A program made the translations under genes and the position numbers. A stretch of DNA of 64,000 nt, from contig NZ_CP094289.1 of assembly GCF_022759505.1 (NCBI RefSeq), forward strand, positions 186,001 through 250,000. Reading direction: 5' to 3'. Numbering within the stretch: position 1 is the first letter of the stretch; each line of letters opens with the position of its first letter. Positions 1 to 64,000 of the stretch are shown in pieces. The notes beneath the pieces are model-generated. The model was not told the DNA's origin. It saw only the letters and a list, made by a program, of their open reading frames with translations, and made no database searches. This stretch comes from Georgenia sp. TF02-10 (GTDB taxonomy: Bacteria; Actinomycetota; Actinomycetes; Actinomycetales; Actinomycetaceae).

Positions 1-90
1 GACGTAGGTCCGGCCCAGGGGGTACTTCTCGTCCTCGGGCCGCGGGCCCGGGCGGACGTCGGTCGGTGCGGTGGTTGCGGTGGCGCTCAT
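1..90 (-). CDS. Nucleobase:cation symporter-2 (purine permease), N-terminal fragment
   Basis: Only the first 30 codons are in the window; the gene runs off the left edge. It starts with ATG at 90 and reads MSATATTAPTD..., then KYPLGRTYV, the cytosolic N-terminus typical of NCS2 xanthine/uracil permeases just before the first membrane helix. It lies 130 bp downstream of uricase on the same strand, so it is probably the urate or xanthine importer of the purine operon. The assignment rests on a short N-terminal motif plus context, so the exact substrate is an inference. Confidence 0.6.
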   Translation of the reverse strand, partial: MSATATTAPTDVRPGPRPEDEKYPLGRTYV

Positions 91-117
91 GTCCGTGCTC
101 CTTCGCGGGACAGGGGT

Positions 118-174
118 GGGTCGGCGGGCTGCCGCGGGGTCGGCGGGCTGCCGGGGGGTCGGCGGGCGGCCGCG
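118..174. repeat. Three tandem 19-bp GC-rich repeats
   Basis: Three successive imperfect copies beginning GGGTCGGCGGGC (118-136, 137-155, 156-174) fill most of the gap between uricase and the permease gene. I see no terminator stem; the repeats may simply be slippage-prone intergenic DNA. Confidence 0.6.
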
Positions 175-220
175 AGTGGCGGGCTGGGGGCATCGGCGGC
201 CGGGGAGTGGGCGGCCGGCC

Positions 221-1174
221 TCAGCAGAAGCCGGTGACGGTGGCCCAGGCGCGCGGCTCGGCGGCGCCGTCGGACCGCTTGACCTCGGCCTCGATCTTGC
301 CGTAGGGCCGGTCGGCTGCGTAGAAGACCTCGCCCGGGTTCTCCAGCCCGAACGGGGCGAAGTCCACCAGGAAGTGGTGCAGGTTCGGCATGGAGAACTT
401 GATCTCGGCGATCTCCGGGTGGGCCTCCAGCACCCGCCGGCCCATCTGGTACAGCGTCTGCTGCAGGGCGAGGGAGTGGACGTCGGCGAAGGTCTCCAGC
501 AGGAGGTGCCGCACGTCGTCGTAAGCCGCGTTGAAGTCCAGGTCGGTGGTCGTGTAGCGCCACCGGGCGGTCACCGAGGTGGCCAGGACCCGGTCGTCGG
601 TCTCCTGCAGGGTGGTGTAGCGGTCCCGGGGGAAGCCGTGGAACTCCGAGCCGGTGGACTTCAGGACCGAGAGGTCCTCCAGCCCGGCGACGACGAAGAC
701 GTCCGCGCCGTCGCGCTGGACGACGGCGGTGCGGGTCTCGGTGCCGGCCTTGACGAACGCGTGGTTGTGCTCGCCGTCGGCGGCGTTGTTGGCCAGCGAG
801 GTGGGGATGTGCTCCCAGGTGTACTCCTTGACCTCCCACCGGCCGCCGTCGACCCAGTCGAAGGAGGAGGTGAAGTGCTCGGCGAGGCGCAGCGCGAACT
901 CCTCCGGGGAGCCGATGCCGTCCTTGGCGAGGGCGAAGATCGTGTTCTTCTGGGTGTCGGTGGCCACGACGTGGGAGTTGTCGCCGTCGGTGTGCGCGGC
1001 GGCGAAGTCCCCGCGCAGCTGGGAGGTGACCGACAGGTCGGTGATCCGGTGCCGGGGCTGGTCGCGGTCGACCTTGACCAGGCGGACCTCGGCCTTGCCG
1101 TACTGGTTCTCGCCCAGCACGATCGCGCCGGTGGCCGCGCTGGGGGCGCCGGTCGTGATGGTGGTGTCGCTCAT
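221..1174 (-). CDS. Uricase (factor-independent urate hydroxylase)
   Basis: Oxidises urate with O2 to 5-hydroxyisourate and H2O2, the first step of the urate-to-allantoin pathway; cytoplasmic homotetramer. The 317-residue length is usual for the family (two tandem T-fold domains). Signature stretches are visible: ENQYGKAEVRLVKV near residue 22, which carries the conserved lysine, and TDTQKNTIFALAKD near residue 72, with the catalytic threonine region. ATG at 1174 is preceded by AAGGAG six bases upstream. It is third in an operon after OHCU decarboxylase and hydroxyisourate hydrolase, whose substrates it supplies. A gap of about 200 bp separates it from the hydrolase gene. Confidence 0.95.
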   Translation of the reverse strand: MSDTTITTGAPSAATGAIVLGENQYGKAEVRLVKVDRDQPRHRITDLSVTSQLRGDFAAAHTDGDNSHVVATDTQKNTIFALAKDGIGSPEEFALRLAEHFTSSFDWVDGGRWEVKEYTWEHIPTSLANNAADGEHNHAFVKAGTETRTAVVQRDGADVFVVAGLEDLSVLKSTGSEFHGFPRDRYTTLQETDDRVLATSVTARWRYTTTDLDFNAAYDDVRHLLLETFADVHSLALQQTLYQMGRRVLEAHPEIAEIKFSMPNLHHFLVDFAPFGLENPGEVFYAADRPYGKIEAEVKRSDGAAEPRAWATVTGFC

Positions 1175-1378
1175 CGCTAGCTCCTTCGGTAGGGGTGGGA
1201 CGGTGGGTGGGGTGCGGCGTGGTGCCGGCGTTGTGCGGGCCGACGGCGGGTGGTCGGCGCGGTGTGGGCCGACGGCGGGTGGCCGCCGTGGCCGGAGCCG
1301 TTCTGGTGGGCGGCCGGCCCCGGGGGCCGCTGGTGCCGCCCGCCGGGACCGCCACCGGTGTCACAGGAGCGGCAGCGG

Positions 1379-1717
1379 TCAGCTGCCGCGGTAGGTGGAG
1401 AACGCGAACGGGCTGAGCAGGATCGGCACGTGGTAGTGGTCCTGCCCCGGTGCCACCCGGAAGTCGATAGTGACCTGGGGGTAGAAGGTCTCCCGGCCCT
1501 GCCGGTCGAAGTACTCCTCGGTGGCGAAGGTGATCCGGTAGGTGCCCGGCTCCAGACGCTCGGGGCCGAGGTCCCGGTTGCGGCCGTCGGCGTCGGTGGT
1601 GCCGGCGGCTAGCTCCTGCGGACCGCCGTCGGTGAGCCGGGCGAGGGTCACGCCGACGCCGGCCGCGGGGGTGCCGGCGACGGCGTCGAGCACGTGGGTG
1701 GTGATGTGGGACGTCAT
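1379..1717 (-). CDS. 5-hydroxyisourate hydrolase (transthyretin-like)
   Basis: Hydrolyses 5-hydroxyisourate, the unstable uricase product, to OHCU. The protein is 112 residues, the normal size. The N-terminal HVLDAVAG and C-terminal YRGS signatures of the transthyretin-related hydrolase family are present, with conserved His in THVLD and Arg in the middle. ATG at 1717 overlaps the stop of the OHCU decarboxylase by four bases (ATGA), so the two are translationally coupled. A GGAGAG ribosome binding site lies inside the upstream gene. The 200-bp space to uricase holds an imperfect 30-bp tandem duplication around 1225-1290. Confidence 0.93.
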   Translation of the reverse strand: MTSHITTHVLDAVAGTPAAGVGVTLARLTDGGPQELAAGTTDADGRNRDLGPERLEPGTYRITFATEEYFDRQGRETFYPQVTIDFRVAPGQDHYHVPILLSPFAFSTYRGS

Positions 1718-2214
1718 GCCAGCTCTCCTCGGAGGCGAAGGACGGCGATCTCGCGCAGCTGCTCGGCGGCCACCCGGCGCTCGGTGGCCGGGTCGTTGCC
1801 CAGCCGCTGCTCCAGCGCGGCCAGGATCTCCTCGGCGCTGCGCCCGGCCGCCCGGATGAGGAAGACGTGCCCGAAGCGCTCCTCGTAGGCCCGGTTGCCC
1901 TCGGCCAGGCGACGGGCGAGCTCGGCGTCGCCGGCGTCCACCCCGGCCTGCTCGCGGCGCGAGTGGGCGGCGTCGGCGTCGCTGCCCTGGGGTCGCTCGC
2001 CGATGCGGGGATGGCGGGCGAGCGCGGCATCGACCTCCGCGTCGGTCCACGAGTCGGCGGCGGTGCGGGCGGCGGCCAGGGCGGCGTCGACGTCGGGGTA
2101 GGGCCGGTCGGCGGCGACGGCGGCCGCCCAGCGCGGCACGGCGGCGCAGGACAGCAGGAGCTGCTCGGCGTCGGGCGTCGGCGCCGCGTTGAAGCGGGCG
2201 AGCGCGGTGGGCAT
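1714..2214 (-). CDS. 2-oxo-4-hydroxy-4-carboxy-5-ureidoimidazoline (OHCU) decarboxylase
   Basis: Decarboxylates OHCU to S-allantoin, the last of the three steps from urate. 166 residues, all-helical family. The catalytic motif HPRIGERP is at about residues 94-101, and the N-terminal FNAAP and LLSCAAVPRWA motifs are typical. It is the promoter-proximal gene of the minus-strand operon (OHCU decarboxylase, hydroxyisourate hydrolase, uricase, permease). Biochemically the gene order is the reverse of the reaction order. A palindrome 31 bp upstream of the start probably controls the operon. Confidence 0.93.
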   Translation of the reverse strand: MPTALARFNAAPTPDAEQLLLSCAAVPRWAAAVAADRPYPDVDAALAAARTAADSWTDAEVDAALARHPRIGERPQGSDADAAHSRREQAGVDAGDAELARRLAEGNRAYEERFGHVFLIRAAGRSAEEILAALEQRLGNDPATERRVAAEQLREIAVLRLRGELA

Positions 2215-2244
2215 CTGCGGGGGACCTCCGGCGGCACTACCGGT

Positions 2245-2275
2245 CTTCCGTCTTGCGGAAGCACTTTTCCAGTGC
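2245..2275. promoter_or_regulatory. Paired palindromes upstream of the urate operon, IclR/AllR-like operator candidate
   Basis: CTTCCG (2245-2250) and CGGAAG (2256-2261) form a perfect 6+5+6 inverted repeat, and GCACT (2261-2265) and AGTGC (2271-2275) form a second one sharing one base. The TTCCGnnnnnCGGAA architecture resembles operators of IclR-family regulators, which control allantoin and urate genes in several actinobacteria. The regulator itself is not in the window. Confidence 0.45.
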
Positions 2276-2451
2276 GTGAAGTACAGCGCGCCGCCGGGTG
2301 GCCTGTCAAGCCCTCGGGGCAGGTTTCCCTCCGTACGCGTTGCGCTCGTCCCGGGTCCCGCACACCGATGGTCGCGCTGCCGCCTTGCTGGCGGTGCGCC
2401 GGTCGGCGCGAGGACTGCCCGCCGTCACACGGCCGGCCACACGGTGTGCGA

Positions 2452-2539
2452 GAAGTAACACAATCTCGGCGTGACCGGCCGCTGCCACGGCGGAATTCCA
2501 CCAGATCGCACCACGGCCGCCGCGAGTTTGTGTTACTTC
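2452..2539. promoter_or_regulatory. Long-range inverted repeat (16-bp arms) in a gene-free stretch
   Basis: GAAGTAACACAATCTC (2452-2467) and the reverse complement at 2524-2539, GAAGTAACACAAACTC, match at 15 of 16 positions across a 56-bp spacer. The arms are AT-rich in an otherwise very GC-rich sequence, which fits protein binding sites. The surrounding interval 2276-2710 contains no convincing gene. Which neighbour is controlled (urate operon or a regulator lost from this place) cannot be told. Confidence 0.4.
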
Positions 2540-2710
2540 CTGCACGCAGGCGCCGCCGGCCCCGCGTGGCCGGAGGCGATCCAGGTCGACGGGACGGCCC
2601 GTCATCCGCTCGGCCGCGACCAGCCGCCGCCGTCTGCTCCGGGTGCAGTTTGGTGACGAGCCGCGGTGGTCCTGCTCCCCGTGCCCCTCCGGCGACCAGC
2701 CGCCGTCGTG

Positions 2711-3502
2711 CTACTCCTGCTCCTCCGGCTCGGTCAGCCGGGCGTGCACGGCGGCCTTGGCCGGCTCCGGCAGCCCCTTGCTGCTGAACATCACCCTGTT
2801 CCGGGCCGACCCGGCCACCACGTGGTCCTTGCCGGCCATCAGTGCCTCGAACCCGTCCCGGGCGACCTCCGCCGGGTCGTCCTTCGACATGTGCCCGACC
2901 CGGGTGTCCGTCATCCCGGCCCGGTCGAAGAACTCGGTGTCCGTGGGCCCGGGCAGGAGGGCGGTGACCGTTACGCCGGTGTCGGCCAGCTCGTGCCGGA
3001 CCGCCTGGGCGAAGTTGAGCACGAACGCCCTGGACGCCGAGTAGGTGGCGTAGTACGGCCCGGGGATGACGCTGGCGAGCGAGGCGGTGTAGAGCAGGCG
3101 GCCCCGGCCGGCGCTGACCATGCCGGGCAGGACCCGCTTGGTCAGGTGCACCACGGAGGCGACGTTGAGCTGGATGAGCTCGAGGTCGGCGTCCAGGTCG
3201 GTCTCGAGGAACGGCCCGCCGACGCCGATGCCCGCGTTGAGCGCGACCACGTCGACCTGCCGGTTGTCGATCGCCGCGACCAGGTCCTCCACGCCGTCGT
3301 AGGTGGCGAGGTCGACCTGCACCGGCTCGGCGGGGGTGCCGGCCGCGGTGAGGGCGACGGCGGCGTCGGCCACGCCGGCGTCCTCGGCGCAGAGGAGCAG
3401 GTCATAGCCGTTCTCGGCGAGGACGTTGGCGAGCTCGCGCCCGATGCCGCTCGAGGCTCCGGTGACGACGGCGAACGGTCGGGACGTGCCGGTGGTGGAC
3501 AT
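2711..3502 (-). CDS. Short-chain dehydrogenase/reductase (SDR) family oxidoreductase
   Basis: NAD(P)-dependent oxidoreductase of unknown substrate, 263 residues. It shows the classical SDR layout: VTGASSGIGREL cofactor loop near the N-terminus, NAGIGVGG around residue 90, and the catalytic Ser in YTASLASV with Tyr/Lys region YYATYSASRAFVLNF. In the latter, the Lys of the usual YxxxK is replaced by Arg (YSASR), a known variant in some family members that should be checked. ATG at 3502 has AAGGAG at good spacing; an in-frame ATG at 3586 exists but lacks a binding site. It stands alone. Confidence 0.88.
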   Translation of the reverse strand: MSTTGTSRPFAVVTGASSGIGRELANVLAENGYDLLLCAEDAGVADAAVALTAAGTPAEPVQVDLATYDGVEDLVAAIDNRQVDVVALNAGIGVGGPFLETDLDADLELIQLNVASVVHLTKRVLPGMVSAGRGRLLYTASLASVIPGPYYATYSASRAFVLNFAQAVRHELADTGVTVTALLPGPTDTEFFDRAGMTDTRVGHMSKDDPAEVARDGFEALMAGKDHVVAGSARNRVMFSSKGLPEPAKAAVHARLTEPEEQE

Positions 3503-3746
3503 CGAAGCTCCTTGGTCGGGCGCCTCCACGGTAGGGCCGTCCGCAGGCGGGCGCGCGGGGAGGCGGGGCGAGCAGCGCAGGCACAAGCGAAGGGCAGCGC
3601 GGGGCGATTCCTTCGGGCGGTCGCCTCGGTGCCAGGTCCCCGTCCCAGCTCCCCCGACCGAAGTCCTCCCCAGGCGGCGCCGCGGCGACTAGCGTTTCTG
3701 GTCAAGGGGACGCGGACCGCGGGCCCCGCCGTCGAGAGGGGGCCGC

Positions 3747-4121
3747 ATGACCCCAGCCACCGCTGACGGAGAGGGCTCGGTCGCCGTGCTCGTCGCGCCC
3801 GACCGGGTGCGGCTCGTGCTCGCCGGGGAGGTCGACTCCCTGCTGGCCGCGGAGCTGGCCACGGCCGTGCGGGACGCGGCCGCCCGCCGGCAGCCGGTCG
3901 AGGTGGACACCCGCAACGTCACGTTCATGGACTCCACGGGCGTCGCCACGCTGGCCGAGCTGAGCCGCCGGACCTCCGTCCGCCCGGCGTTCATCCGGCC
4001 GCCCGAGCTGGTCAGGTTCCTGCTCGAGGTCACCGGGCTCGGCCGCGTGGTGGACATCCTCGAGGACGACCCGGGGTTCCCGTCGCCGGGGGATCCGGCC
4101 AACGGCGTCCTGCGGGGTTAG
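3747..4121 (+). CDS. STAS-domain protein, anti-sigma-factor antagonist type
   Basis: 124 residues forming a single STAS domain as in SpoIIAA/RsbV. The stretch NVTFMDSTGVATLAEL contains the conserved DST site, whose serine is phosphorylated by partner anti-sigma kinases in characterised members. The N-terminal beta strand (VRLVLAGEVD) is also typical. No anti-sigma factor or sigma gene is adjacent, so the partner is elsewhere. It converges with the sufE gene, whose end is only 17 bp away. Confidence 0.85.
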   Translation: MTPATADGEGSVAVLVAPDRVRLVLAGEVDSLLAAELATAVRDAAARRQPVEVDTRNVTFMDSTGVATLAELSRRTSVRPAFIRPPELVRFLLEVTGLGRVVDILEDDPGFPSPGDPANGVLRG

Positions 4122-4138
4122 GCGGGCGGGCTCGCGGG

Positions 4139-4600
4139 TCAGGCGATCTGCTCGCGCACCTGCCGCTGGACCCGGCCGAGCATCCCAGCCATGCCGCGCA
4201 GCCGCAGCGGGCTGATCGCCTGTGCCAGCCCGAGCCGGCTGGTCACGTCCGCCGGCACGGCGAGCACCTCGGCGGCGCTGAGCCCGTCCAGCCCCTCGTG
4301 CAGGATCCCGGCGAAGCCCCGGGTGGTCGGCGCCTCCTGCGGCGCGGAGAAGAAGAGGTGCACGACGGCGGCCGGCCCGGCGCCGTCGACCTCGGTGCGC
4401 AGGAAGATCGGCGACTGGCACTCGGGCACCGGCTCGAGGAGCTCGGGGTGGTCGGCGTACCGGGCGGGCAGGTCGGGCAGTGACTGGCCGATCTCCAGCA
4501 GCAGCTGGAGCCGGTCGGGCACGGCCAGCGCGTTGAACTCGGCCACCACCTGCTCCAGCGCCGGGGGCAGCGGCGCGGCCGCCATCGTCGGGGCGGTCAT
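4139..4600 (-). CDS. SufE family Fe-S metabolism protein
   Basis: 153 residues matching the SufE fold. The motif [10 protein letters not shown] holds the sulfur-accepting cysteine (family consensus VPGCQS). SufE takes persulfide sulfur from a cysteine desulfurase. The start ATG (4600) overlaps the stop of the upstream rhodanese by ATGA, so the pair is coupled. Such rhodanese-SufE pairs are common in actinobacteria and suggest sulfur transfer. A second ATG lies five codons in. Confidence 0.9.
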
Positions 4601-5496
4601 CGGGCCGGCACCTCCCCCGGCTCCTCGCCGACGGCGATCGGCACCCGCACCGCGTTGCCCCACTCCGTCCACGACCCGTCGTAGTTGCGCACCTCGGGGA
4701 AGCCGAGCAGGTGCCGGAGCACGAACCAGGTGTGCGCGGACCGCTCGCCGATCCGGCAGTAGGCGATGACCGGCTCCTCCGGGGTGAGCCCCTGCTCCTG
4801 CTGGTAGATCGCCGCGAGCGCGTCGCGGTCCTTGAAGGTGCCGTCCTCGTTCGCGGCCCGCGCCCAGGGCACCGAGCGGGCGCCGGGGATGTGCCCGCCG
4901 CGGACGCTGCCCTCGTCGGGGTAGTCGGGCAGGTTGGTGCGCTCGCCGGTGTACTCCGGCAGCGAGCGGACGTCGACGAGCTGGCCGCCGAGGAAGCCCT
5001 GGACGTCCTCCTTGAACGCCCGGACGGCGCTGTCGTCCCGGGCGACCTCGGGGTAGTTGGCCGGCGCCGGCCGCGGCACCTCCAGGGTCATCTCCCGGCC
5101 CTCGGCCTGCCAGGCCGCGCGACCGCCGTCGAGCAGCCGCACGTCCGGGTGACCGAAGAGGGTGAAGACCCACAGGGCGTAGGCGGCCCACCAGTTGCTC
5201 CGGTCGCCGTAGAGCACCACGGTCGTGTCCCGGCCGATGCCCTTGGCCGACATCAGCCGCGCGAAGGCGGCGCCGTCGACGTAGTCGCGGGTGACCGGGT
5301 CGTTGAGGTCCAGGTGCCAGTCCACCTTGACCGCGCCGGGGATGTGCCCGGTCTCGTAGAGCAGCACGTCCTCGTCGCTCTCGACGACGGCGAGCCCGGG
5401 CTCGCCCAGGTGCTCGGCGAGCCAGGCGGTCGTCACGAGCCGCTCGGGGTGGGCGTAGGCAGCCAGCTTGGGGTTGTCGTCGTAGGGCAGGGGCAC
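4597..5496 (-). CDS. Thiosulfate/3-mercaptopyruvate sulfurtransferase (two-domain rhodanese)
   Basis: 299 residues from GTG at 5496, which has GGAGG nine bases upstream. Two rhodanese domains are visible: the inactive N-terminal one ([27 protein letters not shown]) and the active C-terminal one, where the loop YCRIGERS provides the catalytic cysteine. Such enzymes transfer sulfane sulfur to cyanide or thiols. It is translationally coupled to the downstream SufE protein. The N-terminal catalytic position is DRSNWWA, without cysteine, as expected for the structural domain. Confidence 0.92.
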
Positions 5497-5613
5497 TGCG
5501 GTCAGCCTCCGGGAGGGTGGGGACGGGTGCTTGTCCGATTGTCTCACCGGCGACGGCGGCCGGGCGGGTCGCGGCCCCGGCCGGATCATGCCGGCAGCAC
5601 CAGATCCCGAGCC

Positions 5614-6432
5614 TCACTGCGGCTCGTGCACCGGCTCCTGCGGCTCGCCGCAGGTCACCGCCTGCGCGCTGGTCACCACCGGGTCGTCGGCCGCCGCGTC
5701 CTCGGCGACCACCTCGCCGGGCCCGTTGGCCGCCGTGCGGCCGCCGTCGGCGAGCTCGACGGCGGTCCGGGTGACGGTGAACCGCTCCCCCGCCTCGTCG
5801 CTCTCTGCCTTCAGGCCGACGAGCTGCAGCCCCGAGCCGAGGTCGACGCAGCCCACGCCGGTGCCGTAGCCGGTGAAGCCGCGGTCGAAGGTGTACTGCT
5901 CGCCCTGGTCGTTCTGCGTGGGCACGATCTCGCAGTCGACCACGGCGTAGAGGTCCACGGCGCGCCCGGTGTCGAGCAGGACGACGGCGGGCCCGCCGTC
6001 GCCGAGCCGCTGGCCGAGCGCGCTGGCCGCCTGCGGGGCGGCGCTGGTGAACTCGGTGGACAGCACCGCGCCGGAGGCGGTCGCGACCCCCAGGGTGCGC
6101 GGGTCCCCGCCGCTGAGCCACAGCTGGTCGGCGGCGCCGTCGCCGTCCAGGTCGGCGGTGGGGGCGGTGGCGGCTCCGTCCGGCACTGCCGTGCCGGTCG
6201 CGGGGCAGCCGGCGCCGGGCGCGCCGCTCGGGCTGCTGGGGGCGGGTGACTCCGTGGGCGACGGCGGGGAGGTGTCGGTCGGCGTGGCGGACTCGGTCGC
6301 CGGGCTGGTCGTCGACGAGGGCGCCGACTGCGCCGGTGGCTCGTCCGAGCCGCCGCAGGCGGCGAGGGGCAGCGCGAGGAGGGCGGCGCCGGCGAACCAG
6401 CGGGTCGTCCGGGTGCGGTGCGAGGAGGACAT
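5614..6432 (-). CDS. Secreted lipoprotein with FG-GAP/VCBS-like segment
   Basis: 272 residues. A lipoprotein signal peptide ends in LPLAAC, followed by a Ser/Thr/Pro-rich spacer of about 50 residues, which suits crossing the cell wall. The folded part carries DLDGDGAADQLWL, an FG-GAP-like calcium-binding repeat motif, and a second half with three cysteines. No catalytic signature is visible. It is not in an operon. Function unknown. Confidence 0.75.
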   Translation of the reverse strand: MSSSHRTRTTRWFAGAALLALPLAACGGSDEPPAQSAPSSTTSPATESATPTDTSPPSPTESPAPSSPSGAPGAGCPATGTAVPDGAATAPTADLDGDGAADQLWLSGGDPRTLGVATASGAVLSTEFTSAAPQAASALGQRLGDGGPAVVLLDTGRAVDLYAVVDCEIVPTQNDQGEQYTFDRGFTGYGTGVGCVDLGSGLQLVGLKAESDEAGERFTVTRTAVELADGGRTAANGPGEVVAEDAAADDPVVTSAQAVTCGEPQEPVHEPQ

Positions 6433-6635
6433 GGTCCCCTCCCTTCGGGACGCGTTCAGGCCGTATCCGGTCTAGCACGCGCTCGCGCGGGGCGCAGGCC
6501 GGGCCGGCGGTGGCGGGCGACGACGTGCCAGACGATGGCTTCCTCGCTGAACAAGAACCAGGCGGGCGGATACCGTACGGTCGGCCAAGGCGTTTCACCC
6601 CCTGACCGGTGCGCTGTGGAGTTGAATCAGCCGCT

Positions 6636-7034
6636 ATGGAGATGAGGGACCTCGGGGACACCGGGCCCAAGAAGAGCTGGTGGCAGCAGAAGCGCCAGCC
6701 CCTCGTGATGCTCGGCGCGATCCTCGCGGCCGGGCTCGTGATAGCCGGCCTGAACGCCCTGGGCGCTGACGACGGCGGGTCGAGCGAGCCAGAGCCGCCG
6801 AGCGACGTAGAGGTGCGCTTGCAGTGCGAGCAGTGGGTGGACGAGCAGCTGAAGTCACCCAGTACCGCCGAGCACAGCGGCCAGACCGTGACCTCCAGGG
6901 GCGAGGACTCTTGGGAGGTGCACGGCGTCGTCGATTCACAGAACGGCTTCGGAGCCATGGTGCGGACACCCTGGTCGTGCGTGATCCGGCTCGAGGATGA
7001 CGTGTGGCGCGGGAGTGCGAGCCTGTACGAGTAG
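6636..7034 (+). CDS. Small membrane-anchored protein of unknown function
   Basis: 132 residues: a basic cytosolic N-terminus (KKSWWQQKRQP), one membrane helix (VMLGAILAAGLVIAGLNALG), then an acidic linker and an extracytoplasmic domain of about 80 residues with two cysteines (LQCEQW and WSCVIR) that could pair. The motif GVVDSQNGFGAMVR is typical of a small domain found in many actinobacterial and phage-borne proteins without assigned role. GC content is lower than that of the neighbours, a hint of recent acquisition. An in-frame GTG at 6609 is a less likely start. Confidence 0.65.
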   Translation: MEMRDLGDTGPKKSWWQQKRQPLVMLGAILAAGLVIAGLNALGADDGGSSEPEPPSDVEVRLQCEQWVDEQLKSPSTAEHSGQTVTSRGEDSWEVHGVVDSQNGFGAMVRTPWSCVIRLEDDVWRGSASLYE

Positions 7035-7310
7035 TCAGTGTGGTCGAGAGGGTCCGCGCTGCCGCTTGGCCTTCTCCAGCCGCCGCACCGACACGAGCGT
7101 GCCCGGCTCGGGCTTGACGTCCACGTGCTCGCGCTGCCAGTCATCCAGCGCCGCGCACGTCTGACACATCGCGGTTGGGAACTTCGTAGGTCTCGCCGGC
7201 GCAGTAGTCCGCCTCGGCCTTGTCGATCGTCGCCTGGTCGCCCGCCTTCTCGGCGGCCACCGCCGTAAATTCACGACCGGCCAGGGGTTGGGTGAGGTCA
7301 AGCGGCCGCG
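7035..7310 (-). pseudogene. Degraded reading frame, possible zinc-ribbon protein remnant
   Basis: On the minus strand, a plausible protein segment (LAGREFTAVAAEKAGDQ, then DYCAGETYEVPN) is in one frame, and its apparent continuation (CQTCAALDDWQREHVDVKPE, then VSVRRLEKAK) is in another, with the switch near 7165. The two halves together look like one small protein with CxxG and CxxC elements. I cannot name the family. The rest of the gap, 7311-7585, has unusually mixed composition and shows no gene I can support. Confidence 0.3.
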
Positions 7311-7585
7311 ATCTTCCGGAAGCGGTAGAAGGTGCCGACCGACAGCGGGGTGGGATACTTGATGAACCTGCTGCCGGCAGAACAAGACTCACTCCGTCCG
7401 GATGGATCTCGTGCCGATCTCGCACCATTTCCACTCCGCGGAGTTTATCCCGGTGCGGGCGTCCGGTGCCCCCTTCTACGGGTGCTGCCATTCGCGCGGT
7501 CACGGGCCGGCCGCTGACGGCGGCAACGCCGTTGCCGCAAGTGCTGTATGCAAATGCGTGGCCGTTCTGCGCGGCGGTGGTCACG

Positions 7586-8197
7586 ATGGGGCGCGTGAGC
7601 GTCCCTGACCTCCGCGGTGCTCGGGTGCACCTGCGGGACTGGCGACCGGCCGACGTCGACGACCGGCTGCGGGACCTGCTCGCCTCGCAGCGCCCGTGGC
7701 ACCGCACGAACGGGCCGTACTTCGGCTCGCCCACGGCCGAGGACATGGCCCGGGTCGCCGACGGTCTGGCCAGCGTCGCCCGGACCGATCCCGCCCGGCG
7801 GGGCGATCCGCGGGAGACGCTGCCGATCGTGCTCGACGCCCGGGTCGTCGGATCGGTCAGCTGGTACTGGGAGGACCAGGCGACGGACTGGCGCCGGATG
7901 GGCGTCGTCGTCTATGACGAGACGCTGTGGGGTCGGGGCATCGCGACCGAGGCGCTGGCGCTGTGGACGAGCTACCTCTTCGCGGCGACGGACGCCCAGC
8001 GGCTGGACTTCGCGACCTACTCCGGCAACCCCGGCATGCTCGCCGTCGGCCGCCGCCTCGGCTTCACGGAGGAGGCGCGCCTCCGCCGGGCGCGCCGCTG
8101 GGCCGGCGGCGTCCACGACGCGGTGGTCATGGGTGTGCTGCGCGAGGAGTGGGAAGGGTCGGCGTGGGGACGGTCGGTGCGAACGGGGCCGTGCTGA
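7586..8197 (+). CDS. GNAT family N-acetyltransferase (RimJ/RimL type)
   Basis: About 203 residues. It opens with VRLRDW-like text (ARVHLRDWRPADVDD), and has GVVVYDETLWGRGIATEALALW, which matches the acetyl-CoA pyrophosphate loop of GNAT enzymes, and ends with NPGMLAVGRRLGFTEEARLR, typical of the RimJ/RimL group that acetylates protein N-termini or small amines. ATG at 7586 or GTG at 7595 may be the start; the protein core begins right after both. Substrate unknown. Confidence 0.85.
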   Translation: MGRVSVPDLRGARVHLRDWRPADVDDRLRDLLASQRPWHRTNGPYFGSPTAEDMARVADGLASVARTDPARRGDPRETLPIVLDARVVGSVSWYWEDQATDWRRMGVVVYDETLWGRGIATEALALWTSYLFAATDAQRLDFATYSGNPGMLAVGRRLGFTEEARLRRARRWAGGVHDAVVMGVLREEWEGSAWGRSVRTGPC

Positions 8198-8318
8198 CGC
8201 CGCCCACCGAATGACGGCCTGCGGGCGCCGCCGCGGTGATGGCGAGGGTACGGCCGCCGTGCTGGCGGCTGGCTCAGCGCCGACGACGACCGCGGCAGAC
8301 CGCCGACCGGCGCCCCGC

Positions 8319-11300
8319 CTACCGCTCGGCCGGCAGGTGCCCGAACCGGTGCAGCGTGCGGGAGATCGCCTGCTCGCGCAGGACGGTGAGCATCTCGCGC
8401 CGGCCGGTGGCCAGCACCGGGCCGGTGAGCACGGTGGTCCGGGCGCTGGTCAGCTCGTCGGCAAGCCGGTCGGCGGCGCTGCCCTCGCCCACCACCCGGA
8501 TCCGGTCGACCGCGGCGGCGCGGACCCGGCGGACGAACGCGGCGTCGTCCTCGCCCCGGTCCACGACGCCGGCCAGGCGGCGCAGCCCGGCGCGGGTGGC
8601 CGGCCCGTCCAGCGCCTTGAGGGCGGCGGAGGTGGCCAGGTCCAGGCTGACCCGCACCGGGGTGCCGGCGCGCTGGGCGGCGAGCAGGACCCGGAACAGC
8701 TCGGCGGCCCGGGCGCCGGGCACGGTGCGCACGGTCAGCGGCGCCGGCCGGTAGCGGAAGACGTTCGCCTCCACCGCCAGCCCGCTCTCGTCGTGCTCGA
8801 CGCCGAGCTCCTCGGCCCAGGCGAGGGCGTCGGAGCCGACGGCGGCGCGCAGCCAGGCCCGGTCGCCGTCGTCCGGCAGCAACGGAGCCAGGTCCGCCAG
8901 GGCGGCGGACAGCTCCGGCCCCGGGTCGGCGCGGCGGGTGGGCTCGCCGTCGGGCCGCCAGTGCCCGAGCTGGGCGACGTAGTTGGGCCCGCCGGCCTTG
9001 GCGCCGGGGCCGACGACGGAGGCCTTCCACCCGCCGAAGGACTGCCGGCGCACGATGGCGCCGGTGATGTGCCGGTTGACGTAGGCGTTGCCCACCGCCA
9101 CCCGCTCCTGCCAGTGGTCGATCTCGGCCTCGTCGAGGGAGTGCAGCCCGCCGGTCAGGCCGTAGTCGGTGGCGTTCTGCAGGTCGATCGCCTCGTCCAG
9201 GGTGCGGGCCCGCATGAGGCCGAGGACCGGGCCGAAGCACTCGGTGCGGTGGAAGAAGGAGCCGGGCGCCACGCCGTCCTTCAGGCCCGGGGACCACAGC
9301 CGGCCGGTGTCGTCGAGCGGGCGGGGCTCGACCAGCCAGGTCTCGCCCGGCTCGAGCGTGGTCAGCGCCCGGGCGAGCTTGCCCTCCGGTGGGTGGATGA
9401 CCGGTCCCATCATCGCGCCGAGGTCGTCCGGCCAGGCCACCCGCAGGGAGCTGACCGCGTCGATGAGCTGGCGGCGCAGCCGCGGCGAGGTGCCGGCCGA
9501 GCCGACGAGGATGGCGAGGGAGGCGGCCGAGCACTTCTGGCCGGCGTGCCCGAAGGCGCTCCTGACCAGGTCCGCCACGGCCAGGTCGTAGTCCGCGGCC
9601 GGGGTGATGACCAGGGCGTTCTTGCCCGAGGTCTCCCCGAGCACCCGCGGCCCGCCGGGCCGGCCGGTGCGCCAGGAGGCGAAGAGCTCGGCGGTCTCGG
9701 CGGCGCCGGTGAGGACGACGGCGTCCACGTCCGGGTGGGCGACGAGCGCCCGGCCGGTGGTGCCCTCGTCGGTGCGGACCACCTGGAGCACGTCGGTCGG
9801 CACGCCGGCGGCGTGCAGGGCGGCCATGGCGACCTCGGTGCACCCGGGGACCGCCGGGGCCGGCTTGATGATCACCGCCGAGCCGGCGGCGAGCGTGGCC
9901 AGCACCCCGCCGGTGGGGATGGCCACCGGGAAGTTCCACGGCGGGGTGACCAGGACGACCCGGTCCGAGGTGAAGGTGGCGCCGTCGGTGGCCAGGTGCC
10001 CGGGCTGGAGCTCCAGCGCCCGGTCGGCGTAGTAGCGGGCGAAGTCGATGGCCTCGGAGACCTCCGGGTCCGCCTCGGCGACGGTCTTGCCGCCCTCGGC
10101 GGCCATCGCGGTGACCAGCTCGCCGCGGCGGGCCTCGAGCTCGTCGGCGGCGCGGCGCAGGACGGCGGCCCGCTCGGCGGGCGGGCGGGCGGCCCAGCCG
10201 GGCTGGGCGTGCACCGCGGTGGCGACGACGGCGTCGACGTCGGCCGGGCCGGCCAGCACCGGGGAGGCCGGTGGGGCGGGGGTTGCGCGGACCCGCTCGA
10301 CGGCCCAGGTGCGCACGGCGGGCAGGGCCGGGTCGGAGTCGGTGGCGTTGGTGAAGGTGTCCCCGGCCGGGGCGTGGTCCGGGGTGCGCCGGGGCCCGGC
10401 GGGCACGGTGGGCAGCGCCGCGACCGAGGCGCGGAACCGGGCCTCCTGCTCGGACATGGCCGCCGGGCCGCCGCCGAACAGGGCGTGCAGGAAGTTCTGG
10501 CTCTGGGCGTTCTCCTCCAGCCGGCGGACCAGGTAGGAGACGGCGACGTCGAAGTCCGCCGGCGCCACCACCGGGGTGTAGAGCAGGACGGAGCCGACAG
10601 CGTCGCGCACCGCCCGGGCCTGGGAGGGGGCCATGCCCTGCAGCATCTCCACGTCCAGCGCGGCGCCGACGCCGCGGGCCTGGGCGAGGAGGTGGGCGAG
10701 GGCGACGTCGTAGAGGTTGTGCGAGGCGACCCCGATCCGGACCGCGCCGGTGAGCTCGGGCCGCAGGGCCCGCTCGACCAGGCGCAGGTAGTTGGCGTCC
10801 ACCTCGTCCTTGGTGGCGTAGGGCGCCGGGGCCCAGCCGTGCAGCTCGGCCTCGACGTGCTCCATGGACAGGTTGGCGCCCTTGACGAAGCGGACCTTGA
10901 TGCCGGCGCCGCCGGCGGCGGTGCGCGCCTGCGCAAAGGCGACCAGCCGGTCCAGGGCGGCGAGGGAGTCGGGCAGGTAGGCCTGCAGCACGATGCCGGC
11001 CTCGAGGTCGGTGAACTCCGGCTCGGCGAGGATCCGCTCGAAGACGTCCAGGGTCAGGTCGAGGTCGCGGTACTCCTCCATGTCCAGGTTGACGAAGGCG
11101 TGCGGGCTGCGGTCGGCGGCGGCCCGGTAGATCGGCCGCAGGCGCTCCAGCACCCGCTCGACCGTCCCGGCGGTGTCCCAGGTGGAGATCTGGGAGACGA
11201 GGGAGGAGACCTTGATCGAGACGTAGTCCACGTCGTCCCGGCGCAGCAGGTCCCGGGTGCGGGCGGCGCGGGCGGCGGCCTCGGCCTCGCCGAGCACGGC

Positions 11301-11792
11301 CTCGCCGAGGAGGTTGATGTTGAGCCGGAAGCCCTCGGCGCGGGCGCGGGCGAGGTGGCGGGCCAGGGCCGGGTCGTGGGCGTCGACGACGAGGTGGCCG
11401 ACGAGCTGGCGCAGCCGGCGGCGGGCGAGCGGGACGACGACGCCGGGCGCGAGCGGGGCGACCCGGGCGCCCACCCCGAGGAGCAGGCGGTCGGTGGTGG
11501 AGAGGAACCCGGCGGCCGCGGCCGAGGAGATGGCGGCGAGCTCGCGGGCGGCGACGGCGGTGTCCTCCGGCCGGGCGACCCGGTCGACGAAGCGGACGGC
11601 GAGGTCCAGCCCCGCCGGGTCGCCGACCAGCGCGGCGAGCTGGCCGGTGGTGGCCCGTTCGGCGTCGGTCTGCCCGCTCTCGGTGGCGGCGAGCCACTCC
11701 TGGGCGAGGGCGACGGCGTCGTCCACCAGGGCGGCGACGTCGGCCGGGACGCCGGTGGCCGGTGCGGGGCTGGTGGTGGTGTCCGCGGCCAT
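8319..11792 (-). CDS. putA: Bifunctional proline dehydrogenase / L-glutamate gamma-semialdehyde dehydrogenase (PutA)
   Basis: Converts proline to glutamate in two steps with FAD and then NAD+. The 1157-residue length fits the fused actinobacterial form without a DNA-binding domain. The N-terminal half has the proline dehydrogenase barrel (DYVSIKVSSLVSQIS, KVRFVKGANLSMEHVEAEL). The C-terminal half has the aldehyde dehydrogenase motifs GETSGKNALVITPA and HAGQKCSA, where Cys754 is the catalytic thiol, and a further C-terminal domain after residue 990. ATG at 11792 has GGAGAG upstream. It is monocistronic; the 248 bp upstream to the next gene show no operator I can recognise. Confidence 0.95.
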   Translation of the reverse strand: MAADTTTSPAPATGVPADVAALVDDAVALAQEWLAATESGQTDAERATTGQLAALVGDPAGLDLAVRFVDRVARPEDTAVAARELAAISSAAAAGFLSTTDRLLLGVGARVAPLAPGVVVPLARRRLRQLVGHLVVDAHDPALARHLARARAEGFRLNINLLGEAVLGEAEAAARAARTRDLLRRDDVDYVSIKVSSLVSQISTWDTAGTVERVLERLRPIYRAAADRSPHAFVNLDMEEYRDLDLTLDVFERILAEPEFTDLEAGIVLQAYLPDSLAALDRLVAFAQARTAAGGAGIKVRFVKGANLSMEHVEAELHGWAPAPYATKDEVDANYLRLVERALRPELTGAVRIGVASHNLYDVALAHLLAQARGVGAALDVEMLQGMAPSQARAVRDAVGSVLLYTPVVAPADFDVAVSYLVRRLEENAQSQNFLHALFGGGPAAMSEQEARFRASVAALPTVPAGPRRTPDHAPAGDTFTNATDSDPALPAVRTWAVERVRATPAPPASPVLAGPADVDAVVATAVHAQPGWAARPPAERAAVLRRAADELEARRGELVTAMAAEGGKTVAEADPEVSEAIDFARYYADRALELQPGHLATDGATFTSDRVVLVTPPWNFPVAIPTGGVLATLAAGSAVIIKPAPAVPGCTEVAMAALHAAGVPTDVLQVVRTDEGTTGRALVAHPDVDAVVLTGAAETAELFASWRTGRPGGPRVLGETSGKNALVITPAADYDLAVADLVRSAFGHAGQKCSAASLAILVGSAGTSPRLRRQLIDAVSSLRVAWPDDLGAMMGPVIHPPEGKLARALTTLEPGETWLVEPRPLDDTGRLWSPGLKDGVAPGSFFHRTECFGPVLGLMRARTLDEAIDLQNATDYGLTGGLHSLDEAEIDHWQERVAVGNAYVNRHITGAIVRRQSFGGWKASVVGPGAKAGGPNYVAQLGHWRPDGEPTRRADPGPELSAALADLAPLLPDDGDRAWLRAAVGSDALAWAEELGVEHDESGLAVEANVFRYRPAPLTVRTVPGARAAELFRVLLAAQRAGTPVRVSLDLATSAALKALDGPATRAGLRRLAGVVDRGEDDAAFVRRVRAAAVDRIRVVGEGSAADRLADELTSARTTVLTGPVLATGRREMLTVLREQAISRTLHRFGHLPAER

Positions 11793-12040
11793 GGTGCTCT
11801 CCGTGCTCCTCCGGCGCGGCGGGGTGTGTCGCGTCTGCGGTGGGGGTCAGTGGGTGGGTATGGCCGGACGGTAGGTCGCGGGGAGTCGGGCGGTCAACAC
11901 GGGCTCGTGGTGCCCGGCGGCGGGGGCCGACGGCGGCCGGCACCCGCCGTCGGCGGGCGGCGCTCCGCCGGCGCTCGCCGTCCGGGGGCGGCACTCCCCC
12001 GGCCCTCGTCGGGGGCGGGCAACGCGGCCCGGCCCGGCGG

Positions 12041-12202
12041 TCAGCCGCCGGCGACCGTGGTGTCGAAGAGCTCGAGCGTCTCGGCCACCGCGGGGAAGAC
12101 CCACGTGAACAGGCAGGCGACGACGACGGCCGCGAGCGCCACGGCCGTGAGCGCCTTGACCCAGCGCGGGCCGGGCAGCAGCCGCCAGAGCGCTGCGTAC
12201 AT
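12041..12202 (-). CDS. Small single-pass membrane protein linked to sortase
   Basis: 53 residues: a short basic N-terminus (LLPGPRWVK), one hydrophobic helix (ALTAVALAAVVVACLFTWVFP) and a short acidic tail. Its ATG overlaps the sortase stop by one base (TGATG), so it is co-translated. Equivalent tiny membrane proteins often sit directly downstream of class E sortase genes in actinobacteria; the role is unknown. Confidence 0.8.
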   Translation of the reverse strand: MYAALWRLLPGPRWVKALTAVALAAVVVACLFTWVFPAVAETLELFDTTVAGG

Positions 12203-12948
12203 CAGGAGGCCTCCATCTCGGCGGGGACGCCCTCGGCGCGGGGCACCCAGCCGTCCAGGGCGGCGTGGACGATCCACCGCTCGGCGGTGCTCCACAGCGG
12301 GTGGCAGGTGGTGAGGGTGAGGAGCCGCTGCGTCGGTGCCTCGCCGGGCGCCCCGGGGACGGGGGCGATGACGTCGGAGCGGTCCGGGGTGACGATCTCG
12401 TGCCCGGTCACCCGGTACACCAGCCAGGCCTCGGCGCTCTCGACGACGAGCGGGTCGCCCTCCTGCAGGGCGTCGACGTGCCGGAAGGCCGCGCCGTAGC
12501 TCTGCCGGTGGGCGGCGAGCGCGGCGTTGCCGACGGCGCCGGGCAGCGCGGTGCCGGGGTAGTGGCCGGCGGCGCCGGAGTTGAGGACGTCCGTGCCGAC
12601 GCCCTCGGCGATCGGGATCGGCTGGTCCAGGCCCCACCGGGGGACGTGCAGGATGGCGAACTGCTCCCCCTCGGCGGGTGGGGCCGGCGCGGGCGGGTCG
12701 TCTGTGCGCAGCGTGGCGGGCTGGTCCGCGGCGGGCGGCTCGAACCGCTCGGTGATGGCGGCCACCGCCGTCGCCTGCTCCTGGCCGGCCTCGACGTCGG
12801 TCCACCACACCTGCCAGACCACGAACAGCCCGAGGAGCACCCCGGCGGTGAGGAGCAGCTCGCCGAGGACGCCGAGCGCCCGGGAGCCGCGGCGGCCGCG
12901 GCCGCGCTCGGGCCGGGTGCGACGGGGCTGGACGGCGGTGGTCATCAC
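12202..12948 (-). CDS. Class E sortase
   Basis: Membrane-anchored transpeptidase of the actinobacterial class E, 248 residues. It has a basic N-terminus, a membrane helix (LGELLLTAGVLLGLFVVWQVWW), a linker, then the sortase barrel. The catalytic His is in AAHRQSYG, the Cys in TLTTCHPLW, and the Arg is probably that of AERWIVHA. Class E enzymes recognise LAxTG-type signals. No obvious sorting-signal substrate is encoded nearby. Start is one of two adjacent ATGs. Confidence 0.92.
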   Translation of the reverse strand: MMTTAVQPRRTRPERGRGRRGSRALGVLGELLLTAGVLLGLFVVWQVWWTDVEAGQEQATAVAAITERFEPPAADQPATLRTDDPPAPAPPAEGEQFAILHVPRWGLDQPIPIAEGVGTDVLNSGAAGHYPGTALPGAVGNAALAAHRQSYGAAFRHVDALQEGDPLVVESAEAWLVYRVTGHEIVTPDRSDVIAPVPGAPGEAPTQRLLTLTTCHPLWSTAERWIVHAALDGWVPRAEGVPAEMEAS

Positions 12949-12991
12949 AGACAGCCTGCCACGGCAGCGGTGGTGCGCGGCGGCGGACCGG

Positions 12992-13684
12992 TCAGGGCCC
13001 GTCGAGGCGCTCGGCCACCACCGCCGCCGTGATGCCGCGGGCCTGCAGCGCCCGGCCGACGTCGGTCGTGGCGTCGGCGGCGAGGACCAGGAGCAGGTGC
13101 TCGGTCCCGACGGCCGGCAGGTTCTGCTCGTCGGCCACCCGGCCGAGGCCCTCGATGGCCGCCCGCGCGTCGGCGGAGAACGGCAGCGGCGTGCGCCGAC
13201 GGCGCCACCTCCGCTGGCGCGGGGCGGAGACCTCGGCCAGGGCGGCGCCGTCCGGGTCCAGGCTCTGCAGGATCGCCGCCCCAGAGCCGGCCGGGACGCC
13301 GGCCAGGCCGACGAGCAGGTGGGCCGCGCTCAGCTGCTCGGCGCCCACGTCCGCGGCGTGCCCCACCGCCTGTGCCAAGGCTGCGCGCAGGTGCTCGTCG
13401 AACCTGCCGAACAGCCCCTCCCCGACGACGACCCGTCCACCGGACGCGGGACCGGCGAATCGCTGCTGCGCCGCCTGCTTGCTGACGCCCAGCACGTCAC
13501 CGACCTCGCTCCAGGACAGCCCGGCATCGCGGACCTTCGCCACGACACGGCGCAGCACGTGCTCCCCGGTCAGGGCCAGCTCGGCCTCCAGCCGCTGGGC
13601 CGCCGCGAGCGCGCCGCGTGGGTCGTCGCCGTGCTCGGCGGCGATCGAGTCGGCCAGCCGGGCGGCCTCGCCCTCGATGTCCAT
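12992..13684 (-). CDS. Clp N-terminal (ClpR) repeat protein with helix-turn-helix
   Basis: 230 residues. The first 65 residues contain a helix-turn-helix (LSWSEVGDVLGVSKQAAQQRF). Two Clp-N repeats follow: one around 85-130 (FDEHLRAALAQAVGHA, EQLSAAHLLVGLA) and one around 165-215 (FSADARAAIEGLGRVADEQ, VGTEHLLLVLAAD). No ATPase domain is present, so this is a DNA-binding protein carrying a peptide- or adaptor-sensing module rather than a chaperone. A perfect palindrome overlaps its promoter, which suggests autoregulation. Transcripts are probably leaderless. Confidence 0.85.
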   Translation of the reverse strand: MDIEGEAARLADSIAAEHGDDPRGALAAAQRLEAELALTGEHVLRRVVAKVRDAGLSWSEVGDVLGVSKQAAQQRFAGPASGGRVVVGEGLFGRFDEHLRAALAQAVGHAADVGAEQLSAAHLLVGLAGVPAGSGAAILQSLDPDGAALAEVSAPRQRRWRRRRTPLPFSADARAAIEGLGRVADEQNLPAVGTEHLLLVLAADATTDVGRALQARGITAAVVAERLDGP

Positions 13685-13719
13685 GCGTCAACGCTACGTT
13701 GACGCTGCTGAGGGGGCAA
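13685..13719 (-). promoter_or_regulatory. Leaderless promoter overlapped by a 9+3+9 palindrome
   Basis: Read on the minus strand, a -35 TTGCCC (13714-13719), a 17-bp spacer and a -10 TAGCGT (13691-13696) end six bases before the ATG at 13684, the spacing expected for a leaderless mRNA. The arms GCGTCAACG (13685-13693) and CGTTGACGC (13697-13705) form a perfect inverted repeat covering the -10 box and the start point, so a bound dimer would block transcription. Confidence 0.6.
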
Positions 13720-13944
13720 CGGCGGACCTGCGGCCGCCCGGACGTGGCGAGCCGAACGGGCCTCAGCCGGCCACACGCCGTCGTGCCCATGCTTGGGCTC
13801 GACGGGGGCATGCGCATGGCCGATGCAGCCGCGCCGTCCGGAAGGCTTGGGTCGTCGGTCCGCGTTGTCGTCGACGTGTCCGCCTCACCGATCTCGTCGC
13901 CGCCGGCCGCCCGTGCGGGTCTGAGCGCGACGGGTGCTCTGTCG

Positions 13945-15444
13945 GTGGACGTTGCCGGCAGCCCTGCCTCTGAGCTGGTCCGTGTCGACGTCGTCGTGAT
14001 CGGCGCGGGGCAGGCCGGGCTCTCGGCCGGCTACCACCTCCGCCGCCGTGGACTGGTCCCGGCGCTCGGAGACGACATGGACGACATAACTCCTCGCCGA
14101 GGAGATGACGTCTCCCGCCGCGACGGTAGGGCGGGGACGTACGTCATCCTCGACGCCGAGGACGGGCCGGGCGGGGCGTGGCGCCACCGATGGCGCTCCT
14201 TGCGGATGGCGACCGTCAACAACATCTACGACCTGCCCGGGATGGCCCAGCCCGAGGTCAACCCGCAGGCGGCCAGCGTCGACGTGCTGCCCGCCTACTT
14301 CGCCGACTACGAGCACGCGCTCGACCTCGGCGTGCTCCGCCCCGTGCGGGTCCGCGACGTCCGGCGCGCCGACGACGACCCCCACGGCCGCCTGCTCGTC
14401 ACCTCCGACGCCGGCACCTTCGCCGCCCGCGCCGTCATCAACGCGACAGGTACCTGGACCAAGCCGTTCTGGCCGCGATACCCCGGCCAGGAGAGCTTCC
14501 GCGGCCGTCAGCTGCACGTGGCCGACTACGTCAGCGCCGAGGAGCTCGCCGGCCAGCACGTGGTGGTGGTCGGCGGCGGAATCTCCGCCGTCCAGCTGCT
14601 CGAGGAGATCTCCCACGTAGCGACGACGACGTGGGTCACCCGCCGCGAACCGGTCTGGCGGGACGAGGACTTCGACCCCGAGGCCGGACGCCGGGCGGTC
14701 GCGCTCGTCGAGGAGCGCGTCCGGCAGGGCCTGCCGCCGCGGAGCGTCGTCTCCGTCACCGGGCTGATCTGGCGGCCCGAGCTCCGCGCGGCCGCCGAGC
14801 GCGGCGTGCTCGACCGCCACCCGATGTTCACCCGCATCGAGCCCGACGGTGTCCGCATGGCCGACGGCTACCTCCAGCCGGCCGACGTCATCCTCTGGGC
14901 CACTGGGTTCCGCGCCGCGCTGGGCCACCTGCGCCCGCTGGGCCTGCGCGGCCGCGGCGGCGGCATCACCATGGCCGGCACCCAGGTGGCCGACGAACCA
15001 CGCCTGCACCTCGTCGGGTACGGGCCGTCGTCGTCCACGGTCGGCGCCAACCGCGCCGGCCGGGAGGCAGTCACCCGCATCCTCACGCACCTACGCTCGA
15101 GCGACGACGGCGGGTCCACCGTCGGGCACGGGGCCGGCAGCGTTCACCGGGGTGCCGGACGGAACGCGGTGCGCGGACGCTCGTCGGCTGAGGCTGACCC
15201 CGGCGCTGAGCCTCAGCGGGCCGCGTTCCCGGCCGCCCGCGACGCGGGCACCTCGGCCAGCGAGCGGGCGGCTGCCAGCACGTCCTCGACCGTGACCGCG
15301 AGCAGGGCCGGGTCGGGCTCGTCGGCGAAGGTCGCCCCGCGACGCACGCGGGCGTCGGTGAGCACGACGTGCGGGCCGTGGGCGGGGGGTCCCCACTCCT
15401 CCGGCGGCGCCGGGCCGAACAGGACCACCGAGGGCACCCGGTAG
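13945..15444 (+). CDS. FAD-dependent NAD(P)-binding oxidoreductase (flavin monooxygenase-like)
   Basis: FAD site VVIGAGQAGLSAGYHL and NAD(P) site VVVVGGGISAVQLLEE are both present, with VILWATGFRAALGHL near the end of the core, as in flavin-containing monooxygenase-like oxidoreductases. The start is uncertain: GTG 13945 puts the FAD motif close to the N-terminus, while ATG 13810 and 13789 are further upstream in frame. Two oddities are visible. About 26 residues (roughly 14058-14140), rich in palindromes, are inserted after the first helix. The frame also continues about 115 codons past the usual family end (near 15100), running antisense into the neighbouring glycosyltransferase gene, which suggests that the original stop codon was lost. 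Confidence 0.75.
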   Translation: MDVAGSPASELVRVDVVVIGAGQAGLSAGYHLRRRGLVPALGDDMDDITPRRGDDVSRRDGRAGTYVILDAEDGPGGAWRHRWRSLRMATVNNIYDLPGMAQPEVNPQAASVDVLPAYFADYEHALDLGVLRPVRVRDVRRADDDPHGRLLVTSDAGTFAARAVINATGTWTKPFWPRYPGQESFRGRQLHVADYVSAEELAGQHVVVVGGGISAVQLLEEISHVATTTWVTRREPVWRDEDFDPEAGRRAVALVEERVRQGLPPRSVVSVTGLIWRPELRAAAERGVLDRHPMFTRIEPDGVRMADGYLQPADVILWATGFRAALGHLRPLGLRGRGGGITMAGTQVADEPRLHLVGYGPSSSTVGANRAGREAVTRILTHLRSSDDGGSTVGHGAGSVHRGAGRNAVRGRSSAEADPGAEPQRAAFPAARDAGTSASERAAASTSSTVTASRAGSGSSAKVAPRRTRASVSTTCGPWAGGPHSSGGAGPNRTTEGTR

Positions 15445-16199
15445 GCGGAGGCGAGGTGGGCGGCGCCGGTGTCGGCGGAGACGACCAGCCGGGCGGCCGC
15501 GACGAGGGCGGCGAGCTCGGCGAGGGTCTGGCGGCCGGCGAGCACGGCGTCGTCGTCGAACCCGGCCAGGCGGGCGACCGCCGTCGCCCGGGCCCGCTCG
15601 CGGCCGCTGCCCGTGAGCACCACGTGCCGGCCCTCCGCCCGGAGCGCGGCCGCCACACCCGCGAACCGGTCGACGGGCCACTGCCGCGAGCCGTAGAAGG
15701 CGCCGACGTGGACCACGGTGGCCCCGGGCCAGGGCGTCGCGGTCGGCGGGGTCAGCAGGCCGACGTCGTCCGGGTCGGCCGGGGCCCCGAAGGCGGTGAC
15801 CAGCCGGGCCCACCGGACCCGCTCGTGCACGCCGTCCTGCCAGTCCGGGCCGTCGGTGATCCCGTGGCCGCGGTGGGCGATGGTGAGCCGCGGGCGCGGG
15901 GCGGCGAGCAGGCCGGCGCTCTCGGCGCCGTTGCCGTGCAGGTTCACCGCGACGTCGACGCGGCCCGGCGGCAGCGGGAGCGGGTCGTCCAGCCCGGGGG
16001 TGGGCAGCAGGGCGTCCACCCCGCCGACCAGGTCGACGATGTCCTCCAGCCAGCCGGGCACGGCCAGGACGAGCCGGTGCGCGGGGTAGGCGCGGCGCAG
16101 GGCGTGCAGGGCGGGGACCGCGACCAGCAGGTCGCCGAGCTTCAGGGCGCGCAGGGCGAGCAGCTCGGGCCGCCCGTCCGGGGGACCGAGCCGTCTCAT
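15213..16199 (-). CDS. Glycosyltransferase family 9 (heptosyltransferase-like)
   Basis: 328 residues with the GT9/GT-B layout. The N-terminal LALRALKLGDLLVAVPALHALR is the acceptor-domain signature, and the C-terminal part has VVHVGAFYGSRQWPVDRF, VVSADTGAAHLASAYRVP and VVLFGPAPPEEWG, typical of ADP-heptose transferases. ATG at 16199 overlaps the stop of the preceding GT9 gene (ATGA). With HldE encoded divergently, this probably adds a heptose or related sugar to a surface glycan. Its 3' end is overlapped on the other strand by the extended oxidoreductase frame. Confidence 0.88.
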   Translation of the reverse strand: MRRLGPPDGRPELLALRALKLGDLLVAVPALHALRRAYPAHRLVLAVPGWLEDIVDLVGGVDALLPTPGLDDPLPLPPGRVDVAVNLHGNGAESAGLLAAPRPRLTIAHRGHGITDGPDWQDGVHERVRWARLVTAFGAPADPDDVGLLTPPTATPWPGATVVHVGAFYGSRQWPVDRFAGVAAALRAEGRHVVLTGSGRERARATAVARLAGFDDDAVLAGRQTLAELAALVAAARLVVSADTGAAHLASAYRVPSVVLFGPAPPEEWGPPAHGPHVVLTDARVRRGATFADEPDPALLAVTVEDVLAAARSLAEVPASRAAGNAAR

Positions 16200-17518
16200 C
16201 CGCCCGCCCCGCGGCCCAGCAGCTCCAGGACGTCCTCGACGACCGGGCCCGGGGCGACGTCGGCGACGAAGGATTCGTCGTGCGGGCAGCGCGGGAGGGT
16301 CTCGTCGGTGACGTCGACGCCGCAGACCGGGCAGGCGGTGCGCCAGGCGAGGTGCACCCGGTGCCGCGCCCGGCCCAGCGGCCCGGCGTTGATGACGTTG
16401 CCGAACCAGTAGACCCCCACCGTCGCCGTGCCCACCGCCTGGGCGAGGTGCCGCGGTCCGCTGTCGTTGCCCAGCAGGACGTCGGCCTCGGCGAGCAGGC
16501 CGGGCAGCTCGGCCAGGCCGAGCCGGCCGGCGAGGGAGGAGACCAGCCCGCGGGCCGGCCCCTCGAGGCGGTCCTGGGCGCCGGTGACGATCTGCTCCGC
16601 GGCCGGGACGTCCGTCTCGTCGCCGACCACCACCACCTGCCCACCCGCCTCCGCCGCGGCGGCCGCGACCTGGGCGAACCGCTCGGCCGGCCAGCGCCGC
16701 CGCGGGTCGGTGGCCCCCGGGTGGATCGCGAGCAGCGGGCGGGCCCCGGGCAGGCGGACCCGGGCGCCGCGGTCCCGTTCGGCGGCGGTGACGGCGACGT
16801 GCGGCTCGAGCTGGGTGGCGGGCGCGCCGGCCAGGCCGACGACCTCCAGCGCCCGCAGGACCTCGTGCTGGTAGTAGCGGTAGGGCATGGTCCGCTCGAG
16901 GGCGGCGGCGTCGGGGGTGCGGGTGCCGACGGTGTGCCGGGCGCCGAGGCGCAGCAGGAAGGGGTTGGAGAACCGGCCGCCGCCGTGGACCTGCACGGCC
17001 AGGTCGAGCCGCTGCGCCGCGAGCCCGGCGACGAAGCGGGCGGTCTCGGCGGGGTCCTCGGCCCGGCCCGGCACCTCGCGGACCCCGGGGGCGACCGGGA
17101 GCACCGCGACCTCGTCCACCGGACCGGGCCGGCCGGTCAGCAGGGCGGCGTGCATCGGGGTGCCGAGGAGGGTGATCCGGGCGCCGGGGTAGGCGTCGGC
17201 GAGGGCCTGGACCGCGGGCAGGGCGAAGAGCAGGTCCCCCAGCCCGCCGCCGCGGAGGACGGCGATGCGTTCGACGTCCTCGAAGCGGGGGTGGAGCGGG
17301 CCGACGGCGACGGCGGCCGGTGCGGCGGGCGGTGACGCGGGCACGGGCGGGGCGGCAGCAGCCGGTGCGGCGGACGGCGATGGGACGGCGGGCGGTGACG
17401 CGGGCACGGGCGGGGCGGCGGCGCCCGGCTCGGCGACGGCGGCCGGTCCGGCGGGCGGCGCGGGGCCGCCGGCAGGTGCGGTCCCCGGGTCTGCGGACCC
17501 GGCGCTGGCGACGTTCAC
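16196..17518 (-). CDS. Glycosyltransferase family 9 with Pro/Ala-rich N-terminus and cysteine-rich C-terminus
   Basis: 440 residues, about 80 longer than a usual GT9. Residues 1-75 are a Pro/Ala-rich low-complexity stretch built from 21-residue repeats. The catalytic body follows: VLRGGGLGDLLFALPAVQAL, HPGATDPRRRWPAERF and VLLGNDSGPRHLAQAVG are clear GT9 motifs. Near the C-terminus, CPVCGVDV and LPRCPHDESF supply three cysteines and a histidine, as in many actinobacterial GT9 proteins, and could bind zinc. Translation is coupled to the following GT9 gene. The likely donor is an ADP-heptose-type sugar. Confidence 0.87.
   Translation of the reverse strand: MNVASAGSADPGTAPAGGPAPPAGPAAVAEPGAAAPPVPASPPAVPSPSAAPAAAAPPVPASPPAAPAAVAVGPLHPRFEDVERIAVLRGGGLGDLLFALPAVQALADAYPGARITLLGTPMHAALLTGRPGPVDEVAVLPVAPGVREVPGRAEDPAETARFVAGLAAQRLDLAVQVHGGGRFSNPFLLRLGARHTVGTRTPDAAALERTMPYRYYQHEVLRALEVVGLAGAPATQLEPHVAVTAAERDRGARVRLPGARPLLAIHPGATDPRRRWPAERFAQVAAAAAEAGGQVVVVGDETDVPAAEQIVTGAQDRLEGPARGLVSSLAGRLGLAELPGLLAEADVLLGNDSGPRHLAQAVGTATVGVYWFGNVINAGPLGRARHRVHLAWRTACPVCGVDVTDETLPRCPHDESFVADVAPGPVVEDVLELLGRGAGG
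17324..17419. repeat. 63-bp-period direct repeat encoding a Pro/Ala linker
   Basis: An identical 33-bp block occurs at 17324-17356 and 17387-17419. It encodes the repeated peptide APPVPASPPA in the N-terminal linker of the GT9 enzyme. The period is 63 bp, a whole number of codons, so copy-number change would leave the frame intact. Confidence 0.75.
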
Positions 17519-17799
17519 GCGCGCTCCTCTCGGCGGTTCGCTGCCCGGGCCGGGCCAGCAGTCGGCGGTCGCCGGTCGGCGGGTCGTCGGTCCGGCGAGC
17601 GGGCAGGTCGACCGACCACCGCCGGTCAGCCCTTCTTAGCGGCGGGGCGCGGCGCGGGCAAACCCGGGACGGCGCAGGACCGTGCGGAGAACGGCCCGCC
17701 GCACAAGCACAGCCGCCACCCGGGAGCCGAGACCGAGAGGCGAGAAGGAGAAGAACGTGCTTCTCTGCTGAGGTCGTCGGCTGCTGAGGAGGTTCGACC

Positions 17800-19308
17800 A
17801 TGACGGGTTCCCCTGCGTCCATCGCCCTGGCCGCTGCCGTCGAGGAGCTGGGCGCCGCCGCGCCGGTGGTCGCCGTCGTCGGGGACCTCATCCTGGACGG
17901 CTGGTGGACGGGGCAGGCCCGGCGGATGACCCGGGAGGCGCCCGCCCCGGTCGTGCAGCTGACCGGGCGGCGCTATGCCGCCGGCGGGGCCGCGAACACC
18001 GCGATGAACCTTGCCGCGCTGGGCGCCCAGGTCCGGCTCGCCGGGCTGGTCGGGGACGACGAGAACGGCCGCCGGCTGCTGGACATCCTCACCGAGGGCG
18101 GCGTCGACGTCACCGGCGTGGTCGTGGCGCCCGGCGTCCCGACCACCGTCAAGAGCCGGGTCCTCGCGGCCGACCAGGTGCTGCTGCGGGTGGACGAGGA
18201 GCCCGGCCAGGGCTACCCGCCGGCGGCGCTGCACGAGCTGGCCGAGGCGGCGCTGGCCGCCACCGCCGGCGCGGCGGCCGAGGTGATCTGCGACTACCGC
18301 GGGGACGCCCTCACCGGCCCGGTGCACGCCGCGCTGACCGGGCGCGAGCGCCGGCCGCCGCTGACCGTCGTCGACGGGCACGAGCTGGCGCCCTGGGCGG
18401 TCCTGCACCCCGCCGTCGCCACGCCCAACGCGGGCGAGGTGGCCGGGCTGCTCGGCCGGCCGCTGCCCGCGGGGCCGGACAGGCTGGCGGCGGTGGCGCG
18501 GCTGGCCCCGGAGATCCTCGCCGCCACCGGCGCGGGCGCGGTGGTGGTCACGCTGGACCGGGACGGCACCGTGCTGCTCACCCCGGACGCCCCGCCGCAC
18601 CGCACCCGCGCCCGGCCCGCGGAGGAGAAGAACACCACCGGCGCGGGTGACACGTTCGTCGCCGCCCTCACCCTCGCCGTCGCCGGCGGGCTGCCGCTGC
18701 CGGCCGCGACGGACCTGGCGCAGGCCGCCGCCGACGTCGTCGTCGCCCAGCCGGGCACCGCGGTGTGCACCAGCGCCCAGCTGGCCCAGCGGCTCGGCGG
18801 CAGCGCCGACGGCGCCCTGGGCGAGGCCGAGCTCCTCGCCGGGCTGGCGCGCGAGCGGGCCGCCGGACGGCGCATCGTCTTCACCAACGGCTGCTTCGAC
18901 GTGCTCCACCGCGGGCACACCCGCTACCTGGAGCAGGCCAAGGAGCTCGGCGACGTCCTCGTCGTCGCGGTCAACGCGGACAGCTCGGTGCGCCGGCTGA
19001 AGGGCCCGGGGCGGCCGATCAACGGCGAGGGCGACCGGGCGGCGGTGCTCGCCGCGCTCGCCTGCGTGGACTACGTCACCGTCTTCGACACCGACACCCC
19101 GATCCCGCTGATCGAGCGGATCCGCCCGGACGTCTACGCCAAGGGCGGGGACTACACGCCCGAGATGCTGCCCGAGGCCGGCGCGGTCACGGCCTACGGC
19201 GGCCAGGTGCGCATGCTGGACTACGTCCCGGCCCGCTCCACCACCGCCGTCGTGCACCGGATCCGGGCGCAGGAGCCGGCGGTGGCGGGCGGGGAGGGCC
19301 CTGCGTGA
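17800..19308 (+). CDS. hldE: Bifunctional heptose-7-phosphate kinase / heptose-1-phosphate nucleotidyltransferase (HldE)
   Basis: 502 residues with the two domains of HldE. The N-terminal PfkB-type kinase has YAAGGAANTAMNLAALG and the catalytic NTTGAGDTFVAAL around residue 285. The C-terminal cytidylyltransferase-like domain (from about 345) has FTNGCFDVLHRGHTRYLEQA, RRLKGPGRPINGEGDR and YAKGGDYTPE. It would make ADP-D-glycero-beta-D-manno-heptose precursors, classically for lipopolysaccharide. GmhA, GmhB and the epimerase HldD are not in the window. GTGA overlap couples it to the next GT2 gene. Confidence 0.93.
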   Translation: MTGSPASIALAAAVEELGAAAPVVAVVGDLILDGWWTGQARRMTREAPAPVVQLTGRRYAAGGAANTAMNLAALGAQVRLAGLVGDDENGRRLLDILTEGGVDVTGVVVAPGVPTTVKSRVLAADQVLLRVDEEPGQGYPPAALHELAEAALAATAGAAAEVICDYRGDALTGPVHAALTGRERRPPLTVVDGHELAPWAVLHPAVATPNAGEVAGLLGRPLPAGPDRLAAVARLAPEILAATGAGAVVVTLDRDGTVLLTPDAPPHRTRARPAEEKNTTGAGDTFVAALTLAVAGGLPLPAATDLAQAAADVVVAQPGTAVCTSAQLAQRLGGSADGALGEAELLAGLARERAAGRRIVFTNGCFDVLHRGHTRYLEQAKELGDVLVVAVNADSSVRRLKGPGRPINGEGDRAAVLAALACVDYVTVFDTDTPIPLIERIRPDVYAKGGDYTPEMLPEAGAVTAYGGQVRMLDYVPARSTTAVVHRIRAQEPAVAGGEGPA

Positions 19309-20174
19309 GCCGACGGTGGTCCGGGCGGTGGGCGCAGCCGGCGGAGCCGCCGGCCGCGGTGGTGGACGTGCTCGTGCCCACCTGCGGGCGCACGGCCGAG
19401 CTGGCCGTCACCCTGGCCGGGCTCGCCGCCCAGGACGACCCGCCGTTCCGGGTGGTGGTCAGCGACCAGTCGGACGACGGCGCGGCGGGGCGGGACCCGG
19501 CGGTGACGGCCATGGTCCGGGTGCTCCGGGCGCAGGGCCGGCCGGTCGAGGTGCTGCGCCACCTGCCGCGCCGGGGCCTGGCCGAGCAGCGGCAGTTCCT
19601 GCTCGACGCCGCGACGGCCGAGCACGTGCTCTTCCTCGACGACGACGTGTGGCTGGAGCCGGGGATGCTGGCCCGGCTGCACGCGGCGATCGAAGCCCTG
19701 GGGTGCGGGGTCGTCGGGGCGGCGGTCCAGGGGCTGTCCTACCTGGACGACGACCGGCCGGCCGAGCGGGCCGCGTTCGAGCCCTGGGCGGGGCCGGTCC
19801 GGCCCGAGCGGGTCCGGCGGGGGACGCCGGCGTTCGACCGGTGGCCGCTGCACAACGCCGCGAACCTCACCCACCTGGCCGCCGGGCTGGACGTCGCCGA
19901 CGGCGGCTGGCTCGCGTACAAGGTGGCCTGGGTGGGGGGCTGCGTGCTCTACCGCCGCGCGGCCCTTCTCGCCTGCGGCGGGTTCGACTTCTGGCCCGAG
20001 CTGCCGGTGCAGCACTCCGGGGAGGACGTGGCCGCCCAGTGGCGGGTGATGGAGCGGTTCGGCGGCGCGGGCATCGTGCCCAGCGGCGCGGTGCACCTGG
20101 AGGCGCCGACGACGGTGGTCGAGCGGGACGTGGACGCCTTCGACGTCGTCTTCGCGGACGGGGGTGAGGGGTGA
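19305..20174 (+). CDS. Glycosyltransferase family 2
   Basis: 289 residues from the GTG at 19305 that overlaps the hldE stop. A GT-A fold is indicated by VDVLVPTCGRTAELAVTLAG at the N-terminus, LFLDDDVWLEPGML (the metal-binding DDD) near residue 110, and SGEDVAAQWRVMERFGG near the end. It is likely to act in the same surface-glycan pathway as HldE and the two GT9 enzymes. Donor and acceptor are unknown. Confidence 0.88.
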   Translation: MSRRWSGRWAQPAEPPAAVVDVLVPTCGRTAELAVTLAGLAAQDDPPFRVVVSDQSDDGAAGRDPAVTAMVRVLRAQGRPVEVLRHLPRRGLAEQRQFLLDAATAEHVLFLDDDVWLEPGMLARLHAAIEALGCGVVGAAVQGLSYLDDDRPAERAAFEPWAGPVRPERVRRGTPAFDRWPLHNAANLTHLAAGLDVADGGWLAYKVAWVGGCVLYRRAALLACGGFDFWPELPVQHSGEDVAAQWRVMERFGGAGIVPSGAVHLEAPTTVVERDVDAFDVVFADGGEG

Positions 20175-20215
20175 GGTGGCGTTGGGTCGGGCCGGGCTGA
20201 TGGCTGCTCGCCAGC

Positions 20216-20298
20216 GGCCGGCTGCCTGGCTGAGGGCCGGCTGCCTCGCTGACGGCCGGCTGCCTGGCGGACTGCCGGCTGCCCGGCTGAGGGCCGAC
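20216..20298. repeat. Four-plus tandem 19-bp repeats
   Basis: Units starting GGCCGGCTGCC occupy 20216-20234, 20235-20253, 20254-20272 and 20273-20291, with a fifth partial copy to 20298. They fill the space between the convergent GT2 gene and the hypothetical gene at 20328. The period matches the 19-bp repeats at 118-174, but the unit is different. Confidence 0.75.
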
Positions 20299-20327
20299 TC
20301 GACCGGGCCTGCCCCGCCCGCCCGCTC

Positions 20328-20885
20328 CTACGAGGCCTGCTTGCCCTCCTGCTGCGCCTCCTCGAGCTGGGTGTCGGAGAGGACGCGCCGGTCGGGGTCC
20401 GGGGCGACCGTGGCTGGCACCCGGAGCTCGCTCATGTAGGGCGTGGGCCGGCCGCGGCGGACGTCGAGGAACTCCTTGGCGTAGTACTGCCGGGCGTCGT
20501 CGACGGTCTTGGCGCCGGTGACGATGTCGTGCATGAGGTTGAGCGCGAGGTTGTTCGCCTCCTCGTCGTGGCAGCGCGCGGAGACCTCGCCCTCGGTCCG
20601 GCCGACCACCACGCTGCCGTCGAAGCGCGCGAGGTCCGTGGCCTTCTCCGGCGGCACCCGGTAGTCCAGCACCGAGGTGACCGAGTCGATGTGCGGGATG
20701 GGGAAGTGGTGCTCGACGAAGTCCTTGGAGGCGACCATCCGCTTCCACGGTCCCGGCCGCAGCCAGATGAGGTAGGAGGGCGTGCTCTCCTGCGGCTCGC
20801 CGTACTTGTCGATGACCAGCTGAGCGGCCTCGCGGGATTCCTCGGGCCAGCCGGCGATGATGTCGGACGCGCTCTGGGCGTTCAT
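20328..20885 (-). CDS. Conserved hypothetical protein
   Basis: 185 residues from ATG at 20885, which has AAGGAG upstream. The sequence is soluble, fairly acidic and free of low complexity, for example SDIIAGWPEESREAAQLVID, then EPQESTPSYLIWLRPGPWKR and ARQYYAKEFLDVRRGRPTPY. It has a real-gene codon pattern. I do not recognise a family with certainty, and no catalytic motif or membrane segment is evident. It lies inside the glycan cluster but on the opposite strand, so it need not share the pathway. Confidence 0.7.
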   Translation of the reverse strand: MNAQSASDIIAGWPEESREAAQLVIDKYGEPQESTPSYLIWLRPGPWKRMVASKDFVEHHFPIPHIDSVTSVLDYRVPPEKATDLARFDGSVVVGRTEGEVSARCHDEEANNLALNLMHDIVTGAKTVDDARQYYAKEFLDVRRGRPTPYMSELRVPATVAPDPDRRVLSDTQLEEAQQEGKQAS

Positions 20886-21117
20886 GCGGACTCCTTGTGA
20901 GGTGACGGACGAACCCGCCGGGCCGCGGACTGTCGGCCCGGTCACCCGTCCACCGTCGGCCAGGCCCGTGCCGGCCGCAACCGGGACCGGGCGAGCGCCC
21001 AGGTGCCCGATGCCCGTCTCGCAGACGACGGCGACGGGGCGCGTCACGGGAGGCCCACGGCCGCCTTCCCTGACAACGGCGGCCGGCCGCCGTCGCGACG
21101 TCGGTGCTCGGTCGCGT

Positions 21118-22070
21118 GGTCACCGGCCCAGGCCCCCGCACCTGCCGGGCCGGTGGGAGCATGAGCTGTGCTCGTCAGTGTCGTCATCACGGCCCACGAC
21201 CAGGGCGAGCTGGTCGCCGACGCCGTGGCCTCGGCGACGGAGCAGACCGAGCCGCCCCACGCCGTCGTCGTCATCGACGACGGCTCGACCGATCCCCGCT
21301 CCCTCGCCGTCCTCGACCGGATCGAGACCTCCGGGCGGGCACGGGTCCTGCACCAGGCCAACGCCGGGGTGAGCGCCGCCCGGAACGCCGGCATCGCGGC
21401 GACCGAGACCTCGCTCGTCGCGGTGCTCGACGGCGACGACCAGCTGGCCCCGACGTTCCTCGAACGCACGACCCGCCTGCTCGATGAGGATCCCGAGGTC
21501 GTCGCGGCCTCGTCCTGGCTGCGCATGCACGGTGCCGTGGACGCCGTCGTGCGCCCGCCGGGCGGCGGCGTGGTGGAGTTCCTGCACCGCAACGCCTGCC
21601 CGGCGAACGCGGTGCTGCGCCGGGCCGCCTGGCAGGCGGCCGGCGGATACGACGAGACGATGCGCGACGGGTTCGAGGACTGGGACTTCTTCCTAACGCT
21701 GCTCGCCCGGGGCGGGCGGGCCGCCGTCGTCCCGGAGCCGCTGATCAACTACCGCACGGCGCCCGCCTCGGCGAACGTCCGCTCGATGGAGCGCCGGCTG
21801 GAGCTGTACGGGCGGATCATCGACAAGCACCGCCCGCTCTTCGCCGACCACCTGCGCGAGGCGCTGCTGGGGCTGGAGCGCCGGGCCATGGACGTCCAGG
21901 CGCGGTGGGAGGACGTCGCCACGGCGGACCCGTCCGTCCCGCTCGGGGAGATCACCTACGGCGACGGCGGCATGGCCGCGGCCGTCCGGGTCGCCACCCG
22001 CCGCGCTGCCGCTCGGTAGAGCAGGCGGACGCCAGGGCCGACCTGGGCCGCCGGTAGGGCGATCGCACGC
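21118..22070 (+). repeat. Segmental duplication, copy A (intact)
   Basis: This stretch, from about 50 bp before the GT2 gene to about 50 bp after it, recurs in the same orientation at about 36765-37436. Similarity begins at GGTCACCG and continues through CCGGGCCGGTGGGAGCATGA before the start codon; it fades after CGCCGGTAGGGCGA. Copy B differs by scattered substitutions and one internal deletion of 282 bp. Confidence 0.85.
21168..22019 (+). CDS. Glycosyltransferase family 2, full-length copy
   Basis: 283 residues from GTG 21168. The GT-A nucleotide-sugar site is complete: VSVVITAHDQGELVADAV, VVVIDDGSTDPRSLAVLD, VSAARNAGIAATETS and VAVLDGDDQLAPTFL (the DxD metal site near residue 90). The C-terminal helical part includes FEDWDFFLTLLARGG, the usual ED general-base region. 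It belongs to the surface-glycan cluster on its left. A shortened copy lies 15.6 kb away at 36815. Confidence 0.9.
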   Translation: MLVSVVITAHDQGELVADAVASATEQTEPPHAVVVIDDGSTDPRSLAVLDRIETSGRARVLHQANAGVSAARNAGIAATETSLVAVLDGDDQLAPTFLERTTRLLDEDPEVVAASSWLRMHGAVDAVVRPPGGGVVEFLHRNACPANAVLRRAAWQAAGGYDETMRDGFEDWDFFLTLLARGGRAAVVPEPLINYRTAPASANVRSMERRLELYGRIIDKHRPLFADHLREALLGLERRAMDVQARWEDVATADPSVPLGEITYGDGGMAAAVRVATRRAAAR

Positions 22071-22354
22071 GTCAGCCGCCTGGGCCCTGCGCGTCGCCGA
22101 GCTTGAACCGCCCACCGGCGCTGCCAGTAGTGCGCCTGCCGAGCGTCGGTACACCGTCGAGGGGGCGGCCCTTGCGACACAGCTCCGCCGCGGAGGCGCT
22201 CGACCGCGTCTGCAAGACCGGCTTCGTCTCGGTCGTGAACGCCCGGGCGCGGCGGCCGTTTGAGCCACCGCCGTGAGCGGTGCTCAGCAGCCGGGAGGCG
22301 CTGGGGTCGGTGCTAGGCCGCGGCCCCCAGCTGTGCCAGGGGTACCCTGGATGG
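22020..22354. other. Gene-free interval downstream of the GT2 gene
   Basis: The first 50 bp continue the duplicated segment. The rest contains a short plus-strand frame ending in a stop near 22276 (reading ...EALDRVCKTGFVSVVNARAR), which may be a gene remnant but is too short to name. The GH3 gene ends at 22355. I see no clear terminator. Confidence 0.5.
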
Positions 22355-24640
22355 TCAGGACGGTCGCGCGGCCGGCTCCCCTGCACCTGCCGGCGCCTCG
22401 AGGCGGCCGGCATGCAGGTCGGCGACGTAGATGTCGGTGTACCGGCTGCCAAGCCCGACCGGGGCGAAGACCTCCGCCTCGGCAAGGTCGACGGTCACCA
22501 CGACGGGCTGCCCCGCCGGGACGCGGACCCGGCGCAACCCGAGGAGCTCCTGCTGACGCGGCAGGACGGGGCCGCCCCGGCGTCGCGCGAGGACCGGCAG
22601 CACCAGCTCGCCGTCGACGTCCCCCGTCGCCTGGACGAGCACCTCCACGGTCACCCGTCCGTCTCGGCGGGTGAGCGTAGCGGAGGCGACGCGGGCGCTG
22701 CCGGCGGCCGCGTGGGCGAAGGGCAGGAGGACCGGCGACGGCACGTCGCGGTAGACGCCGTCGGGCGACCATCGGTCGTTGTGCCGTACCGGCCCGGCCC
22801 CCGAGGCCCGGAGCAGCGTGACCGGGAGCCGCCCGGCGGGCACGACGTCGCCGAGCAGGGCGTCGGCCACCGCCCGCGGTCCGTGGGGGCCGGCATACCC
22901 GGCCCACAGCGTCGCGTCGGAGGCCGCCAGGACGCCGGTCAGGACGTGCGGGCGGCCCGCCACGACGACGGAGACCACCGGCCCGGTGGCGGCGGCACGG
23001 ACGACGGAGAGCAGCTCGTCCTGCTGCCCCGGCAGGCGCAGGTCGGCCAGGTCCACTCCCTCGCCTGCGGAGGCGCGCGTCGCGGCTGCGGCGCCGTTGG
23101 GATCGAACTGGTCGGCGTAGGACCGGTGGCTCGTGCCGCCGAGGACCGCGACGACCACGGTGGCGGCCCGCACGGCCTGGGCGAGTCCGGGGTCCGTAGG
23201 TGCGACGGTGAGAACTCGCCCGGGCAGGCGGGCGGTCAGCTGCTCCAGGACCGTCGGGTACTCACCGTCGCGCAGCGGCGGGACGTAGTCACCCAGGAAG
23301 GGCGTCACGTCGTCGGCGTTGGGGCCGACGACGAGCACGGTCGCCTCGGGGGCGAGGAGCTGCTCGGTCGGGATGTGCCCGTCCAGCAGGACCAGGGCGC
23401 TGGCGGCCAGTCGCCGGGACAGGTCGGCGCTCTCAGCCAGCGCCTGCGGCAGGCGTCCGCGCAGCTCGATCCGCTCGCGCCCCGCACGGGCCGACGAGCG
23501 GGCGGGCAGCAGCCCGAGGCGGTCCTTCAGTCGCAGCACGCGGCGGCACGCCTCGGTCACCGCACGGAAGGTCTGCTCGTCCTGCTCGGCCGAGCGCACC
23601 AGCGTCGTGAAGCCCTCGTCCCACAGCGACACGTCGACGCCGGAGCGCAGGGCGAGCCGCCCGGCGTCCGGGATGCTGCCGGTCAGCGGCAGGAGCTGGT
23701 CGACGGCCAGGCCGTCGGCCATGACGATGCCGTCGAAACCCTGCTCCTGCCGCAGCCAGGTCTGCAGCAGCCAGGGGTTGGCGCAGCACGGCACGCCGTC
23801 GATGTCGTTGTAGGCGGCCATCATCCCGACGGCCCCGGCGCGCACGCCGGCGGCGGCGGGGGCCAGGTGGATCTCGTGCAGGTCGCGCGGCCCGACGATC
23901 GCGGACTGGCCGTTCCGCCCGCCGACCGCCTCGCCCTGCGCGGCCAGGTGCTTGAGCACCACCCCGACACCGTCCCGGCCCAGCCGCCGCCGGTCCGCGC
24001 CCTGCATCCCGCGGACGACGGCGCCCACCAGGGTCGCGGCGAGGAACGGGTCCTCGCCGAAGCACTCCTCGCTGCGCCCCCAGCGCCCGTCCCGCAGGAC
24101 GTCCAGCCCGGAGACGAGCGCGAGGTCCACGCCGGAGGCCGCCAGCTCGGTCGCGACGGCGGCGCTCGCCTCCTCGAGGAGGTCGGGGTCCCAGGTCGCC
24201 GCGAGGGCGAGGTTCTGGGGCAGGATCGTGCCGCCGAGGGCCTGGTGGCCGTGCGGGGCCTCCTCGACCACGAAGGCGGCGAGCCCCTGCGGGTTCGCGC
24301 CGCGCACCGCCTGCTGGACGAGGTCGACGACCTCGAGCCGGTCGTCCGGGGTGACGCCGTTCTCCCAGGACCTGCCCGACCACGCGTCGGCACGCATGAG
24401 CCCGTAGATCGCGCCCAGGCCGGACCAGCGCTCGATCTCGGCCAGCGCCTCGTCGGTCAGGACCCAGCGCCCGCCGCGCCGCTCGACGGCGCGCCAGCCC
24501 AGCAGCCGCTGGTTGAGCTGGCCGACCCGCTGCCGCAGGTCGAGCCCGTCGAGGACCGCCTGGACCCGCGCCTCGCGGTCCTGCCCCGAGGTTTGCTCCG
24601 GGCTGGCCTCGTCCGTGCTGCCGGCCGGGAGCCTGCTCAC
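22355..24640 (-). CDS. Glycoside hydrolase family 3 (exo-beta-glycosidase)
   Basis: 761 residues, no signal peptide, so cytoplasmic. The N-terminal barrel has KHLAAQGEAVGGRNGQSA and the nucleophile region GFDGIVMADGLAVDQLL. The second domain includes LVVGPNADDVTPFLGDY, and a C-terminal fibronectin-III-like domain follows. It lacks the KH(I/F)PGxG signature of NagZ-type N-acetylglucosaminidases, so it resembles beta-glucosidase/xylosidase-type GH3; in this locus it probably removes a terminal beta-linked sugar of imported glycans. GTG at 24640 overlaps the GH5 stop (GTGA). It is the last gene of the operon led by GH38. Confidence 0.88.
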   Translation of the reverse strand: MSRLPAGSTDEASPEQTSGQDREARVQAVLDGLDLRQRVGQLNQRLLGWRAVERRGGRWVLTDEALAEIERWSGLGAIYGLMRADAWSGRSWENGVTPDDRLEVVDLVQQAVRGANPQGLAAFVVEEAPHGHQALGGTILPQNLALAATWDPDLLEEASAAVATELAASGVDLALVSGLDVLRDGRWGRSEECFGEDPFLAATLVGAVVRGMQGADRRRLGRDGVGVVLKHLAAQGEAVGGRNGQSAIVGPRDLHEIHLAPAAAGVRAGAVGMMAAYNDIDGVPCCANPWLLQTWLRQEQGFDGIVMADGLAVDQLLPLTGSIPDAGRLALRSGVDVSLWDEGFTTLVRSAEQDEQTFRAVTEACRRVLRLKDRLGLLPARSSARAGRERIELRGRLPQALAESADLSRRLAASALVLLDGHIPTEQLLAPEATVLVVGPNADDVTPFLGDYVPPLRDGEYPTVLEQLTARLPGRVLTVAPTDPGLAQAVRAATVVVAVLGGTSHRSYADQFDPNGAAAATRASAGEGVDLADLRLPGQQDELLSVVRAAATGPVVSVVVAGRPHVLTGVLAASDATLWAGYAGPHGPRAVADALLGDVVPAGRLPVTLLRASGAGPVRHNDRWSPDGVYRDVPSPVLLPFAHAAAGSARVASATLTRRDGRVTVEVLVQATGDVDGELVLPVLARRRGGPVLPRQQELLGLRRVRVPAGQPVVVTVDLAEAEVFAPVGLGSRYTDIYVADLHAGRLEAPAGAGEPAARPS

Positions 24641-25941
24641 CTCGAGCCTGCCTCGGCGACGGGCGCCAGCTCTTCGTCCGAGACGGAGGTGTAGGCCGCC
24701 CCCGCCCGTGGCTCGACCCGGTGCAGCCTGGTGATCCCGCGCCGGCGGAGGTCGTCCGGGTCGGTGGCGGTGGTGGAGGTGACCAGGGCGGGGCGCTGCC
24801 CGTCCTCGGCGAGGCGCACCCACTCCTCGAAGACCGAGCCGCCCGGGCCGAGCGCGGCGCGCGAGACGGGGGTGTCGTCCTGGTCCACCGGGACGACGAC
24901 CGCGGTGGTCCGCCCGGGCGCGGCTGCCTGGTCGCGCAGCTCGGCGGCGGCCTCCGCGAACGCGTGGCCGAGCGGCTTGACCTGGCCGCCCTGGTCGATC
25001 AGGCCGAGGGTGTGCTCGAAGGGCGGGAAGTCCCCCAGGGTCGGGTCGACGTCGTGGGAGCACCACCAGGTCACGCCCCACAGGGCTGGTGACTCCGCTG
25101 CGTGCCGGACGCTCGCCCGGGCGAAGGGCACCACCTGCTCCGGGTCCAGGACGTTGCCGGGCGCGCCGATCTCCTGCAGCCACACGCCTCGCTCCGGGTC
25201 CGTGGCGAACGCGCGCGCGAGCTCGACCAGGTACTCGGCGTGGCGGTGGCTGTGCGGGGAGTCCGCGCCGTACCGCTGGGCCGTGCCGTTGAAGACCCAG
25301 GAGTGGACGGCGGTCAGGTCGCCCTGCCGCGCGGCGTGGCGCGGCAGGAACGGGTGACCGTCGAGGTACCAGACGGCGTCGTACTCGGCGTGCAGCCGCA
25401 GGCGTCCCGGATCGGCGGGGGCGGCGCCGAGCAGCGTGTCCAGCCAGGTGTCGACGTCGCGGGAGGTGGCCGGCATCGGGCTCGGGTGCGGGGTGCCGGC
25501 GAACTGGTTGAGCTCGTTGCCGAGCGTCAGCCCCCGGTAGGCCGGCTGGTCCGCCAGGGCGTCGTGCACGGCGGTCACCAGGTCGGCCTGGGCCTGCAGT
25601 ACCGCCGCGTCGGTGAACATGTTCCCCCGGTGCCAGGAGGAGAGCCAGGACGGCACGAAGTCGAAGCTCGACAGGTGTCCCTGCAGCACGTCCAAGTACA
25701 CCTCCAGCCCCTGGGCGGCGGCGATGTCGACGGTGCGGCGCAGGTCGGCCAGGGCCGCGGGGTCGATGTAGGTCCGGTTGGGCTGCAGCACCGGCCACAG
25801 GGGAAAGACCCGGACGTGGTCCATCCCGAGCCCGGCTACGGCGGCCAGGTCACGCTCGGTGGAGCGCCAGTCCACGTCGTGCCAGGAGTAGAACCAGCGG
25901 TGGGACGGTGTGTAGTTCACCCCGAAGCGCAAGGGGGTCAT
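24637..25941 (-). CDS. Glycoside hydrolase family 5-like enzyme, probable beta-mannosidase
   Basis: 434 residues, cytoplasmic. The barrel starts LRFGVNYTPSHRWFYSW. GLTLGNELNQF supplies the acid/base glutamate and VWLQEIGAPG the nucleophile glutamate, as in GH5/clan A. The overall look is that of the actinobacterial and bifidobacterial subfamily that splits Man-beta-1,4-GlcNAc, the core disaccharide of N-glycans; that subfamily call is an inference from motifs and from the GH85 and GH38 neighbours. ATG at 25941 overlaps the permease stop (ATGA), and it is coupled to GH3 downstream. Confidence 0.82.
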   Translation of the reverse strand: MTPLRFGVNYTPSHRWFYSWHDVDWRSTERDLAAVAGLGMDHVRVFPLWPVLQPNRTYIDPAALADLRRTVDIAAAQGLEVYLDVLQGHLSSFDFVPSWLSSWHRGNMFTDAAVLQAQADLVTAVHDALADQPAYRGLTLGNELNQFAGTPHPSPMPATSRDVDTWLDTLLGAAPADPGRLRLHAEYDAVWYLDGHPFLPRHAARQGDLTAVHSWVFNGTAQRYGADSPHSHRHAEYLVELARAFATDPERGVWLQEIGAPGNVLDPEQVVPFARASVRHAAESPALWGVTWWCSHDVDPTLGDFPPFEHTLGLIDQGGQVKPLGHAFAEAAAELRDQAAAPGRTTAVVVPVDQDDTPVSRAALGPGGSVFEEWVRLAEDGQRPALVTSTTATDPDDLRRRGITRLHRVEPRAGAAYTSVSDEELAPVAEAGSR

Positions 25942-26822
25942 CCTTTCAGGCCGCCGGACTCGAGGCCGCGGAAGAAGTAGCGCTGCAGCAGCGCGAAGAA
26001 GGCGACGATCGGCACCAGGGCCACGACCGTGCCGGCCGCGATGAGTCGGGGGTCGTCGTAGAAGGTTCCGCGCAGCCGGTTCAGGCCGACGGTGAGGGTG
26101 TACTGGCTGTCGTCGGACAGGACGATCAGCGGCCACAGGAAGTCGTTCCAGGCGCCGACGAAGGAGAAGATCGCGACCACGGTGATGACGCCCTTGACCT
26201 GCGGGACGCAGATGCGCAGGAAGCGCTGCCAGGCGTTGGCGCCGTCGATGGTGGCCGCTTCCTCGAGCTCCTTCGGGATCGCCGCGAAGGCGTTGCGCAT
26301 GAGGAACACGTTCAGTGCGGTGATCAGGGTGGGCAGGGCGACGCCGAGCAGCGTGTTCTGCAGCTGCATCGACCGCACGAGCAGGAACTGCGAGACGATG
26401 ACGGTCTCGACGGGCACGAGCATCGCGGTCAGCAGCAGGCCGAGCACCAGGCTCCGCCCGCGGAAGCGCAGCCGCGCCAGGGCGTAGCCGGCGAGCGTGG
26501 CTCCCACCACGTTGCCGCCGACGACGAACGCGGCGACCACCACCGAGTTGCCGACGTAGTGCAGCACCGGGACGCGGTCCAGGACCTCGGCGAAGTTCGT
26601 CAGGGTCGGGTCGGTCGGCACCAGCTGGGGCGGGCGTGCGTACAGGTCGTCCCCGGCGCCCTTGAGCGACAGGGACAGCTGCCACACGAGCGGCCCCGCG
26701 AGCAGCAGGAACATCGCGACCAGCACGAGGTACTGGACGACAGTGCCCGGACGGACCCGACGCCTGCGCCGCGGGGCCTGGGGTGCGGCGCTGCTGGTTG
26801 CGCTGGGCGCGGTGACCGTCAT
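25938..26822 (-). CDS. Carbohydrate ABC transporter permease, MalG type
   Basis: 294 residues with six predicted membrane helices. The EAA loop that docks the ATPase reads ELEEAATIDGANAWQRFLRI, typical of CUT1 sugar importers. The N-terminus is long and basic (PQAPRRRRRVRPG). It overlaps the MalF-type gene by ATGA. No ATPase gene is in the locus, so the importer probably borrows a shared MsiK-type ATPase, as usual in actinobacteria. Confidence 0.93.
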   Translation of the reverse strand: MTVTAPSATSSAAPQAPRRRRRVRPGTVVQYLVLVAMFLLLAGPLVWQLSLSLKGAGDDLYARPPQLVPTDPTLTNFAEVLDRVPVLHYVGNSVVVAAFVVGGNVVGATLAGYALARLRFRGRSLVLGLLLTAMLVPVETVIVSQFLLVRSMQLQNTLLGVALPTLITALNVFLMRNAFAAIPKELEEAATIDGANAWQRFLRICVPQVKGVITVVAIFSFVGAWNDFLWPLIVLSDDSQYTLTVGLNRLRGTFYDDPRLIAAGTVVALVPIVAFFALLQRYFFRGLESGGLKG

Positions 26823-27784
26823 GACTTCTCCTGCCGGTTCTGCACGACGAGCTGGATCGCGATCAGCGCGCCGAGGACGACGAACATCACCAGGCTGATC
26901 GCGCCGGCGTAGCCGGTCTGCGCCTGCAGCCCCGTGCCCTCGCGCTGGACGAGCATGGTCATGGTCAGGACCTGCCCACCCGGGCCGCCGGTGCCGTTGG
27001 TCAGCACGTACACCTCGCCGAACACCCGGAAGGCGGCGATCGACGACAGCAGGCCGATCAGGAACATGGTGTTGCGAACTCCGGGCAGCGTGACGTTGAG
27101 GAACGAACGCACCGCTCCCGCGCCGTCGACCGCGGCGGCGTCGTACAGCGTGTCGTCGATGTTCGCCAGGGCAGCCAGGTAGATGACCATGTAGTACCCC
27201 AGGCCGGTCCAGACGGTGACGAACATCGCGGAGAACAGCAGGAGCCAGCGGTCGGTCAGGAACGGGATCGGTTCGGCTATCACCTGCAGCCACTGGAGCA
27301 GCTCGTTGACCAGGCCCTGCTTGCCCAGCATGTTGGTCCAGATCAGGCCGACGATCACCGAGGACATGACGACGGGCAGGTAGAACGTGGTCCGGAAGAA
27401 GCCCATGATCCGGGTGCTGCCGCGCACCAGGGTGGCCAGGATGAGCGGGAGCAGGACCATGAACGGGACCACGCACACCACGTACAGGCTCGAGTTGAGC
27501 ATCGCGGTGCCGAACCGTGGGTCGGCGAACAGGCGCTGGAAGTTGGCGAGCCCGACGAATTCGCCCCGCCGCAGCATGGTGGAGTCCGTGACGGACAGCA
27601 GCAGGGTGTTGACGAACGGGTAGACCACGAGCAGGCCCACCACGACCACCGCCGGGACGAGGAACAGCCACGGGGTGAACCACCGGGAGTGGGTCCGGGA
27701 GGCGGGGCCGTCCCGCCCGGCGCGGCGCGCCGGGCGGGACGTGACCGGGGCGGCAGCCCGGTCGGCGAGGGCAGGCAGGGCCAT
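26819..27784 (-). CDS. Carbohydrate ABC transporter permease, MalF type
   Basis: 321 residues. After a basic N-terminus there are six helices (first: FLVPAVVVVGLLVVYPFVNT). The cytosolic coupling loop is NIDDTLYDAAAVDGAGAVRS. It forms the heteromeric channel with the MalG-type permease and receives substrate from the lipoprotein encoded immediately upstream, three bases away. Predicted substrate is an oligosaccharide released from high-mannose N-glycans, from context only. Confidence 0.93.
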   Translation of the reverse strand: MALPALADRAAAPVTSRPARRAGRDGPASRTHSRWFTPWLFLVPAVVVVGLLVVYPFVNTLLLSVTDSTMLRRGEFVGLANFQRLFADPRFGTAMLNSSLYVVCVVPFMVLLPLILATLVRGSTRIMGFFRTTFYLPVVMSSVIVGLIWTNMLGKQGLVNELLQWLQVIAEPIPFLTDRWLLLFSAMFVTVWTGLGYYMVIYLAALANIDDTLYDAAAVDGAGAVRSFLNVTLPGVRNTMFLIGLLSSIAAFRVFGEVYVLTNGTGGPGGQVLTMTMLVQREGTGLQAQTGYAGAISLVMFVVLGALIAIQLVVQNRQEKS

Positions 27785-27787
27785 GGA

Positions 27788-29086
27788 TCAGTTCCCGGAC
27801 AGCCGGCCGTTGGAGTACTCGACCGAGGCGTCGAGGGCCTCCTGGGCCGACTTCTCCCCGAGCAGCGCCAGCGCCACCTGCTCGCGGAGCGTCTCGGCGT
27901 CCGCGGCGCCGGAGAACGCCGGCGGCCACCACACCACCGCCTCGGTCACCTGCTGGGCCGTCTCCACCCGCACCTGGGTCTCGGGGGTGCCGTCCTCCTC
28001 GGTGAAGTAGGGGTCCTCGAGCGTCCCTGCCGACGACGGGAACACGTTGGCCGCCTTCGCGAACTCGAACTGGTTCTCCGAGCTGGTGACGTACTTGGCG
28101 AACTCGGTGGCCAGCTCCTGGTTCTCGGTGCCGGCGTTGACGACGAGGGACTCGATGTACATGTTCGGTGCGGCGTTGGCGATGCGTGGGCCCATCGCGA
28201 CCGTGTCGTAGATGTCGGGCGCGGTCTCCTTGAGGTCGTTCAGGGTGTAGGAGCTGCCCGGCAGGTATGCCAGGCGGCCGGCCTTGAACTCCTCGACCTC
28301 GTTGGTCTGCAGGTTGTTCAGCGACTCCTCGGTCAGGCCCTGCCCCTCGTACAGCTCGACGAACTTCTGCACCAGCTCGACGCCCTTGGGATCGTTGTAG
28401 GTGAACTCGGTGCCGTCCTCGTTCATCAGCTCCACCCCGTACTCGCCGAAGTTCTCGATCACCGGTGTCCGCGCGAGCATCGCCTTGTCTGGGCAGCTCG
28501 CGCGCAGCGTCGTGGCCTGCTCGAAGAGCTCGTCGTAGGTCGTCGGGAGGTTCGCCGGGTCCAGGCCGCACTGCTCGAGCAGCGTGGTGTTGAAGAACGA
28601 CGGGCCAGTGTTGAGGTACCAGGGGTAGCCGTAGGTGCCGCCGCCCAGCCCCTCGAAGGTCATCGCCTCCCAGGCCTTGGGCAGGTACAGGTCCTTGGCC
28701 TCGGGGTCGGCCTCGGCGATGTCCAGGATCGCGCCGGCCTGGCCGAGCGTGTAGGCGGCCTCCGGCCCCATGTCGATGACGTCGGGCAGCGACCCGGCGG
28801 CAGCGTCGGCGGACAGCTTCTCCTGGTAGCCCTCGGCCGGCTGGTCGACCCAGGTGACGGTCGTCCCCGGGTGCTCGGACTCGAACGCGTCGATCAGTCC
28901 CTCGAAGTAGGGCGTGTACTTCTCGTTCTTCAGGTTCCACGTCTGGAAGGTGATCTCCCCGGACATCTCGCTGGACGCGCCCGACGCGTCGTCGCTGCCC
29001 TGCCCGCCCGAGTCTCCGCAGGCGGACGCGAGCAACGCGACGCCTGCCACGCCGGCGGCGATGGCGGCGGAGCGGTTCCTGTTCAT
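27788..29086 (-). CDS. Sugar-binding lipoprotein of an ABC importer (CUT1)
   Basis: 432 residues. The lipoprotein signal ends LLASACGDS, with Cys as lipid anchor. The mature part is a family 1 solute-binding protein: GEITFQTWNLKNEKYTPYFE, YQEKLSADAAAGSLPDVIDM, and the aromatic clusters YGYPWYLNTGPSFF and VVWWPPAFSG, suited to stacking on sugars. It is second in the operon, 44 bp after the GH38 mannosidase gene. The likely ligand is a mannose-containing oligosaccharide, an inference from its neighbours. Confidence 0.92.
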   Translation of the reverse strand: MNRNRSAAIAAGVAGVALLASACGDSGGQGSDDASGASSEMSGEITFQTWNLKNEKYTPYFEGLIDAFESEHPGTTVTWVDQPAEGYQEKLSADAAAGSLPDVIDMGPEAAYTLGQAGAILDIAEADPEAKDLYLPKAWEAMTFEGLGGGTYGYPWYLNTGPSFFNTTLLEQCGLDPANLPTTYDELFEQATTLRASCPDKAMLARTPVIENFGEYGVELMNEDGTEFTYNDPKGVELVQKFVELYEGQGLTEESLNNLQTNEVEEFKAGRLAYLPGSSYTLNDLKETAPDIYDTVAMGPRIANAAPNMYIESLVVNAGTENQELATEFAKYVTSSENQFEFAKAANVFPSSAGTLEDPYFTEEDGTPETQVRVETAQQVTEAVVWWPPAFSGAADAETLREQVALALLGEKSAQEALDASVEYSNGRLSGN

Positions 29087-29130
29087 GGTTCTCTCCTGAT
29101 GTGGTGGGTGATGCCGACGACGGGTCGCCG

Positions 29131-32100
29131 TCAGCGGGTGAATCGCAGGGTGGCTACCTGGAAGGGCGCCAGCTCGAGGAGCGCCCCGTCGGCCGGGGCC
29201 TCGCCGGGCCCGTCGGCCGGGCCCACGCGCAGCGCGGTCGGTAGTGCCGGGTCGACCGGGTCCTCCTCCAGCAGGTCGGTCTCCCGCACGACGGCGGCGG
29301 TCAGCCCCGGGCCCGGGCGCAAGCGGGCGCGGGCGTGGCCGCCGAACGGCTCGTACAGGCGGGCGACGACGTCGCCCGACCCGTCGTCGGCGAGCTTGAC
29401 CCAGTCGACGACGACGTCACCGCGCTCGGGGTCCGTCTGCAGCAGGGGCGGCAGGTCCGGCAGCGCCGCGACCAGGGGCGCGTTGAGCGTGGCCGCCGCC
29501 GCCAGGGTCGGGCGCCGGGAGCCGGCCGCGACCACCGCGAAGCGGTACCGGTGCCTGCCCAGGTCGGTGTCCGGGTCCGGGAACCGCGGCGAGCGCACCA
29601 GCGACGGGCGCACCAGGGTGCCGCCCGGCAGCGGGGCCACGTCCGCGCCGTAGGTGCCGTCGTTGACGACGCCGACCGTCCAGCCGGGCTCCTCGAGCAT
29701 CACGAACCGGTGGGTGCAGGTCTCGAACTGCGCCTCGTCCGCCGCGGTGTTGGCGTGCACCGGGCGCGGGATGAGGCCGTACTGGGTCTCGTGCAGGGCC
29801 TCGCGGGCGGTGACCGCCAGCGGCAGCGCGAGCTTGAGCAGGTGCTCGCGCTCGTGCCAGTCGACCTCCACCTCGAGCTCCACGGCGTCGGCGCCGGGAC
29901 GCAGCCACCAGGTGGTCCGGGCCCGTGAGCTGCCGAAGGTGCGCTCGGTCGTGACACCGGCCGCGGGCCCCTCGGCGACGGCGGTGACGGACTCGGCGTC
30001 CACCAGGTCGCGCGGGTGCCGCAGCACGTGCCGGTCCAGGTCCCAGGCGTCCCAGCGCACCGGCTCGTCGCGGAGCACCTGCAGCACCCCGAGCCGCTGC
30101 CCGGGGGCGACCACCTCGCGGCCGGTGGCCCGGTCGCGCACCGACGTGACGTGCCCGTCGCCGTCCACGCGCACCGTCAGCGTGCCGTTGTCCAGCACCG
30201 TCCCGCCGTCGTCCGGGGCCGCGGTCACCGGCTCCTCGGCGCGCCGGGCGTCGCCGGGCCCGACGGCACGCCAGTCCGCGCGCGGCTCGGCCCCCACCGG
30301 CACCAGCGTGCCCGGGGCCGCGGCGCCGCCGCCGAGCGCCGCTGCCGCCCGGTCCGCGAGCGCGTGGGCGCGCTTCTCGACGTCGGCGTACTCGTCCCGG
30401 GACTCCCGGTGCACCCACGGGATCGAGGAGCCCGGGAGGATGTCGTGGAACTGGTTGAGCAGCACCATCTTCCAGAGGTCTTCGAGCTCGCTCTGGGGGT
30501 AGGGGGCGCCGGCGCGGACCGCGGCGGCGGTGGCCAGGTACTCCACGGTCCGCAGCAGCGACTCGGCGCGGCGGTTGCCCTGCTTCATCGCGACCTGGCT
30601 GGTCAACGTCCCCCGGTGCAGCTCCAGGTAGAGCTCGCCGTACCAGGTGGGCGCGTCCGGGGCCGCGGCCAGCTCGGCCTCCGCCCGCACGAAGAACTCC
30701 TCCGGCGTGCGGGACACCACGCGCGGCGCCCCCTCCAGGTCGGCGAACCGCCGCGCGCGGGCCACCATCTCCCGGGTCGGGCCGCCGCCGCCGTCGCCGT
30801 ACCCGAAGGACAGCAGCGAGTGCGAGGCGACGTCCTTGTCCCGGAAGTTGGCGACGGCGTGGTGCAGCTCGGCCGCGGTGACCTCCGCCGCGTAGGTGTC
30901 GGCCGGCGGGAAGTGCGTGAAGATGCGCGTGCCGTCGATGCCGTGCCACCAGAACGAGTGGTGGGGGAAGGTCGTCGTGTCGTTCCAGGAGATCTTCTGG
31001 GTGAGGAACCAGCGGAACCCGGCCCGCCGGGCCAGCTGCGGCAGCGCGCCGGAGTAGCCGAAGGAGTCGGGCAGCCAGACCTCGCGGGGGCGGGTCCCGA
31101 AGCGGGCGACCATGTCGCGCACGCCGTAGGCCATCTGGCGCACGTAGGACTCCCCGGTCGGCATCATCCCGTCCGGCTCGACCCACATGCCGCCGACCGG
31201 GACGAACCTGCCGGCGCGCACCTGCGCCACGACCCGCTCGTACAGGTCCGGGTAGCGCTCCTGCAGCCAGCGGAAGTGCAGCGACGCCGACATCGTGTAG
31301 ACGAAGGGCTCGCCGGCCTCGAGGAGCGCGAGGACGTTGGACACGGTGCGACCGAGCTTGCGCCGGGTCTCGCGGACCGGCCAGAGCCAGGCGGAGTCGA
31401 TGTGCGCGTGCCCGACGGCGCTGATCTCGTGCGCGCTCGCGCTGGCCGGCGCGGCCAGCACCTCGGCCAGCGCCCCGCGCGCCGCGCCCGCCGAGGACGG
31501 GTCGTCCTCGTCCCAGGCGTCCAGCGCGGCGTCCAGTGCGCGGGCGAGCCGCCAGTGCCGCGGGTCGTCGTCGTGCGTCTGCTCGACCAGGCCCTTGACC
31601 ACCTCGACGTCGCGCGCGAGCTCCCACACCTCCTGCTCGAACCGGGACAGACCGGCGCTGCGCAGCACGTACGGGTCGTCGGCCGGCGTCACCTGCGCGC
31701 CCAGCCCGGTCTCCAGGAACGGCGGCAGGCCGAGCAGCAACGGGTTGGCGGCCGCCTCGACGTACAGCACGAACGAGCCGTCGGCGGTCAGGACGTCGGG
31801 GGAGGCGCCCGGGCCGGTCAGCCGGACCCAGCCGTTGCGCGGGTGCAGCGCCTTGACCACCGTGCCGTCCGGCCGGTAGACGAGGCCCTCGACGTGGCCG
31901 CCGACCGAGTGGTCGAACCAGCCCAGGTCGAGCACCAGCTCGACGGTGCCCGCGCCGTCGGGGACGGTGCCGGTGACCCGGAACCACGTCGTGGTCCACA
32001 CCCCTCCCCACGCCCCCGGCACCGCGAACGGGGCGAAGTCGACCCGCTCGGCGCCGTCGGCCACGACCCAGCCGACGGGCACCGGCTCGCCGCCGAGCTC

Positions 32101-32208
32101 GTGCGCCGCCACCTCGACCGGGGCGAGCGGCGTGTGGACGTGGGGCTGGATGCGCTCGCGCAGGACGCGCTCGGCGCGGTCCAGGACCCGCTGCGGGCTG
32201 CTGTGCAT
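29131..32208 (-). CDS. Glycoside hydrolase family 38 alpha-mannosidase
   Basis: 1025 residues, cytoplasmic. The GH38 zinc site is seen in VGHAHIDSAWLWPVRETRRK, the nucleophile region in GGMWVEPDGMMPTGESYVRQ, and the third conserved region in PREVWLPDSFGYSGALPQLA. The C-terminal half is the beta-rich mannosidase domain. It would trim alpha-mannose residues from imported N-glycans. ATG at 32208 has GGGAG upstream and gives the family N-terminus; an ATG at 32238 lies inside the operator and is unlikely. It is the first gene of the operon and is preceded by a LacI-type operator. Confidence 0.94.
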   Translation of the reverse strand: MHSSPQRVLDRAERVLRERIQPHVHTPLAPVEVAAHELGGEPVPVGWVVADGAERVDFAPFAVPGAWGGVWTTTWFRVTGTVPDGAGTVELVLDLGWFDHSVGGHVEGLVYRPDGTVVKALHPRNGWVRLTGPGASPDVLTADGSFVLYVEAAANPLLLGLPPFLETGLGAQVTPADDPYVLRSAGLSRFEQEVWELARDVEVVKGLVEQTHDDDPRHWRLARALDAALDAWDEDDPSSAGAARGALAEVLAAPASASAHEISAVGHAHIDSAWLWPVRETRRKLGRTVSNVLALLEAGEPFVYTMSASLHFRWLQERYPDLYERVVAQVRAGRFVPVGGMWVEPDGMMPTGESYVRQMAYGVRDMVARFGTRPREVWLPDSFGYSGALPQLARRAGFRWFLTQKISWNDTTTFPHHSFWWHGIDGTRIFTHFPPADTYAAEVTAAELHHAVANFRDKDVASHSLLSFGYGDGGGGPTREMVARARRFADLEGAPRVVSRTPEEFFVRAEAELAAAPDAPTWYGELYLELHRGTLTSQVAMKQGNRRAESLLRTVEYLATAAAVRAGAPYPQSELEDLWKMVLLNQFHDILPGSSIPWVHRESRDEYADVEKRAHALADRAAAALGGGAAAPGTLVPVGAEPRADWRAVGPGDARRAEEPVTAAPDDGGTVLDNGTLTVRVDGDGHVTSVRDRATGREVVAPGQRLGVLQVLRDEPVRWDAWDLDRHVLRHPRDLVDAESVTAVAEGPAAGVTTERTFGSSRARTTWWLRPGADAVELEVEVDWHEREHLLKLALPLAVTAREALHETQYGLIPRPVHANTAADEAQFETCTHRFVMLEEPGWTVGVVNDGTYGADVAPLPGGTLVRPSLVRSPRFPDPDTDLGRHRYRFAVVAAGSRRPTLAAAATLNAPLVAALPDLPPLLQTDPERGDVVVDWVKLADDGSGDVVARLYEPFGGHARARLRPGPGLTAAVVRETDLLEEDPVDPALPTALRVGPADGPGEAPADGALLELAPFQVATLRFTR

Positions 32209-32236
32209 GGCTCCCTCTCCTCGGCCTGCCCGGGAC

Positions 32237-32252
32237 ACTAATGCGCTTTAGT
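32237..32252. promoter_or_regulatory. LacI-type operator upstream of the mannosidase operon
   Basis: ACTAATGCGCTTTAGT is a near-perfect palindrome around a central CG step. On the minus strand its core reads CTAAAGCGCATTAG, which differs at one base from the operator at 33570 in front of the GH85 gene. It lies 29 bp before the GH38 start, in the promoter region and directly downstream of the lacI-type gene, the natural place for substrate-induced repression. Confidence 0.75.
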
Positions 32253-32303
32253 CCCAGGGCGCAAGGACCCTGGTCACGCTCCTCCTGGCTCTCCCCGCAG
32301 CGG

Positions 32304-33392
32304 TCAGAACACCGAGGGGTCGACGTCTTCCGTGACGGCGGGGTCGGAGCTGCCGCGCACCACGAGCGCCGGGGGCGGCAGCACGACGCTCGCCGGGCGG
32401 CCGCCGTCGACCTGCCGCATCAGGTGCTCGGCGACCGCCGCGCCGTAGCGGTAGGTCTGCCGGTGCAGCGCCGTGATCTGCGGACGGGTGGCGGCGCAGA
32501 TGACGCCGTCCTCGAAGCTCACCACGGCCACGTCCCCGGGCACGGCCAGGTCCCGCCCCTTGAGCACGCCGACCCCGGCGACGGCCAGGACCTCGTTCTC
32601 GAACACGATCGCGGTCGGGGGCTCGGTGCGGGCGAGCTGCTCCGCGACGGCCGCGGAGCCGGCCTGGGCGGAGAAGTCCGTCGGGACGACCACGACGTCG
32701 GCGCCGGCCTCCCCCGCGTAGCCCATGAACGCCCCGGCGCGCTGGCGCACGTGCTCCAGCGCGGGGTCGCCGGCGACGTAGGCGATCCGCCGGTGACCGA
32801 GCCCGGCCAGGTGGTCGATGATCAACCGCGTCGCGGCGACGTCGTCGATCGACACCGACGACAGCCGAGCCTCGGGGTCGGGCCCGCCCACCAGGACCGC
32901 GGCCAGGCCCAGGTCGCGCAGCGCGGCGGGCCGGGCGTCGTCCTGGTGCAGGTCGACCAGCACCACGCCGTCGACCCGCCGCTCCGAGGACCAGCGCCGG
33001 TAGACGTCCAGCTCCTCCGCCACCGAGGGGACCACCTGGAACAGCAGGCCGTAGTGCCGCGCGGACAGGGTGGACTGGATGCCCGCGACCAGGTGCAGGA
33101 AGAACGACTCGGTGCCGATGCTCTCCGGCGCGCGCGCCACGACGAAGCCGATCGTGGAGGAGCCGGCGCCGGTGAGCGCCCGGGCCGCGTAGTTCGGCGT
33201 GAAGCCCAGCTCCGCGACGGCGCTGAGGATCCGGGCCCGGGTCTCCTCGGAGATCCCCGGACGGCCGTTGAGCGCGAACGAGACCGCCGTCTCGGAGACC
33301 CCGACGAGCTCGGCGATGTCACGGGCTCGGGGCCGGCGCACGGCCGGGCCGGCCGTCTGCCGCCGAGCGCGCACTCCCCCGTCCTCTGGCAC
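32304..33392 (-). CDS. LacI family regulator of the N-glycan locus
   Basis: About 362 residues. The helix-turn-helix and hinge are visible as RARDIAELVGVSETAVSFAL, then NGRPGISEETRARILSAVAE, followed by a periplasmic-binding-protein-like sensor domain (TIGFVVARAPESIGTESFF onwards). GTG at 33392 is chosen because it starts close to the HTH; an in-frame ATG at 33488 would add a Pro/Ala-rich extension. It lies between the two identical-type operators at 32237 and 33570 and most likely represses both transcription units until an oligosaccharide binds. Confidence 0.88.
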   Translation of the reverse strand: MPEDGGVRARRQTAGPAVRRPRARDIAELVGVSETAVSFALNGRPGISEETRARILSAVAELGFTPNYAARALTGAGSSTIGFVVARAPESIGTESFFLHLVAGIQSTLSARHYGLLFQVVPSVAEELDVYRRWSSERRVDGVVLVDLHQDDARPAALRDLGLAAVLVGGPDPEARLSSVSIDDVAATRLIIDHLAGLGHRRIAYVAGDPALEHVRQRAGAFMGYAGEAGADVVVVPTDFSAQAGSAAVAEQLARTEPPTAIVFENEVLAVAGVGVLKGRDLAVPGDVAVVSFEDGVICAATRPQITALHRQTYRYGAAVAEHLMRQVDGGRPASVVLPPPALVVRGSSDPAVTEDVDPSVF

Positions 33393-33569
33393 CTGCCGAG
33401 GATACGTCGCCGCCGGCCCGGGGTCCGCGGCTGGCTCGGCGAGCTCGGGGGCCCACGGAGGGATCAGGGCCGGCTCCCGCCGCCGCACCGCCGCCCGTCG
33501 CCCGCCGCACCAGCCCCCGCCGCACCGGCCCCCGCCGACCTCTTGTGCGCCGCCGGCTCCGTCCCTACG

Positions 33570-33583
33570 CTAAAGCGCGTTAG
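33570..33583. promoter_or_regulatory. LacI-type operator upstream of the GH85 gene
   Basis: CTAAAGCGCGTTAG, a near-palindrome with the central CG of LacI-family sites, lies 57 bp before the GH85 start. It matches 13 of 14 bases of the site before the mannosidase operon, tying secreted release and import of the glycan to one regulator. Confidence 0.75.
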
Positions 33584-33639
33584 TAGGTTCGCGGCACGAC
33601 GCCGACGTCACCGTTCCTCGAGAAGGCAGGTACCCGCCC

Positions 33640-36405
33640 ATGCCCACGTCGCCCTCGCCGAGCACGGCGCGCTCGCGCCGGGCCCGACGCTCCCGCCGGG
33701 CGGTCACCGCCCTCGCGTCGTCGGCGCTGCTCGCCACCACCCTGACGCTGCCGGCCACGGCCTCCGACACCCTCCCGTGGACCGGCGAGAGCGCCAAGGG
33801 CGCCAACCAGCCCTACCAGCACGGCTACTCCACCGCCGACCTGCTGCGCTGGACGCCGGACAGCGACCTGTTCGGTGACCTGCTGCGCGCCCGGGTCCCG
33901 CTGCAGGAGCGCGTCGAGCCGATCGCGGCGACCCAGCAGAACCCGGGGCTGGACCCGAGCACCCAGCTGCTCAACCTCGCCGGCGACTACGGCAACGCCT
34001 TCTTCGAGTCCTACCAGTCGAACAACGAGTTCAGCGCCCACGTCTTCGAGTTCTGGCAGTACACCGACTACTACGCCTCCTGGCACGGCACGCCGACCGC
34101 GGGCATCCCGGAGGAGTGGTACGACCCCGCCAAGGACTGGCGCGAGAAGTGGTTCGAGTTCGGCATGCTCAACCTGCCCAACCCCGCGTACACCAACGCG
34201 GCGCACAAGAACGGCGCCCTGTCGATCGGGACGATCTTCTTCTCCCCCAACGACCGCGGGCACCAGAGCTACGACGAGCTGCTCGTCAAGGACGCCGAGG
34301 GACGCTTCCCGGTCGCCGACAAGCTCGTCGAGCTCGCGGGCTACTACGGCTTCGACGGCTACTTCATCAACCAGGAGTCGGCGATCTCGGCCGCCCGGAT
34401 CACCGACTACAAGCGGTTCATCCAGCAGCTGCGCGACGGCGGCCTCTACGTGCAGTGGTACGACTCCATCCACAACACCTCGGGCAGGATCAGTTACCAG
34501 AACGCGTTCACCCCGGTCAACAGCCCATGGGTGCGCGACGCCGAGATCGGCGACGTGGCCGACTCGATCTTCCTCAACTACTGGTGGAACCGGCCACGGC
34601 TCACGAGCTCCAAGGCGCATGCCGAGTCGCTCGGACTGGACCCGCACGAGGCGGTGTTCGCGGGGGTCGAGGCCGGGATGTACCAGTTCGACCAGCCCTA
34701 CGACCTGGACGACAACCTCGACGCCGAGGGCCGTCCGATGAACTCCATCGCCACCCTCGGCGCCGACTTCGTCCACGCCGACATGCCGGACAAGGAGAAC
34801 GACGCCACCCAGTGGCGGGCCTTCGACCGCTCCCGCCAGTGGTGGACCGGTAGCTCCACCGGCCGCCCCGGCGGGACCACGTCCCCCCGGTGGGACGGCA
34901 TCTCCACGTACGTCGCCGAGCGCTCGGTCATCGACGGCACCACCTTCGCCACCACCTTCAACACCGGCCACGGGCTGGAGTACCGGGAGGCGGGGCAGGT
35001 CGCGAGCGAGGCCGAGTGGTCCAACATCAACGTGCAGGACGTCCCGGTGACCTGGCAGTGGGACGTGCGCACCGACGGCACGCCCCTGGACGTCGACTAC
35101 GACTACGGCCCCCGGTACACCAAGGCCGACCGGTTCTCCTACCAGCAGGTCGGCGCGTACGAGGGCGGCAGCTCCCTCGTGGTCGCCGGCACCGTCGACG
35201 CGGACTCCACCGTCCGCCTCTTCCGCACCGACCTGGACGTCACCAGCAGGTCCGAGCTCGCCGTCACCTACAACAAGCCGTCGGCCGACGACGACACCGA
35301 GCTGGCCGCCGTCGTCACGCTGACCGACGCCCCCACCACCGAGATCGAGCTGCCCCTGACGGACTCCGGCAGGCGCACCGACGGCTGGACGACCAGCACC
35401 CTCGACCTCGCCGACCTGGCCGGGAAGAAGATCGCGACGATCTCCCTCAAGGTCGCCGCCGGGTCGGCCCCGGTCGAGGACTACCAGGTCAACCTCGGCG
35501 CCCTGCGGCTGACCGACGGGACCACCCCCGCACCGGCCAGGCCGACCGGTTTCACGCTCGACGCTGCGCTGATCGACACCGACGAGGCGATCGTGAGCTG
35601 GGACCTGGCGCCGTACGACCAGGTCACCGAGTACGCCGTCTACGCCGACGGCACCTACCTGGGCGGGACCTACGACGAGACGCTCTACCTCAAGAAGCTC
35701 GACGACGACAAGGGCACCCTCGAGCTGTACGCGATCGGGCCCGACGGCCAGCGCAGCGCGCCCGCCACGATCGACTACGACCTGACGACCGCCCCGCGGG
35801 ATCTGACGGCGACGTCGAGGGCCGACGGCACCGTCGAGGTCACGTGGACCGAGGTGCCGGCGAAGGGACCGGCCCGGGTCTCGCTGACGTCCGAGTACTC
35901 CGAGGAGGCCATCGAGCGGCGGACGGTCATCGGCCGCGGCCAGCAGGACAGGGCGGTCTTCCGCGCGCTGCCCGTGGACGGCGGCCACTTCCGCGCAACC
36001 GTCCAGGTCGGCAAGGGCACCCCCGTGAGCGTCCGCAGCGAGTTCGTCGACACCGTGGTCCCCCCGTACCCGGCCGACCTGGCCACCGTCTCCGCGGACG
36101 GCCGGAGCCTGGCTATCGAGGCGCCCGACGGCGTCCCCGACTGGTACAAGCTCTACGTGGAGGAAGACGGCGTCGCCAAGGCCTTCGCCACGACCTACTC
36201 CTACGGTTCGACGCCCTACGTGGTCCGCGGACGGACCACGGCAGCTGCGCTCGCGGACGTCCGGCTCACGAGTGCGACGAGCGAGGTCACCATCACCATC
36301 GAGGACTACGCGGGGAACCGGGCCACGACCACGATCAGGCCGGCCGGTGCCACGGCTCGGGACGTGACGGTCGAGCCCGGGTCCGGGGCCCGCGACGGCG
36401 GCTAG
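33640..36405 (+). CDS. Secreted endo-beta-N-acetylglucosaminidase, glycoside hydrolase family 85
   Basis: 921 residues with a long basic signal peptide (SRRARRSRRAVTALASSALL... ending near ATAS). The GH85 core spans about residues 45-480: YQHGYSTADLLRWTPDSDLF, then GYYGFDGYFINQESA, in which Asn244 and Glu246 are the catalytic pair of this family, and LYVQWYDSIHNTSGRISYQN. Beta-sandwich and fibronectin-like modules follow to the C-terminus, probably for carbohydrate or wall contact. GH85 enzymes cut the chitobiose core of N-glycans, leaving one GlcNAc on the protein. No sorting signal is seen at the C-terminus, so it is probably released. Confidence 0.93.
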   Translation: MPTSPSPSTARSRRARRSRRAVTALASSALLATTLTLPATASDTLPWTGESAKGANQPYQHGYSTADLLRWTPDSDLFGDLLRARVPLQERVEPIAATQQNPGLDPSTQLLNLAGDYGNAFFESYQSNNEFSAHVFEFWQYTDYYASWHGTPTAGIPEEWYDPAKDWREKWFEFGMLNLPNPAYTNAAHKNGALSIGTIFFSPNDRGHQSYDELLVKDAEGRFPVADKLVELAGYYGFDGYFINQESAISAARITDYKRFIQQLRDGGLYVQWYDSIHNTSGRISYQNAFTPVNSPWVRDAEIGDVADSIFLNYWWNRPRLTSSKAHAESLGLDPHEAVFAGVEAGMYQFDQPYDLDDNLDAEGRPMNSIATLGADFVHADMPDKENDATQWRAFDRSRQWWTGSSTGRPGGTTSPRWDGISTYVAERSVIDGTTFATTFNTGHGLEYREAGQVASEAEWSNINVQDVPVTWQWDVRTDGTPLDVDYDYGPRYTKADRFSYQQVGAYEGGSSLVVAGTVDADSTVRLFRTDLDVTSRSELAVTYNKPSADDDTELAAVVTLTDAPTTEIELPLTDSGRRTDGWTTSTLDLADLAGKKIATISLKVAAGSAPVEDYQVNLGALRLTDGTTPAPARPTGFTLDAALIDTDEAIVSWDLAPYDQVTEYAVYADGTYLGGTYDETLYLKKLDDDKGTLELYAIGPDGQRSAPATIDYDLTTAPRDLTATSRADGTVEVTWTEVPAKGPARVSLTSEYSEEAIERRTVIGRGQQDRAVFRALPVDGGHFRATVQVGKGTPVSVRSEFVDTVVPPYPADLATVSADGRSLAIEAPDGVPDWYKLYVEEDGVAKAFATTYSYGSTPYVVRGRTTAAALADVRLTSATSEVTITIEDYAGNRATTTIRPAGATARDVTVEPGSGARDGG

Positions 36406-36764
36406 CGGACGGCGCCTCGTAGCGGACGGCCGACATGGGTACGTCGGCTGCCGGCTGCACCGCGTTGCCCGCGACCCAGACTCGTCGACGCTGGTGCGTC
36501 CCGGGGGTCGGCCCGGGTGAAGGTAGCCACCGGGCCCTTGGCTGTCGCGGCGCCGAGAGGCCGGGGTGTGGCGTCGGCCGGGATCAGGGCGGAAAGGGTG
36601 ACGATGGCGTCCAGCGCTACCCTCCGCCCCGTCGCTCGGCTGGAGGCCGGTCAGACCGCGCCCCTCGTCGAGGACTCGTTCCACGACGCCGTCGCGGACC
36701 TGGATGCCCCGTGCCGCGAGGTGAGATCCCGGGTGTCACCGGCTACGACCCTGACGGCAGTTCG
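36406..36764. other. Gene-free interval between GH85 and the duplicated GT2 segment
   Basis: No frame here has a recognisable product; frames that stay open do so because of GC content. A repeated AGCGGACGGC occurs at about 36404 and 36421. I see no terminator or operator that I can support. Confidence 0.5.
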
Positions 36765-37436
36765 GTCACCGAGGCCAGTCCCCGGTACCCGCCGGGCCGG
36801 TGGGAGCATGAGTTGTGCAGGTCAGTGTCGTCATCACGGCCCACGACCAGGGCGAGCTGGTCGCCGACGCCGTGGCCTCGGCGACGGAGCAGACCGAGCC
36901 GCCCGACGCCGTCGTGCGCCCGCCGGGCGGCGGCGTGGTGGAGTTCCTGCACCGCAACGCCTGCCCGGCGAACGCGGTGCTGCGCCGGGCCGCCTGGCAG
37001 GCGGCCGGCGGTTACGACGAGACGATGCGCGATGGGTTCGAGGACTGGGACTTCTTCCTCACGCTGCTCGCCCGGGGCGGGCGGGCCGCCGTCGTCCCGG
37101 AGCCGCTGGTCCGCTACCGCACGGCGCCTGCCTCGGCGAACGTCCGCTCGATGGAGCGCCGGCTGGAGCTGTACGGGCGGATCATCGACAAGCACCGCCC
37201 GCTCTTCGCCGACCACCTGCGGGAGGCGCTGCTGGGGCTGGAGCGCCGGGCCATGGAGGTCCGGGCGCGGTGGGAGGACGTCGCCGCGGCGGATTCGTCA
37301 GTCCCGCTGGGGGAGATCACCTACGGCGACGGCGGCATGGCCGCGGCCGTGCGGGTCGCCACCCGCCGCGCTGCTGCTGGGTAGAGCGGGCCGGACACCG
37401 TGGTCGACGCGAGCCGCCGGTAGGGCGACCGCGCGC
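36765..37436 (+). repeat. Segmental duplication, copy B (internally deleted)
   Basis: Same orientation as copy A at 21118-22070. Compared with A it lacks 282 bp between two 10-bp direct repeats ACGCCGTCGT, which in copy A lie at 21259-21268 and 21541-21550; one of them remains in copy B at about 36906. The two copies bracket the whole N-glycan locus, 15.6 kb from start codon to start codon. Confidence 0.85.
36815..37384 (+). pseudogene. Truncated copy of the GT2 gene lacking the catalytic core
   Basis: Still an open frame of 189 residues, starting MQVSVVITAHDQGELVADAV and jumping after TEPPDAVVRPPGG straight to the C-terminal half. The deletion removes 94 codons in frame, including the IDDGS and LDGDDQ motifs that bind the nucleotide sugar and metal, so transferase activity is not expected. 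Over the shared part only about nine residues differ from the full-length protein at 21168, so the copying is recent or selection has kept the remainder. Its ribosome binding region is preserved. A non-catalytic role cannot be excluded. Confidence 0.8.
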
Positions 37437-37572
37437 ACAAGCTCGACGATGCGGCGGGCGCTGCGTCAGGCTGCCGACCTTGACCGATGCTGCTGAGTCA
37501 GCGTTCTGGTTCAGCTGGCCATCCTTGTTCCGTCTGCTCGAGCTTTATCTTCGGCTGGTAGCCGCGCGCACA

Positions 37573-37605
37573 GGGAGGGCCGGTCCTCGCGGGACCGACC
37601 CTCCC
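37573..37605 (-). terminator. Rho-independent-like hairpin after the secreted glycosidase gene
   Basis: GGGAGGGCCGGTCC and GGGACCGACCCTCCC pair with a TCGC loop and a single mismatch, a very stable stem 13 bp downstream of the minus-strand stop at 37619. There is no U-run, as is common in high-GC actinobacteria. Confidence 0.7.
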
Positions 37606-37618
37606 GGGGTCTGAGCCG

Positions 37619-40600
37619 TCAGGGCTCGGGCTCGACCAGAGTGAAGGTCACCGTCCTGGCGTTGCCCGCGACGTCGTACACCATCAGCTCGTTCTCGCCG
37701 AGCACGGCCCCGAAGGACCCCGGCCCGACGTCATTGAGGTCGGACCAGGCGTTGTCGACCAGGTCCTTGACGACCCCGTTGAGCGTGAGCCTGTCGACCT
37801 TGTGCGCATCGAACAGCTTGAAGGAGACCTTCTCGTACCCGTCCTCGGGCGAGCCGACCGACTCGTTCTCTCCGGTCTTGACCGTCACCGTCGGACTGGT
37901 GACGTCCAGGACGAAGCTCAGTGTCGTCTCGTTGCCCGCCACGTCGTACACCTTGAGGACGTTCGTCCCCGGGGTGGCGCCGTACGCCCCTGGCTCGACT
38001 CTGTTGAGGTCGGACCAGACGTTGTCGCTCAGGTCCTTCACGACCCCGTTGAGCGTGAGCCTGTCGACCTTGTGCGCATCGAACAGCTTGAACGAGACGG
38101 TGCTGTAGACCCCGTCCCGCCCGGTCGACTCGGGCTTGACCGTGACCGTCGGTCCGGTGAGGTCGCGGAGCGGCTGGGTCGCGATCGGGCCGACCTGGAC
38201 GGGTGCGATGGTGATCTTGTCGAGGTACGCGGGCGCGGCGGCTCCCCAGGGCGGCGGGACCGTCCAGGTGGACCACGGCTCCATGAGCGCCGCCGACTGG
38301 AACTTCAACGGATCGTCACCGGCGCCGAGGCGGACGGTGATGGTCCGGTCCCAGAAGCTCTCCCAGTGGTTCGTGTAGCGCATGCCGCTCGAGCCCACCT
38401 CGGTGTAGGTCGCGTCTTCGGACTCCTCCGAGATCGACAATCGCACGTCCACGACCTGGGGGTTGTAGGCGTGGGAGCCGGAGACGTTCTGGTTGGAGTA
38501 GCTGACGGTGACGGCGTAGTCGCCTGCCCCGGCCACCTTCGGGTCACGAGGCACCAGGGCGTAGTTGTCCTCGCCCTGTCCGGCGCCCGTCACGTACCCG
38601 CCGCCGGACGCGTTGGTTCCCGCGTTCGTCGGCCTGGTGACCGCCGTGGCGGCACCGTGGAGGGTTGCCGACTCGGCCTCGAGGGTGTGGGCGTGCTCAT
38701 CGTCCGCGGAGCGGTTCCTGACGGTGGTCAGGCCGGCCACGTGGGCGCCGGAGGGCGATCGGACCTCGATCTCGTTGATGCCTTCGGCGAGGTAGATCGT
38801 CGCCTGTGACCTCCACTCCCCTGCGGCCGGAGACTCGACCGTGGCGGCGGGGGTTCCGTTCACGGTCAGGCTGACCGATGACGTCGCTTCCGTCGCCCAG
38901 TCGACCGTCACGTCGTGGTACCCGGACTCCCAGGCCGTCACGTACAGGTCCGACCGCGCCTCGCCGGCGAGCCGCACGCTGCCGTTGGTGGTCGCGACCG
39001 GGTCGCCGTAGGCCATGCGTGCGCCGCCGTAGTTGCGCCACGTGCTGGCCGGGTACGTCGTCGGGTCTCCGTCGGTGACGTCCGTGAGGATAAAGCGGTC
39101 GAGTGCCACGTCGGAGTGCGGGAGCGCCGTGGCGCCGCCGTCGTCCGACGCTCTCAGCGAGAGGGTGTGGCTTCCGGCCGTAAGCTCGACGTCCACGGTG
39201 TCCGACCCTCGGTACTTCCACTTCGCGCGGGTGGCTCCGTCGTTGGCGAGGTTGGCCGCATACTGCACGAGCTGGTCGAGCTCGTCGTCCACGTAGAGCG
39301 CATGCCGCCCGGCCTGGCCGTCGCCGGCGCGGATGACCTCCAGCCGGTAGGTCCCGTCCCGGGGGACGTCCACCGTCCACGTGGCGCTCGCCGCGGCGGT
39401 GTTGAACCAGGCGACGTCGGAGCCGCCCGAGGGACGCCAGAGTTCACTGCCGTAGGTCGTCCAGCTGCGCGTCCGGGCCGGTCCGCCAAGGACGGTGTCC
39501 TCGGCCTCGATGTCGGACCTCCACGGCTGGGCAGCCTGGGCGGCCTCGACATCACGGTCCTGATCGGGCGTGATGAGCACCTGGTAGGCGCGGTCGAAGT
39601 AGGGCACATCGACGGTGATGTCGTCCAGGGAACCGTCAGCGGCCAGCGCGGCGCCGCCCTTGGCGAGGACGACCCTGGGGTTGCCCTGAACACCTTCGGC
39701 CCCGGTCAGCCCGATCTCCCGGACCTCGATGTCGACCGTGTCCCCGAACTCAGCCGGGTCGAGCCCGGTCGCGTCCAGCGTGAACTGACCCGTCGACGTG
39801 CCCCCTACCAGGACCGTGGCCCTGGTGTCGTCATGGTCGATGGCGGCCAGGGCGTGGGTCTGATCGGCCGCGTTCGACGGCGTGGTGGTGGCGACCGTCT
39901 CGGAGCCCTCGAGGTCGCCGTACCACTTGAAGGTCCACCATCCACCGTTGGCGCCGTTGACGCCGGCGACGTTGTCGGACAGCGTGCCTGCGGCGTTCCA
40001 GTAGGAGGTCTGGGCGTCGACCTTCTCGTTCTCGAAGTTGATCAGCCACTGCATCACCCGGCCGGGGGCGCTCATGTCGTGCAGGCTGCCCCACTCGGAG
40101 ATGTTGACCGGGATCCGCGGCAGGCCGAGATCGTCGAGGATCGCCTCGTAGGCGCGCATGTGCGCCGGGAACTCGGTCAGGCCGGAGCTGCTGAGCTCGT
40201 GCCAGATGAAGACGTCCGGCAGGGTGCCCGTGTCGCGCATGCACGTCAGCGCGTCGCGGGTCTGCGTCGGCTTCCAGCCGGTCCAGCCGCCACCGCCGAT
40301 CCGGGGCTTGCCAAAGCCGTGGGCCGCGTACACCTCGTTGATCTTCTCGTAGATCGCGACCCAGTCGGCGCAGAACGTGTCCTTGTTGCCGCGCCGGATC
40401 ATGTCGCTCGACTCGCCTGGCCAGTACTGGTCGGTCTCGCTCCAGCGGCTGTACCAGTTGGCCTCGGCCTCGTTGAACGGGATGAGCAGGTACTGCCCCG
40501 GGTACTCGGCCTCCTCGGCGATCCGCGTCGTGACGAAGTCGACGACCTCGAGGTAGTCCCAGACTCCGTTGGGGGCGGTGGGCTGCGCCCAGACGCCCGT

Positions 40601-41077
40601 GCTGCTGTTCGGACCCGTCTCGGTGGTGCCGGTCCACTGCCCGGTGGTCTGGTCGTACGTGCGGACGTCCGGCGGGCGGTTGGAGCCGTTGTAGTACCAC
40701 TCCGCGTAGAAGTCCTGGAGGTACGGCGACAGGTACTGGCCGTGCTTCGCGAAGAAATCGGTCTCGTACGAGAGCATGTCGCCGGTCGGGTGCTGCAGAC
40801 CGTAGGGCGGCTTGGACGAGGAGTTGGTGACGTGGGCGCCGTTCGCGATGGCGCGGGTGGGCACGTCCGCCGAGCCGAACCCGTAGAGCGTGCCGGTGGC
40901 GCCGCCGTGGAACTCCCCGGTCGACTGCGAGAAGTCGACGGTCACGACGTCGGTGGCGGCCAACGCCGGCTCGGCGTGCGGTCCTGCGAGGACGATACCG
41001 GTCAGGGCGAGAGCAGCCACGCCAAGCCCGGACAGGGGCTTGCGCAGCAGCCATCGAAGTCTTGGCGGTTGCGACAT
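37619..41077 (-). CDS. Large secreted glycoside hydrolase, clan-A type (GH39-like), with carbohydrate-binding and C-terminal repeat domains
   Basis: 1152 residues with a signal peptide ending in EPALAA. The catalytic barrel occupies about residues 40-430. The probable acid/base is in LLIPFNEAEANWYSRW and the nucleophile in IPVNISEWGSLHDMS, an arrangement seen in GH39 and related clan A enzymes. Two CBM35-like sandwich modules follow (from IEAEDTVLGG and from LEAESATLHGAATA). The last 150 residues are two near-identical repeats sharing VSFKLFDAHKVDRLTLNGVV. ATG 41077 is the native start: the sequence across the IS insertion shows that GGAGG once stood eight bases before it. Its own ribosome binding site and operon promoter are now beyond the IS630 element. 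Confidence 0.8.
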   Translation of the reverse strand: MSQPPRLRWLLRKPLSGLGVAALALTGIVLAGPHAEPALAATDVVTVDFSQSTGEFHGGATGTLYGFGSADVPTRAIANGAHVTNSSSKPPYGLQHPTGDMLSYETDFFAKHGQYLSPYLQDFYAEWYYNGSNRPPDVRTYDQTTGQWTGTTETGPNSSTGVWAQPTAPNGVWDYLEVVDFVTTRIAEEAEYPGQYLLIPFNEAEANWYSRWSETDQYWPGESSDMIRRGNKDTFCADWVAIYEKINEVYAAHGFGKPRIGGGGWTGWKPTQTRDALTCMRDTGTLPDVFIWHELSSSGLTEFPAHMRAYEAILDDLGLPRIPVNISEWGSLHDMSAPGRVMQWLINFENEKVDAQTSYWNAAGTLSDNVAGVNGANGGWWTFKWYGDLEGSETVATTTPSNAADQTHALAAIDHDDTRATVLVGGTSTGQFTLDATGLDPAEFGDTVDIEVREIGLTGAEGVQGNPRVVLAKGGAALAADGSLDDITVDVPYFDRAYQVLITPDQDRDVEAAQAAQPWRSDIEAEDTVLGGPARTRSWTTYGSELWRPSGGSDVAWFNTAAASATWTVDVPRDGTYRLEVIRAGDGQAGRHALYVDDELDQLVQYAANLANDGATRAKWKYRGSDTVDVELTAGSHTLSLRASDDGGATALPHSDVALDRFILTDVTDGDPTTYPASTWRNYGGARMAYGDPVATTNGSVRLAGEARSDLYVTAWESGYHDVTVDWATEATSSVSLTVNGTPAATVESPAAGEWRSQATIYLAEGINEIEVRSPSGAHVAGLTTVRNRSADDEHAHTLEAESATLHGAATAVTRPTNAGTNASGGGYVTGAGQGEDNYALVPRDPKVAGAGDYAVTVSYSNQNVSGSHAYNPQVVDVRLSISEESEDATYTEVGSSGMRYTNHWESFWDRTITVRLGAGDDPLKFQSAALMEPWSTWTVPPPWGAAAPAYLDKITIAPVQVGPIATQPLRDLTGPTVTVKPESTGRDGVYSTVSFKLFDAHKVDRLTLNGVVKDLSDNVWSDLNRVEPGAYGATPGTNVLKVYDVAGNETTLSFVLDVTSPTVTVKTGENESVGSPEDGYEKVSFKLFDAHKVDRLTLNGVVKDLVDNAWSDLNDVGPGSFGAVLGENELMVYDVAGNARTVTFTLVEPEP

Positions 41078-41085
41078 TGCGATTA

Positions 41086-42288
41086 TAGCGGCCATAAGAC
41101 AAGAACTGATTCCTGACCCGGGGCGAGAGCTACGAACGGCTGAGGCGTGTCGCCCCATGCGAGATCTGCGAAAGGTTGTGGGCGTGTCGCGGCGCGCCTC
41201 CCCAGGATTGGACGTCTGATTACTACTATTGGTGCATGACGTTGATCGAGCTGGACGGTACCGAGTGGTCCATCCTGATGAAGTACAAGGAGCAAGCGCC
41301 GTACAAGCTGATGCGGCTCAAGGCAGAAGCGCTGATGCTGCTGCACGAGAACGTCGACATCGGCACGGTCGCCAGGTTTGTCGACCGCAGGCCTTCGACG
41401 GTACGGGCCTGGGTGAGGGACTGGCAGAAGATGCGTCTGGCGTCGGTGCACACCGGTCACGCCGAGAACCTGAACGCCTCCAAGCTCACCGCCGACCAGC
41501 GCGCCCAGGTAGCCCAGATCCTGGCCTCCCCACCCTCGGAGCAGGGACTGCCCGCGCAGTTCTGGGACGTACCGAACCTGGCGTCCTGGCTGCACAACCA
41601 CTTCGAGGTGGTCTACGAGTCCGACAGCTCCTACCACTTCCTCCTGCACATGGCCGGGATGACCTTCCACAAGCCCGAAGCGGTGGACAAGCGACGCGGC
41701 GACGAGGCCACCATCGCCAAGCGGATGGCCGAGATCCACCAGGAGATCGCCCCGCACCTGGCCGACCCGGACACCATCGTGGTGGCCGCGGACGAGGTCC
41801 GCATCGAGCACGAGGCCATCCTGCGCCGGGCCTGGCAGATGGCCGGAACCACCACCCGCATCGAGGTCGACCGCCAGCGCCAGGCCCAGAGCTACATCGG
41901 GTTCCTCCACCAGGACGACGGGAAGGTGGACCTGCGGCGCCTGGACTGGCAGAACAGCGACACCATCATCGAGGCCCTCACCGCGTTCACGGCCGCCCAC
42001 CCGAAGAAGAAGATCGTGATCGTGTGGGACAACGCCGCCTGGCACCGCTCCAAAGCCCTGCGGGCCCACCTCGGACCAGGCAATCTCCTCGAACGCATCC
42101 ACCTGATCCACATGCCGCCCTACGCACCCGACCACAACCCGATCGAGCACGTCTGGGGCGAAGCAAAAACCAGCATAAGCAACATCCAGCGCGCCACCTT
42201 CGACCAGACCAGGACCGCGTTCGAAGGCTTCATCCGCGGCAACAAGTTCCCCTACCGCCTGGAGTGAGCTTTTGATCTATCCGGGCTA
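41086..42288 (+). mobile_element. IS630-family insertion sequence with TA target duplication
   Basis: About 1.2 kb. The terminal inverted repeats begin TAGC at the left (41086) and end GCTA at the right (42288), and match imperfectly over about 24 bp. The flanking TA dinucleotides at 41084-41085 and 42289-42290 are the target duplication expected for IS630/Tc1-mariner-type elements. One transposase gene fills it. The insertion point is between a GGAGG and its start codon, so it splits the last gene from the sugar operon at 42386-47790. Confidence 0.85.
41236..42267 (+). CDS. IS630 family transposase
   Basis: 343 residues, intact. The N-terminal helix-turn-helix segments (VDIGTVARFVDRRPSTVRAW) are followed by the DDE catalytic domain: VVAADEVRIEHE carries the first Asp, VIVWDNAAWHRSKALRAHL the second, and PYAPDHNPIEHVWGEAK the final Glu. 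Composition is visibly less GC-biased than the surrounding genes. No frameshift is needed, so the element may still be active. ATG at 41236 is used; an in-frame ATG at 41176 lies close to the left end. Confidence 0.93.
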   Translation: MTLIELDGTEWSILMKYKEQAPYKLMRLKAEALMLLHENVDIGTVARFVDRRPSTVRAWVRDWQKMRLASVHTGHAENLNASKLTADQRAQVAQILASPPSEQGLPAQFWDVPNLASWLHNHFEVVYESDSSYHFLLHMAGMTFHKPEAVDKRRGDEATIAKRMAEIHQEIAPHLADPDTIVVAADEVRIEHEAILRRAWQMAGTTTRIEVDRQRQAQSYIGFLHQDDGKVDLRRLDWQNSDTIIEALTAFTAAHPKKKIVIVWDNAAWHRSKALRAHLGPGNLLERIHLIHMPPYAPDHNPIEHVWGEAKTSISNIQRATFDQTRTAFEGFIRGNKFPYRLE

Positions 42289-42290
42289 TA

Positions 42291-42295
42291 CCTCC
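42291..42295 (-). promoter_or_regulatory. Orphaned Shine-Dalgarno of the secreted glycosidase gene
   Basis: On the minus strand this reads GGAGG. If the IS and one TA copy are removed, the sequence becomes GGAGGTAATCGCAATG, an ideal ribosome binding site eight bases from the ATG at 41077. The element now separates them by 1.2 kb. Confidence 0.8.
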
Positions 42296-42385
42296 GATGA
42301 TGTGTCGGTGAAGGCCTGAGGCCGGTTCTGGCGCGTGTTACCTCCGAGGTCGGGACGGGGGATCGGCCGGAGCCGGGAACCGGTG

Positions 42386-43270
42386 CTACTTCACGGCCCC
42401 CGAGGTGATGCCGGAGATGATCTTGCGCTGCGCCAGGATGAACACGACCAGCAGAGGCAGGCTCATGAGGATCACGTAGGCGAAGATTAGGTGCCAGTTG
42501 TTGAGGTACAGTCCCGCGCTGGCGACCTGGAAGAGGTTCAGGGGCAGGGTGTCGAGCCGGCCGCCGACAACGAAGAACGCGTAGAAGACGTCGTTCCAGA
42601 CGTAGAGGCAGATCAAGATGGTCGCGGTCGAGAGCACCGGGACCAGCAGCGGCAGGATGATCGTGCCGAACACGCGAAGCGGTCCGGCGCCGTCCACCCG
42701 GGCGGCTTCCTCCAGCTCCTGGGGGATAGTGCGGACGAATCCGGTGACGAAGAAGATGACCGTCGACATGTACATCCCCATGTACACGCCGATCATCCCG
42801 ACCGCGCTGCCGTCCAGGCCGATGTTCCGCAGCAGCAGCACGATCGTCACCACCGCCGGAGGAAGGACGATCCCGCTGATCGCCAGGGCGTACAGCACGG
42901 CGAACAGCCGGCTGGCACGCCGCGCCAGGACCCAGGAGGCCAGCGAGCCGAGCACGAGGACGCCGAGCACGGACGGAACCATGACCAGGAGGCTGCCGAA
43001 GAACGCGGCAGGGACGCGCCCCTGCTGCCAGACGGCGGAGAAGTTCTCCGCGTACTGCCAGGTGGTGGGCAGGGAGAGGTTTGGGTTGAGCGCCTCGGCC
43101 TGCGTCTTGCCGGCGGTGACCACCACGATCCAGAGCGGCATGCCGATCAGGAGGATCACCGCGAGTACGGCCACGACCGGCTGGATGGCCGGCCACTTCC
43201 CGGTATACCCTCCGGGACGTCGGCGACCGGTGGGCGCCGTAGACCTGCGAGTAACGGTGTGCGCGGTCAT
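42386..43270 (-). CDS. Carbohydrate ABC transporter permease, MalG type (second locus)
   Basis: 294 residues, six helices, EAA loop ELEEAARVDGAGPLRVFGTI. ATG at 43270 overlaps the MalF-type stop (ATGA). It was followed 95 bp downstream by the Shine-Dalgarno of the secreted glycosidase before the IS insertion. ATPase not encoded locally. Confidence 0.93.
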   Translation of the reverse strand: MTAHTVTRRSTAPTGRRRPGGYTGKWPAIQPVVAVLAVILLIGMPLWIVVVTAGKTQAEALNPNLSLPTTWQYAENFSAVWQQGRVPAAFFGSLLVMVPSVLGVLVLGSLASWVLARRASRLFAVLYALAISGIVLPPAVVTIVLLLRNIGLDGSAVGMIGVYMGMYMSTVIFFVTGFVRTIPQELEEAARVDGAGPLRVFGTIILPLLVPVLSTATILICLYVWNDVFYAFFVVGGRLDTLPLNLFQVASAGLYLNNWHLIFAYVILMSLPLLVVFILAQRKIISGITSGAVK

Positions 43271-44211
43271 AGGACTTCCTCCCGCTTGCGCAGGGTGCGG
43301 ATGACAGGGAATGCCAGGGCAACGACCACCACGAAGAGCACCAGGCTCATTGTCGTGGCCTGGGCGAACAGGCCCTGGCCGAAGGTGCGGAAGATGAAGA
43401 TGTTGAGCAGTTCGGTCGTGCGGGCGGGCCCGCCGCCGGTGGTGGCCTGCACGATGTCGAATCCGTTCATCGAGCCCAGGAGCGCCGTGGCGACGTTGAA
43501 CGTGATGGCCGGGGCGAGCAGCGGGAAGCGGATGTCGCGGAAGGTGCGCCAGGCGGATGCGCCGTCGAGCCGGGCTGCCTCCAGGACGTCCTCGTTGATC
43601 GTCTTCAGGCCGGCCAGGTAGATGAGCATCGACAGGCCCATCCACTTCCAGGCATGGATCAGTGCCACGACCAGCAGCGTCCAGGTTGTGCTGCCGAGCC
43701 ATGGGATGGTGACGTCAGTGCCGAAGATGCCACCCAGGATCTGGTTGACCGCGCCTTCGGGCTTGAGCATCGCCTGGAAGACATAGCCGACGGCCAGGGC
43801 AGACATGATGACGGGGATGAAGAACATGACGCGCGCAAGCCTGTTGACTCTGGTGTCGCGCTCGAGGAGGAGGGCAAGCAGCAGCCCGAAGAGGTTCTGG
43901 AAAACTGCGACGAGGACGGCGTAGATCAGTGTGATGCGCAGTGACCCCAGTAGCGTCCCGCTGGAGATGAGCTCGGCGAAGTTTCGGAACCCCACGAAGG
44001 AGATGGAGGCCTTGAAGCTCGACCAGTCGGTCAGCGCGTAGACGAAGTTGAAGATCGTGGGCAGGAAGAAGAACACGCCCAGGACGAGGAACGCCGGGAC
44101 GAGGAACCACGCAGGGTGGGTCTTGCGGGATCGTTCGCCGCGGCGGCGAGGTGTCTGTCGCGGCGGGGGGACGACGCGGGCGCGGTGGTCGGTGCTGACG
44201 GTCGCTGTCAT
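43267..44211 (-). CDS. Carbohydrate ABC transporter permease, MalF type (second locus)
   Basis: 314 residues from ATG 44211, which has AAAGGTGA upstream; an ATG twelve codons further up lacks such a site. Six helices (first: FLVPAFLVLGVFFFLPTIFN) and coupling loop TINEDVLEAARLDGASAWRT. It pairs with the MalG-type protein encoded next. With the solute-binding lipoprotein it forms a CUT1 importer, likely for alpha-galactoside-containing oligosaccharides, judging from the GH36 gene. Confidence 0.93.
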   Translation of the reverse strand: MTATVSTDHRARVVPPPRQTPRRRGERSRKTHPAWFLVPAFLVLGVFFFLPTIFNFVYALTDWSSFKASISFVGFRNFAELISSGTLLGSLRITLIYAVLVAVFQNLFGLLLALLLERDTRVNRLARVMFFIPVIMSALAVGYVFQAMLKPEGAVNQILGGIFGTDVTIPWLGSTTWTLLVVALIHAWKWMGLSMLIYLAGLKTINEDVLEAARLDGASAWRTFRDIRFPLLAPAITFNVATALLGSMNGFDIVQATTGGGPARTTELLNIFIFRTFGQGLFAQATTMSLVLFVVVVALAFPVIRTLRKREEVL

Positions 44212-44277
44212 CTGTGGGTCACCTTTCACGGGTGCCGGGGCGCGCACGCTTGGCGCGTCCCGGCGCCGCGGCTGGGC

Positions 44278-45603
44278 TCAGAAGCCCTCGACGCCCTGGG
44301 CGCGGGCGAGCTGGGCGAACTGCTCCTGGCTCTGCTGGGCGACCTGCTCGGGTGTGGTCGTGCCCTGGATCATGTCGGCCAGGTAGATGTACAGGTCGGG
44401 GTTCGCCACCGCGAGGGCCTGCATGGACCCGACGCTGTCGGCGATCGAGGCGTGCACGTCCTGGAGCGCCTGCGGCACGCCGTCAGGTGTTGGCACGTCG
44501 GGCTGCAGGGAGACGGTGTTCTGGTCGGCGACGAAGTCGGCGTACCCGTCGCCGAGCCAGAACGACAGGAGCTGACGGGCGGCGGCCTCCCGCTGTGCGT
44601 CACCGGTCTTGAACGCGACCAGGGCGTTCGCCTGGTCGGGGATCATCGTTCCGACGTTACCGCTGGGCGAGATCGGGAAGAACCCGATCTTCTCGTCCAG
44701 CTCAGCCGTGTCGGCCTTGGCCTGCAGCTGACCAAAGAAGGAGTTGACCTGGACTGTCATGGCTGCCTGACCCGCCAGGAGCGCATCAGCCTGGTCCTCG
44801 AAGGTGGCGGTCTTGATGTCGGGGTTGAACAGGCCCTCGTCGATGAGCGACTTGTACGTCTCGATCGCGCCGAGGATCGTGGGGTCGGTGAACTTCTCCT
44901 CAGCGGCGTTCACCCGGTCCCACAGGCCGTCGGCGGCGGCGTCGGCGAGCTGGACCTGGACCCACCACTGCGTTCCCCACCCGGTCGGCGTGGTGAAGTC
45001 ATAGAACGGCGTCTGGCCTTCGGCCTTCAGCCGTCGGCCGAGCTCGACGAACTCGTCCCAGTTCTTCGGGGTCTCCGTGATGCCGTGCTCGGCGAAGACC
45101 TCCTTGTTGTAGTAGACCCCCTGCACGGCAGGGCTCGTGATCAATGTCGCGTACCTGGTGCCGTCGAGGATGCCAGTGATGTCGCGCAGCTCAGGGCTGT
45201 AGCTGTCCAGCCACGGGGCGTCGTCGAGCGGCTGCAGGTTCGCCGGGGCGTTGAGCGCCGTGAGCATCGAGGTCGTCGGCTGCCAGAAGGCGAGGTCCGG
45301 CTTGTCGCCGGTGGCGACCTTGGTCTGGATGCCCTGCTCGTAGGGGTCGGGGATCGTGACGATGTCGACCTGGGCCCCGGTTTCGTCCTCGAACGCCGCG
45401 GTGACGGCCTCCGGGACGGTGTTGGAGTTCTGCGCCGCCCAGATCGTCAGCGTCGTCCCGGACAGGTCCGCAGTCTGCTCAGGCCATTCGGTGGCCTCGT
45501 CGCCGCCCGAGCTCCCGCCGCTGCCCGCGGTCGGGTCGCTGCAGGCGGTCAACGCCAGTGTTGCGGCGGCGATGAAGGCTGCACAGCTCAGATACTTCTT
45601 CAT
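44278..45603 (-). CDS. Sugar-binding lipoprotein of an ABC importer (second locus)
   Basis: 441 residues. The signal peptide begins MKKYLSCAAFIAAATLALTA and the lipobox is ALTAC. The mature protein is a family 1 solute-binding protein: TTLTIWAAQNSNTVPEAVTA, then PDLAFWQPTTSMLTALNAPA, with Trp/Tyr-rich ligand walls (TPTGWGTQWWVQVQ). It sits between the alpha-galactosidase and the two permease genes. Confidence 0.92.
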   Translation of the reverse strand: MKKYLSCAAFIAAATLALTACSDPTAGSGGSSGGDEATEWPEQTADLSGTTLTIWAAQNSNTVPEAVTAAFEDETGAQVDIVTIPDPYEQGIQTKVATGDKPDLAFWQPTTSMLTALNAPANLQPLDDAPWLDSYSPELRDITGILDGTRYATLITSPAVQGVYYNKEVFAEHGITETPKNWDEFVELGRRLKAEGQTPFYDFTTPTGWGTQWWVQVQLADAAADGLWDRVNAAEEKFTDPTILGAIETYKSLIDEGLFNPDIKTATFEDQADALLAGQAAMTVQVNSFFGQLQAKADTAELDEKIGFFPISPSGNVGTMIPDQANALVAFKTGDAQREAAARQLLSFWLGDGYADFVADQNTVSLQPDVPTPDGVPQALQDVHASIADSVGSMQALAVANPDLYIYLADMIQGTTTPEQVAQQSQEQFAQLARAQGVEGF

Positions 45604-45669
45604 ATCAGCTCCTCGGGTCTCGCCCTTCGTCATCCGTGACGGCAGGTTCGGGGTGGGCGCCGGTCGGTG

Positions 45670-47790
45670 TTACCGGACGCCCTGGTGGCGTATCCGCAGC
45701 AGTCGTGCAGCAGGCTCGTCGCTCGTCGCGCGCAGCCTCAAGCGGTCGCCGTCCGGGATCGTCTCGAGCCCGGAAGTAGTTGTGGTCGCCGGAAAGACGG
45801 TCTCGACCGTGCCGTGGGGGATCGGGAGGCAGACCTCCCGCTCGGCGCCTCCGCGCCACCAGACAGCCAGCACGGTCTCGTCCTCGCCGGCGCGCCCGAC
45901 GGCGAGCCAGGAGGAGTCCCAGGAGGGCAGGCCAAGCGGCCATACCGGCACCGAATCCCTTGCCGCGTCGTCCCACATCCGTGCCGCCCGTACGCCCTCA
46001 GCGACAACGGTCAGCTGGTGCTCGTCCATCGCGTCGATCCGCCCCGACAGGTACAGCCGTCCCGACAGGCCGGTGACCATCGTGAAGGCGATCTCCTCCT
46101 GTGACATCGACGGTTGCGGGTAGGCCCAGTTGCCGGCCTGCTCGGGCAGCACCGCCATCAACGCCCCGGCAGCGATCGGCGGGTAGCGGAGCGGCTGCTG
46201 CTGGTCGCTCGTCGACTGGATCTCCAGGCGCGACAGCAGCCCGTAGTCGGCGCGCATCGCCCCCGAGGCACAGTTCTCGATCACGAGGTCCGGGTGCCGC
46301 TCGAGCACCGCGTCGAGCCAGCTCAGGTAGGCGCGAGTGTGGCGCAGCAGGCCGTCACCGGCGCTGTCGGCGTCCCGGTCGGTGCCCGATCCAGGCGTGA
46401 CGTTGTAGTCGAGCTTGAAGTAGCCCACACCGTGCTCGTCCACCAGACGGTCCACGACGTCGTCCAGGTGCTTGCGGGCGAACTCGTTGCGCAGGTCCAG
46501 CAGGTACCTGCCGTGCTCGACGACCCGGGTACCCCGCCGCTGCAGGAACGCCTCCTGGGGAAGCTCCGCGGCCAGGGGGCTGCGCACGCCGATGACCTCT
46601 GGCTCGAGCCACAGGCCCGGGACCATCCCGGCTGCGCGGATCGCCTGCAGCACCCTGTCCAGCCCGCCGTCGGGAAAGCGAACGTCGGACAGGCGCCACT
46701 CGCCCACCGAGTCCCACCAGTCGGCACCGTCGTCGTACCAGCCTGCATCGATGCAGAAGTAGTCCGCCCCAACCTTCGCGGCCGCGTCGATCAACGGCAG
46801 GAGCTTGTCGGTCGTCGGGTCGCCCATGAGGGTGTTCATGTAGTCGTTGAAGACCACAGAACCTGCGGCACGCGCCGGTCGGCGCACCGTTCGCCGGTGT
46901 CGGGTCATCTCGGCGACGGCGGCCTGCCAGTCGCCGTCCGTCCAGGCGACCGACACCGGTACCGAAACGAACTTCTGGCCCTGCTCGAGCGTGCGCAGCC
47001 ACCCGTGGTCGGCGTCGGTCGGCCCGAGCAGGCCGAGGACGAGGACTTCCCGCTCCTCGCCGTCGAGGCGCACGCCCATCTCGGTGCGCCACGGACCGGG
47101 GTGCTCGACCTGCCAGGCGAGACTGCCGCCGTCGAGCGCACGCAGCACGCCTGTCGGCGGGTGCTGGCCGGACGACCATGTGCCCTGACTGACGAGCGCG
47201 TGGGCGCCCCGGGAGTCCTGGTGCTGGTGCGCCGCCAGACCCAACGCAGGCAGGGCCGCATGGCCGCGTACCGGCCGGGCCGACCAGCGCCACTCCCCCA
47301 GCCACTCGTTGACGCCCTCCACCGACTCCACGCCCTTCAGCACACCGGGACCGCAAGGGTCGGCAATCATCAGCGAGGACACGGCCTGCAGGTGGACGGG
47401 CGCCGCCCCGAGGTTGCGAACGCTCGTCCAGGCCTGCACGGACGCACCGGTCGAGCGGCCGCGCAGGAAGGATTGCACCTCCAGGCCGCTGACCTCGTCG
47501 TGCTGCACCACGTGCAGCGAGTCCCAGCCGGCCTCGTGGACGAGCTGGTGGCTGACGTAGCGCAAACGGGCACCGACGGCCGTGGCGGTGTTGCGGAGGT
47601 TCGCGGAGCAATGTCCGTGACCGACGGCGAGGATCTCCACCAACGGCTGCACCGGCGCGCCGTCCCCCGGTGTGCGGGCGGAGACCAGCTGCGCGGTCAC
47701 CGGGCCGTCGGGCTGGCGCCGTATCGCCAGGCGCAGGTCTCCCTCGCCCCAGCTGATCAGCTCACGACCGTCGTCGGTCCGACCCGGCAT
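45670..47790 (-). CDS. Glycoside hydrolase family 36, alpha-galactosidase
   Basis: 706 residues, no signal peptide. The N-terminal sandwich is followed by the barrel with YFCIDAGWYDDGADWWDSVG, MVPGLWLEPEVIG, GVGYFKLDYN (nucleophile Asp) and LEIQSTSDQQQPLRYPP (acid/base Asp), all GH36 hallmarks. ENCASGAMRADYG matches the family substrate loop. It would remove terminal alpha-galactose (or alpha-N-acetylgalactosamine, the other GH36 activity) from imported sugars. It is the first enzyme gene of the operon; a pair of 15-bp sites lies just upstream. Confidence 0.93.
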   Translation of the reverse strand: MPGRTDDGRELISWGEGDLRLAIRRQPDGPVTAQLVSARTPGDGAPVQPLVEILAVGHGHCSANLRNTATAVGARLRYVSHQLVHEAGWDSLHVVQHDEVSGLEVQSFLRGRSTGASVQAWTSVRNLGAAPVHLQAVSSLMIADPCGPGVLKGVESVEGVNEWLGEWRWSARPVRGHAALPALGLAAHQHQDSRGAHALVSQGTWSSGQHPPTGVLRALDGGSLAWQVEHPGPWRTEMGVRLDGEEREVLVLGLLGPTDADHGWLRTLEQGQKFVSVPVSVAWTDGDWQAAVAEMTRHRRTVRRPARAAGSVVFNDYMNTLMGDPTTDKLLPLIDAAAKVGADYFCIDAGWYDDGADWWDSVGEWRLSDVRFPDGGLDRVLQAIRAAGMVPGLWLEPEVIGVRSPLAAELPQEAFLQRRGTRVVEHGRYLLDLRNEFARKHLDDVVDRLVDEHGVGYFKLDYNVTPGSGTDRDADSAGDGLLRHTRAYLSWLDAVLERHPDLVIENCASGAMRADYGLLSRLEIQSTSDQQQPLRYPPIAAGALMAVLPEQAGNWAYPQPSMSQEEIAFTMVTGLSGRLYLSGRIDAMDEHQLTVVAEGVRAARMWDDAARDSVPVWPLGLPSWDSSWLAVGRAGEDETVLAVWWRGGAEREVCLPIPHGTVETVFPATTTTSGLETIPDGDRLRLRATSDEPAARLLRIRHQGVR

Positions 47791-47835
47791 CCTCGCCTCG
47801 CTTCCTGCGCCATCTCAGCGCCTCGTTGGAGACTA

Positions 47836-47908
47836 TGAAAGCGTCGATCATCGCTTAGCGCAAGCCTGTGGGGCGGTAAGGGGGCCGCACTGGTGATCTT
47901 CGCTTTCA
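47836..47908. promoter_or_regulatory. Inverted pair of 15-bp operator-like sites upstream of the GH36 operon
   Basis: TGAAAGCGTCGATCA (47836-47850) and, on the other strand, TGAAAGCGAAGATCA (47894-47908) share the pattern TGAAAGCGnnGATCA and face each other across 43 bp. They lie between the LacI-type gene and the GH36 gene it probably controls. TGAAAGCG is the typical half of LacI/CcpA-family sites. Confidence 0.6.
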
Positions 47909-47953
47909 GCCGACCAAGGCACCGTCGCCCGGAGGGCTGGCCGGCCAGGCTGC

Positions 47954-48976
47954 TCAGCCGGCGGCGGGGCGGCCGGTCGACTGCCGCAGGACCAGGTCGG
48001 GGACCATGCGCACAGACGGGCGCGGCTCACCGGTTTCCAAGCGCCCGACCAGCAGGCCGAACACGTGGTGACCGAGACCGACGAAGTCCTGGCGCACCGT
48101 CGTCAGCGGGGGCACCCACAACTGGCTCAGTGGGTGGTCGTCGAAACCGACGACGCTCACGTCCTGCGGGATCCGCCGCCCGGAGTCCACCAGGCCCTTC
48201 ATGACACCGATGGCGAGCTCGTCGTTCCCCGCCAGGACCGCGGTGGTCGCCACGTCGCGCGCTAGCCGCACCCCGGCCTCGTACCCGGCCAGCGGGTCCC
48301 ACCCGGCGTGGATGACCGGCGGCGGTTCGATCCCTGCCTCGCGCAGCGTGTCGCGCCACCCGACCATCCGGGCGCTCTCCACGCCCACCGACGGGATCGC
48401 CACGTGATGGACCGTCTTGTGCCCCAGGTCCAGCAGATACCGGGTGGCTTGCGCAGAGGCGAACCGATCGTCCATGTACGCGTGCGAGATGGCCTCGTCG
48501 GACGAGCCTCCGGAGGCTGCCGCGACCGAGGGCAGCCACGACGGCATCTGAGCCAGGGCCGCGGCCCCCGGCGGGTCGAACTCCAGGATGATCGCCCCGG
48601 CCAGCGGCTGACCGAGCGCGTAATCGATGGCTCGCTCGACGGTCAGACTGTCGGCGGTCTCCACAACCGAGATGACGACCATGTAGCCTGCCTGGCGCGC
48701 CGCCTCCTCGATGCCCTGGATGGTCGAGGCGTACCCGTACCGGGTGGTGTTTCCGGCGAACACGGCGATTATCGATCCGGCCTGGTTGGCCAACGACCGG
48801 GCCGCCCCGTTGGGTCGGAAGTCCAGCTCCTTGATGGCGGACATCACCCGTGCGCGCCGCTCCGCGCTCACCCGGACGGTCCCGTTCAGCACGCGCGAGA
48901 CCGTCGGGACCGAGACGCCCGCCACTCTGGCGACGTCGGCGATGACTGGCGGCTTCATCCGCGGCCCTGAGTTCAC
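47954..48976 (-). CDS. LacI family transcriptional regulator (alpha-galactoside locus)
   Basis: 340 residues. The N-terminal HTH reads IADVARVAGVSVPTVSRVLN and GTVRVSAERRARVMSAIKEL; a sensor domain follows with VAVFAGN-like first strand, GDDEL-type sugar pocket (VLAGNDELAIGVMKGL) and DVSVVGFDDHPLSQLWVPPL. It precedes the GH36-importer operon on the same strand. An alternative start six codons in (MKPPVIADV) is also good. Another imperfect palindrome, TCACG/CGTGA at 48973-48993, overlaps its own start. Confidence 0.9.
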   Translation of the reverse strand: MNSGPRMKPPVIADVARVAGVSVPTVSRVLNGTVRVSAERRARVMSAIKELDFRPNGAARSLANQAGSIIAVFAGNTTRYGYASTIQGIEEAARQAGYMVVISVVETADSLTVERAIDYALGQPLAGAIILEFDPPGAAALAQMPSWLPSVAAASGGSSDEAISHAYMDDRFASAQATRYLLDLGHKTVHHVAIPSVGVESARMVGWRDTLREAGIEPPPVIHAGWDPLAGYEAGVRLARDVATTAVLAGNDELAIGVMKGLVDSGRRIPQDVSVVGFDDHPLSQLWVPPLTTVRQDFVGLGHHVFGLLVGRLETGEPRPSVRMVPDLVLRQSTGRPAAG

Positions 48977-49018
48977 GCAGCAAGATTACGTGAGCGACGA
49001 CGGACCTCCCAACCACGC

Positions 49019-49801
49019 ATGATTAACGGTTTCAGACCATCGTGCGCTCGGCCGCGGGTGCTCTGGGACCACGCCACCTTGGCGTGGACCCCCGCATGCG
49101 GCCACATCGTCGACGATCGGGTCGCCACGGTCCTTGACGCCGGCACGCTCGTCCTGCGCGCATTCTTTGGCGCGCTACCCACGCCCGCCGGCGACGTCGT
49201 CTGGTTCGTCAACGTCCCGCGCCCGCAGATCTCCCGCCGCGCCAGCGCGCGGAGACCCGGTGCAGGCGTGGCAGCAGATGCTGGCGGACCTGGCCGCCGC
49301 CGATCCCGGTCCGTTCCGCGGATCACCACCGGCCGGCTCGAGCTCGCCGGCGACAACACCTTCGACCTCCCCCACGTGCCGGTGTGGCACCGGCAGCGGC
49401 TCGGACTGGTCGGGGACGCGATCCACGCCCCGGCACCGAGCTCAGGCCAGGGGGCGTCGTTGGCCCTGGAGGACGCCGTCGTCCTCGCCTCGTGCTTACA
49501 CGCGGCGCCGACGCGGGAGGCCGGCTTCGCGGCGTTCGAGCAGCACCGACGCGCGCGGGTCGAGCGGGTCGTGGCCGAGGGGGCGCGGCACAGCAGCTCG
49601 AAGACCGCCGGGCCGGTGCGCCGGGTCGTCCACGACGCCATCCTGCGCAGCGTCTTCCGCCGCATGGCCACCCGGCAGTCGCAGGCCGGGAGCACCGACC
49701 ACGTCACGCTCCCGCGCCTCCCGGAACGGGACGGCCCCGCTACCCCGGCGACCTCGGTCGGACCGCCGCCCCGTCGAGCAGGTGGGACAGGAGCAGCTTG
49801 A
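49019..49801 (+). pseudogene. FAD-dependent monooxygenase remnant
   Basis: The C-terminal half of a UbiH/PheA-type FAD monooxygenase is recognisable: LGLVGDAIHAPAPSSGQGAS is the FAD-binding GD motif, followed by LALEDAVVLASCL. The N-terminal Rossmann part with its GxGxxG is missing. A middle stretch (about 49245-49320, DPVQAWQQMLADLAAADPGP) is in another frame than the flanks, so two compensating indels are present. The final codons overlap the end of the convergent membrane protein gene. Confidence 0.75.
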
Positions 49802-50315
49802 TCACCAGCAGCGGGGCGACCCAGGCGAGGGCCGGATCGGCCGGGCCGGTCGCGGACGCGAGGAGGACCAGGACGGCTGCGCAGGCGAACGCCACCGGCC
49901 GGCGCAGGGTCGTGCTCGAGGTGATCAGTACGGCCGAGAGGACGAGCCCGGCGTAGAGTAGCGCGGCAGCCCACCAGGACTGGGCCGGGAACAGCGCGGC
50001 GAGGATGAACGGGTGCACGTGCGCGGCCACGAAGAGGACCGAGCGGCGCCGCCAGTCCGGCACGTCATGGAAGCGCCGCTCGGCCGCGGCGGTCGCGTTG
50101 ACGACCACTCCCCCGGCGAGATCGAACCCGACGACGGCGAGGACCACGACCTGAAGCGGCGTGCCTCCCGAGACCAGACCGAGGACGGTCACCGTGAGCG
50201 CGCCGATCACCGCGGTGCCGTACCCGAGCCCCAGCTCGGCGCGGTCTGCGCCCGGCGCCACCAGCAGCGCGTTGACCCGCGCGACCATCGACGGCGGACC
50301 GCCCGAGCGGCTCAT
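49740..50315 (-). CDS. Integral membrane protein of unknown function
   Basis: 191 residues with about six hydrophobic segments, for example YGTAVIGALTVTVLGLVSG, LQVVVLAVVGFDLAGGVVV and WWAAALLYAGLVLSAVLITS. Polar signatures between helices include NATAAAERRFHDVPDWRRR. ATG at 50315 has GGGGAG upstream. It is intact although it lies between broken genes. I do not recognise the family. Confidence 0.7.
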   Translation of the reverse strand: MSRSGGPPSMVARVNALLVAPGADRAELGLGYGTAVIGALTVTVLGLVSGGTPLQVVVLAVVGFDLAGGVVVNATAAAERRFHDVPDWRRRSVLFVAAHVHPFILAALFPAQSWWAAALLYAGLVLSAVLITSSTTLRRPVAFACAAVLVLLASATGPADPALAWVAPLLVIKLLLSHLLDGAAVRPRSPG

Positions 50316-50340
50316 CGCAGCTCCCCTCTCGACCACGTGT

Positions 50341-50981
50341 TCATGGCCTCGACCCCGGCGGCGGCTCCCGGAGCCAGGCGTTCAGCTCCTCGACGGACCG
50401 CACCCCCTCCTCCGCGACCGCCTGGTAGATGAGGAAGCTCGGAACGGCCCGCTCCCCTCCAGCGCCGGCCTCCCGGGTGGTCCGCTTGAGCCGCACGACG
50501 GCGGCCCGCGCCTCCTCGGTCATCAGCGGTCCGAAGCGCCGGACGTGCGCGAGGTCGGGCTGACGGTCCGGCTCGTCGACGAACCAGAGGTCCAGCGTCC
50601 AGTCGTTGCCGTGCGGCGACCGGCAGTCGACGCCGAGGTAGAAGCCGTCCGGGTACCGCGGGTCGCGGTTCCACCGGCCGGCGTCGTCGCGGATGGTGAC
50701 CTGGCGCACGTCCGGGTGCACCGCGAGGTCGCTTCCCAGCCGCGCGATGCGCCCCACCGTTCCCTCGTCCAGACTCACGCAGGAGGTGGTCACGTCGATG
50801 TCGCGCCGGCCAGCACCCGCAGGGCGGCCGCCCCTACGACCGTCGGTCGTCCGATCTGCTCGAGCCGCTGCCGGAGCCGGAGCCGAGCGCACATGGCCAG
50901 GGCCCCGCGCTCGAGGAGCGCTTCACCTTCCAACAGGTCCTGCTGCATCAGCAGTGACCCACCCTTGTTCTGCAGTCGCAC
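50341..50981 (-). pseudogene. Frameshifted nucleotidyltransferase-like protein gene
   Basis: The N-terminal part (LLERGALAMCARLRLRQRLE, then VVGAAALRVLAG) ends at a stop at 50790-50792, while the continuation in another frame reads RDIDVTTSCVSLDEGTVGRI and later NDWTLDLWFVDEPDRQPDL. Joining them at about 50806 with one restored base gives VVGAAALRVLAG-x-RDIDV, which fits the GS...DxD arrangement of minimal nucleotidyltransferase-like proteins. The family name is tentative; the frame break is direct from the sequence. It could also be a single sequencing error. Confidence 0.6.
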
Positions 50982-50990
50982 TACGCGACG

Positions 50991-51486
50991 TCACCCGCCT
51001 ACCCGCTCGCCGCGCTCAGCATCTCGCGTCGACACCCGCCGAATGTGCTCCTCCGTGAGCTGTGACAGCTTGTTGACCAGCCCCGCCATCGCCGTGATCT
51101 CGTCGACGCCGAGCTCCTCCAGCAGGGTCTGGCCGTCACGGACCATGGGCCCGTACACGTCCCACACCAGGCGCCGTCCCTCCGCGGTCAGCTCGACCTG
51201 GACCTTCCGACGGTCGCCCGGCGACTGCGTGCGGCGCATCAGGCCTCGTCGGCTCAGCCGGTCCACCAGTGCCGTGGTGGCGGCGGGGGCGCAGCCCGAT
51301 CGCTCTCGCGAACTCGCCCGCCGACATCGCGGACTCCGAGAGCCAGTCGAGACAGCCAAGTTCGGCCGCACCAAGCCCCAGCGCGCGACCGACCGCGTCG
51401 TCGAAGTCCTGCGTCGGGCCCTGGTAACGCTGGACAGCCCGGCCGAACGCCTCGGCCGCCGCGCTGTGCGAGGTGGCCACCAACAT
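50991..51486 (-). pseudogene. MarR family regulator with a frameshift
   Basis: The first half (AVQRYQGPTQDFDDAVGRAL, then LGCLDWLSESAMSAGEFARA) and the second half (ATTALVDRLSRRGLMRRTQS, then PGDRRKVQVELTAEGRRLVW) together make a normal MarR protein of about 165 residues, but they are in different frames. The switch is in a C-rich run near 51290; one surplus base explains it. The wing motif SPGDRRKV is intact. Start is GTG 51480 or ATG 51486. A palindrome upstream suggests it once regulated itself. Confidence 0.75.
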
Positions 51487-51502
51487 TCCCTTCGATACTC
51501 GG

Positions 51503-51518
51503 ACGGTTCGTCTACCGT
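51503..51518. promoter_or_regulatory. MarR-type operator candidate
   Basis: ACGGT and ACCGT form a 5+6+5 inverted repeat 17-33 bp before the broken MarR gene, in a locally AT-richer promoter stretch. Placement and symmetry fit an autoregulatory site. Confidence 0.4.
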
Positions 51519-51601
51519 ACCGTTTGCCGGCACACCAACAGATGGGTCGCCTTGACCAAGACTCGGCGTCGCCTTGCTTGGCGGGCCGGACCATCCGGGC
51601 G

Positions 51602-52342
51602 TCAGGTGAGACCGTCTCGCAGCAGCGACGCAGCCGCTGCGACGAGATCGCCGTTGCCCTTGGCGGTGCGGCCGTCGGGAAGCACAGGGGTGTCCTCCAG
51701 GCCGGTACGGATGCCGTGCCCGCGGGGAACGGCCCTCCGGTTGACCGCCCAGGACGCGATCCCGTCACCGTGGTGCACCTGCTCCAGGCCGACACCGGCG
51801 TCGATGAGGACCTGCTCCATCGCAACTGCGTGCGCGACCGCGGCCTCGGGGTCAGCATCGAGCGGCTCGACCATCGCTCGGACGCACCGTGCCGCGATAC
51901 CGGCGGCCACGAAGCGACGGGCGTCATCGAGGGAGAGGAGCCCGGCCTCGATGCCGATGCCCCGCTGGTCCAGGACCTCGCACAGCTCGATGATTCCGGC
52001 CTCGCCCTGGTTGGCGGTGGCGAGGTCGGGCAGCATCGTCCAACTTCTGACCAGCTCGATCCGGCGTCGAGGGTCGGGTTCGATCTCGGCCGAGGTGCTC
52101 AGCGAGATGGGGATGCCCGGGCACGCTGCACGCACCGCTGCCAGCGTCGCGGCGCACGGCCCGGCGGCGAGGGTCTGCTCACCGTCCTCGTCGTAGGGGT
52201 GCAGATGCAGCGATCGCGCGCCGGCGGCCACCGCCGCCCGGGCCTCGGCGGCGATGTCTGCCGGGGTCCGGGGCGCGGCCGGATGCTCCCGGTCACCGTT
52301 CAGCGCCGCCTGCAGCAGCGGAACAGCGTTACCTGCGTCCAC
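51602..52342 (-). CDS. BKACE (DUF849, beta-keto acid cleavage) family protein
   Basis: 246 residues from GTG at 52342. PLLQAALNGDREHPAAPRTP is the family opening, SLHLHPYDEDGEQTL holds the zinc-binding His pair, and LEQVHHGDG lies near the C-terminus. Members condense a beta-keto acid with acetyl-CoA and include 3-keto-5-aminohexanoate cleavage enzyme. The protein is somewhat shorter than typical members (about 270-310 residues). No lysine pathway genes adjoin it, so the substrate is open. Confidence 0.82.
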   Translation of the reverse strand: MDAGNAVPLLQAALNGDREHPAAPRTPADIAAEARAAVAAGARSLHLHPYDEDGEQTLAAGPCAATLAAVRAACPGIPISLSTSAEIEPDPRRRIELVRSWTMLPDLATANQGEAGIIELCEVLDQRGIGIEAGLLSLDDARRFVAAGIAARCVRAMVEPLDADPEAAVAHAVAMEQVLIDAGVGLEQVHHGDGIASWAVNRRAVPRGHGIRTGLEDTPVLPDGRTAKGNGDLVAAAASLLRDGLT

Positions 52343-52479
52343 GGCACGGGCCTCCCCACTCGCTGCTCGCCAGCCCCGAACGCCGCCGTTCTAGCACAAA
52401 CACGCGCACCCGCAGACCAGAATGGGCTCGCGCTCGGGGTCGAAAGGCGGGCGAACGGGCGTGTCTCGGACATCCGAGG

Positions 52480-53328
52480 TCAGTTTGCCCGCACAGCCAG
52501 AAGGCGCTGCAGGCCTCCATCGTCGTCCGTGAGGTCCTTGCCGTGGCCGAACCCTCCCGGCTCGAGGCAGGCCTGGGCCCCAGCCTTCACGGCGTTGCCG
52601 GCCAGGAGGTGGAGGGGCGTCTTCGAGACGATGCCCACGAGCACCCGCCCGATGAAAGCGTCACCGGCGCCGAGGGTGTCGACGGCAGTGATCGGTCGTG
52701 GCGTGGCTTGCTCGACCCTAGTTCCGTTCGAGACGTGAGCGGGAAGGCCCCCGCGGGTGAGGATGACCCATCGCGCACCGCAGCTGTGGGCCCAGCTGAC
52801 GACGTCGGCTGCATCATCGTCGTCGAGGTGGGAGCCAGAGAAGGCGGCGACCGTGACGTGGCGTAGCAGCTTCTCCGCCCCCCGAGTGCGGATGCGGTCG
52901 TCGAAGTCGTACGAGACGGCGACGTGTCGGGAGATATCGGCGACGACGTGGTCCAGCTCGCTGCAGTAGCTAACGTGGGCCAGGTCGAAGCCGGCGACGA
53001 AGTTGACGTCTTCGACGGTGGGTGTGAAGACGCGGACCCCCTTGTCGGTGGCGCCGAAGTAGCGGTCACCGTCGATATGGCGCACGACGGTCCTCGACGT
53101 GACCCCAGGGACGACGCGGACTCGGGTGGTGTCCACTCCTTCGGCAGCGAGCGCGTCGCAGAGCAGGGCGCCGCGCTCGTCGTCCCCGACCTGGCCGACG
53201 TACGCTGTCTCGGCACCGGCTCTGGCCGCCCATACGGCGACGTTGACGCAGTTTCCGCCCGGGTACATCGTGCCCCGGTCCACGTAGCAGTCGGTGACGT
53301 TGTCCCCGATGGCCGCGATCCGAACCAT
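52480..53328 (-). CDS. PfkB family sugar kinase, FrlD-like (fructosamine 6-kinase candidate)
   Basis: 282 residues. Substrate-binding GTMYPGGNCVNVAVWAARAG and the catalytic ITAVDTLGAGDAFIGRVLVG place it in the ribokinase/PfkB family. Size and gene pairing resemble fructoselysine kinase FrlD. Its ATG overlaps the stop of the SIS-domain gene by one base (TGATG). It closes the minus-strand operon that begins with the FAD oxidase. The proposed reaction is phosphorylation of an imported Amadori compound at C6, which the SIS protein would then split. Confidence 0.8.
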   Translation of the reverse strand: MVRIAAIGDNVTDCYVDRGTMYPGGNCVNVAVWAARAGAETAYVGQVGDDERGALLCDALAAEGVDTTRVRVVPGVTSRTVVRHIDGDRYFGATDKGVRVFTPTVEDVNFVAGFDLAHVSYCSELDHVVADISRHVAVSYDFDDRIRTRGAEKLLRHVTVAAFSGSHLDDDDAADVVSWAHSCGARWVILTRGGLPAHVSNGTRVEQATPRPITAVDTLGAGDAFIGRVLVGIVSKTPLHLLAGNAVKAGAQACLEPGGFGHGKDLTDDDGGLQRLLAVRAN

Positions 53329-54350
53329 CAGTAATCGACCTTCCACATGTAGCGGCGGTCCTTGAGGGAGTGGCCGGACCATGCCTCGAAGTGCTCCGCG
53401 AGCCGGCCCAGGAGGGTGCTTGAGACGACGAGGGTGCCGACGAACGGGCGCATCCCCTCCGGCACGCCGGGAAGGGACAACATGGCGCCGTCCACGACGT
53501 GCACCTTGTCGGTGTACCGCTCGAGGAACCGCAGCACGCGCTCTCCCATGGGCCGGGTGGGGTCCTCGCCGATGAGCACGATGACCGGCAGGTCCTCGGT
53601 CGCCATCTCGAACGGGCCATGCAGGAACTCCCCTGACCCCACCGGGACAGCGTGCTTCCACTGCATCTCCTGCAGATAGCACATGGCCAGAGTGTTGGCG
53701 GCCGACTCCAGGGCGCCGGAACCGAGGACGTAGACCACCGGCTCGGAGTGCAGGGCCGCGGCGATGCGGTCGAGGTCGACCTCGAACTCCTCGATCGCCG
53801 AGCGGAACGCGCCAGGCGCCGCCTGGAGCGCGGTCATCGCCTCGGTGTGGTCAGGTGCCGCGTCCAGGGCCCGCAGCAGTGACCAGCCGATGAGGGACAG
53901 GACGATCTGCTTAGCCTCGATGCCCTCGTGCAGGACCAACTCAGGGCAGGCGCGCCCGACCACGCTCATGGGGTCCTGGGTGACACCGACGACCGTGGCG
54001 CCGACGTCTCGGGCGTGCGCGGCGGCACGGGCGGTCTCGGCGGTACCGCCGTTGGTGCTGCTGATGACGACGAACGAGCGGGCACCCAAGGCGGCCGGGC
54101 GGCGTGTGAGCAGCTCGTCGGCATTGACGGTGAACGCCGGGATGGGGCTGCGGTCGAGCAGGACCCGGAGCGGTCCGAAGCCGAACAGGGAGCCGCCGCA
54201 GCCGACCAGGAAGATGTTGTCCAGGCCGGCCCTTGTGGCCCGGTCGACGAGGGCCTCGATCTGGGGGCGAGTGCCGAGGGCCGTCTCGATACGGGCAGTG
54301 AAGTCGTCCGGGACCGGGCGCAAGGGAGCGGCAGGGGTGGCGACAGGCAT
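53328..54350 (-). CDS. SIS-domain deglycase, FrlB-like
   Basis: 340 residues with two SIS domains. The first has FLVGCGGSLFGFGPLRVLLD and SFVVISSTNGGTAETARAAA (phosphosugar loop); the second has PVVYVLGSGALESAANTLAM and the catalytic-region GSGEFLHGPFEMATEDLP. This is the layout of fructoselysine 6-phosphate deglycase and related amino sugar isomerases, without a glutaminase domain. ATG at 54350 has AAAGG upstream. Next to a PfkB kinase and an amino-acid-type importer, splitting of a phosphorylated fructosamine into glucose 6-phosphate and an amine is the best guess. Confidence 0.8.
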   Translation of the reverse strand: MPVATPAAPLRPVPDDFTARIETALGTRPQIEALVDRATRAGLDNIFLVGCGGSLFGFGPLRVLLDRSPIPAFTVNADELLTRRPAALGARSFVVISSTNGGTAETARAAAHARDVGATVVGVTQDPMSVVGRACPELVLHEGIEAKQIVLSLIGWSLLRALDAAPDHTEAMTALQAAPGAFRSAIEEFEVDLDRIAAALHSEPVVYVLGSGALESAANTLAMCYLQEMQWKHAVPVGSGEFLHGPFEMATEDLPVIVLIGEDPTRPMGERVLRFLERYTDKVHVVDGAMLSLPGVPEGMRPFVGTLVVSSTLLGRLAEHFEAWSGHSLKDRRYMWKVDY

Positions 54351-54380
54351 GGTGGACCTTTCTGACGTGTTTGGCGGCGG

Positions 54381-55421
54381 TCAGTCGGCGCGCCGCAGGG
54401 GGAACTGCTGGTGGAGGGCCTGGATGAGCTCGATGACGGCCAGGCTGTCGTGGGCGTCGACGGGCGGTGGGTCACCCTCGCGCAGGGTTGCGGCCAGGCC
54501 ACGGTAGAAGGCCGCGTAGTCGCCGGGATCGGTGGGCACGGGCTGCTCCTCGCCGGTGCGGCCGAGAACGCCCCACTGCTCGCGGGGCCGCTCCCCGAAG
54601 CCGGGGTCGGTGGGTGAGGCGCCGGCCTTGAGGGCCGGCTCCTGCGGGTCCAGGCCGTAGGTTGTAAAGCCGGCCTGCGAGCCGAGCACGCGGAACCGCG
54701 GGCCCAGCTGGGGGGCCAGCCCGTTCATCCAAAGGTGGGAGGTCACTCCGCACGTATGGCGGAGCGCAACGAAGGCATCGTCGTCGGCCCCGTCACCGGA
54801 CCGGTACCGGACCAGCTCGGCGTGGGCGTCCTCGACCGGCCCGAAGAGCTGGAGCGCCTGGTCAAGCAAGTGCGGGCCGAGGTCGAAGAGGATGCCACCA
54901 CCCTCACTGGCTTGCGCGGCGGCCTTCCATACCTTCGGCTCCTCGGGCTTCCACCACTCGAAGCGGGACTCGAACCGCCGGACATGACCAAGCCGGCCCT
55001 CCTCGATGAGGCGGCGGACTGTGCGGAAGTCGCCGTCCCAGCGCCGGTTCTGGAACACGGTGAGCACCCGGCCGGCCTCGGCAGCGTGGTCTAGGAGCTC
55101 ACTGCCCTCCTTCCCCGTGAGCGATAGCGGCTTCTCTACGACGACGTGCAGGCCGGCATCGAGCGCAGCGTGCGCCTGCTCGGCATGGCGGGCCGGTGGC
55201 GTGGCGACGATGGCGAGGTCGAGGTCACCGGCCCGCTCAAGGAGCGTGTCGAGGTCGGCGACGACGTCCGTACCGGGGTGGTCTGCTCGGGCCGCCTCTG
55301 CCCGCCGGGCATCGGCAGTGACGATGGTGTCGAGGTGGAACGCGGAGTCGGCTGCCAGGAACGGGGCGTGAAAGTGGCGTCCACCGGTGCCGTAGCCGAT
55401 GACGGCGGTGCGGATGCTCAC
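54381..55421 (-). CDS. Gfo/Idh/MocA family oxidoreductase
   Basis: 346 residues. RTAVIGYGTGGRHFHAPFLA is the NAD(P) site and VVVEKPLSLTGKEG the conserved EKP motif. FDLGPHLLDQALQLFGP carries the substrate-binding His region. GTG at 55421 overlaps the ATPase stop (GTGA), so it is in the same operon. Relatives in opine catabolism (MocA) oxidise sugar moieties; here it may act on the sugar or polyol part of the imported compound. Confidence 0.87.
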   Translation of the reverse strand: MSIRTAVIGYGTGGRHFHAPFLAADSAFHLDTIVTADARRAEAARADHPGTDVVADLDTLLERAGDLDLAIVATPPARHAEQAHAALDAGLHVVVEKPLSLTGKEGSELLDHAAEAGRVLTVFQNRRWDGDFRTVRRLIEEGRLGHVRRFESRFEWWKPEEPKVWKAAAQASEGGGILFDLGPHLLDQALQLFGPVEDAHAELVRYRSGDGADDDAFVALRHTCGVTSHLWMNGLAPQLGPRFRVLGSQAGFTTYGLDPQEPALKAGASPTDPGFGERPREQWGVLGRTGEEQPVPTDPGDYAAFYRGLAATLREGDPPPVDAHDSLAVIELIQALHQQFPLRRAD

Positions 55422-56188
55422 AGCACCTCCGAAAGGAAGGTGCGCAACCGGCCGCTTTGGGGGTCGTCGAACAGTCGCGCCGGTGGCCCGGCCTCCACGA
55501 CCTCGCCCTCGTCCATGAAGACGACCTGGTCGGCGACCTTGCGGGCGAAGTTCATCTCGTGGGTGACCACGACCATCGTCATGCCGCGGCTCGCCAGCGA
55601 GGCCATGAGGGTGAGCACGCCCTTGACCAGTTCCGGGTCGAGGGCGCTCGTGACCTCGTCGAAGAGCATGACCTCCGGCTGCATCGCCAACGCCCGAGCG
55701 ATGGCCACCCGCTGCTGCTGACCGCCGGAGAGGTCCCTGGGCCGGTGGTCGGCGCGGGGCCCCAGCCCGACCTCGTCTAGCCGTTCCCGGGCGATGGCCA
55801 GCGCCTCGGCCTTCCCCATGCCCTTGACCTTGCGCAGCGCGAGCGCCACGTTCTGCAGGGCGGTGTGGTCGGGGAAGAGGTTGAAGTGCTGGAACACCAT
55901 GCCGATCCGCTGGCGCAGCCGGTCAGGATGGACGCGCAGCGCGCTCTCACCGGCGATGAGCACGTCGCCGCCCTTGGGCTCGTGCAAGCGGTTGACGCCA
56001 CGCAGCAGCGTGGACTTGCCCGAGCCGGAGGGCCCGATGATGCAGGTGGTGGTGCCGGCCGGGACGTTGACCGTGATGTCCCGGATGACCTTGAACTCGC
56101 CGTAGGCCATCGAGAGGTTGATCAGGTCGAGGCTTGAGCCCTCGTAGGTGGGTGCGTCGGTGGAGACGGCCGTAGTCGCGGAACTCAT
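55418..56188 (-). CDS. Amino-acid-type ABC transporter ATPase
   Basis: 256 residues. Walker A IGPSGSGKSTLLRGVNRL, Q-loop MVFQHFNLFPDHTALQNV, signature LSGGQQQRVAIARALAM, Walker B VMLFDEVTSALDPE and the H-loop VVVTHEMNFARKVAD are complete and match the polar amino acid uptake (GlnQ/HisP) group. ATG overlaps the permease stop (ATGA). This locus, unlike the two CUT1 sugar loci, brings its own ATPase. Confidence 0.95.
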   Translation of the reverse strand: MSSATTAVSTDAPTYEGSSLDLINLSMAYGEFKVIRDITVNVPAGTTTCIIGPSGSGKSTLLRGVNRLHEPKGGDVLIAGESALRVHPDRLRQRIGMVFQHFNLFPDHTALQNVALALRKVKGMGKAEALAIARERLDEVGLGPRADHRPRDLSGGQQQRVAIARALAMQPEVMLFDEVTSALDPELVKGVLTLMASLASRGMTMVVVTHEMNFARKVADQVVFMDEGEVVEAGPPARLFDDPQSGRLRTFLSEVL

Positions 56189-56976
56189 GTGTTCTCTCCA
56201 TGCTGGAGGGCGGAGACCTTGCGGTCCATCTCGTGGACTTCCATCAACCCGCTGGTGGGAGCTGCCGGACGCCGGCCGGTGCGGAAGCGGTTGTCGAAGT
56301 AGTTGACGAGGTGCGTCAACGGCACCGTAATCACCATGTAGAACGCGCCTGCCAGGACGAGCGGGGACAGGTTGCCGGTGAGGACGGCTGCGTCCTGGCC
56401 GACACGGAACAGTTCACGCTCGGTGACTAGCAGGCCGAGGAAGTAGACCAGTGAGGAGTCCTTGACTATGGCGATGAACTGGTTGACCAGGGCGGGCAGG
56501 ACACGCCGCACGCCTTGGGGGACGACGACCAGTCGCATCGCCTTGGCATAACTCATGCCGAGGGCCCGGCAGGCCTCGAGCTGGCCCTTGTCCACACCCT
56601 GGATGCCGGCGCGGAAGATCTCGCCGATGTAGGCCGCGGCGATGAGCGAGAGGGCGAGGATCCCGAGCGGGTACGGCGATGGCCCGAAGATCTCCTGACT
56701 GAACCGGGCGAAGCCCTGACCGATCAGCAGGATTGTCAGGATCGCCGGGAGGCCGCGGAAGACGTCCGTGTAGACGCGCGCGGGTAGCCGCAGCCACGGG
56801 CTGCGCGATATTCCCATTATCGCCAGCAGCATGCCAAGCACGAGCCCAATGATGGTGGCTGCTGCCGAGATGATGAGGGTGTTCTTCAGGCCGGTCCCCA
56901 GCATCTGTGGGAAGACCTGCCACATGGCGTCGAAGTCGAGGAAGGTGCGCCCGAGCAGCTCCAGCCAGTCGTTCAT
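56185..56976 (-). CDS. Amino-acid-type ABC transporter permease (HisM/GlnP)
   Basis: 263 residues with about five helices. FRGLPAILTILLIGQGFARF and the coupling loop QLEACRALGMSYAKAMRLVV are typical of the HisMQ family. AAAGGAG precedes ATG 56976. A single permease gene suggests a homodimeric channel. Confidence 0.93.
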   Translation of the reverse strand: MNDWLELLGRTFLDFDAMWQVFPQMLGTGLKNTLIISAAATIIGLVLGMLLAIMGISRSPWLRLPARVYTDVFRGLPAILTILLIGQGFARFSQEIFGPSPYPLGILALSLIAAAYIGEIFRAGIQGVDKGQLEACRALGMSYAKAMRLVVVPQGVRRVLPALVNQFIAIVKDSSLVYFLGLLVTERELFRVGQDAAVLTGNLSPLVLAGAFYMVITVPLTHLVNYFDNRFRTGRRPAAPTSGLMEVHEMDRKVSALQHGENT

Positions 56977-57068
56977 AGGTCGCTCCTTTGCCGGTGGGGG
57001 ACCCGGTCGTCCACAGGCGGTCTGGGCCGAATGCGCGTGCACGGCCCGGGCCTGCCCGGGGCCAGGGA

Positions 57069-57944
57069 TCAGGGAGTGGTGGTCGGGCTGGGGTCGTCGG
57101 AGGTCTTGTCCGAGGAGGGCAGGTACTGGTCAGGCATCGGGGAGCCGGGGAACCACTGCTGGTAGAGGTCGCGCCAGGTGCCGTCCTCCATCTTTTCCTT
57201 GATGCAGACGTTGAGCGCCTCGCGGAAGGCGTCGTTGCCTGGCGCCACAGCGAAGCCGGCCGGCGCGTCGAAGGAGGGGATGTTGATGGCCATCTCCACG
57301 TCGTACTGGCTGGTGTACTGCTTGGCCGCTTCGTAGTCGGCGAAGTGAGCGTCGACGGCACCGCTGTTAACCGCAGAGATCCCTGCGTTGTTGTCAGGGA
57401 AGCGCACGATCTCGGTGTCGGGGAAGTTCTTCACCGCGTAGGCATCCTGCAGCGTGCCCTGGACCACGCCGAGACGAATTCCGGCCAGGTCGGACTCCTC
57501 GGTCACGCCTGCGCCGGTCGGGGTGATGACGGTGAGATACCCCGCGAGGTAGCCCTCGGTGAAGGCGACGGTCTCCTCGCGCTCCTCGGTAATACCGATC
57601 GCGGCGACGCCGACATCGAACTGGCCGTTGGCGACGGCCGGGAGAATGGCGGAGAAGTCCTGGCCGGTGAAGACCACGTCGTCGATACCGACACAGCTTG
57701 CGACCTCCTTGAAGAACTCTACGTCGAAGCCGGTGAACTCCCCGTTCTCGTCGGTGAAGGTGTACGGGCGGGCGTCCCCCATGCTGGCCGCCCGGATGCT
57801 GCCGGGATTGATGAGGTTGAACTCGTTGTTCTGATCCGCGGCTGCGCTGTCGGAGGGGGTGCCGCTGTCGGTGCCGCAGGCGGTCAGCGCGAGCAGCGCG
57901 GTGGCCGACAGGGCGGCCCAGGCGGTGCGGGAGGTGATGTGCAT
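57069..57944 (-). CDS. Amino-acid-type substrate-binding lipoprotein (family 3)
   Basis: 291 residues. The lipobox is ALTAC. The family 3 fold shows in [40 protein letters not shown] and [20 protein letters not shown]. The ligand would be an amino acid or a conjugate bearing an alpha-amino acid head, such as a fructosyl amino acid. Three cysteines besides the lipid anchor pair are uncommon but not diagnostic. It is followed by permease and ATPase genes on the same strand. Confidence 0.92.
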
Positions 57945-57968
57945 CGTGGCGATCTCCGATCTGGTAGG

Positions 57969-59096
57969 TCAGGCCCCAAAGCGGCCTGGGCGGAAGGAGC
58001 TCAGGAGGGGGCTGGGGGTGCCGGTGACGACCTCGCGGGCGAGAAGCTCACCAATGATGAGCGCCAGGGTGGCGCCGGAGTGGGTGAAGATGACGTGGTA
58101 GCCAGTGATGCCGGGCAACTCGCCAACGACGGGCTCGCCATCGCCGGGGATGGGCTTGGGCCCTACGCCGTATGACTTCAGTTCCAAGGTGGGGTTGCCG
58201 GCGAGGACGCGGGAGCCCTCCTCGAGAAGACCGGCAAGCGTGGATTCGTGAACGCCATAGCTGCCGTTCTCGCCGATGACGATCTCCCGCTCGGACCAGC
58301 CGGCGTCCATGACCAGGCAGCCGTCGGGCGCGGGCCGGATGGCTACGCGAGGGGTGTTGAGGACCGATCGTAGGTCGGCGCCCACGGGCGGCGTGCGCAC
58401 CAGCAGCGACACTGGGGTAGCGTCCGGGACGGTGACGCCGACGTCGGCAAGCATGGCCGGGACAGCCGGCCCCGTTGCGAGGACTGCCGCGTCTACCTCG
58501 AGGGTCTTCCCGGAGGCAGTCCTGACTCCGGTGACGGTGTCGTCGCTCACGACGACGGTCGAGCGGCCGGCGTTCTCCACGACGGTCCCGCCGGCCGAGA
58601 CGAACTCATGGGCGAGATGCTCGATCAGCGACGGAAGCTCGACCCACCCCTCGCCTGGGTTGAAGATGGCACCCTCGTCCGGTATGGCGGCAGGGTCGAC
58701 ACCCGGGATCCTGGCGGCAACGTCGTCGCGGCTGAGCCACTGCGCGTCATAGCCGACCCGGCGCATGTGCTCGAAGTCCGCCTGGTGACGCTCCGCGCGG
58801 CCGGCCGGTGCCCAGGTGAGGCCACCGTCGAAGCGCAGCCAGTCGCTGACGTCGCCTCCGGCGGCAAGCCTGCGGTAGCGGTCGAGTCCGAGCATGCGCA
58901 GCTGGTGGTAGGCATCGCTGCGCCTGCCGTAAGAGTTCAGCCAGGACAACGAGCGGCCGGAAGCCCCGCTGGAGAGCTGGGCGTCCGTCACCAGTGTGGC
59001 GTGGGCGCCCTCCCGGGCCAGGGCGGTGGCGGTTGCGGCCCCGAGGACTCCGCCGCCCACGACTGCGACCCGGCCGTTGTGGACTCGCTCAGGCAT
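57969..59096 (-). CDS. FAD-dependent oxidoreductase of the D-amino-acid/sarcosine oxidase family
   Basis: 375 residues. The N-terminal FAD site is VAVVGGGVLGAATATALARE. The central region has AAVLATGPAVPAMLADVG, and the C-terminal flavin motif is VVGELPGITGYHVIFTHSGA. The family includes glycine oxidase, D-amino acid dehydrogenase and bacterial fructosyl amino acid oxidases (amadoriases), all of similar length. As the first gene of the operon it may oxidise the C-N bond of the imported fructosamine or opine directly. Its start faces the divergent LacI gene across two operators. Confidence 0.85.
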   Translation of the reverse strand: MPERVHNGRVAVVGGGVLGAATATALAREGAHATLVTDAQLSSGASGRSLSWLNSYGRRSDAYHQLRMLGLDRYRRLAAGGDVSDWLRFDGGLTWAPAGRAERHQADFEHMRRVGYDAQWLSRDDVAARIPGVDPAAIPDEGAIFNPGEGWVELPSLIEHLAHEFVSAGGTVVENAGRSTVVVSDDTVTGVRTASGKTLEVDAAVLATGPAVPAMLADVGVTVPDATPVSLLVRTPPVGADLRSVLNTPRVAIRPAPDGCLVMDAGWSEREIVIGENGSYGVHESTLAGLLEEGSRVLAGNPTLELKSYGVGPKPIPGDGEPVVGELPGITGYHVIFTHSGATLALIIGELLAREVVTGTPSPLLSSFRPGRFGA

Positions 59097-59119
59097 GAGC
59101 GTTCACCTCTTCGCGGTCA

Positions 59120-59160
59120 GGATTGAGAAGGTTCTCAATCCGAGAGTGATAAGGTTCTCA
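59120..59160. promoter_or_regulatory. Two LacI-type operators between divergent genes
   Basis: TGAGAAGGTTCTCA (59124-59137) is the core of a perfect 10+2+10 palindrome with arms GGATTGAGAA and TTCTCAATCC (59120-59141). A second copy, TGATAAGGTTCTCA (59147-59160), differs at one base. Centres are 23 bp apart, about two helical turns, so two dimers could bind the same face. They sit between the FAD oxidase operon and the LacI gene and probably serve both. Confidence 0.8.
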
Positions 59161-59214
59161 GCAGGTCCGGCGGACGTCAAGAGGTTCACGAGAAGTACGC
59201 GCGAGGAGAGCGCC

Positions 59215-60282
59215 ATGGGCAGGCCAAGGGCCAGACGGGACCAGGTCTCCATCCCCCAGGTGGCCCGCGCGGCGGGCGTGTCCACAGCAACCGCGGGACG
59301 TGCCCTCGGGAACTATGGGTCCGTCAGCCAGCAGGCACGGGAGAAGGTGCTGTCCGCGGCGGCAGAGCTGGGCTACCAGCGCAACGACCTCGCCAGGGCG
59401 ATCATCACCGGACGCAGCGACACAATCGGCCTCGTGGTGGCGGACATCGAGAACCCGTTCTTCGCGGCTGCCGTGCGCGGGGTGAGCGACGCCGCACGGG
59501 CCGGCGGGTTCGAGGTGCTGCTGTCCAACACCGACGAGGATCCCGACCGGGAGAGGTCAGCGGTGGACATCCTGCTGGCGAAGCAGGTCGACGGGCTCGT
59601 GGTGGCACCGACCGCGGGCAGCACCGAGCACCTGGTCCGCGCCCAGCGCTCGGGGTGCCCCGTGGTGCTGCTCGACCGGCGGCTCGAGAACGTGGAGCTG
59701 GACATGGTGCTCGTCGACAACTTCCGCGCGAGCTCCGCGGTCGTTGCCCACCTGGCGCAGGCCGGACACCGGCGGATCGCGATGGTTACCGGCGGTACGC
59801 GAGCGTCAGAGCCGGCGGCTCCGGGCCAGAGGGGGGTGTCCACCGGTCGCGACCGCGTCGAGGGCTTCCTGCGCGGAATGCTCGACGCCGGGATCCCCGA
59901 CCCTCAGCGTTACCTCCGGACCGCGGCCGGCACTCCCGAACAGGCACATGCAGTCACCACCGAGATGCTCGCCCTGCCCGAGCCGCCCACCGCGCTGTTC
60001 GCCTCGGACAGCCGCGTCGCCCTCGGCGCACTGCGTGCAATCCGCGAGGCCCCGCTGCGGGTGCCCGAGGACATCTCGCTCGTCGCCTTCGACGACGCCG
60101 ACTGGACCGGGGTCGTCACACCGTCGGTCACCGTCGTCTCCCAGCCGGCTCAGGCACTCGGCTACCGCGCCGGGGAGATCCTCATCGGTCGCATCGCGGG
60201 CTCGGAGGAGCTGCCCAGGAACGAGCTGATGTCCACCGTGTTCATCGAGAGGAACTCGGTGGGACCCCCGCGGGCCTGGTAG
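59215..60282 (+). CDS. LacI family transcriptional regulator (Amadori/opine locus)
   Basis: 355 residues from ATG 59215 with GAGGAG upstream. The HTH reads VSIPQVARAAGVSTATAGRA, with Ala where most LacI proteins have Ser (TVSRAL), and the hinge follows at SVSQQAREKVLSAAAELGYQ. The sensor domain includes TIGLVVADIENPFFAAAVRG and ISLVAFDDADWTGVVTPSVT. Divergent from the transport and catabolic operon, over a pair of palindromes it probably binds. Confidence 0.92.
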   Translation: MGRPRARRDQVSIPQVARAAGVSTATAGRALGNYGSVSQQAREKVLSAAAELGYQRNDLARAIITGRSDTIGLVVADIENPFFAAAVRGVSDAARAGGFEVLLSNTDEDPDRERSAVDILLAKQVDGLVVAPTAGSTEHLVRAQRSGCPVVLLDRRLENVELDMVLVDNFRASSAVVAHLAQAGHRRIAMVTGGTRASEPAAPGQRGVSTGRDRVEGFLRGMLDAGIPDPQRYLRTAAGTPEQAHAVTTEMLALPEPPTALFASDSRVALGALRAIREAPLRVPEDISLVAFDDADWTGVVTPSVTVVSQPAQALGYRAGEILIGRIAGSEELPRNELMSTVFIERNSVGPPRAW

Positions 60283-60983
60283 TGCTGCATTGCCGCGATG
60301 CGCACCAGCAGGGCCACGCAGATGGGGTCCATCACGTGGCGATACGGTGGTCTCACCACGCGGGCAAGCGATACACACCCCCCGACGCCATGCACGAGTC
60401 CAACGACGGACGGGGCGGAAGAGACTGTGCCGACAGTGGCGCCGCGAAAGCTGAGAGACCCGGCGCCCACCGGCGATCCGGCCGTTGGCGCGTTCGAGCC
60501 CGGAGCGCTGACCACGGCAGCCGCTCTACCCTTCCCGGCGTCGCCGGCCGTCTCCAGCGTGGCCATAACAGCACGGCCAGGTAGAGCGTCCAGAGCCCAA
60601 CCCGATCGAGCCAGGCCAGGGCAGGGCGGCAAGACCGGCCAGGAAGACGGTCCGCGGCGCGGTCGCAGCCACCATGAACCGCGCCGGCCCAAGATGCCGA
60701 CGAGCGTCCCGATTACGACCCGGAGCACCGTGGCCGCAGGCTGGGCGGAAACCTTCGTCCCCGAGGCTGACAGCGGTTCGTTTGTGTTCGGAAGAGGAGC
60801 AGCGGCATGACGATGCAGAAGGTCGCGTCGGCAGTGTCGGCGGAGGTCGCCGCTACCAGGAATCACTCAACGCCTCGCCCTCGCGCTGGACCGGCCGTCT
60901 CACATCACAGCCTTGCCCCGTTCCGCTTGTCATCATCCCGACAAGCCCCGGATTGCAGGACGCGCTGCCGACGCCCGGCCTCC
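60283..60983. other. 700-bp interval without a supported gene
   Basis: Both strands have open frames here, but none has a recognisable product or consistent codon pattern. The stretch around 60300-60450 is noticeably less GC-rich and may hold remnants. No convincing terminator, tRNA or repeat was found. The end of dnaB lies at 60984. Confidence 0.5.
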
Positions 60984-63575
60984 CTACCGCGCCATGTCGA
61001 CGAACCTCGAGTAGTGGCCCTGGAACGCCACGACGATGGTGTCCGTCGGCCCGTTGCGGTGCTTCGCCACGATGATGTCCGCCTCCCCGGCCCGCGGCGA
61101 CTCCCGCTCGTAGGCGTCCTCGCGGTGGAGCAGCATGACGACGTCGGCGTCCTGCTCGAGGCTGCCCGACTCGCGCAGGTCGCTCATCATCGGCTTCTTG
61201 TCCGTCCGCTGCTCCGGGCCGCGGTTGAGCTGGGCGACGGCGATGACCGGGACGTCGAGCTCCTTGGCGAGCAGCTTCAGGGCCCGGGAGAACTCGGAGA
61301 CCTCCTGCTGGCGGGACTCCACCCGCTTGCCCGAGCTCATCAGCTGCAGGTAGTCCACGACGACGAGCCTGAGGTCGTGCCGCTGCTTGAGCCGGCGGCA
61401 CTTCGCCCGGATCTCCATCAGCGACATGTTCGGGCTGTCGTCGATGAACAGCGGCGCCTCGGAGACCCGGCTCATCGCCGTCGCCATGCGGGTCCAGTCC
61501 TCCTCCCGCATGGTGCCCTTGCGCATGTTCTGCAGCGGCACCTGGGCCTCGGCGGAGAGCAGCCGCATGGTGAGCTCGGTGCGGCCCATCTCCAGGGAGA
61601 AGATCACCGACGTGAGCCCGTGCCTGATAGACGCCGACCGGCACATGTCCAGGGCGATAGTGGAGTTGTGGGTCGGGATCATCGACCGCGACGCCAGGTA
61701 CAGGTGGGTCGGGTGGTCGACCTGGACGCACCGCACGGGGACGCTGTCCACCGGGCGAACCTTGGTGATGAAGCGCGACGTTCGCCGGGGTGTGGCGTGC
61801 CGCCGCCTGTCGCGCTGCGTCTGCTGCTTGCGCGGCAGGGCGAAGACGTCATCATCGGTCGTGAAGGTGATAGTCCACGCGGTGGAGTTCTCCGCGCGGC
61901 GGCCGCGGACCGTCCGCTCTGACCACCCAGTGCGGTATCCGAGGGTATGCAGGAGTTCACGGACGTCCCTGGCGAGGCGCCTGCTCGTGACTGTGAACTG
62001 GACCGACCCGGTGGGACTGACCGTGCCGTCGGTGTCGAGCAGACCGGCAAGCAGCGCCCGACGTTGATCGACGCTCGCACGCAGGTACTGCATCGGGATG
62101 TGCTTCGAACCCAGGACACCGATCGTGCGCAACCTGGCACGCACACTCCCACGGGCTCGCCAACAGCTCATGCAGAGACGCCCCGCAGCGGGCGCCGCGC
62201 AGTAGACACACGCTCGCGACATGCCCTTCGGCGACCGGTTTGGAACGGTTGCGCCGTGGGCGGCGCCATCTGGCGAGGCAAGCGCTAGGGACGCGACGCC
62301 AGCAGGAGAGGGAACCCTCAGGCGCCCTGTGAGTGGCTGAGCGATGGAATAGCTCAACCGAGCCCCCGCCCGGACCGCGTACCCCGCCGCCCTGACGTTC
62401 GTGGCGATCTCGGGGTCACCGGTCGTAAATCGCGCTTCCGCGCTGCTTCCGTCGCCCAGCCATACACCAAGAACGTACGGATCAACCAGGAGCTCTGCCT
62501 CCGGCAGCTCGAGCGGCTTCGCGTTCACGACGGAGTGGTTCAGTCGCATGTCAGCAGTCGAGCACCTCAGCGTCTCGGCGATCGCCCGCGTCGTCCGAAC
62601 CTCGGGGAAGGTCTGCTGATGTCGGGAGCGGTTGTACTGCGCCGCTGCAGCCTGCGCGGACCTGCGTGACGCACGGCTTTCGGTCAGCCACAGGTGCTCG
62701 GCGTCGGCGACGACCGTGGTGCCATCGTCGAAGGTGATCTCGTAGCAGGGCCGGTCGACCATGACCTCGGTAGCGGCCACGACCTTCGTGGGCGTGCCGT
62801 CGCCGGCGAGCAGCTCGTCGCCCACCCGGACCTCGCCCATGGTGGTCCACCCCGTCGGGGTGGGCAGCGGGGTGTCCAGCGCGAGCGCCTTCCCGATGGC
62901 CGGCCGGGCCGCGATGATGATCATCTGCCCGCCGTGCAGGCCGTTGGTCAGCGCGTCCAGGTCGGCGAACCCGGTCGGGACGCCGACCATGCCCTCCCCC
63001 CGGTCCGCGGCGTGCTCGATCTCCTCCATCGTCAGGTTGATGGTGTCCCGCAGCGGCACGTAGTCCTCGCTGGTGCGCCGCTCGGTGACCGCGTAGACCT
63101 CGGCCTGGGCGGAGTTGACCAGGTCCTCGACGTCGCCGCCGTCGGTGGCGTAGCCGAGCTGGACGATCCGGGTGCCGGCCTCCACCAGCCGGCGCAGCAC
63201 GGCCTGCTCGCGGACGATCCGGGCGTAGTAGCCGGCGTTGGCTGCCGTCGGCACCGAGGAGATCAGCGTGTGCAGGTACGGGGCGCCGCCGACCCGGCCG
63301 AGCTCCCCGCGCTTGGTCAGCTCCGCCGCCACGGTGACGGCGTCGGCCGGCTCCCCCCGGCCGTAGAGGTCGATGACCGCCTCGTAGATGAGCTCGTGCG
63401 CCGGGCGGTAGAAGTCGTTGCCGCGGATCTCCTCGACGACGTCGGCGATGGCGTCCTTGGACAGCAGCATGCCGCCCAGCACGCTCTGCTCGGCGGCCAC
63501 GTCCTGCGGCGGGGTGCGGTCGAAGGACTCCCGGAGGTCGAAGGTCCGGGACCCGATCTGCTCGTCGACCGTCAC
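60984..63575 (-). CDS. dnaB: Replicative DNA helicase DnaB, intein-containing precursor
   Basis: 863 codons: N-extein 229 residues, intein 408, C-extein 226; the spliced helicase is 455 residues, normal length. The N-terminal domain has QDVAAEQSVLGGMLLSKDAI. Walker A is split by the intein after ARPAIGK and resumes with STIALDMCRS. Walker B is LRLVVVDYLQLMS, and the C-terminal DnaB motifs SDLRESGSLEQDADVVMLLH are present. GTG at 63575 has AAGGAG upstream. The enzyme unwinds DNA at the replication fork; splicing is needed to restore the ATP-binding loop. The neighbour to the right is the probable dnaA/origin region. Confidence 0.96.
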   Translation of the reverse strand: MTVDEQIGSRTFDLRESFDRTPPQDVAAEQSVLGGMLLSKDAIADVVEEIRGNDFYRPAHELIYEAVIDLYGRGEPADAVTVAAELTKRGELGRVGGAPYLHTLISSVPTAANAGYYARIVREQAVLRRLVEAGTRIVQLGYATDGGDVEDLVNSAQAEVYAVTERRTSEDYVPLRDTINLTMEEIEHAADRGEGMVGVPTGFADLDALTNGLHGGQMIIIAARPAIGKALALDTPLPTPTGWTTMGEVRVGDELLAGDGTPTKVVAATEVMVDRPCYEITFDDGTTVVADAEHLWLTESRASRRSAQAAAAQYNRSRHQQTFPEVRTTRAIAETLRCSTADMRLNHSVVNAKPLELPEAELLVDPYVLGVWLGDGSSAEARFTTGDPEIATNVRAAGYAVRAGARLSYSIAQPLTGRLRVPSPAGVASLALASPDGAAHGATVPNRSPKGMSRACVYCAAPAAGRLCMSCWRARGSVRARLRTIGVLGSKHIPMQYLRASVDQRRALLAGLLDTDGTVSPTGSVQFTVTSRRLARDVRELLHTLGYRTGWSERTVRGRRAENSTAWTITFTTDDDVFALPRKQQTQRDRRRHATPRRTSRFITKVRPVDSVPVRCVQVDHPTHLYLASRSMIPTHNSTIALDMCRSASIRHGLTSVIFSLEMGRTELTMRLLSAEAQVPLQNMRKGTMREEDWTRMATAMSRVSEAPLFIDDSPNMSLMEIRAKCRRLKQRHDLRLVVVDYLQLMSSGKRVESRQQEVSEFSRALKLLAKELDVPVIAVAQLNRGPEQRTDKKPMMSDLRESGSLEQDADVVMLLHREDAYERESPRAGEADIIVAKHRNGPTDTIVVAFQGHYSRFVDMAR
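61665..62888 (-). other. Class 3 intein with LAGLIDADG homing endonuclease in DnaB
   Basis: Precursor residues 230-637. The first residue is Ala, not Cys or Ser, and the class 3 triplet can be read: Trp296 in block B (DAEHLWLTE), Cys616 in block F (VPVRCVQVDHPTHLYL) and Thr635 just before the C-terminal His636-Asn637. The +1 extein residue is Ser. Endonuclease motifs are YVLGVWLGDGS (367-377) and LLAGLLDTDG (508-517). Between them lies a CxxC-x8-CxxC cluster (Cys456, 459, 468, 471) that looks like a small zinc finger. Codon use is less GC-biased than in the exteins. The insertion site is the P-loop, a known DnaB intein site. Confidence 0.9.
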
Positions 63576-63838
63576 TGAGCACTCCTTCTGCCGCGTCTAC
63601 GGCCAGTCCTACCGCCCGCCACCCACATCGCCGGCGGACCCGCCGGTCGTGCGACCAGCTCGGCTGTCCGGCGAGGCAGTCGGCCCGGCCGGTCCGGGCG
63701 AGGTCGTCCGCCCCGCCGGTCGTCCGGCCAGATCGTCCGCCCGCGCGACCGTACGCCGGCGCGCTCCTCCCCAGCGAACCCGGGGTGTGCACGGGGGCGA
63801 CCTATCCTGTGGACCGCGTGGGGACGGCGGACCAGCGG

Positions 63839-63936
63839 TTGTGCACAGCCGGTGGACAACCGTGTGGAGAACAGCGGTGGGATTCGCGCTCCGGGGCCGC
63901 AGCGCGTCCCCAGCCGGTTGCACAGGGTGTGGACAG
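63839..63936. promoter_or_regulatory. Cluster of DnaA-box-like 9-mers upstream of the probable dnaA gene
   Basis: Four 9-mers match the box TTGTCCACA (or its complement) at eight of nine positions: TTGTGCACA at 63839, GGTGGACAA at 63851, TGTGGAGAA at 63863 and TGTGGACAG at 63928. A weaker one is at 63808. The 63576-63838 part of the dnaB upstream region shows no gene. The cluster could be an origin element or the autoregulated dnaA promoter. Confidence 0.6.
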
Positions 63937-63954
63937 AAAGAGGGACCGATATCA

Positions 63955-64000
63955 GTGGACGACACTCCCGAGTCCGTCCGTGACCCTAGAGCGGTACCTG
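63955..64000 (+). CDS. Probable 5' end of dnaA
   Basis: A GTG at 63955 follows AGAGGGA at a usable distance and opens a frame reading MDDTPESVRDPRAVP to the window edge. Only 15 codons are visible, too few to identify the protein. The call rests on the DnaA-box cluster just upstream and the adjacent dnaB. Another replication gene would also fit. Confidence 0.4.
   Translation, partial: MDDTPESVRDPRAVP

Follow-up and report, generated by a model that had tools for sequence, protein, structure and literature searches.

An eight-gene cassette of Georgenia sp. TF02-10 raises the question of which glycans it serves and what the GH3 enzyme encoded in it does. The original prediction had described a complete high-mannose N-glycan harvesting locus in which the GH3 enzyme had no obvious step. 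The explanation favored here, which is considered somewhat probable, is a LacI-controlled N-glycan utilization cassette in which the GH3 enzyme acts as a beta-1,2-xylosidase for plant-type N-glycans. In the following, "the window" means the whole stretch of 64,000 nucleotides that was analyzed.

Gene content of the cassette

Sequence evidence shows which families and catalytic residues the cassette encodes, how its genes are ordered, and where its operators lie. It occupies positions 22355–36405 of the window, with seven genes on the minus strand and the GH85 gene on the plus strand, and every predicted part (GH85, CUT1 importer, GH38, GH5, GH3, and LacI) was found in place (Table 1). The minus-strand genes are transcribed in the order LacI, GH38, binding lipoprotein, permease 1, permease 2, GH5, and GH3, with a 4-base overlap at each junction from permease 1 through permease 2 and GH5 to GH3, and the GH85 gene is divergent from lacI. 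Pfam support was obtained for every protein except GH5, with permease 1 slightly below its cut-off and backed by NCBIfam models.

Table 1. Features of the cassette, with positions in the window.
Feature	Position	Strand	Evidence
GH3 enzyme, putative exo-beta-1,2-xylosidase, 761 aa, GTG start at 24640	22355..24640	-	PF00933 + PF01915
GH5_18, predicted exo-beta-1,4-mannosidase (Man-beta-1,4-GlcNAc), 434 aa	24637..25941	-	PDB matches 7lqx, 6mp2, 7lr1, 6gvb; motifs GNELNQ, LQEIGAP
CUT1 sugar ABC permease 2	25938..26822	-	PF00528, E 2.4e-19
CUT1 sugar ABC permease 1	26819..27784	-	PF00528 1.4e-5 (25.4 bits, Pfam cut-off 26.4); UgpA model (NCBIfam) 3.3e-25
Sugar-binding lipoprotein	27788..29086	-	SBP_bac_8 + SBP_bac_1; lipobox-like N-terminus, by eye
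GH38, predicted alpha-mannosidase (Ams1 / B. longum type), no signal peptide seen	29131..32208	-	Four GH38 Pfam domains
Operator 1, ACTAAAGCGCATTAGT, between lacI and GH38	32237..32252	minus-strand sequence	Operator pattern search
LacI-family regulator	32304..33488	-	PF00356, PF13377
Operator 2, GCTAAAGCGCGTTAGT, divergent lacI-GH85 intergenic region	33569..33584		Operator pattern search
Secreted GH85, predicted endo-beta-N-acetylglucosaminidase, 921 aa	33640..36405	+	PF03644 E 3.1e-67; FINQE 34363-34377

The GH85 protein matched PF03644 with 227.7 bits (cut-off, 22.2) and, in a sequence search of the PDB, matched Endo-D plus other GH85 structures. Its FINQE motif, in which Asn and Glu form the catalytic pair of GH85, spans residues 242–246 and aligns with its counterpart in Endo-D (2w91). 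By eye, the N-terminus resembles a signal peptide, and the expectation of a secreted GH85 with this motif was thus borne out. The release of N-glycans by this enzyme is well supported as a prediction from characterized relatives. The characterized GH85 enzymes use N-glycans exclusively as substrate according to the available part of a review (PMC10154615).

The GH38 protein, which carries all GH38 domains, gave 1082.5 bits to the alpha-mannosidase 7ufr over residues 3–1025 in the PDB search; the nearest structures were 7ufr–7ufu, which we take to be B. longum enzymes. The GH5 protein had no Pfam match at E 0.001, and NCBIfam gave a weak endoglycoceramidase match only. In the PDB, it scored 567.7 bits against 7lqx (chain named BlGH5_18), 460.8–567.7 bits against eight chains (BlGH5_18, BlMan5B, ScGH5_18, and 9y4v), and 312.3 bits against 6gvb, the exo-beta-1,4-mannosidase of C. 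acnes; the nearest GH5_18 structures are presumably those of B. longum. Its motifs GNELNQ (141) and LQEIGAP (255) each contain a catalytic Glu of GH5_18, and both Glu align in 7lqx. Placement of this protein in an unrelated subfamily had been named as an outcome that would undermine the predicted locus, and it fell in GH5_18 instead. From the characterized relatives of both enzymes, it is well supported that GH5_18 would split Man-beta-1,4-GlcNAc and that GH38 would strip alpha-mannose. The CUT1 importer was also confirmed as a binding protein with SBP domains and two permeases; the best PDB match of the binding protein (6wpm, 120 bits) is titled 'substrate-binding protein' and is uninformative on the ligand.

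As ABC importers, alpha- and beta-mannosidases, and GH3 enzymes occur in mannan loci too, an operon for plant mannan or general mannosides with no N-glycan role was considered. This explanation is very improbable. It is opposed by the substrate range of characterized GH85 enzymes and by the GH5 protein, which gave only 53.4 bits to the endo-mannanase 7bob as compared with 567.7 bits to 7lqx, and a mannanase assignment was accordingly rejected. It is further opposed by the family sample of 200 genomes, source genome included, where GH5_18 was found in 46 genomes and GH85 in 19, and all 19 GH85 genomes also had GH5_18 (hypergeometric P 2.3e-14). There is good support for reading the cassette as a system that releases, imports, and dismantles N-glycans.

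Active site and fold of the GH3 enzyme

The GH3 protein has both the N and C domains of the family, and no signal peptide was seen in it. Its nucleophile Asp309 and acid/base Glu527 align with D281 and E517 of the T. maritima beta-xylosidase, via the double mutant 8c7f (D281N/E517Q), and are conserved in 79/79 and 78/79 rows of the GH3 alignment, respectively. A third residue, Glu127, is invariant (79/79 rows); Glu127, Asp309, and Glu527 are encoded at about 24262, 23716, and 23062. In the -1 subsite, Glu in place of the Asp of glucosidases is expected to exclude the C6 of a hexose. At the same alignment column, two of eight outgroup GH3 proteins had Asp (both nearest BglX) and six had Glu; of these six, three were typed, and all three were nearest the xylosidase/arabinosidase model. 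However, EmGH1 (5z87), which is titled beta-glucosidase, carries the same Glu; thus, Glu127 is a lean toward xylosidase and not proof.

For the whole protein, the nearest solved chain in the PDB sequence search was the T. maritima beta-xylosidase (265.5 bits), and the best NCBIfam match was the xylosidase/arabinosidase equivalog NF052329, at 285.7 bits and far below its cut-off of 1050 bits, which places the protein outside that equivalog. An AlphaFold2 model of the protein has a mean pLDDT of 87.1. By fold, EmGH1 and the beta-xylosidase shared first place (Z 38.6 vs 38.1), and neither Foldseek nor VIA could tell xylosidase from glucosidase. A NagZ-type assignment was rejected because KHxPGHG, the motif of NagZ-type GH3 beta-N-acetylhexosaminidases, is absent from the sequence. 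The source genome encodes a xylose isomerase.

We infer from these residues and from the gene context that the GH3 enzyme is probably an exo-beta-1,2-xylosidase and hence that plant-type N-glycans are probable substrates. As the enzyme is both conserved in the cassette and equipped with a xylosidase-type active site, xylosylated plant-type N-glycans may be the intended or additional substrates. The absence of a NagZ signature had been predicted correctly, while the view that this enzyme lacks an obvious step did not hold for a conserved cassette member with such an active site.

Distribution, gene neighbors, and operators

Of the 200 family genomes, 3 had a GH3 of this clade (E 1e-90 or better), and each of them also had GH85 and GH5_18. 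All three, namely, the source genome and those of loci L142 and L143, share the full set of eight genes and the order LacI-GH38-SBP-P1-P2-GH5_18-GH3, with GH85 at one or the other end, and the cassette proteins of L142 and L143 are 49–72% identical to those of the window. The same cassette was found in Streptomyces, Nonomuraea, and Microbacterium, with 53–78% identity for the enzymes and transporter and 42–44% for LacI. GH85 without this GH3 occurred in 16 family genomes, and three of these stretches were looked at: L144 and L146 hold the remaining seven genes in a different order (35–48% identity), and L145 holds the GH85 match only. The GH85 proteins of the three GH3-bearing loci had the top PF03644 scores of the family sample (231, 227, and about 219–220 bits), and the other 16 scored at most 181 bits. 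A genome-size test of host association among GH5_18 genomes gave 1/15 vs 11/34 (P 0.075) and was not significant.

A direct repeat of ~94% identity flanks the cassette at 21118–22070 and 36764–37436; by eye, the first copy surrounds a glycosyltransferase-like ORF, and the second is without ~270 internal bases. The G+C content steps from 0.771 (12001–22070) to 0.730 in the cassette and 0.680 (37619–47790). Together with the patchy spread over the family (3/200 genomes), the repeat and these steps suggest that the cassette was acquired as one block.

As high-mannose glycans may need no more than GH85, GH38, and GH5_18, the cassette may be a high-mannose locus whose GH3 is a beta-glucosidase or some other accessory enzyme, under shared regulation but with a substrate that is unrelated or secondary. 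The loci of the same family without GH3 (L144 and L146) and the Glu shared with EmGH1 agree with this explanation, which is nevertheless judged unlikely, as the GH3 and GH5_18 genes overlap by 4 bases and the GH3 clade tracks GH5_18. In an order sample of 297 genomes, 73 GH3 matches divided into 14 strong (at least 438 bits, in 13 genomes) and 59 weak ones (at most 234 bits). A GH5_18 gene lay within 10 kb of 12/14 strong matches (11/13 without the window) and of 0/59 weak ones. Moreover, this GH3 recurs beside different beta-mannosidases (GH5_18 and GH2) in Actinomycetota and Bacillota. The predicted N-glycan harvesting stands, whereas its restriction to high-mannose glycans appears too narrow given the conserved xylosidase-like GH3.

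Among the best 80 of 416 GH3 loci, 56 held an alpha- or beta-mannosidase and 37 held both. The other 24 had no mannosidase by profile; they include Paenibacillus, some Streptomyces, and several short contigs, and in some Paenibacillus and Streptomyces loci the GH3 lies beside other genes. The nearest relative, from Tessaracoccus (L034), is one of these 24, with GH5_18 elsewhere in that genome. The profile counts over the 80 loci are too low because the gene caller overlooked genes, e.g., the GH85 gene of L043 and the GH5_18 gene of L048, which tblastn recovered. GH85 was found in 11 of these best 80 loci by tblastn and in 10 by gene-call profiles, and GH85 together with GH29 was found in 0/80, where the numbers are very small. 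In a GH3 tree of 102 rows, the window protein fell among 26 rows that group together (SH-aLRT 100), 22 of which have N-glycan neighbors. The N-glycan label was strongly clustered on the tree (0/500 shuffles as low) but needed 15 changes and is thus not one clean clade. A tblastn search in plasmids for the N-glycan xylosidases B035DRAFT_00995 and NixI gave a GH3 each from Phocaeicola massiliensis (L114) and Bacteroides finegoldii (L116). In L114, judged by eye, two GH2-like genes separated by an AraC-like gene precede the GH3, and no sulfatase was seen on the one side of the circular record covered; the L114 gene is therefore not equated with the published one.

The gene context points to N-glycans but to no particular sugar. 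Accordingly, the GH3 enzyme may act on another beta-linked sugar of N-glycans, such as antennal or bisecting GlcNAc or galactose. Alternatively, it may act on beta-xylose in glycans from sources other than plants (fungi, molluscs, worms, and algae), as beta-1,2-xylose is found there too. Such a role is likewise unlikely, if anything slightly more so than a high-mannose locus with an accessory GH3. The window GH3 aligns with xylosidases and lacks the NagZ motif, and a separate hexosaminidase lies beside the same GH3 type in 25 of the best 80 of 416 loci (GH20 in 6 and NagZ-like GH3 in 19). The GH3 is accompanied by GH29, GH2 beta-mannosidase, GH38, and GH125 in Jiangella (L042), by GH20, GH38, and GH2 in Clostridiales (L065), and by GH5_18, NagZ-like GH3, a BadF-type kinase, and a second GH38 type in Streptomyces (L072). 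By elimination, the enzymes in the Jiangella and Clostridiales loci would cover the other core sugars and leave beta-xylose unserved, which favors the proposed xylosidase.

Shared operators had also been predicted, and the two copies, in the lacI-GH38 and lacI-GH85 gaps, proved real and unique in the genome. The palindrome CTAANNCGNNTTAG has exactly two sites in the 4,086,948-base genome, both in the cassette, and its backwards control has 0; the chance expectation for operator-type sites with up to 3 mismatches is 0.05 per window. Across 21 cassette loci (441 kb), which were picked after their gene content was seen, 32 copies were found and 0 of a control palindrome (28 copies in 20 loci without L129, which is on the same contig as L055). 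By pattern, no operator was found in 7/21 of these loci, and 0 copies were found in 61 other GH3 loci (1.16 Mb). The recurrence spans related loci from Streptomyces to Bifidobacterium, and most of the assignable copies lie immediately in front of the genes for GH38, the binding protein, LacI, or GH125. In the family, L143 (genome G468) has two operators, one in the lacI-GH38 gap and one ~200 bases before the GH85 match, and the full cassette of L142 has none by pattern. As the operator also occurs once each in L144 and L145 (two of the three loci looked at without this GH3), it supports an N-glycan regulon but does not bear on what the GH3 does; by its sequence pattern, it marks N-glycan loci with GH3 present or absent. 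No paper on this regulon was found in the open-licence literature, and the operator may be described elsewhere; regulon-related words are absent from the Bifidobacterium regulation paper PMC4746261.

Proposed pathway and comparison with known systems

In the favored explanation, the secreted GH85 would cut the chitobiose core, leaving one GlcNAc and any core fucose on the protein, and the CUT1 transporter would import the released (xylosylated) mannosyl-GlcNAc oligosaccharide, with its ATPase probably encoded elsewhere. In the cytoplasm, GH38 would strip alpha-mannose. GH5_18 would presumably be blocked by a xylose at O2 of the core mannose; GH3 would take this beta-1,2-xylose off and open the way for GH5_18 to split Man-beta-1,4-GlcNAc. 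As GH85 would leave the fucosylated inner GlcNAc on the protein, no fucosidase would be needed, and a core alpha-1,3-fucose left behind in this manner fits the source genome (98.24% complete), which has no PF01120 match for GH29.

A wider proposal is held more tentatively, as possible rather than probable. It comprises a GH85 route to plant N-glycans that bypasses core alpha-1,3-fucose and a new exo-beta-1,2-xylosidase subfamily of GH3 in Actinomycetota and Bacillota that makes the core mannose accessible to GH5_18 or GH2 mannosidases. Loci with and without this GH3 would then belong to feeders on plant and animal glycans, respectively, with their own GH85 subtypes. If true, one cassette would offer a pathway of four enzymes that can be tested directly, and its GH85 could be the first one shown to act on plant-type N-glycans. 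It would also supply a tool enzyme for removing immunogenic xylose from plant-made proteins, and the GH3 would be a gene marker by which N-glycan feeders might be grouped according to diet.

For the comparison with known systems, we take GH5_18 to be part of the high-mannose N-glycan pathway of B. longum and NixI to be a GH3 xylosidase acting as an N-glycan beta-1,2-xylosidase. The literature cited below was available in part, and the statements apply to those parts. Loci of the GH85/GH38/GH5_18 type are already known (PMC6160142, PMC10154615). The B. longum pathway includes an endoglycosidase, three GH38, and GH125 (PMC10154615); it resembles the pathway predicted here in outside release, import, and cytoplasmic GH38 and GH5_18, whereas the Georgenia cassette has one GH38, no GH125, and an added GH3. 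The Cutibacterium acnes locus contains GH38, GH5_18, and GH20, and its CaMan5_18 (6GVB) was confirmed as an exo-beta-1,4-mannosidase (PMC6160142). Both loci have the GH38 and GH5_18 pair, a sugar transporter, and a regulator. However, that of C. acnes has GH20, plus GH18 in strain 266, and its named GH3 is a separate secreted gene, whereas the Georgenia cassette encodes GH85 and a GH3 in which no signal peptide was seen.

In marmoset bifidobacteria, a GH3 called beta-glucosidase lies inside the N-glycan island of B. reuteri and was given no N-glycan step by the authors in the available text (PMC8406136). For their B. reuteri the authors report no GH85, whereas in strain DSM 23975 (L049) GH85 was found beside GH3. 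A list of bifidobacterial N-glycan families is given without GH3 in the accessible part of PMC13120772, and nixI is named, with no function given in the part covered, in the nix context of Xanthomonas (PMC5700972). In the open-licence literature searched, mostly at listing level, no description was found of a GH3 that serves as beta-1,2-xylosidase within an N-glycan locus of actinobacteria. As of 2023, activity on plant N-glycans was not known for any GH18 or GH85 enzyme, according to the available part of the review (PMC10154615), a point against the favored explanation.

The proposed role of the window GH3 has its proven counterpart in Bacteroides massiliensis, where a GH3 is a beta-1,2-xylosidase on plant N-glycans that acts only once alpha-1,3-mannose is removed and does not cut beta-1,4-xylobiose (PMC9522356). 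The Georgenia GH3 would likewise take beta-1,2-xylose off the core mannose. In contrast, B. massiliensis relies on a type II PNGase along with GH92 and a GH29 alpha-1,3-fucosidase from three loci, with a GH3 that is likely periplasmic; in Georgenia, where no GH29 match is seen, GH85, GH38, GH5_18, and GH3 lie in one cassette. The parts are already known, and the combination of GH85 with this GH3 is new.

Repeat-bracketed borders of the N-glycan cassette

The N-glycan cassette was flanked on both sides by the two copies of a direct repeat, which were ~94% identical. Since this repeat brackets the cassette, insertion or acquisition of the cassette as a block is suggested.

Features located at the cassette borders and in loci of other genomes
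Feature	Sequence	Position	Strand	Remark
Direct repeat, left copy	window	21118-22070		around glycosyltransferase-like ORF
Direct repeat, right copy	window	36764-37436		~270 internal bases missing
1179-aa protein	window	37619-41158	-	GH39/GH5-like region
Second sugar ABC importer, then melibiase-family protein	window	42386-47790	-	importer called by eye
NagZ-like GH3 and GH5_18 near cassette GH3 type	L072, Streptomyces	5891-21775
Cassette GH3 type and PF00150 GH5 of 746 aa	L068, Streptomyces	7718-12199
SusC/D, GH18, two DUF1735 proteins, GH3	L116, Bacteroides finegoldii plasmid record	6549-12238

Genes to the right of the cassette

The GH39/GH5-like region of the 1179-aa protein was matched to 8uwt and 5u22, and a CBM35 match fell slightly below the cut-off. 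The C-terminal repeat of this protein was duplicated (37643-37906 and 37913-38164, 76%), and the protein looks secreted, judging from its start. For the melibiase-family protein, the closest model was beta-L-arabinopyranosidase (631 of 1100 bits). Together with the gene before it, this protein possibly represents a plant arabinogalactan-protein locus adjoining the N-glycan cassette.

Related loci in other bacteria

Among the best 80 of 416 relatives of the cassette GH3, a NagZ-like GH3 and GH5_18 were found nearby in 19 loci (L072 and 18 other Streptomyces), 17 of which also contained a large second GH38 type. Moreover, L072 carried a BadF-type kinase, an ABC importer, and an RpiR regulator. 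These 19 loci are a predicted second design of N-glycan locus. Within the same 80 relatives, a PF00150 GH5 adjoined this GH3 type in six Streptomyces loci (L068 and five others).

In the Bacteroides finegoldii locus, the GH3 contained the EEAPHGH motif, and the locus appears to be related to the cassette in its scheme, but built around GH18. In Bifidobacterium reuteri DSM 23975 (L049, 12411 onwards), GH85 directly followed GH3, whereas the marmoset B. reuteri of PMC8406136 is reported to have no GH85.
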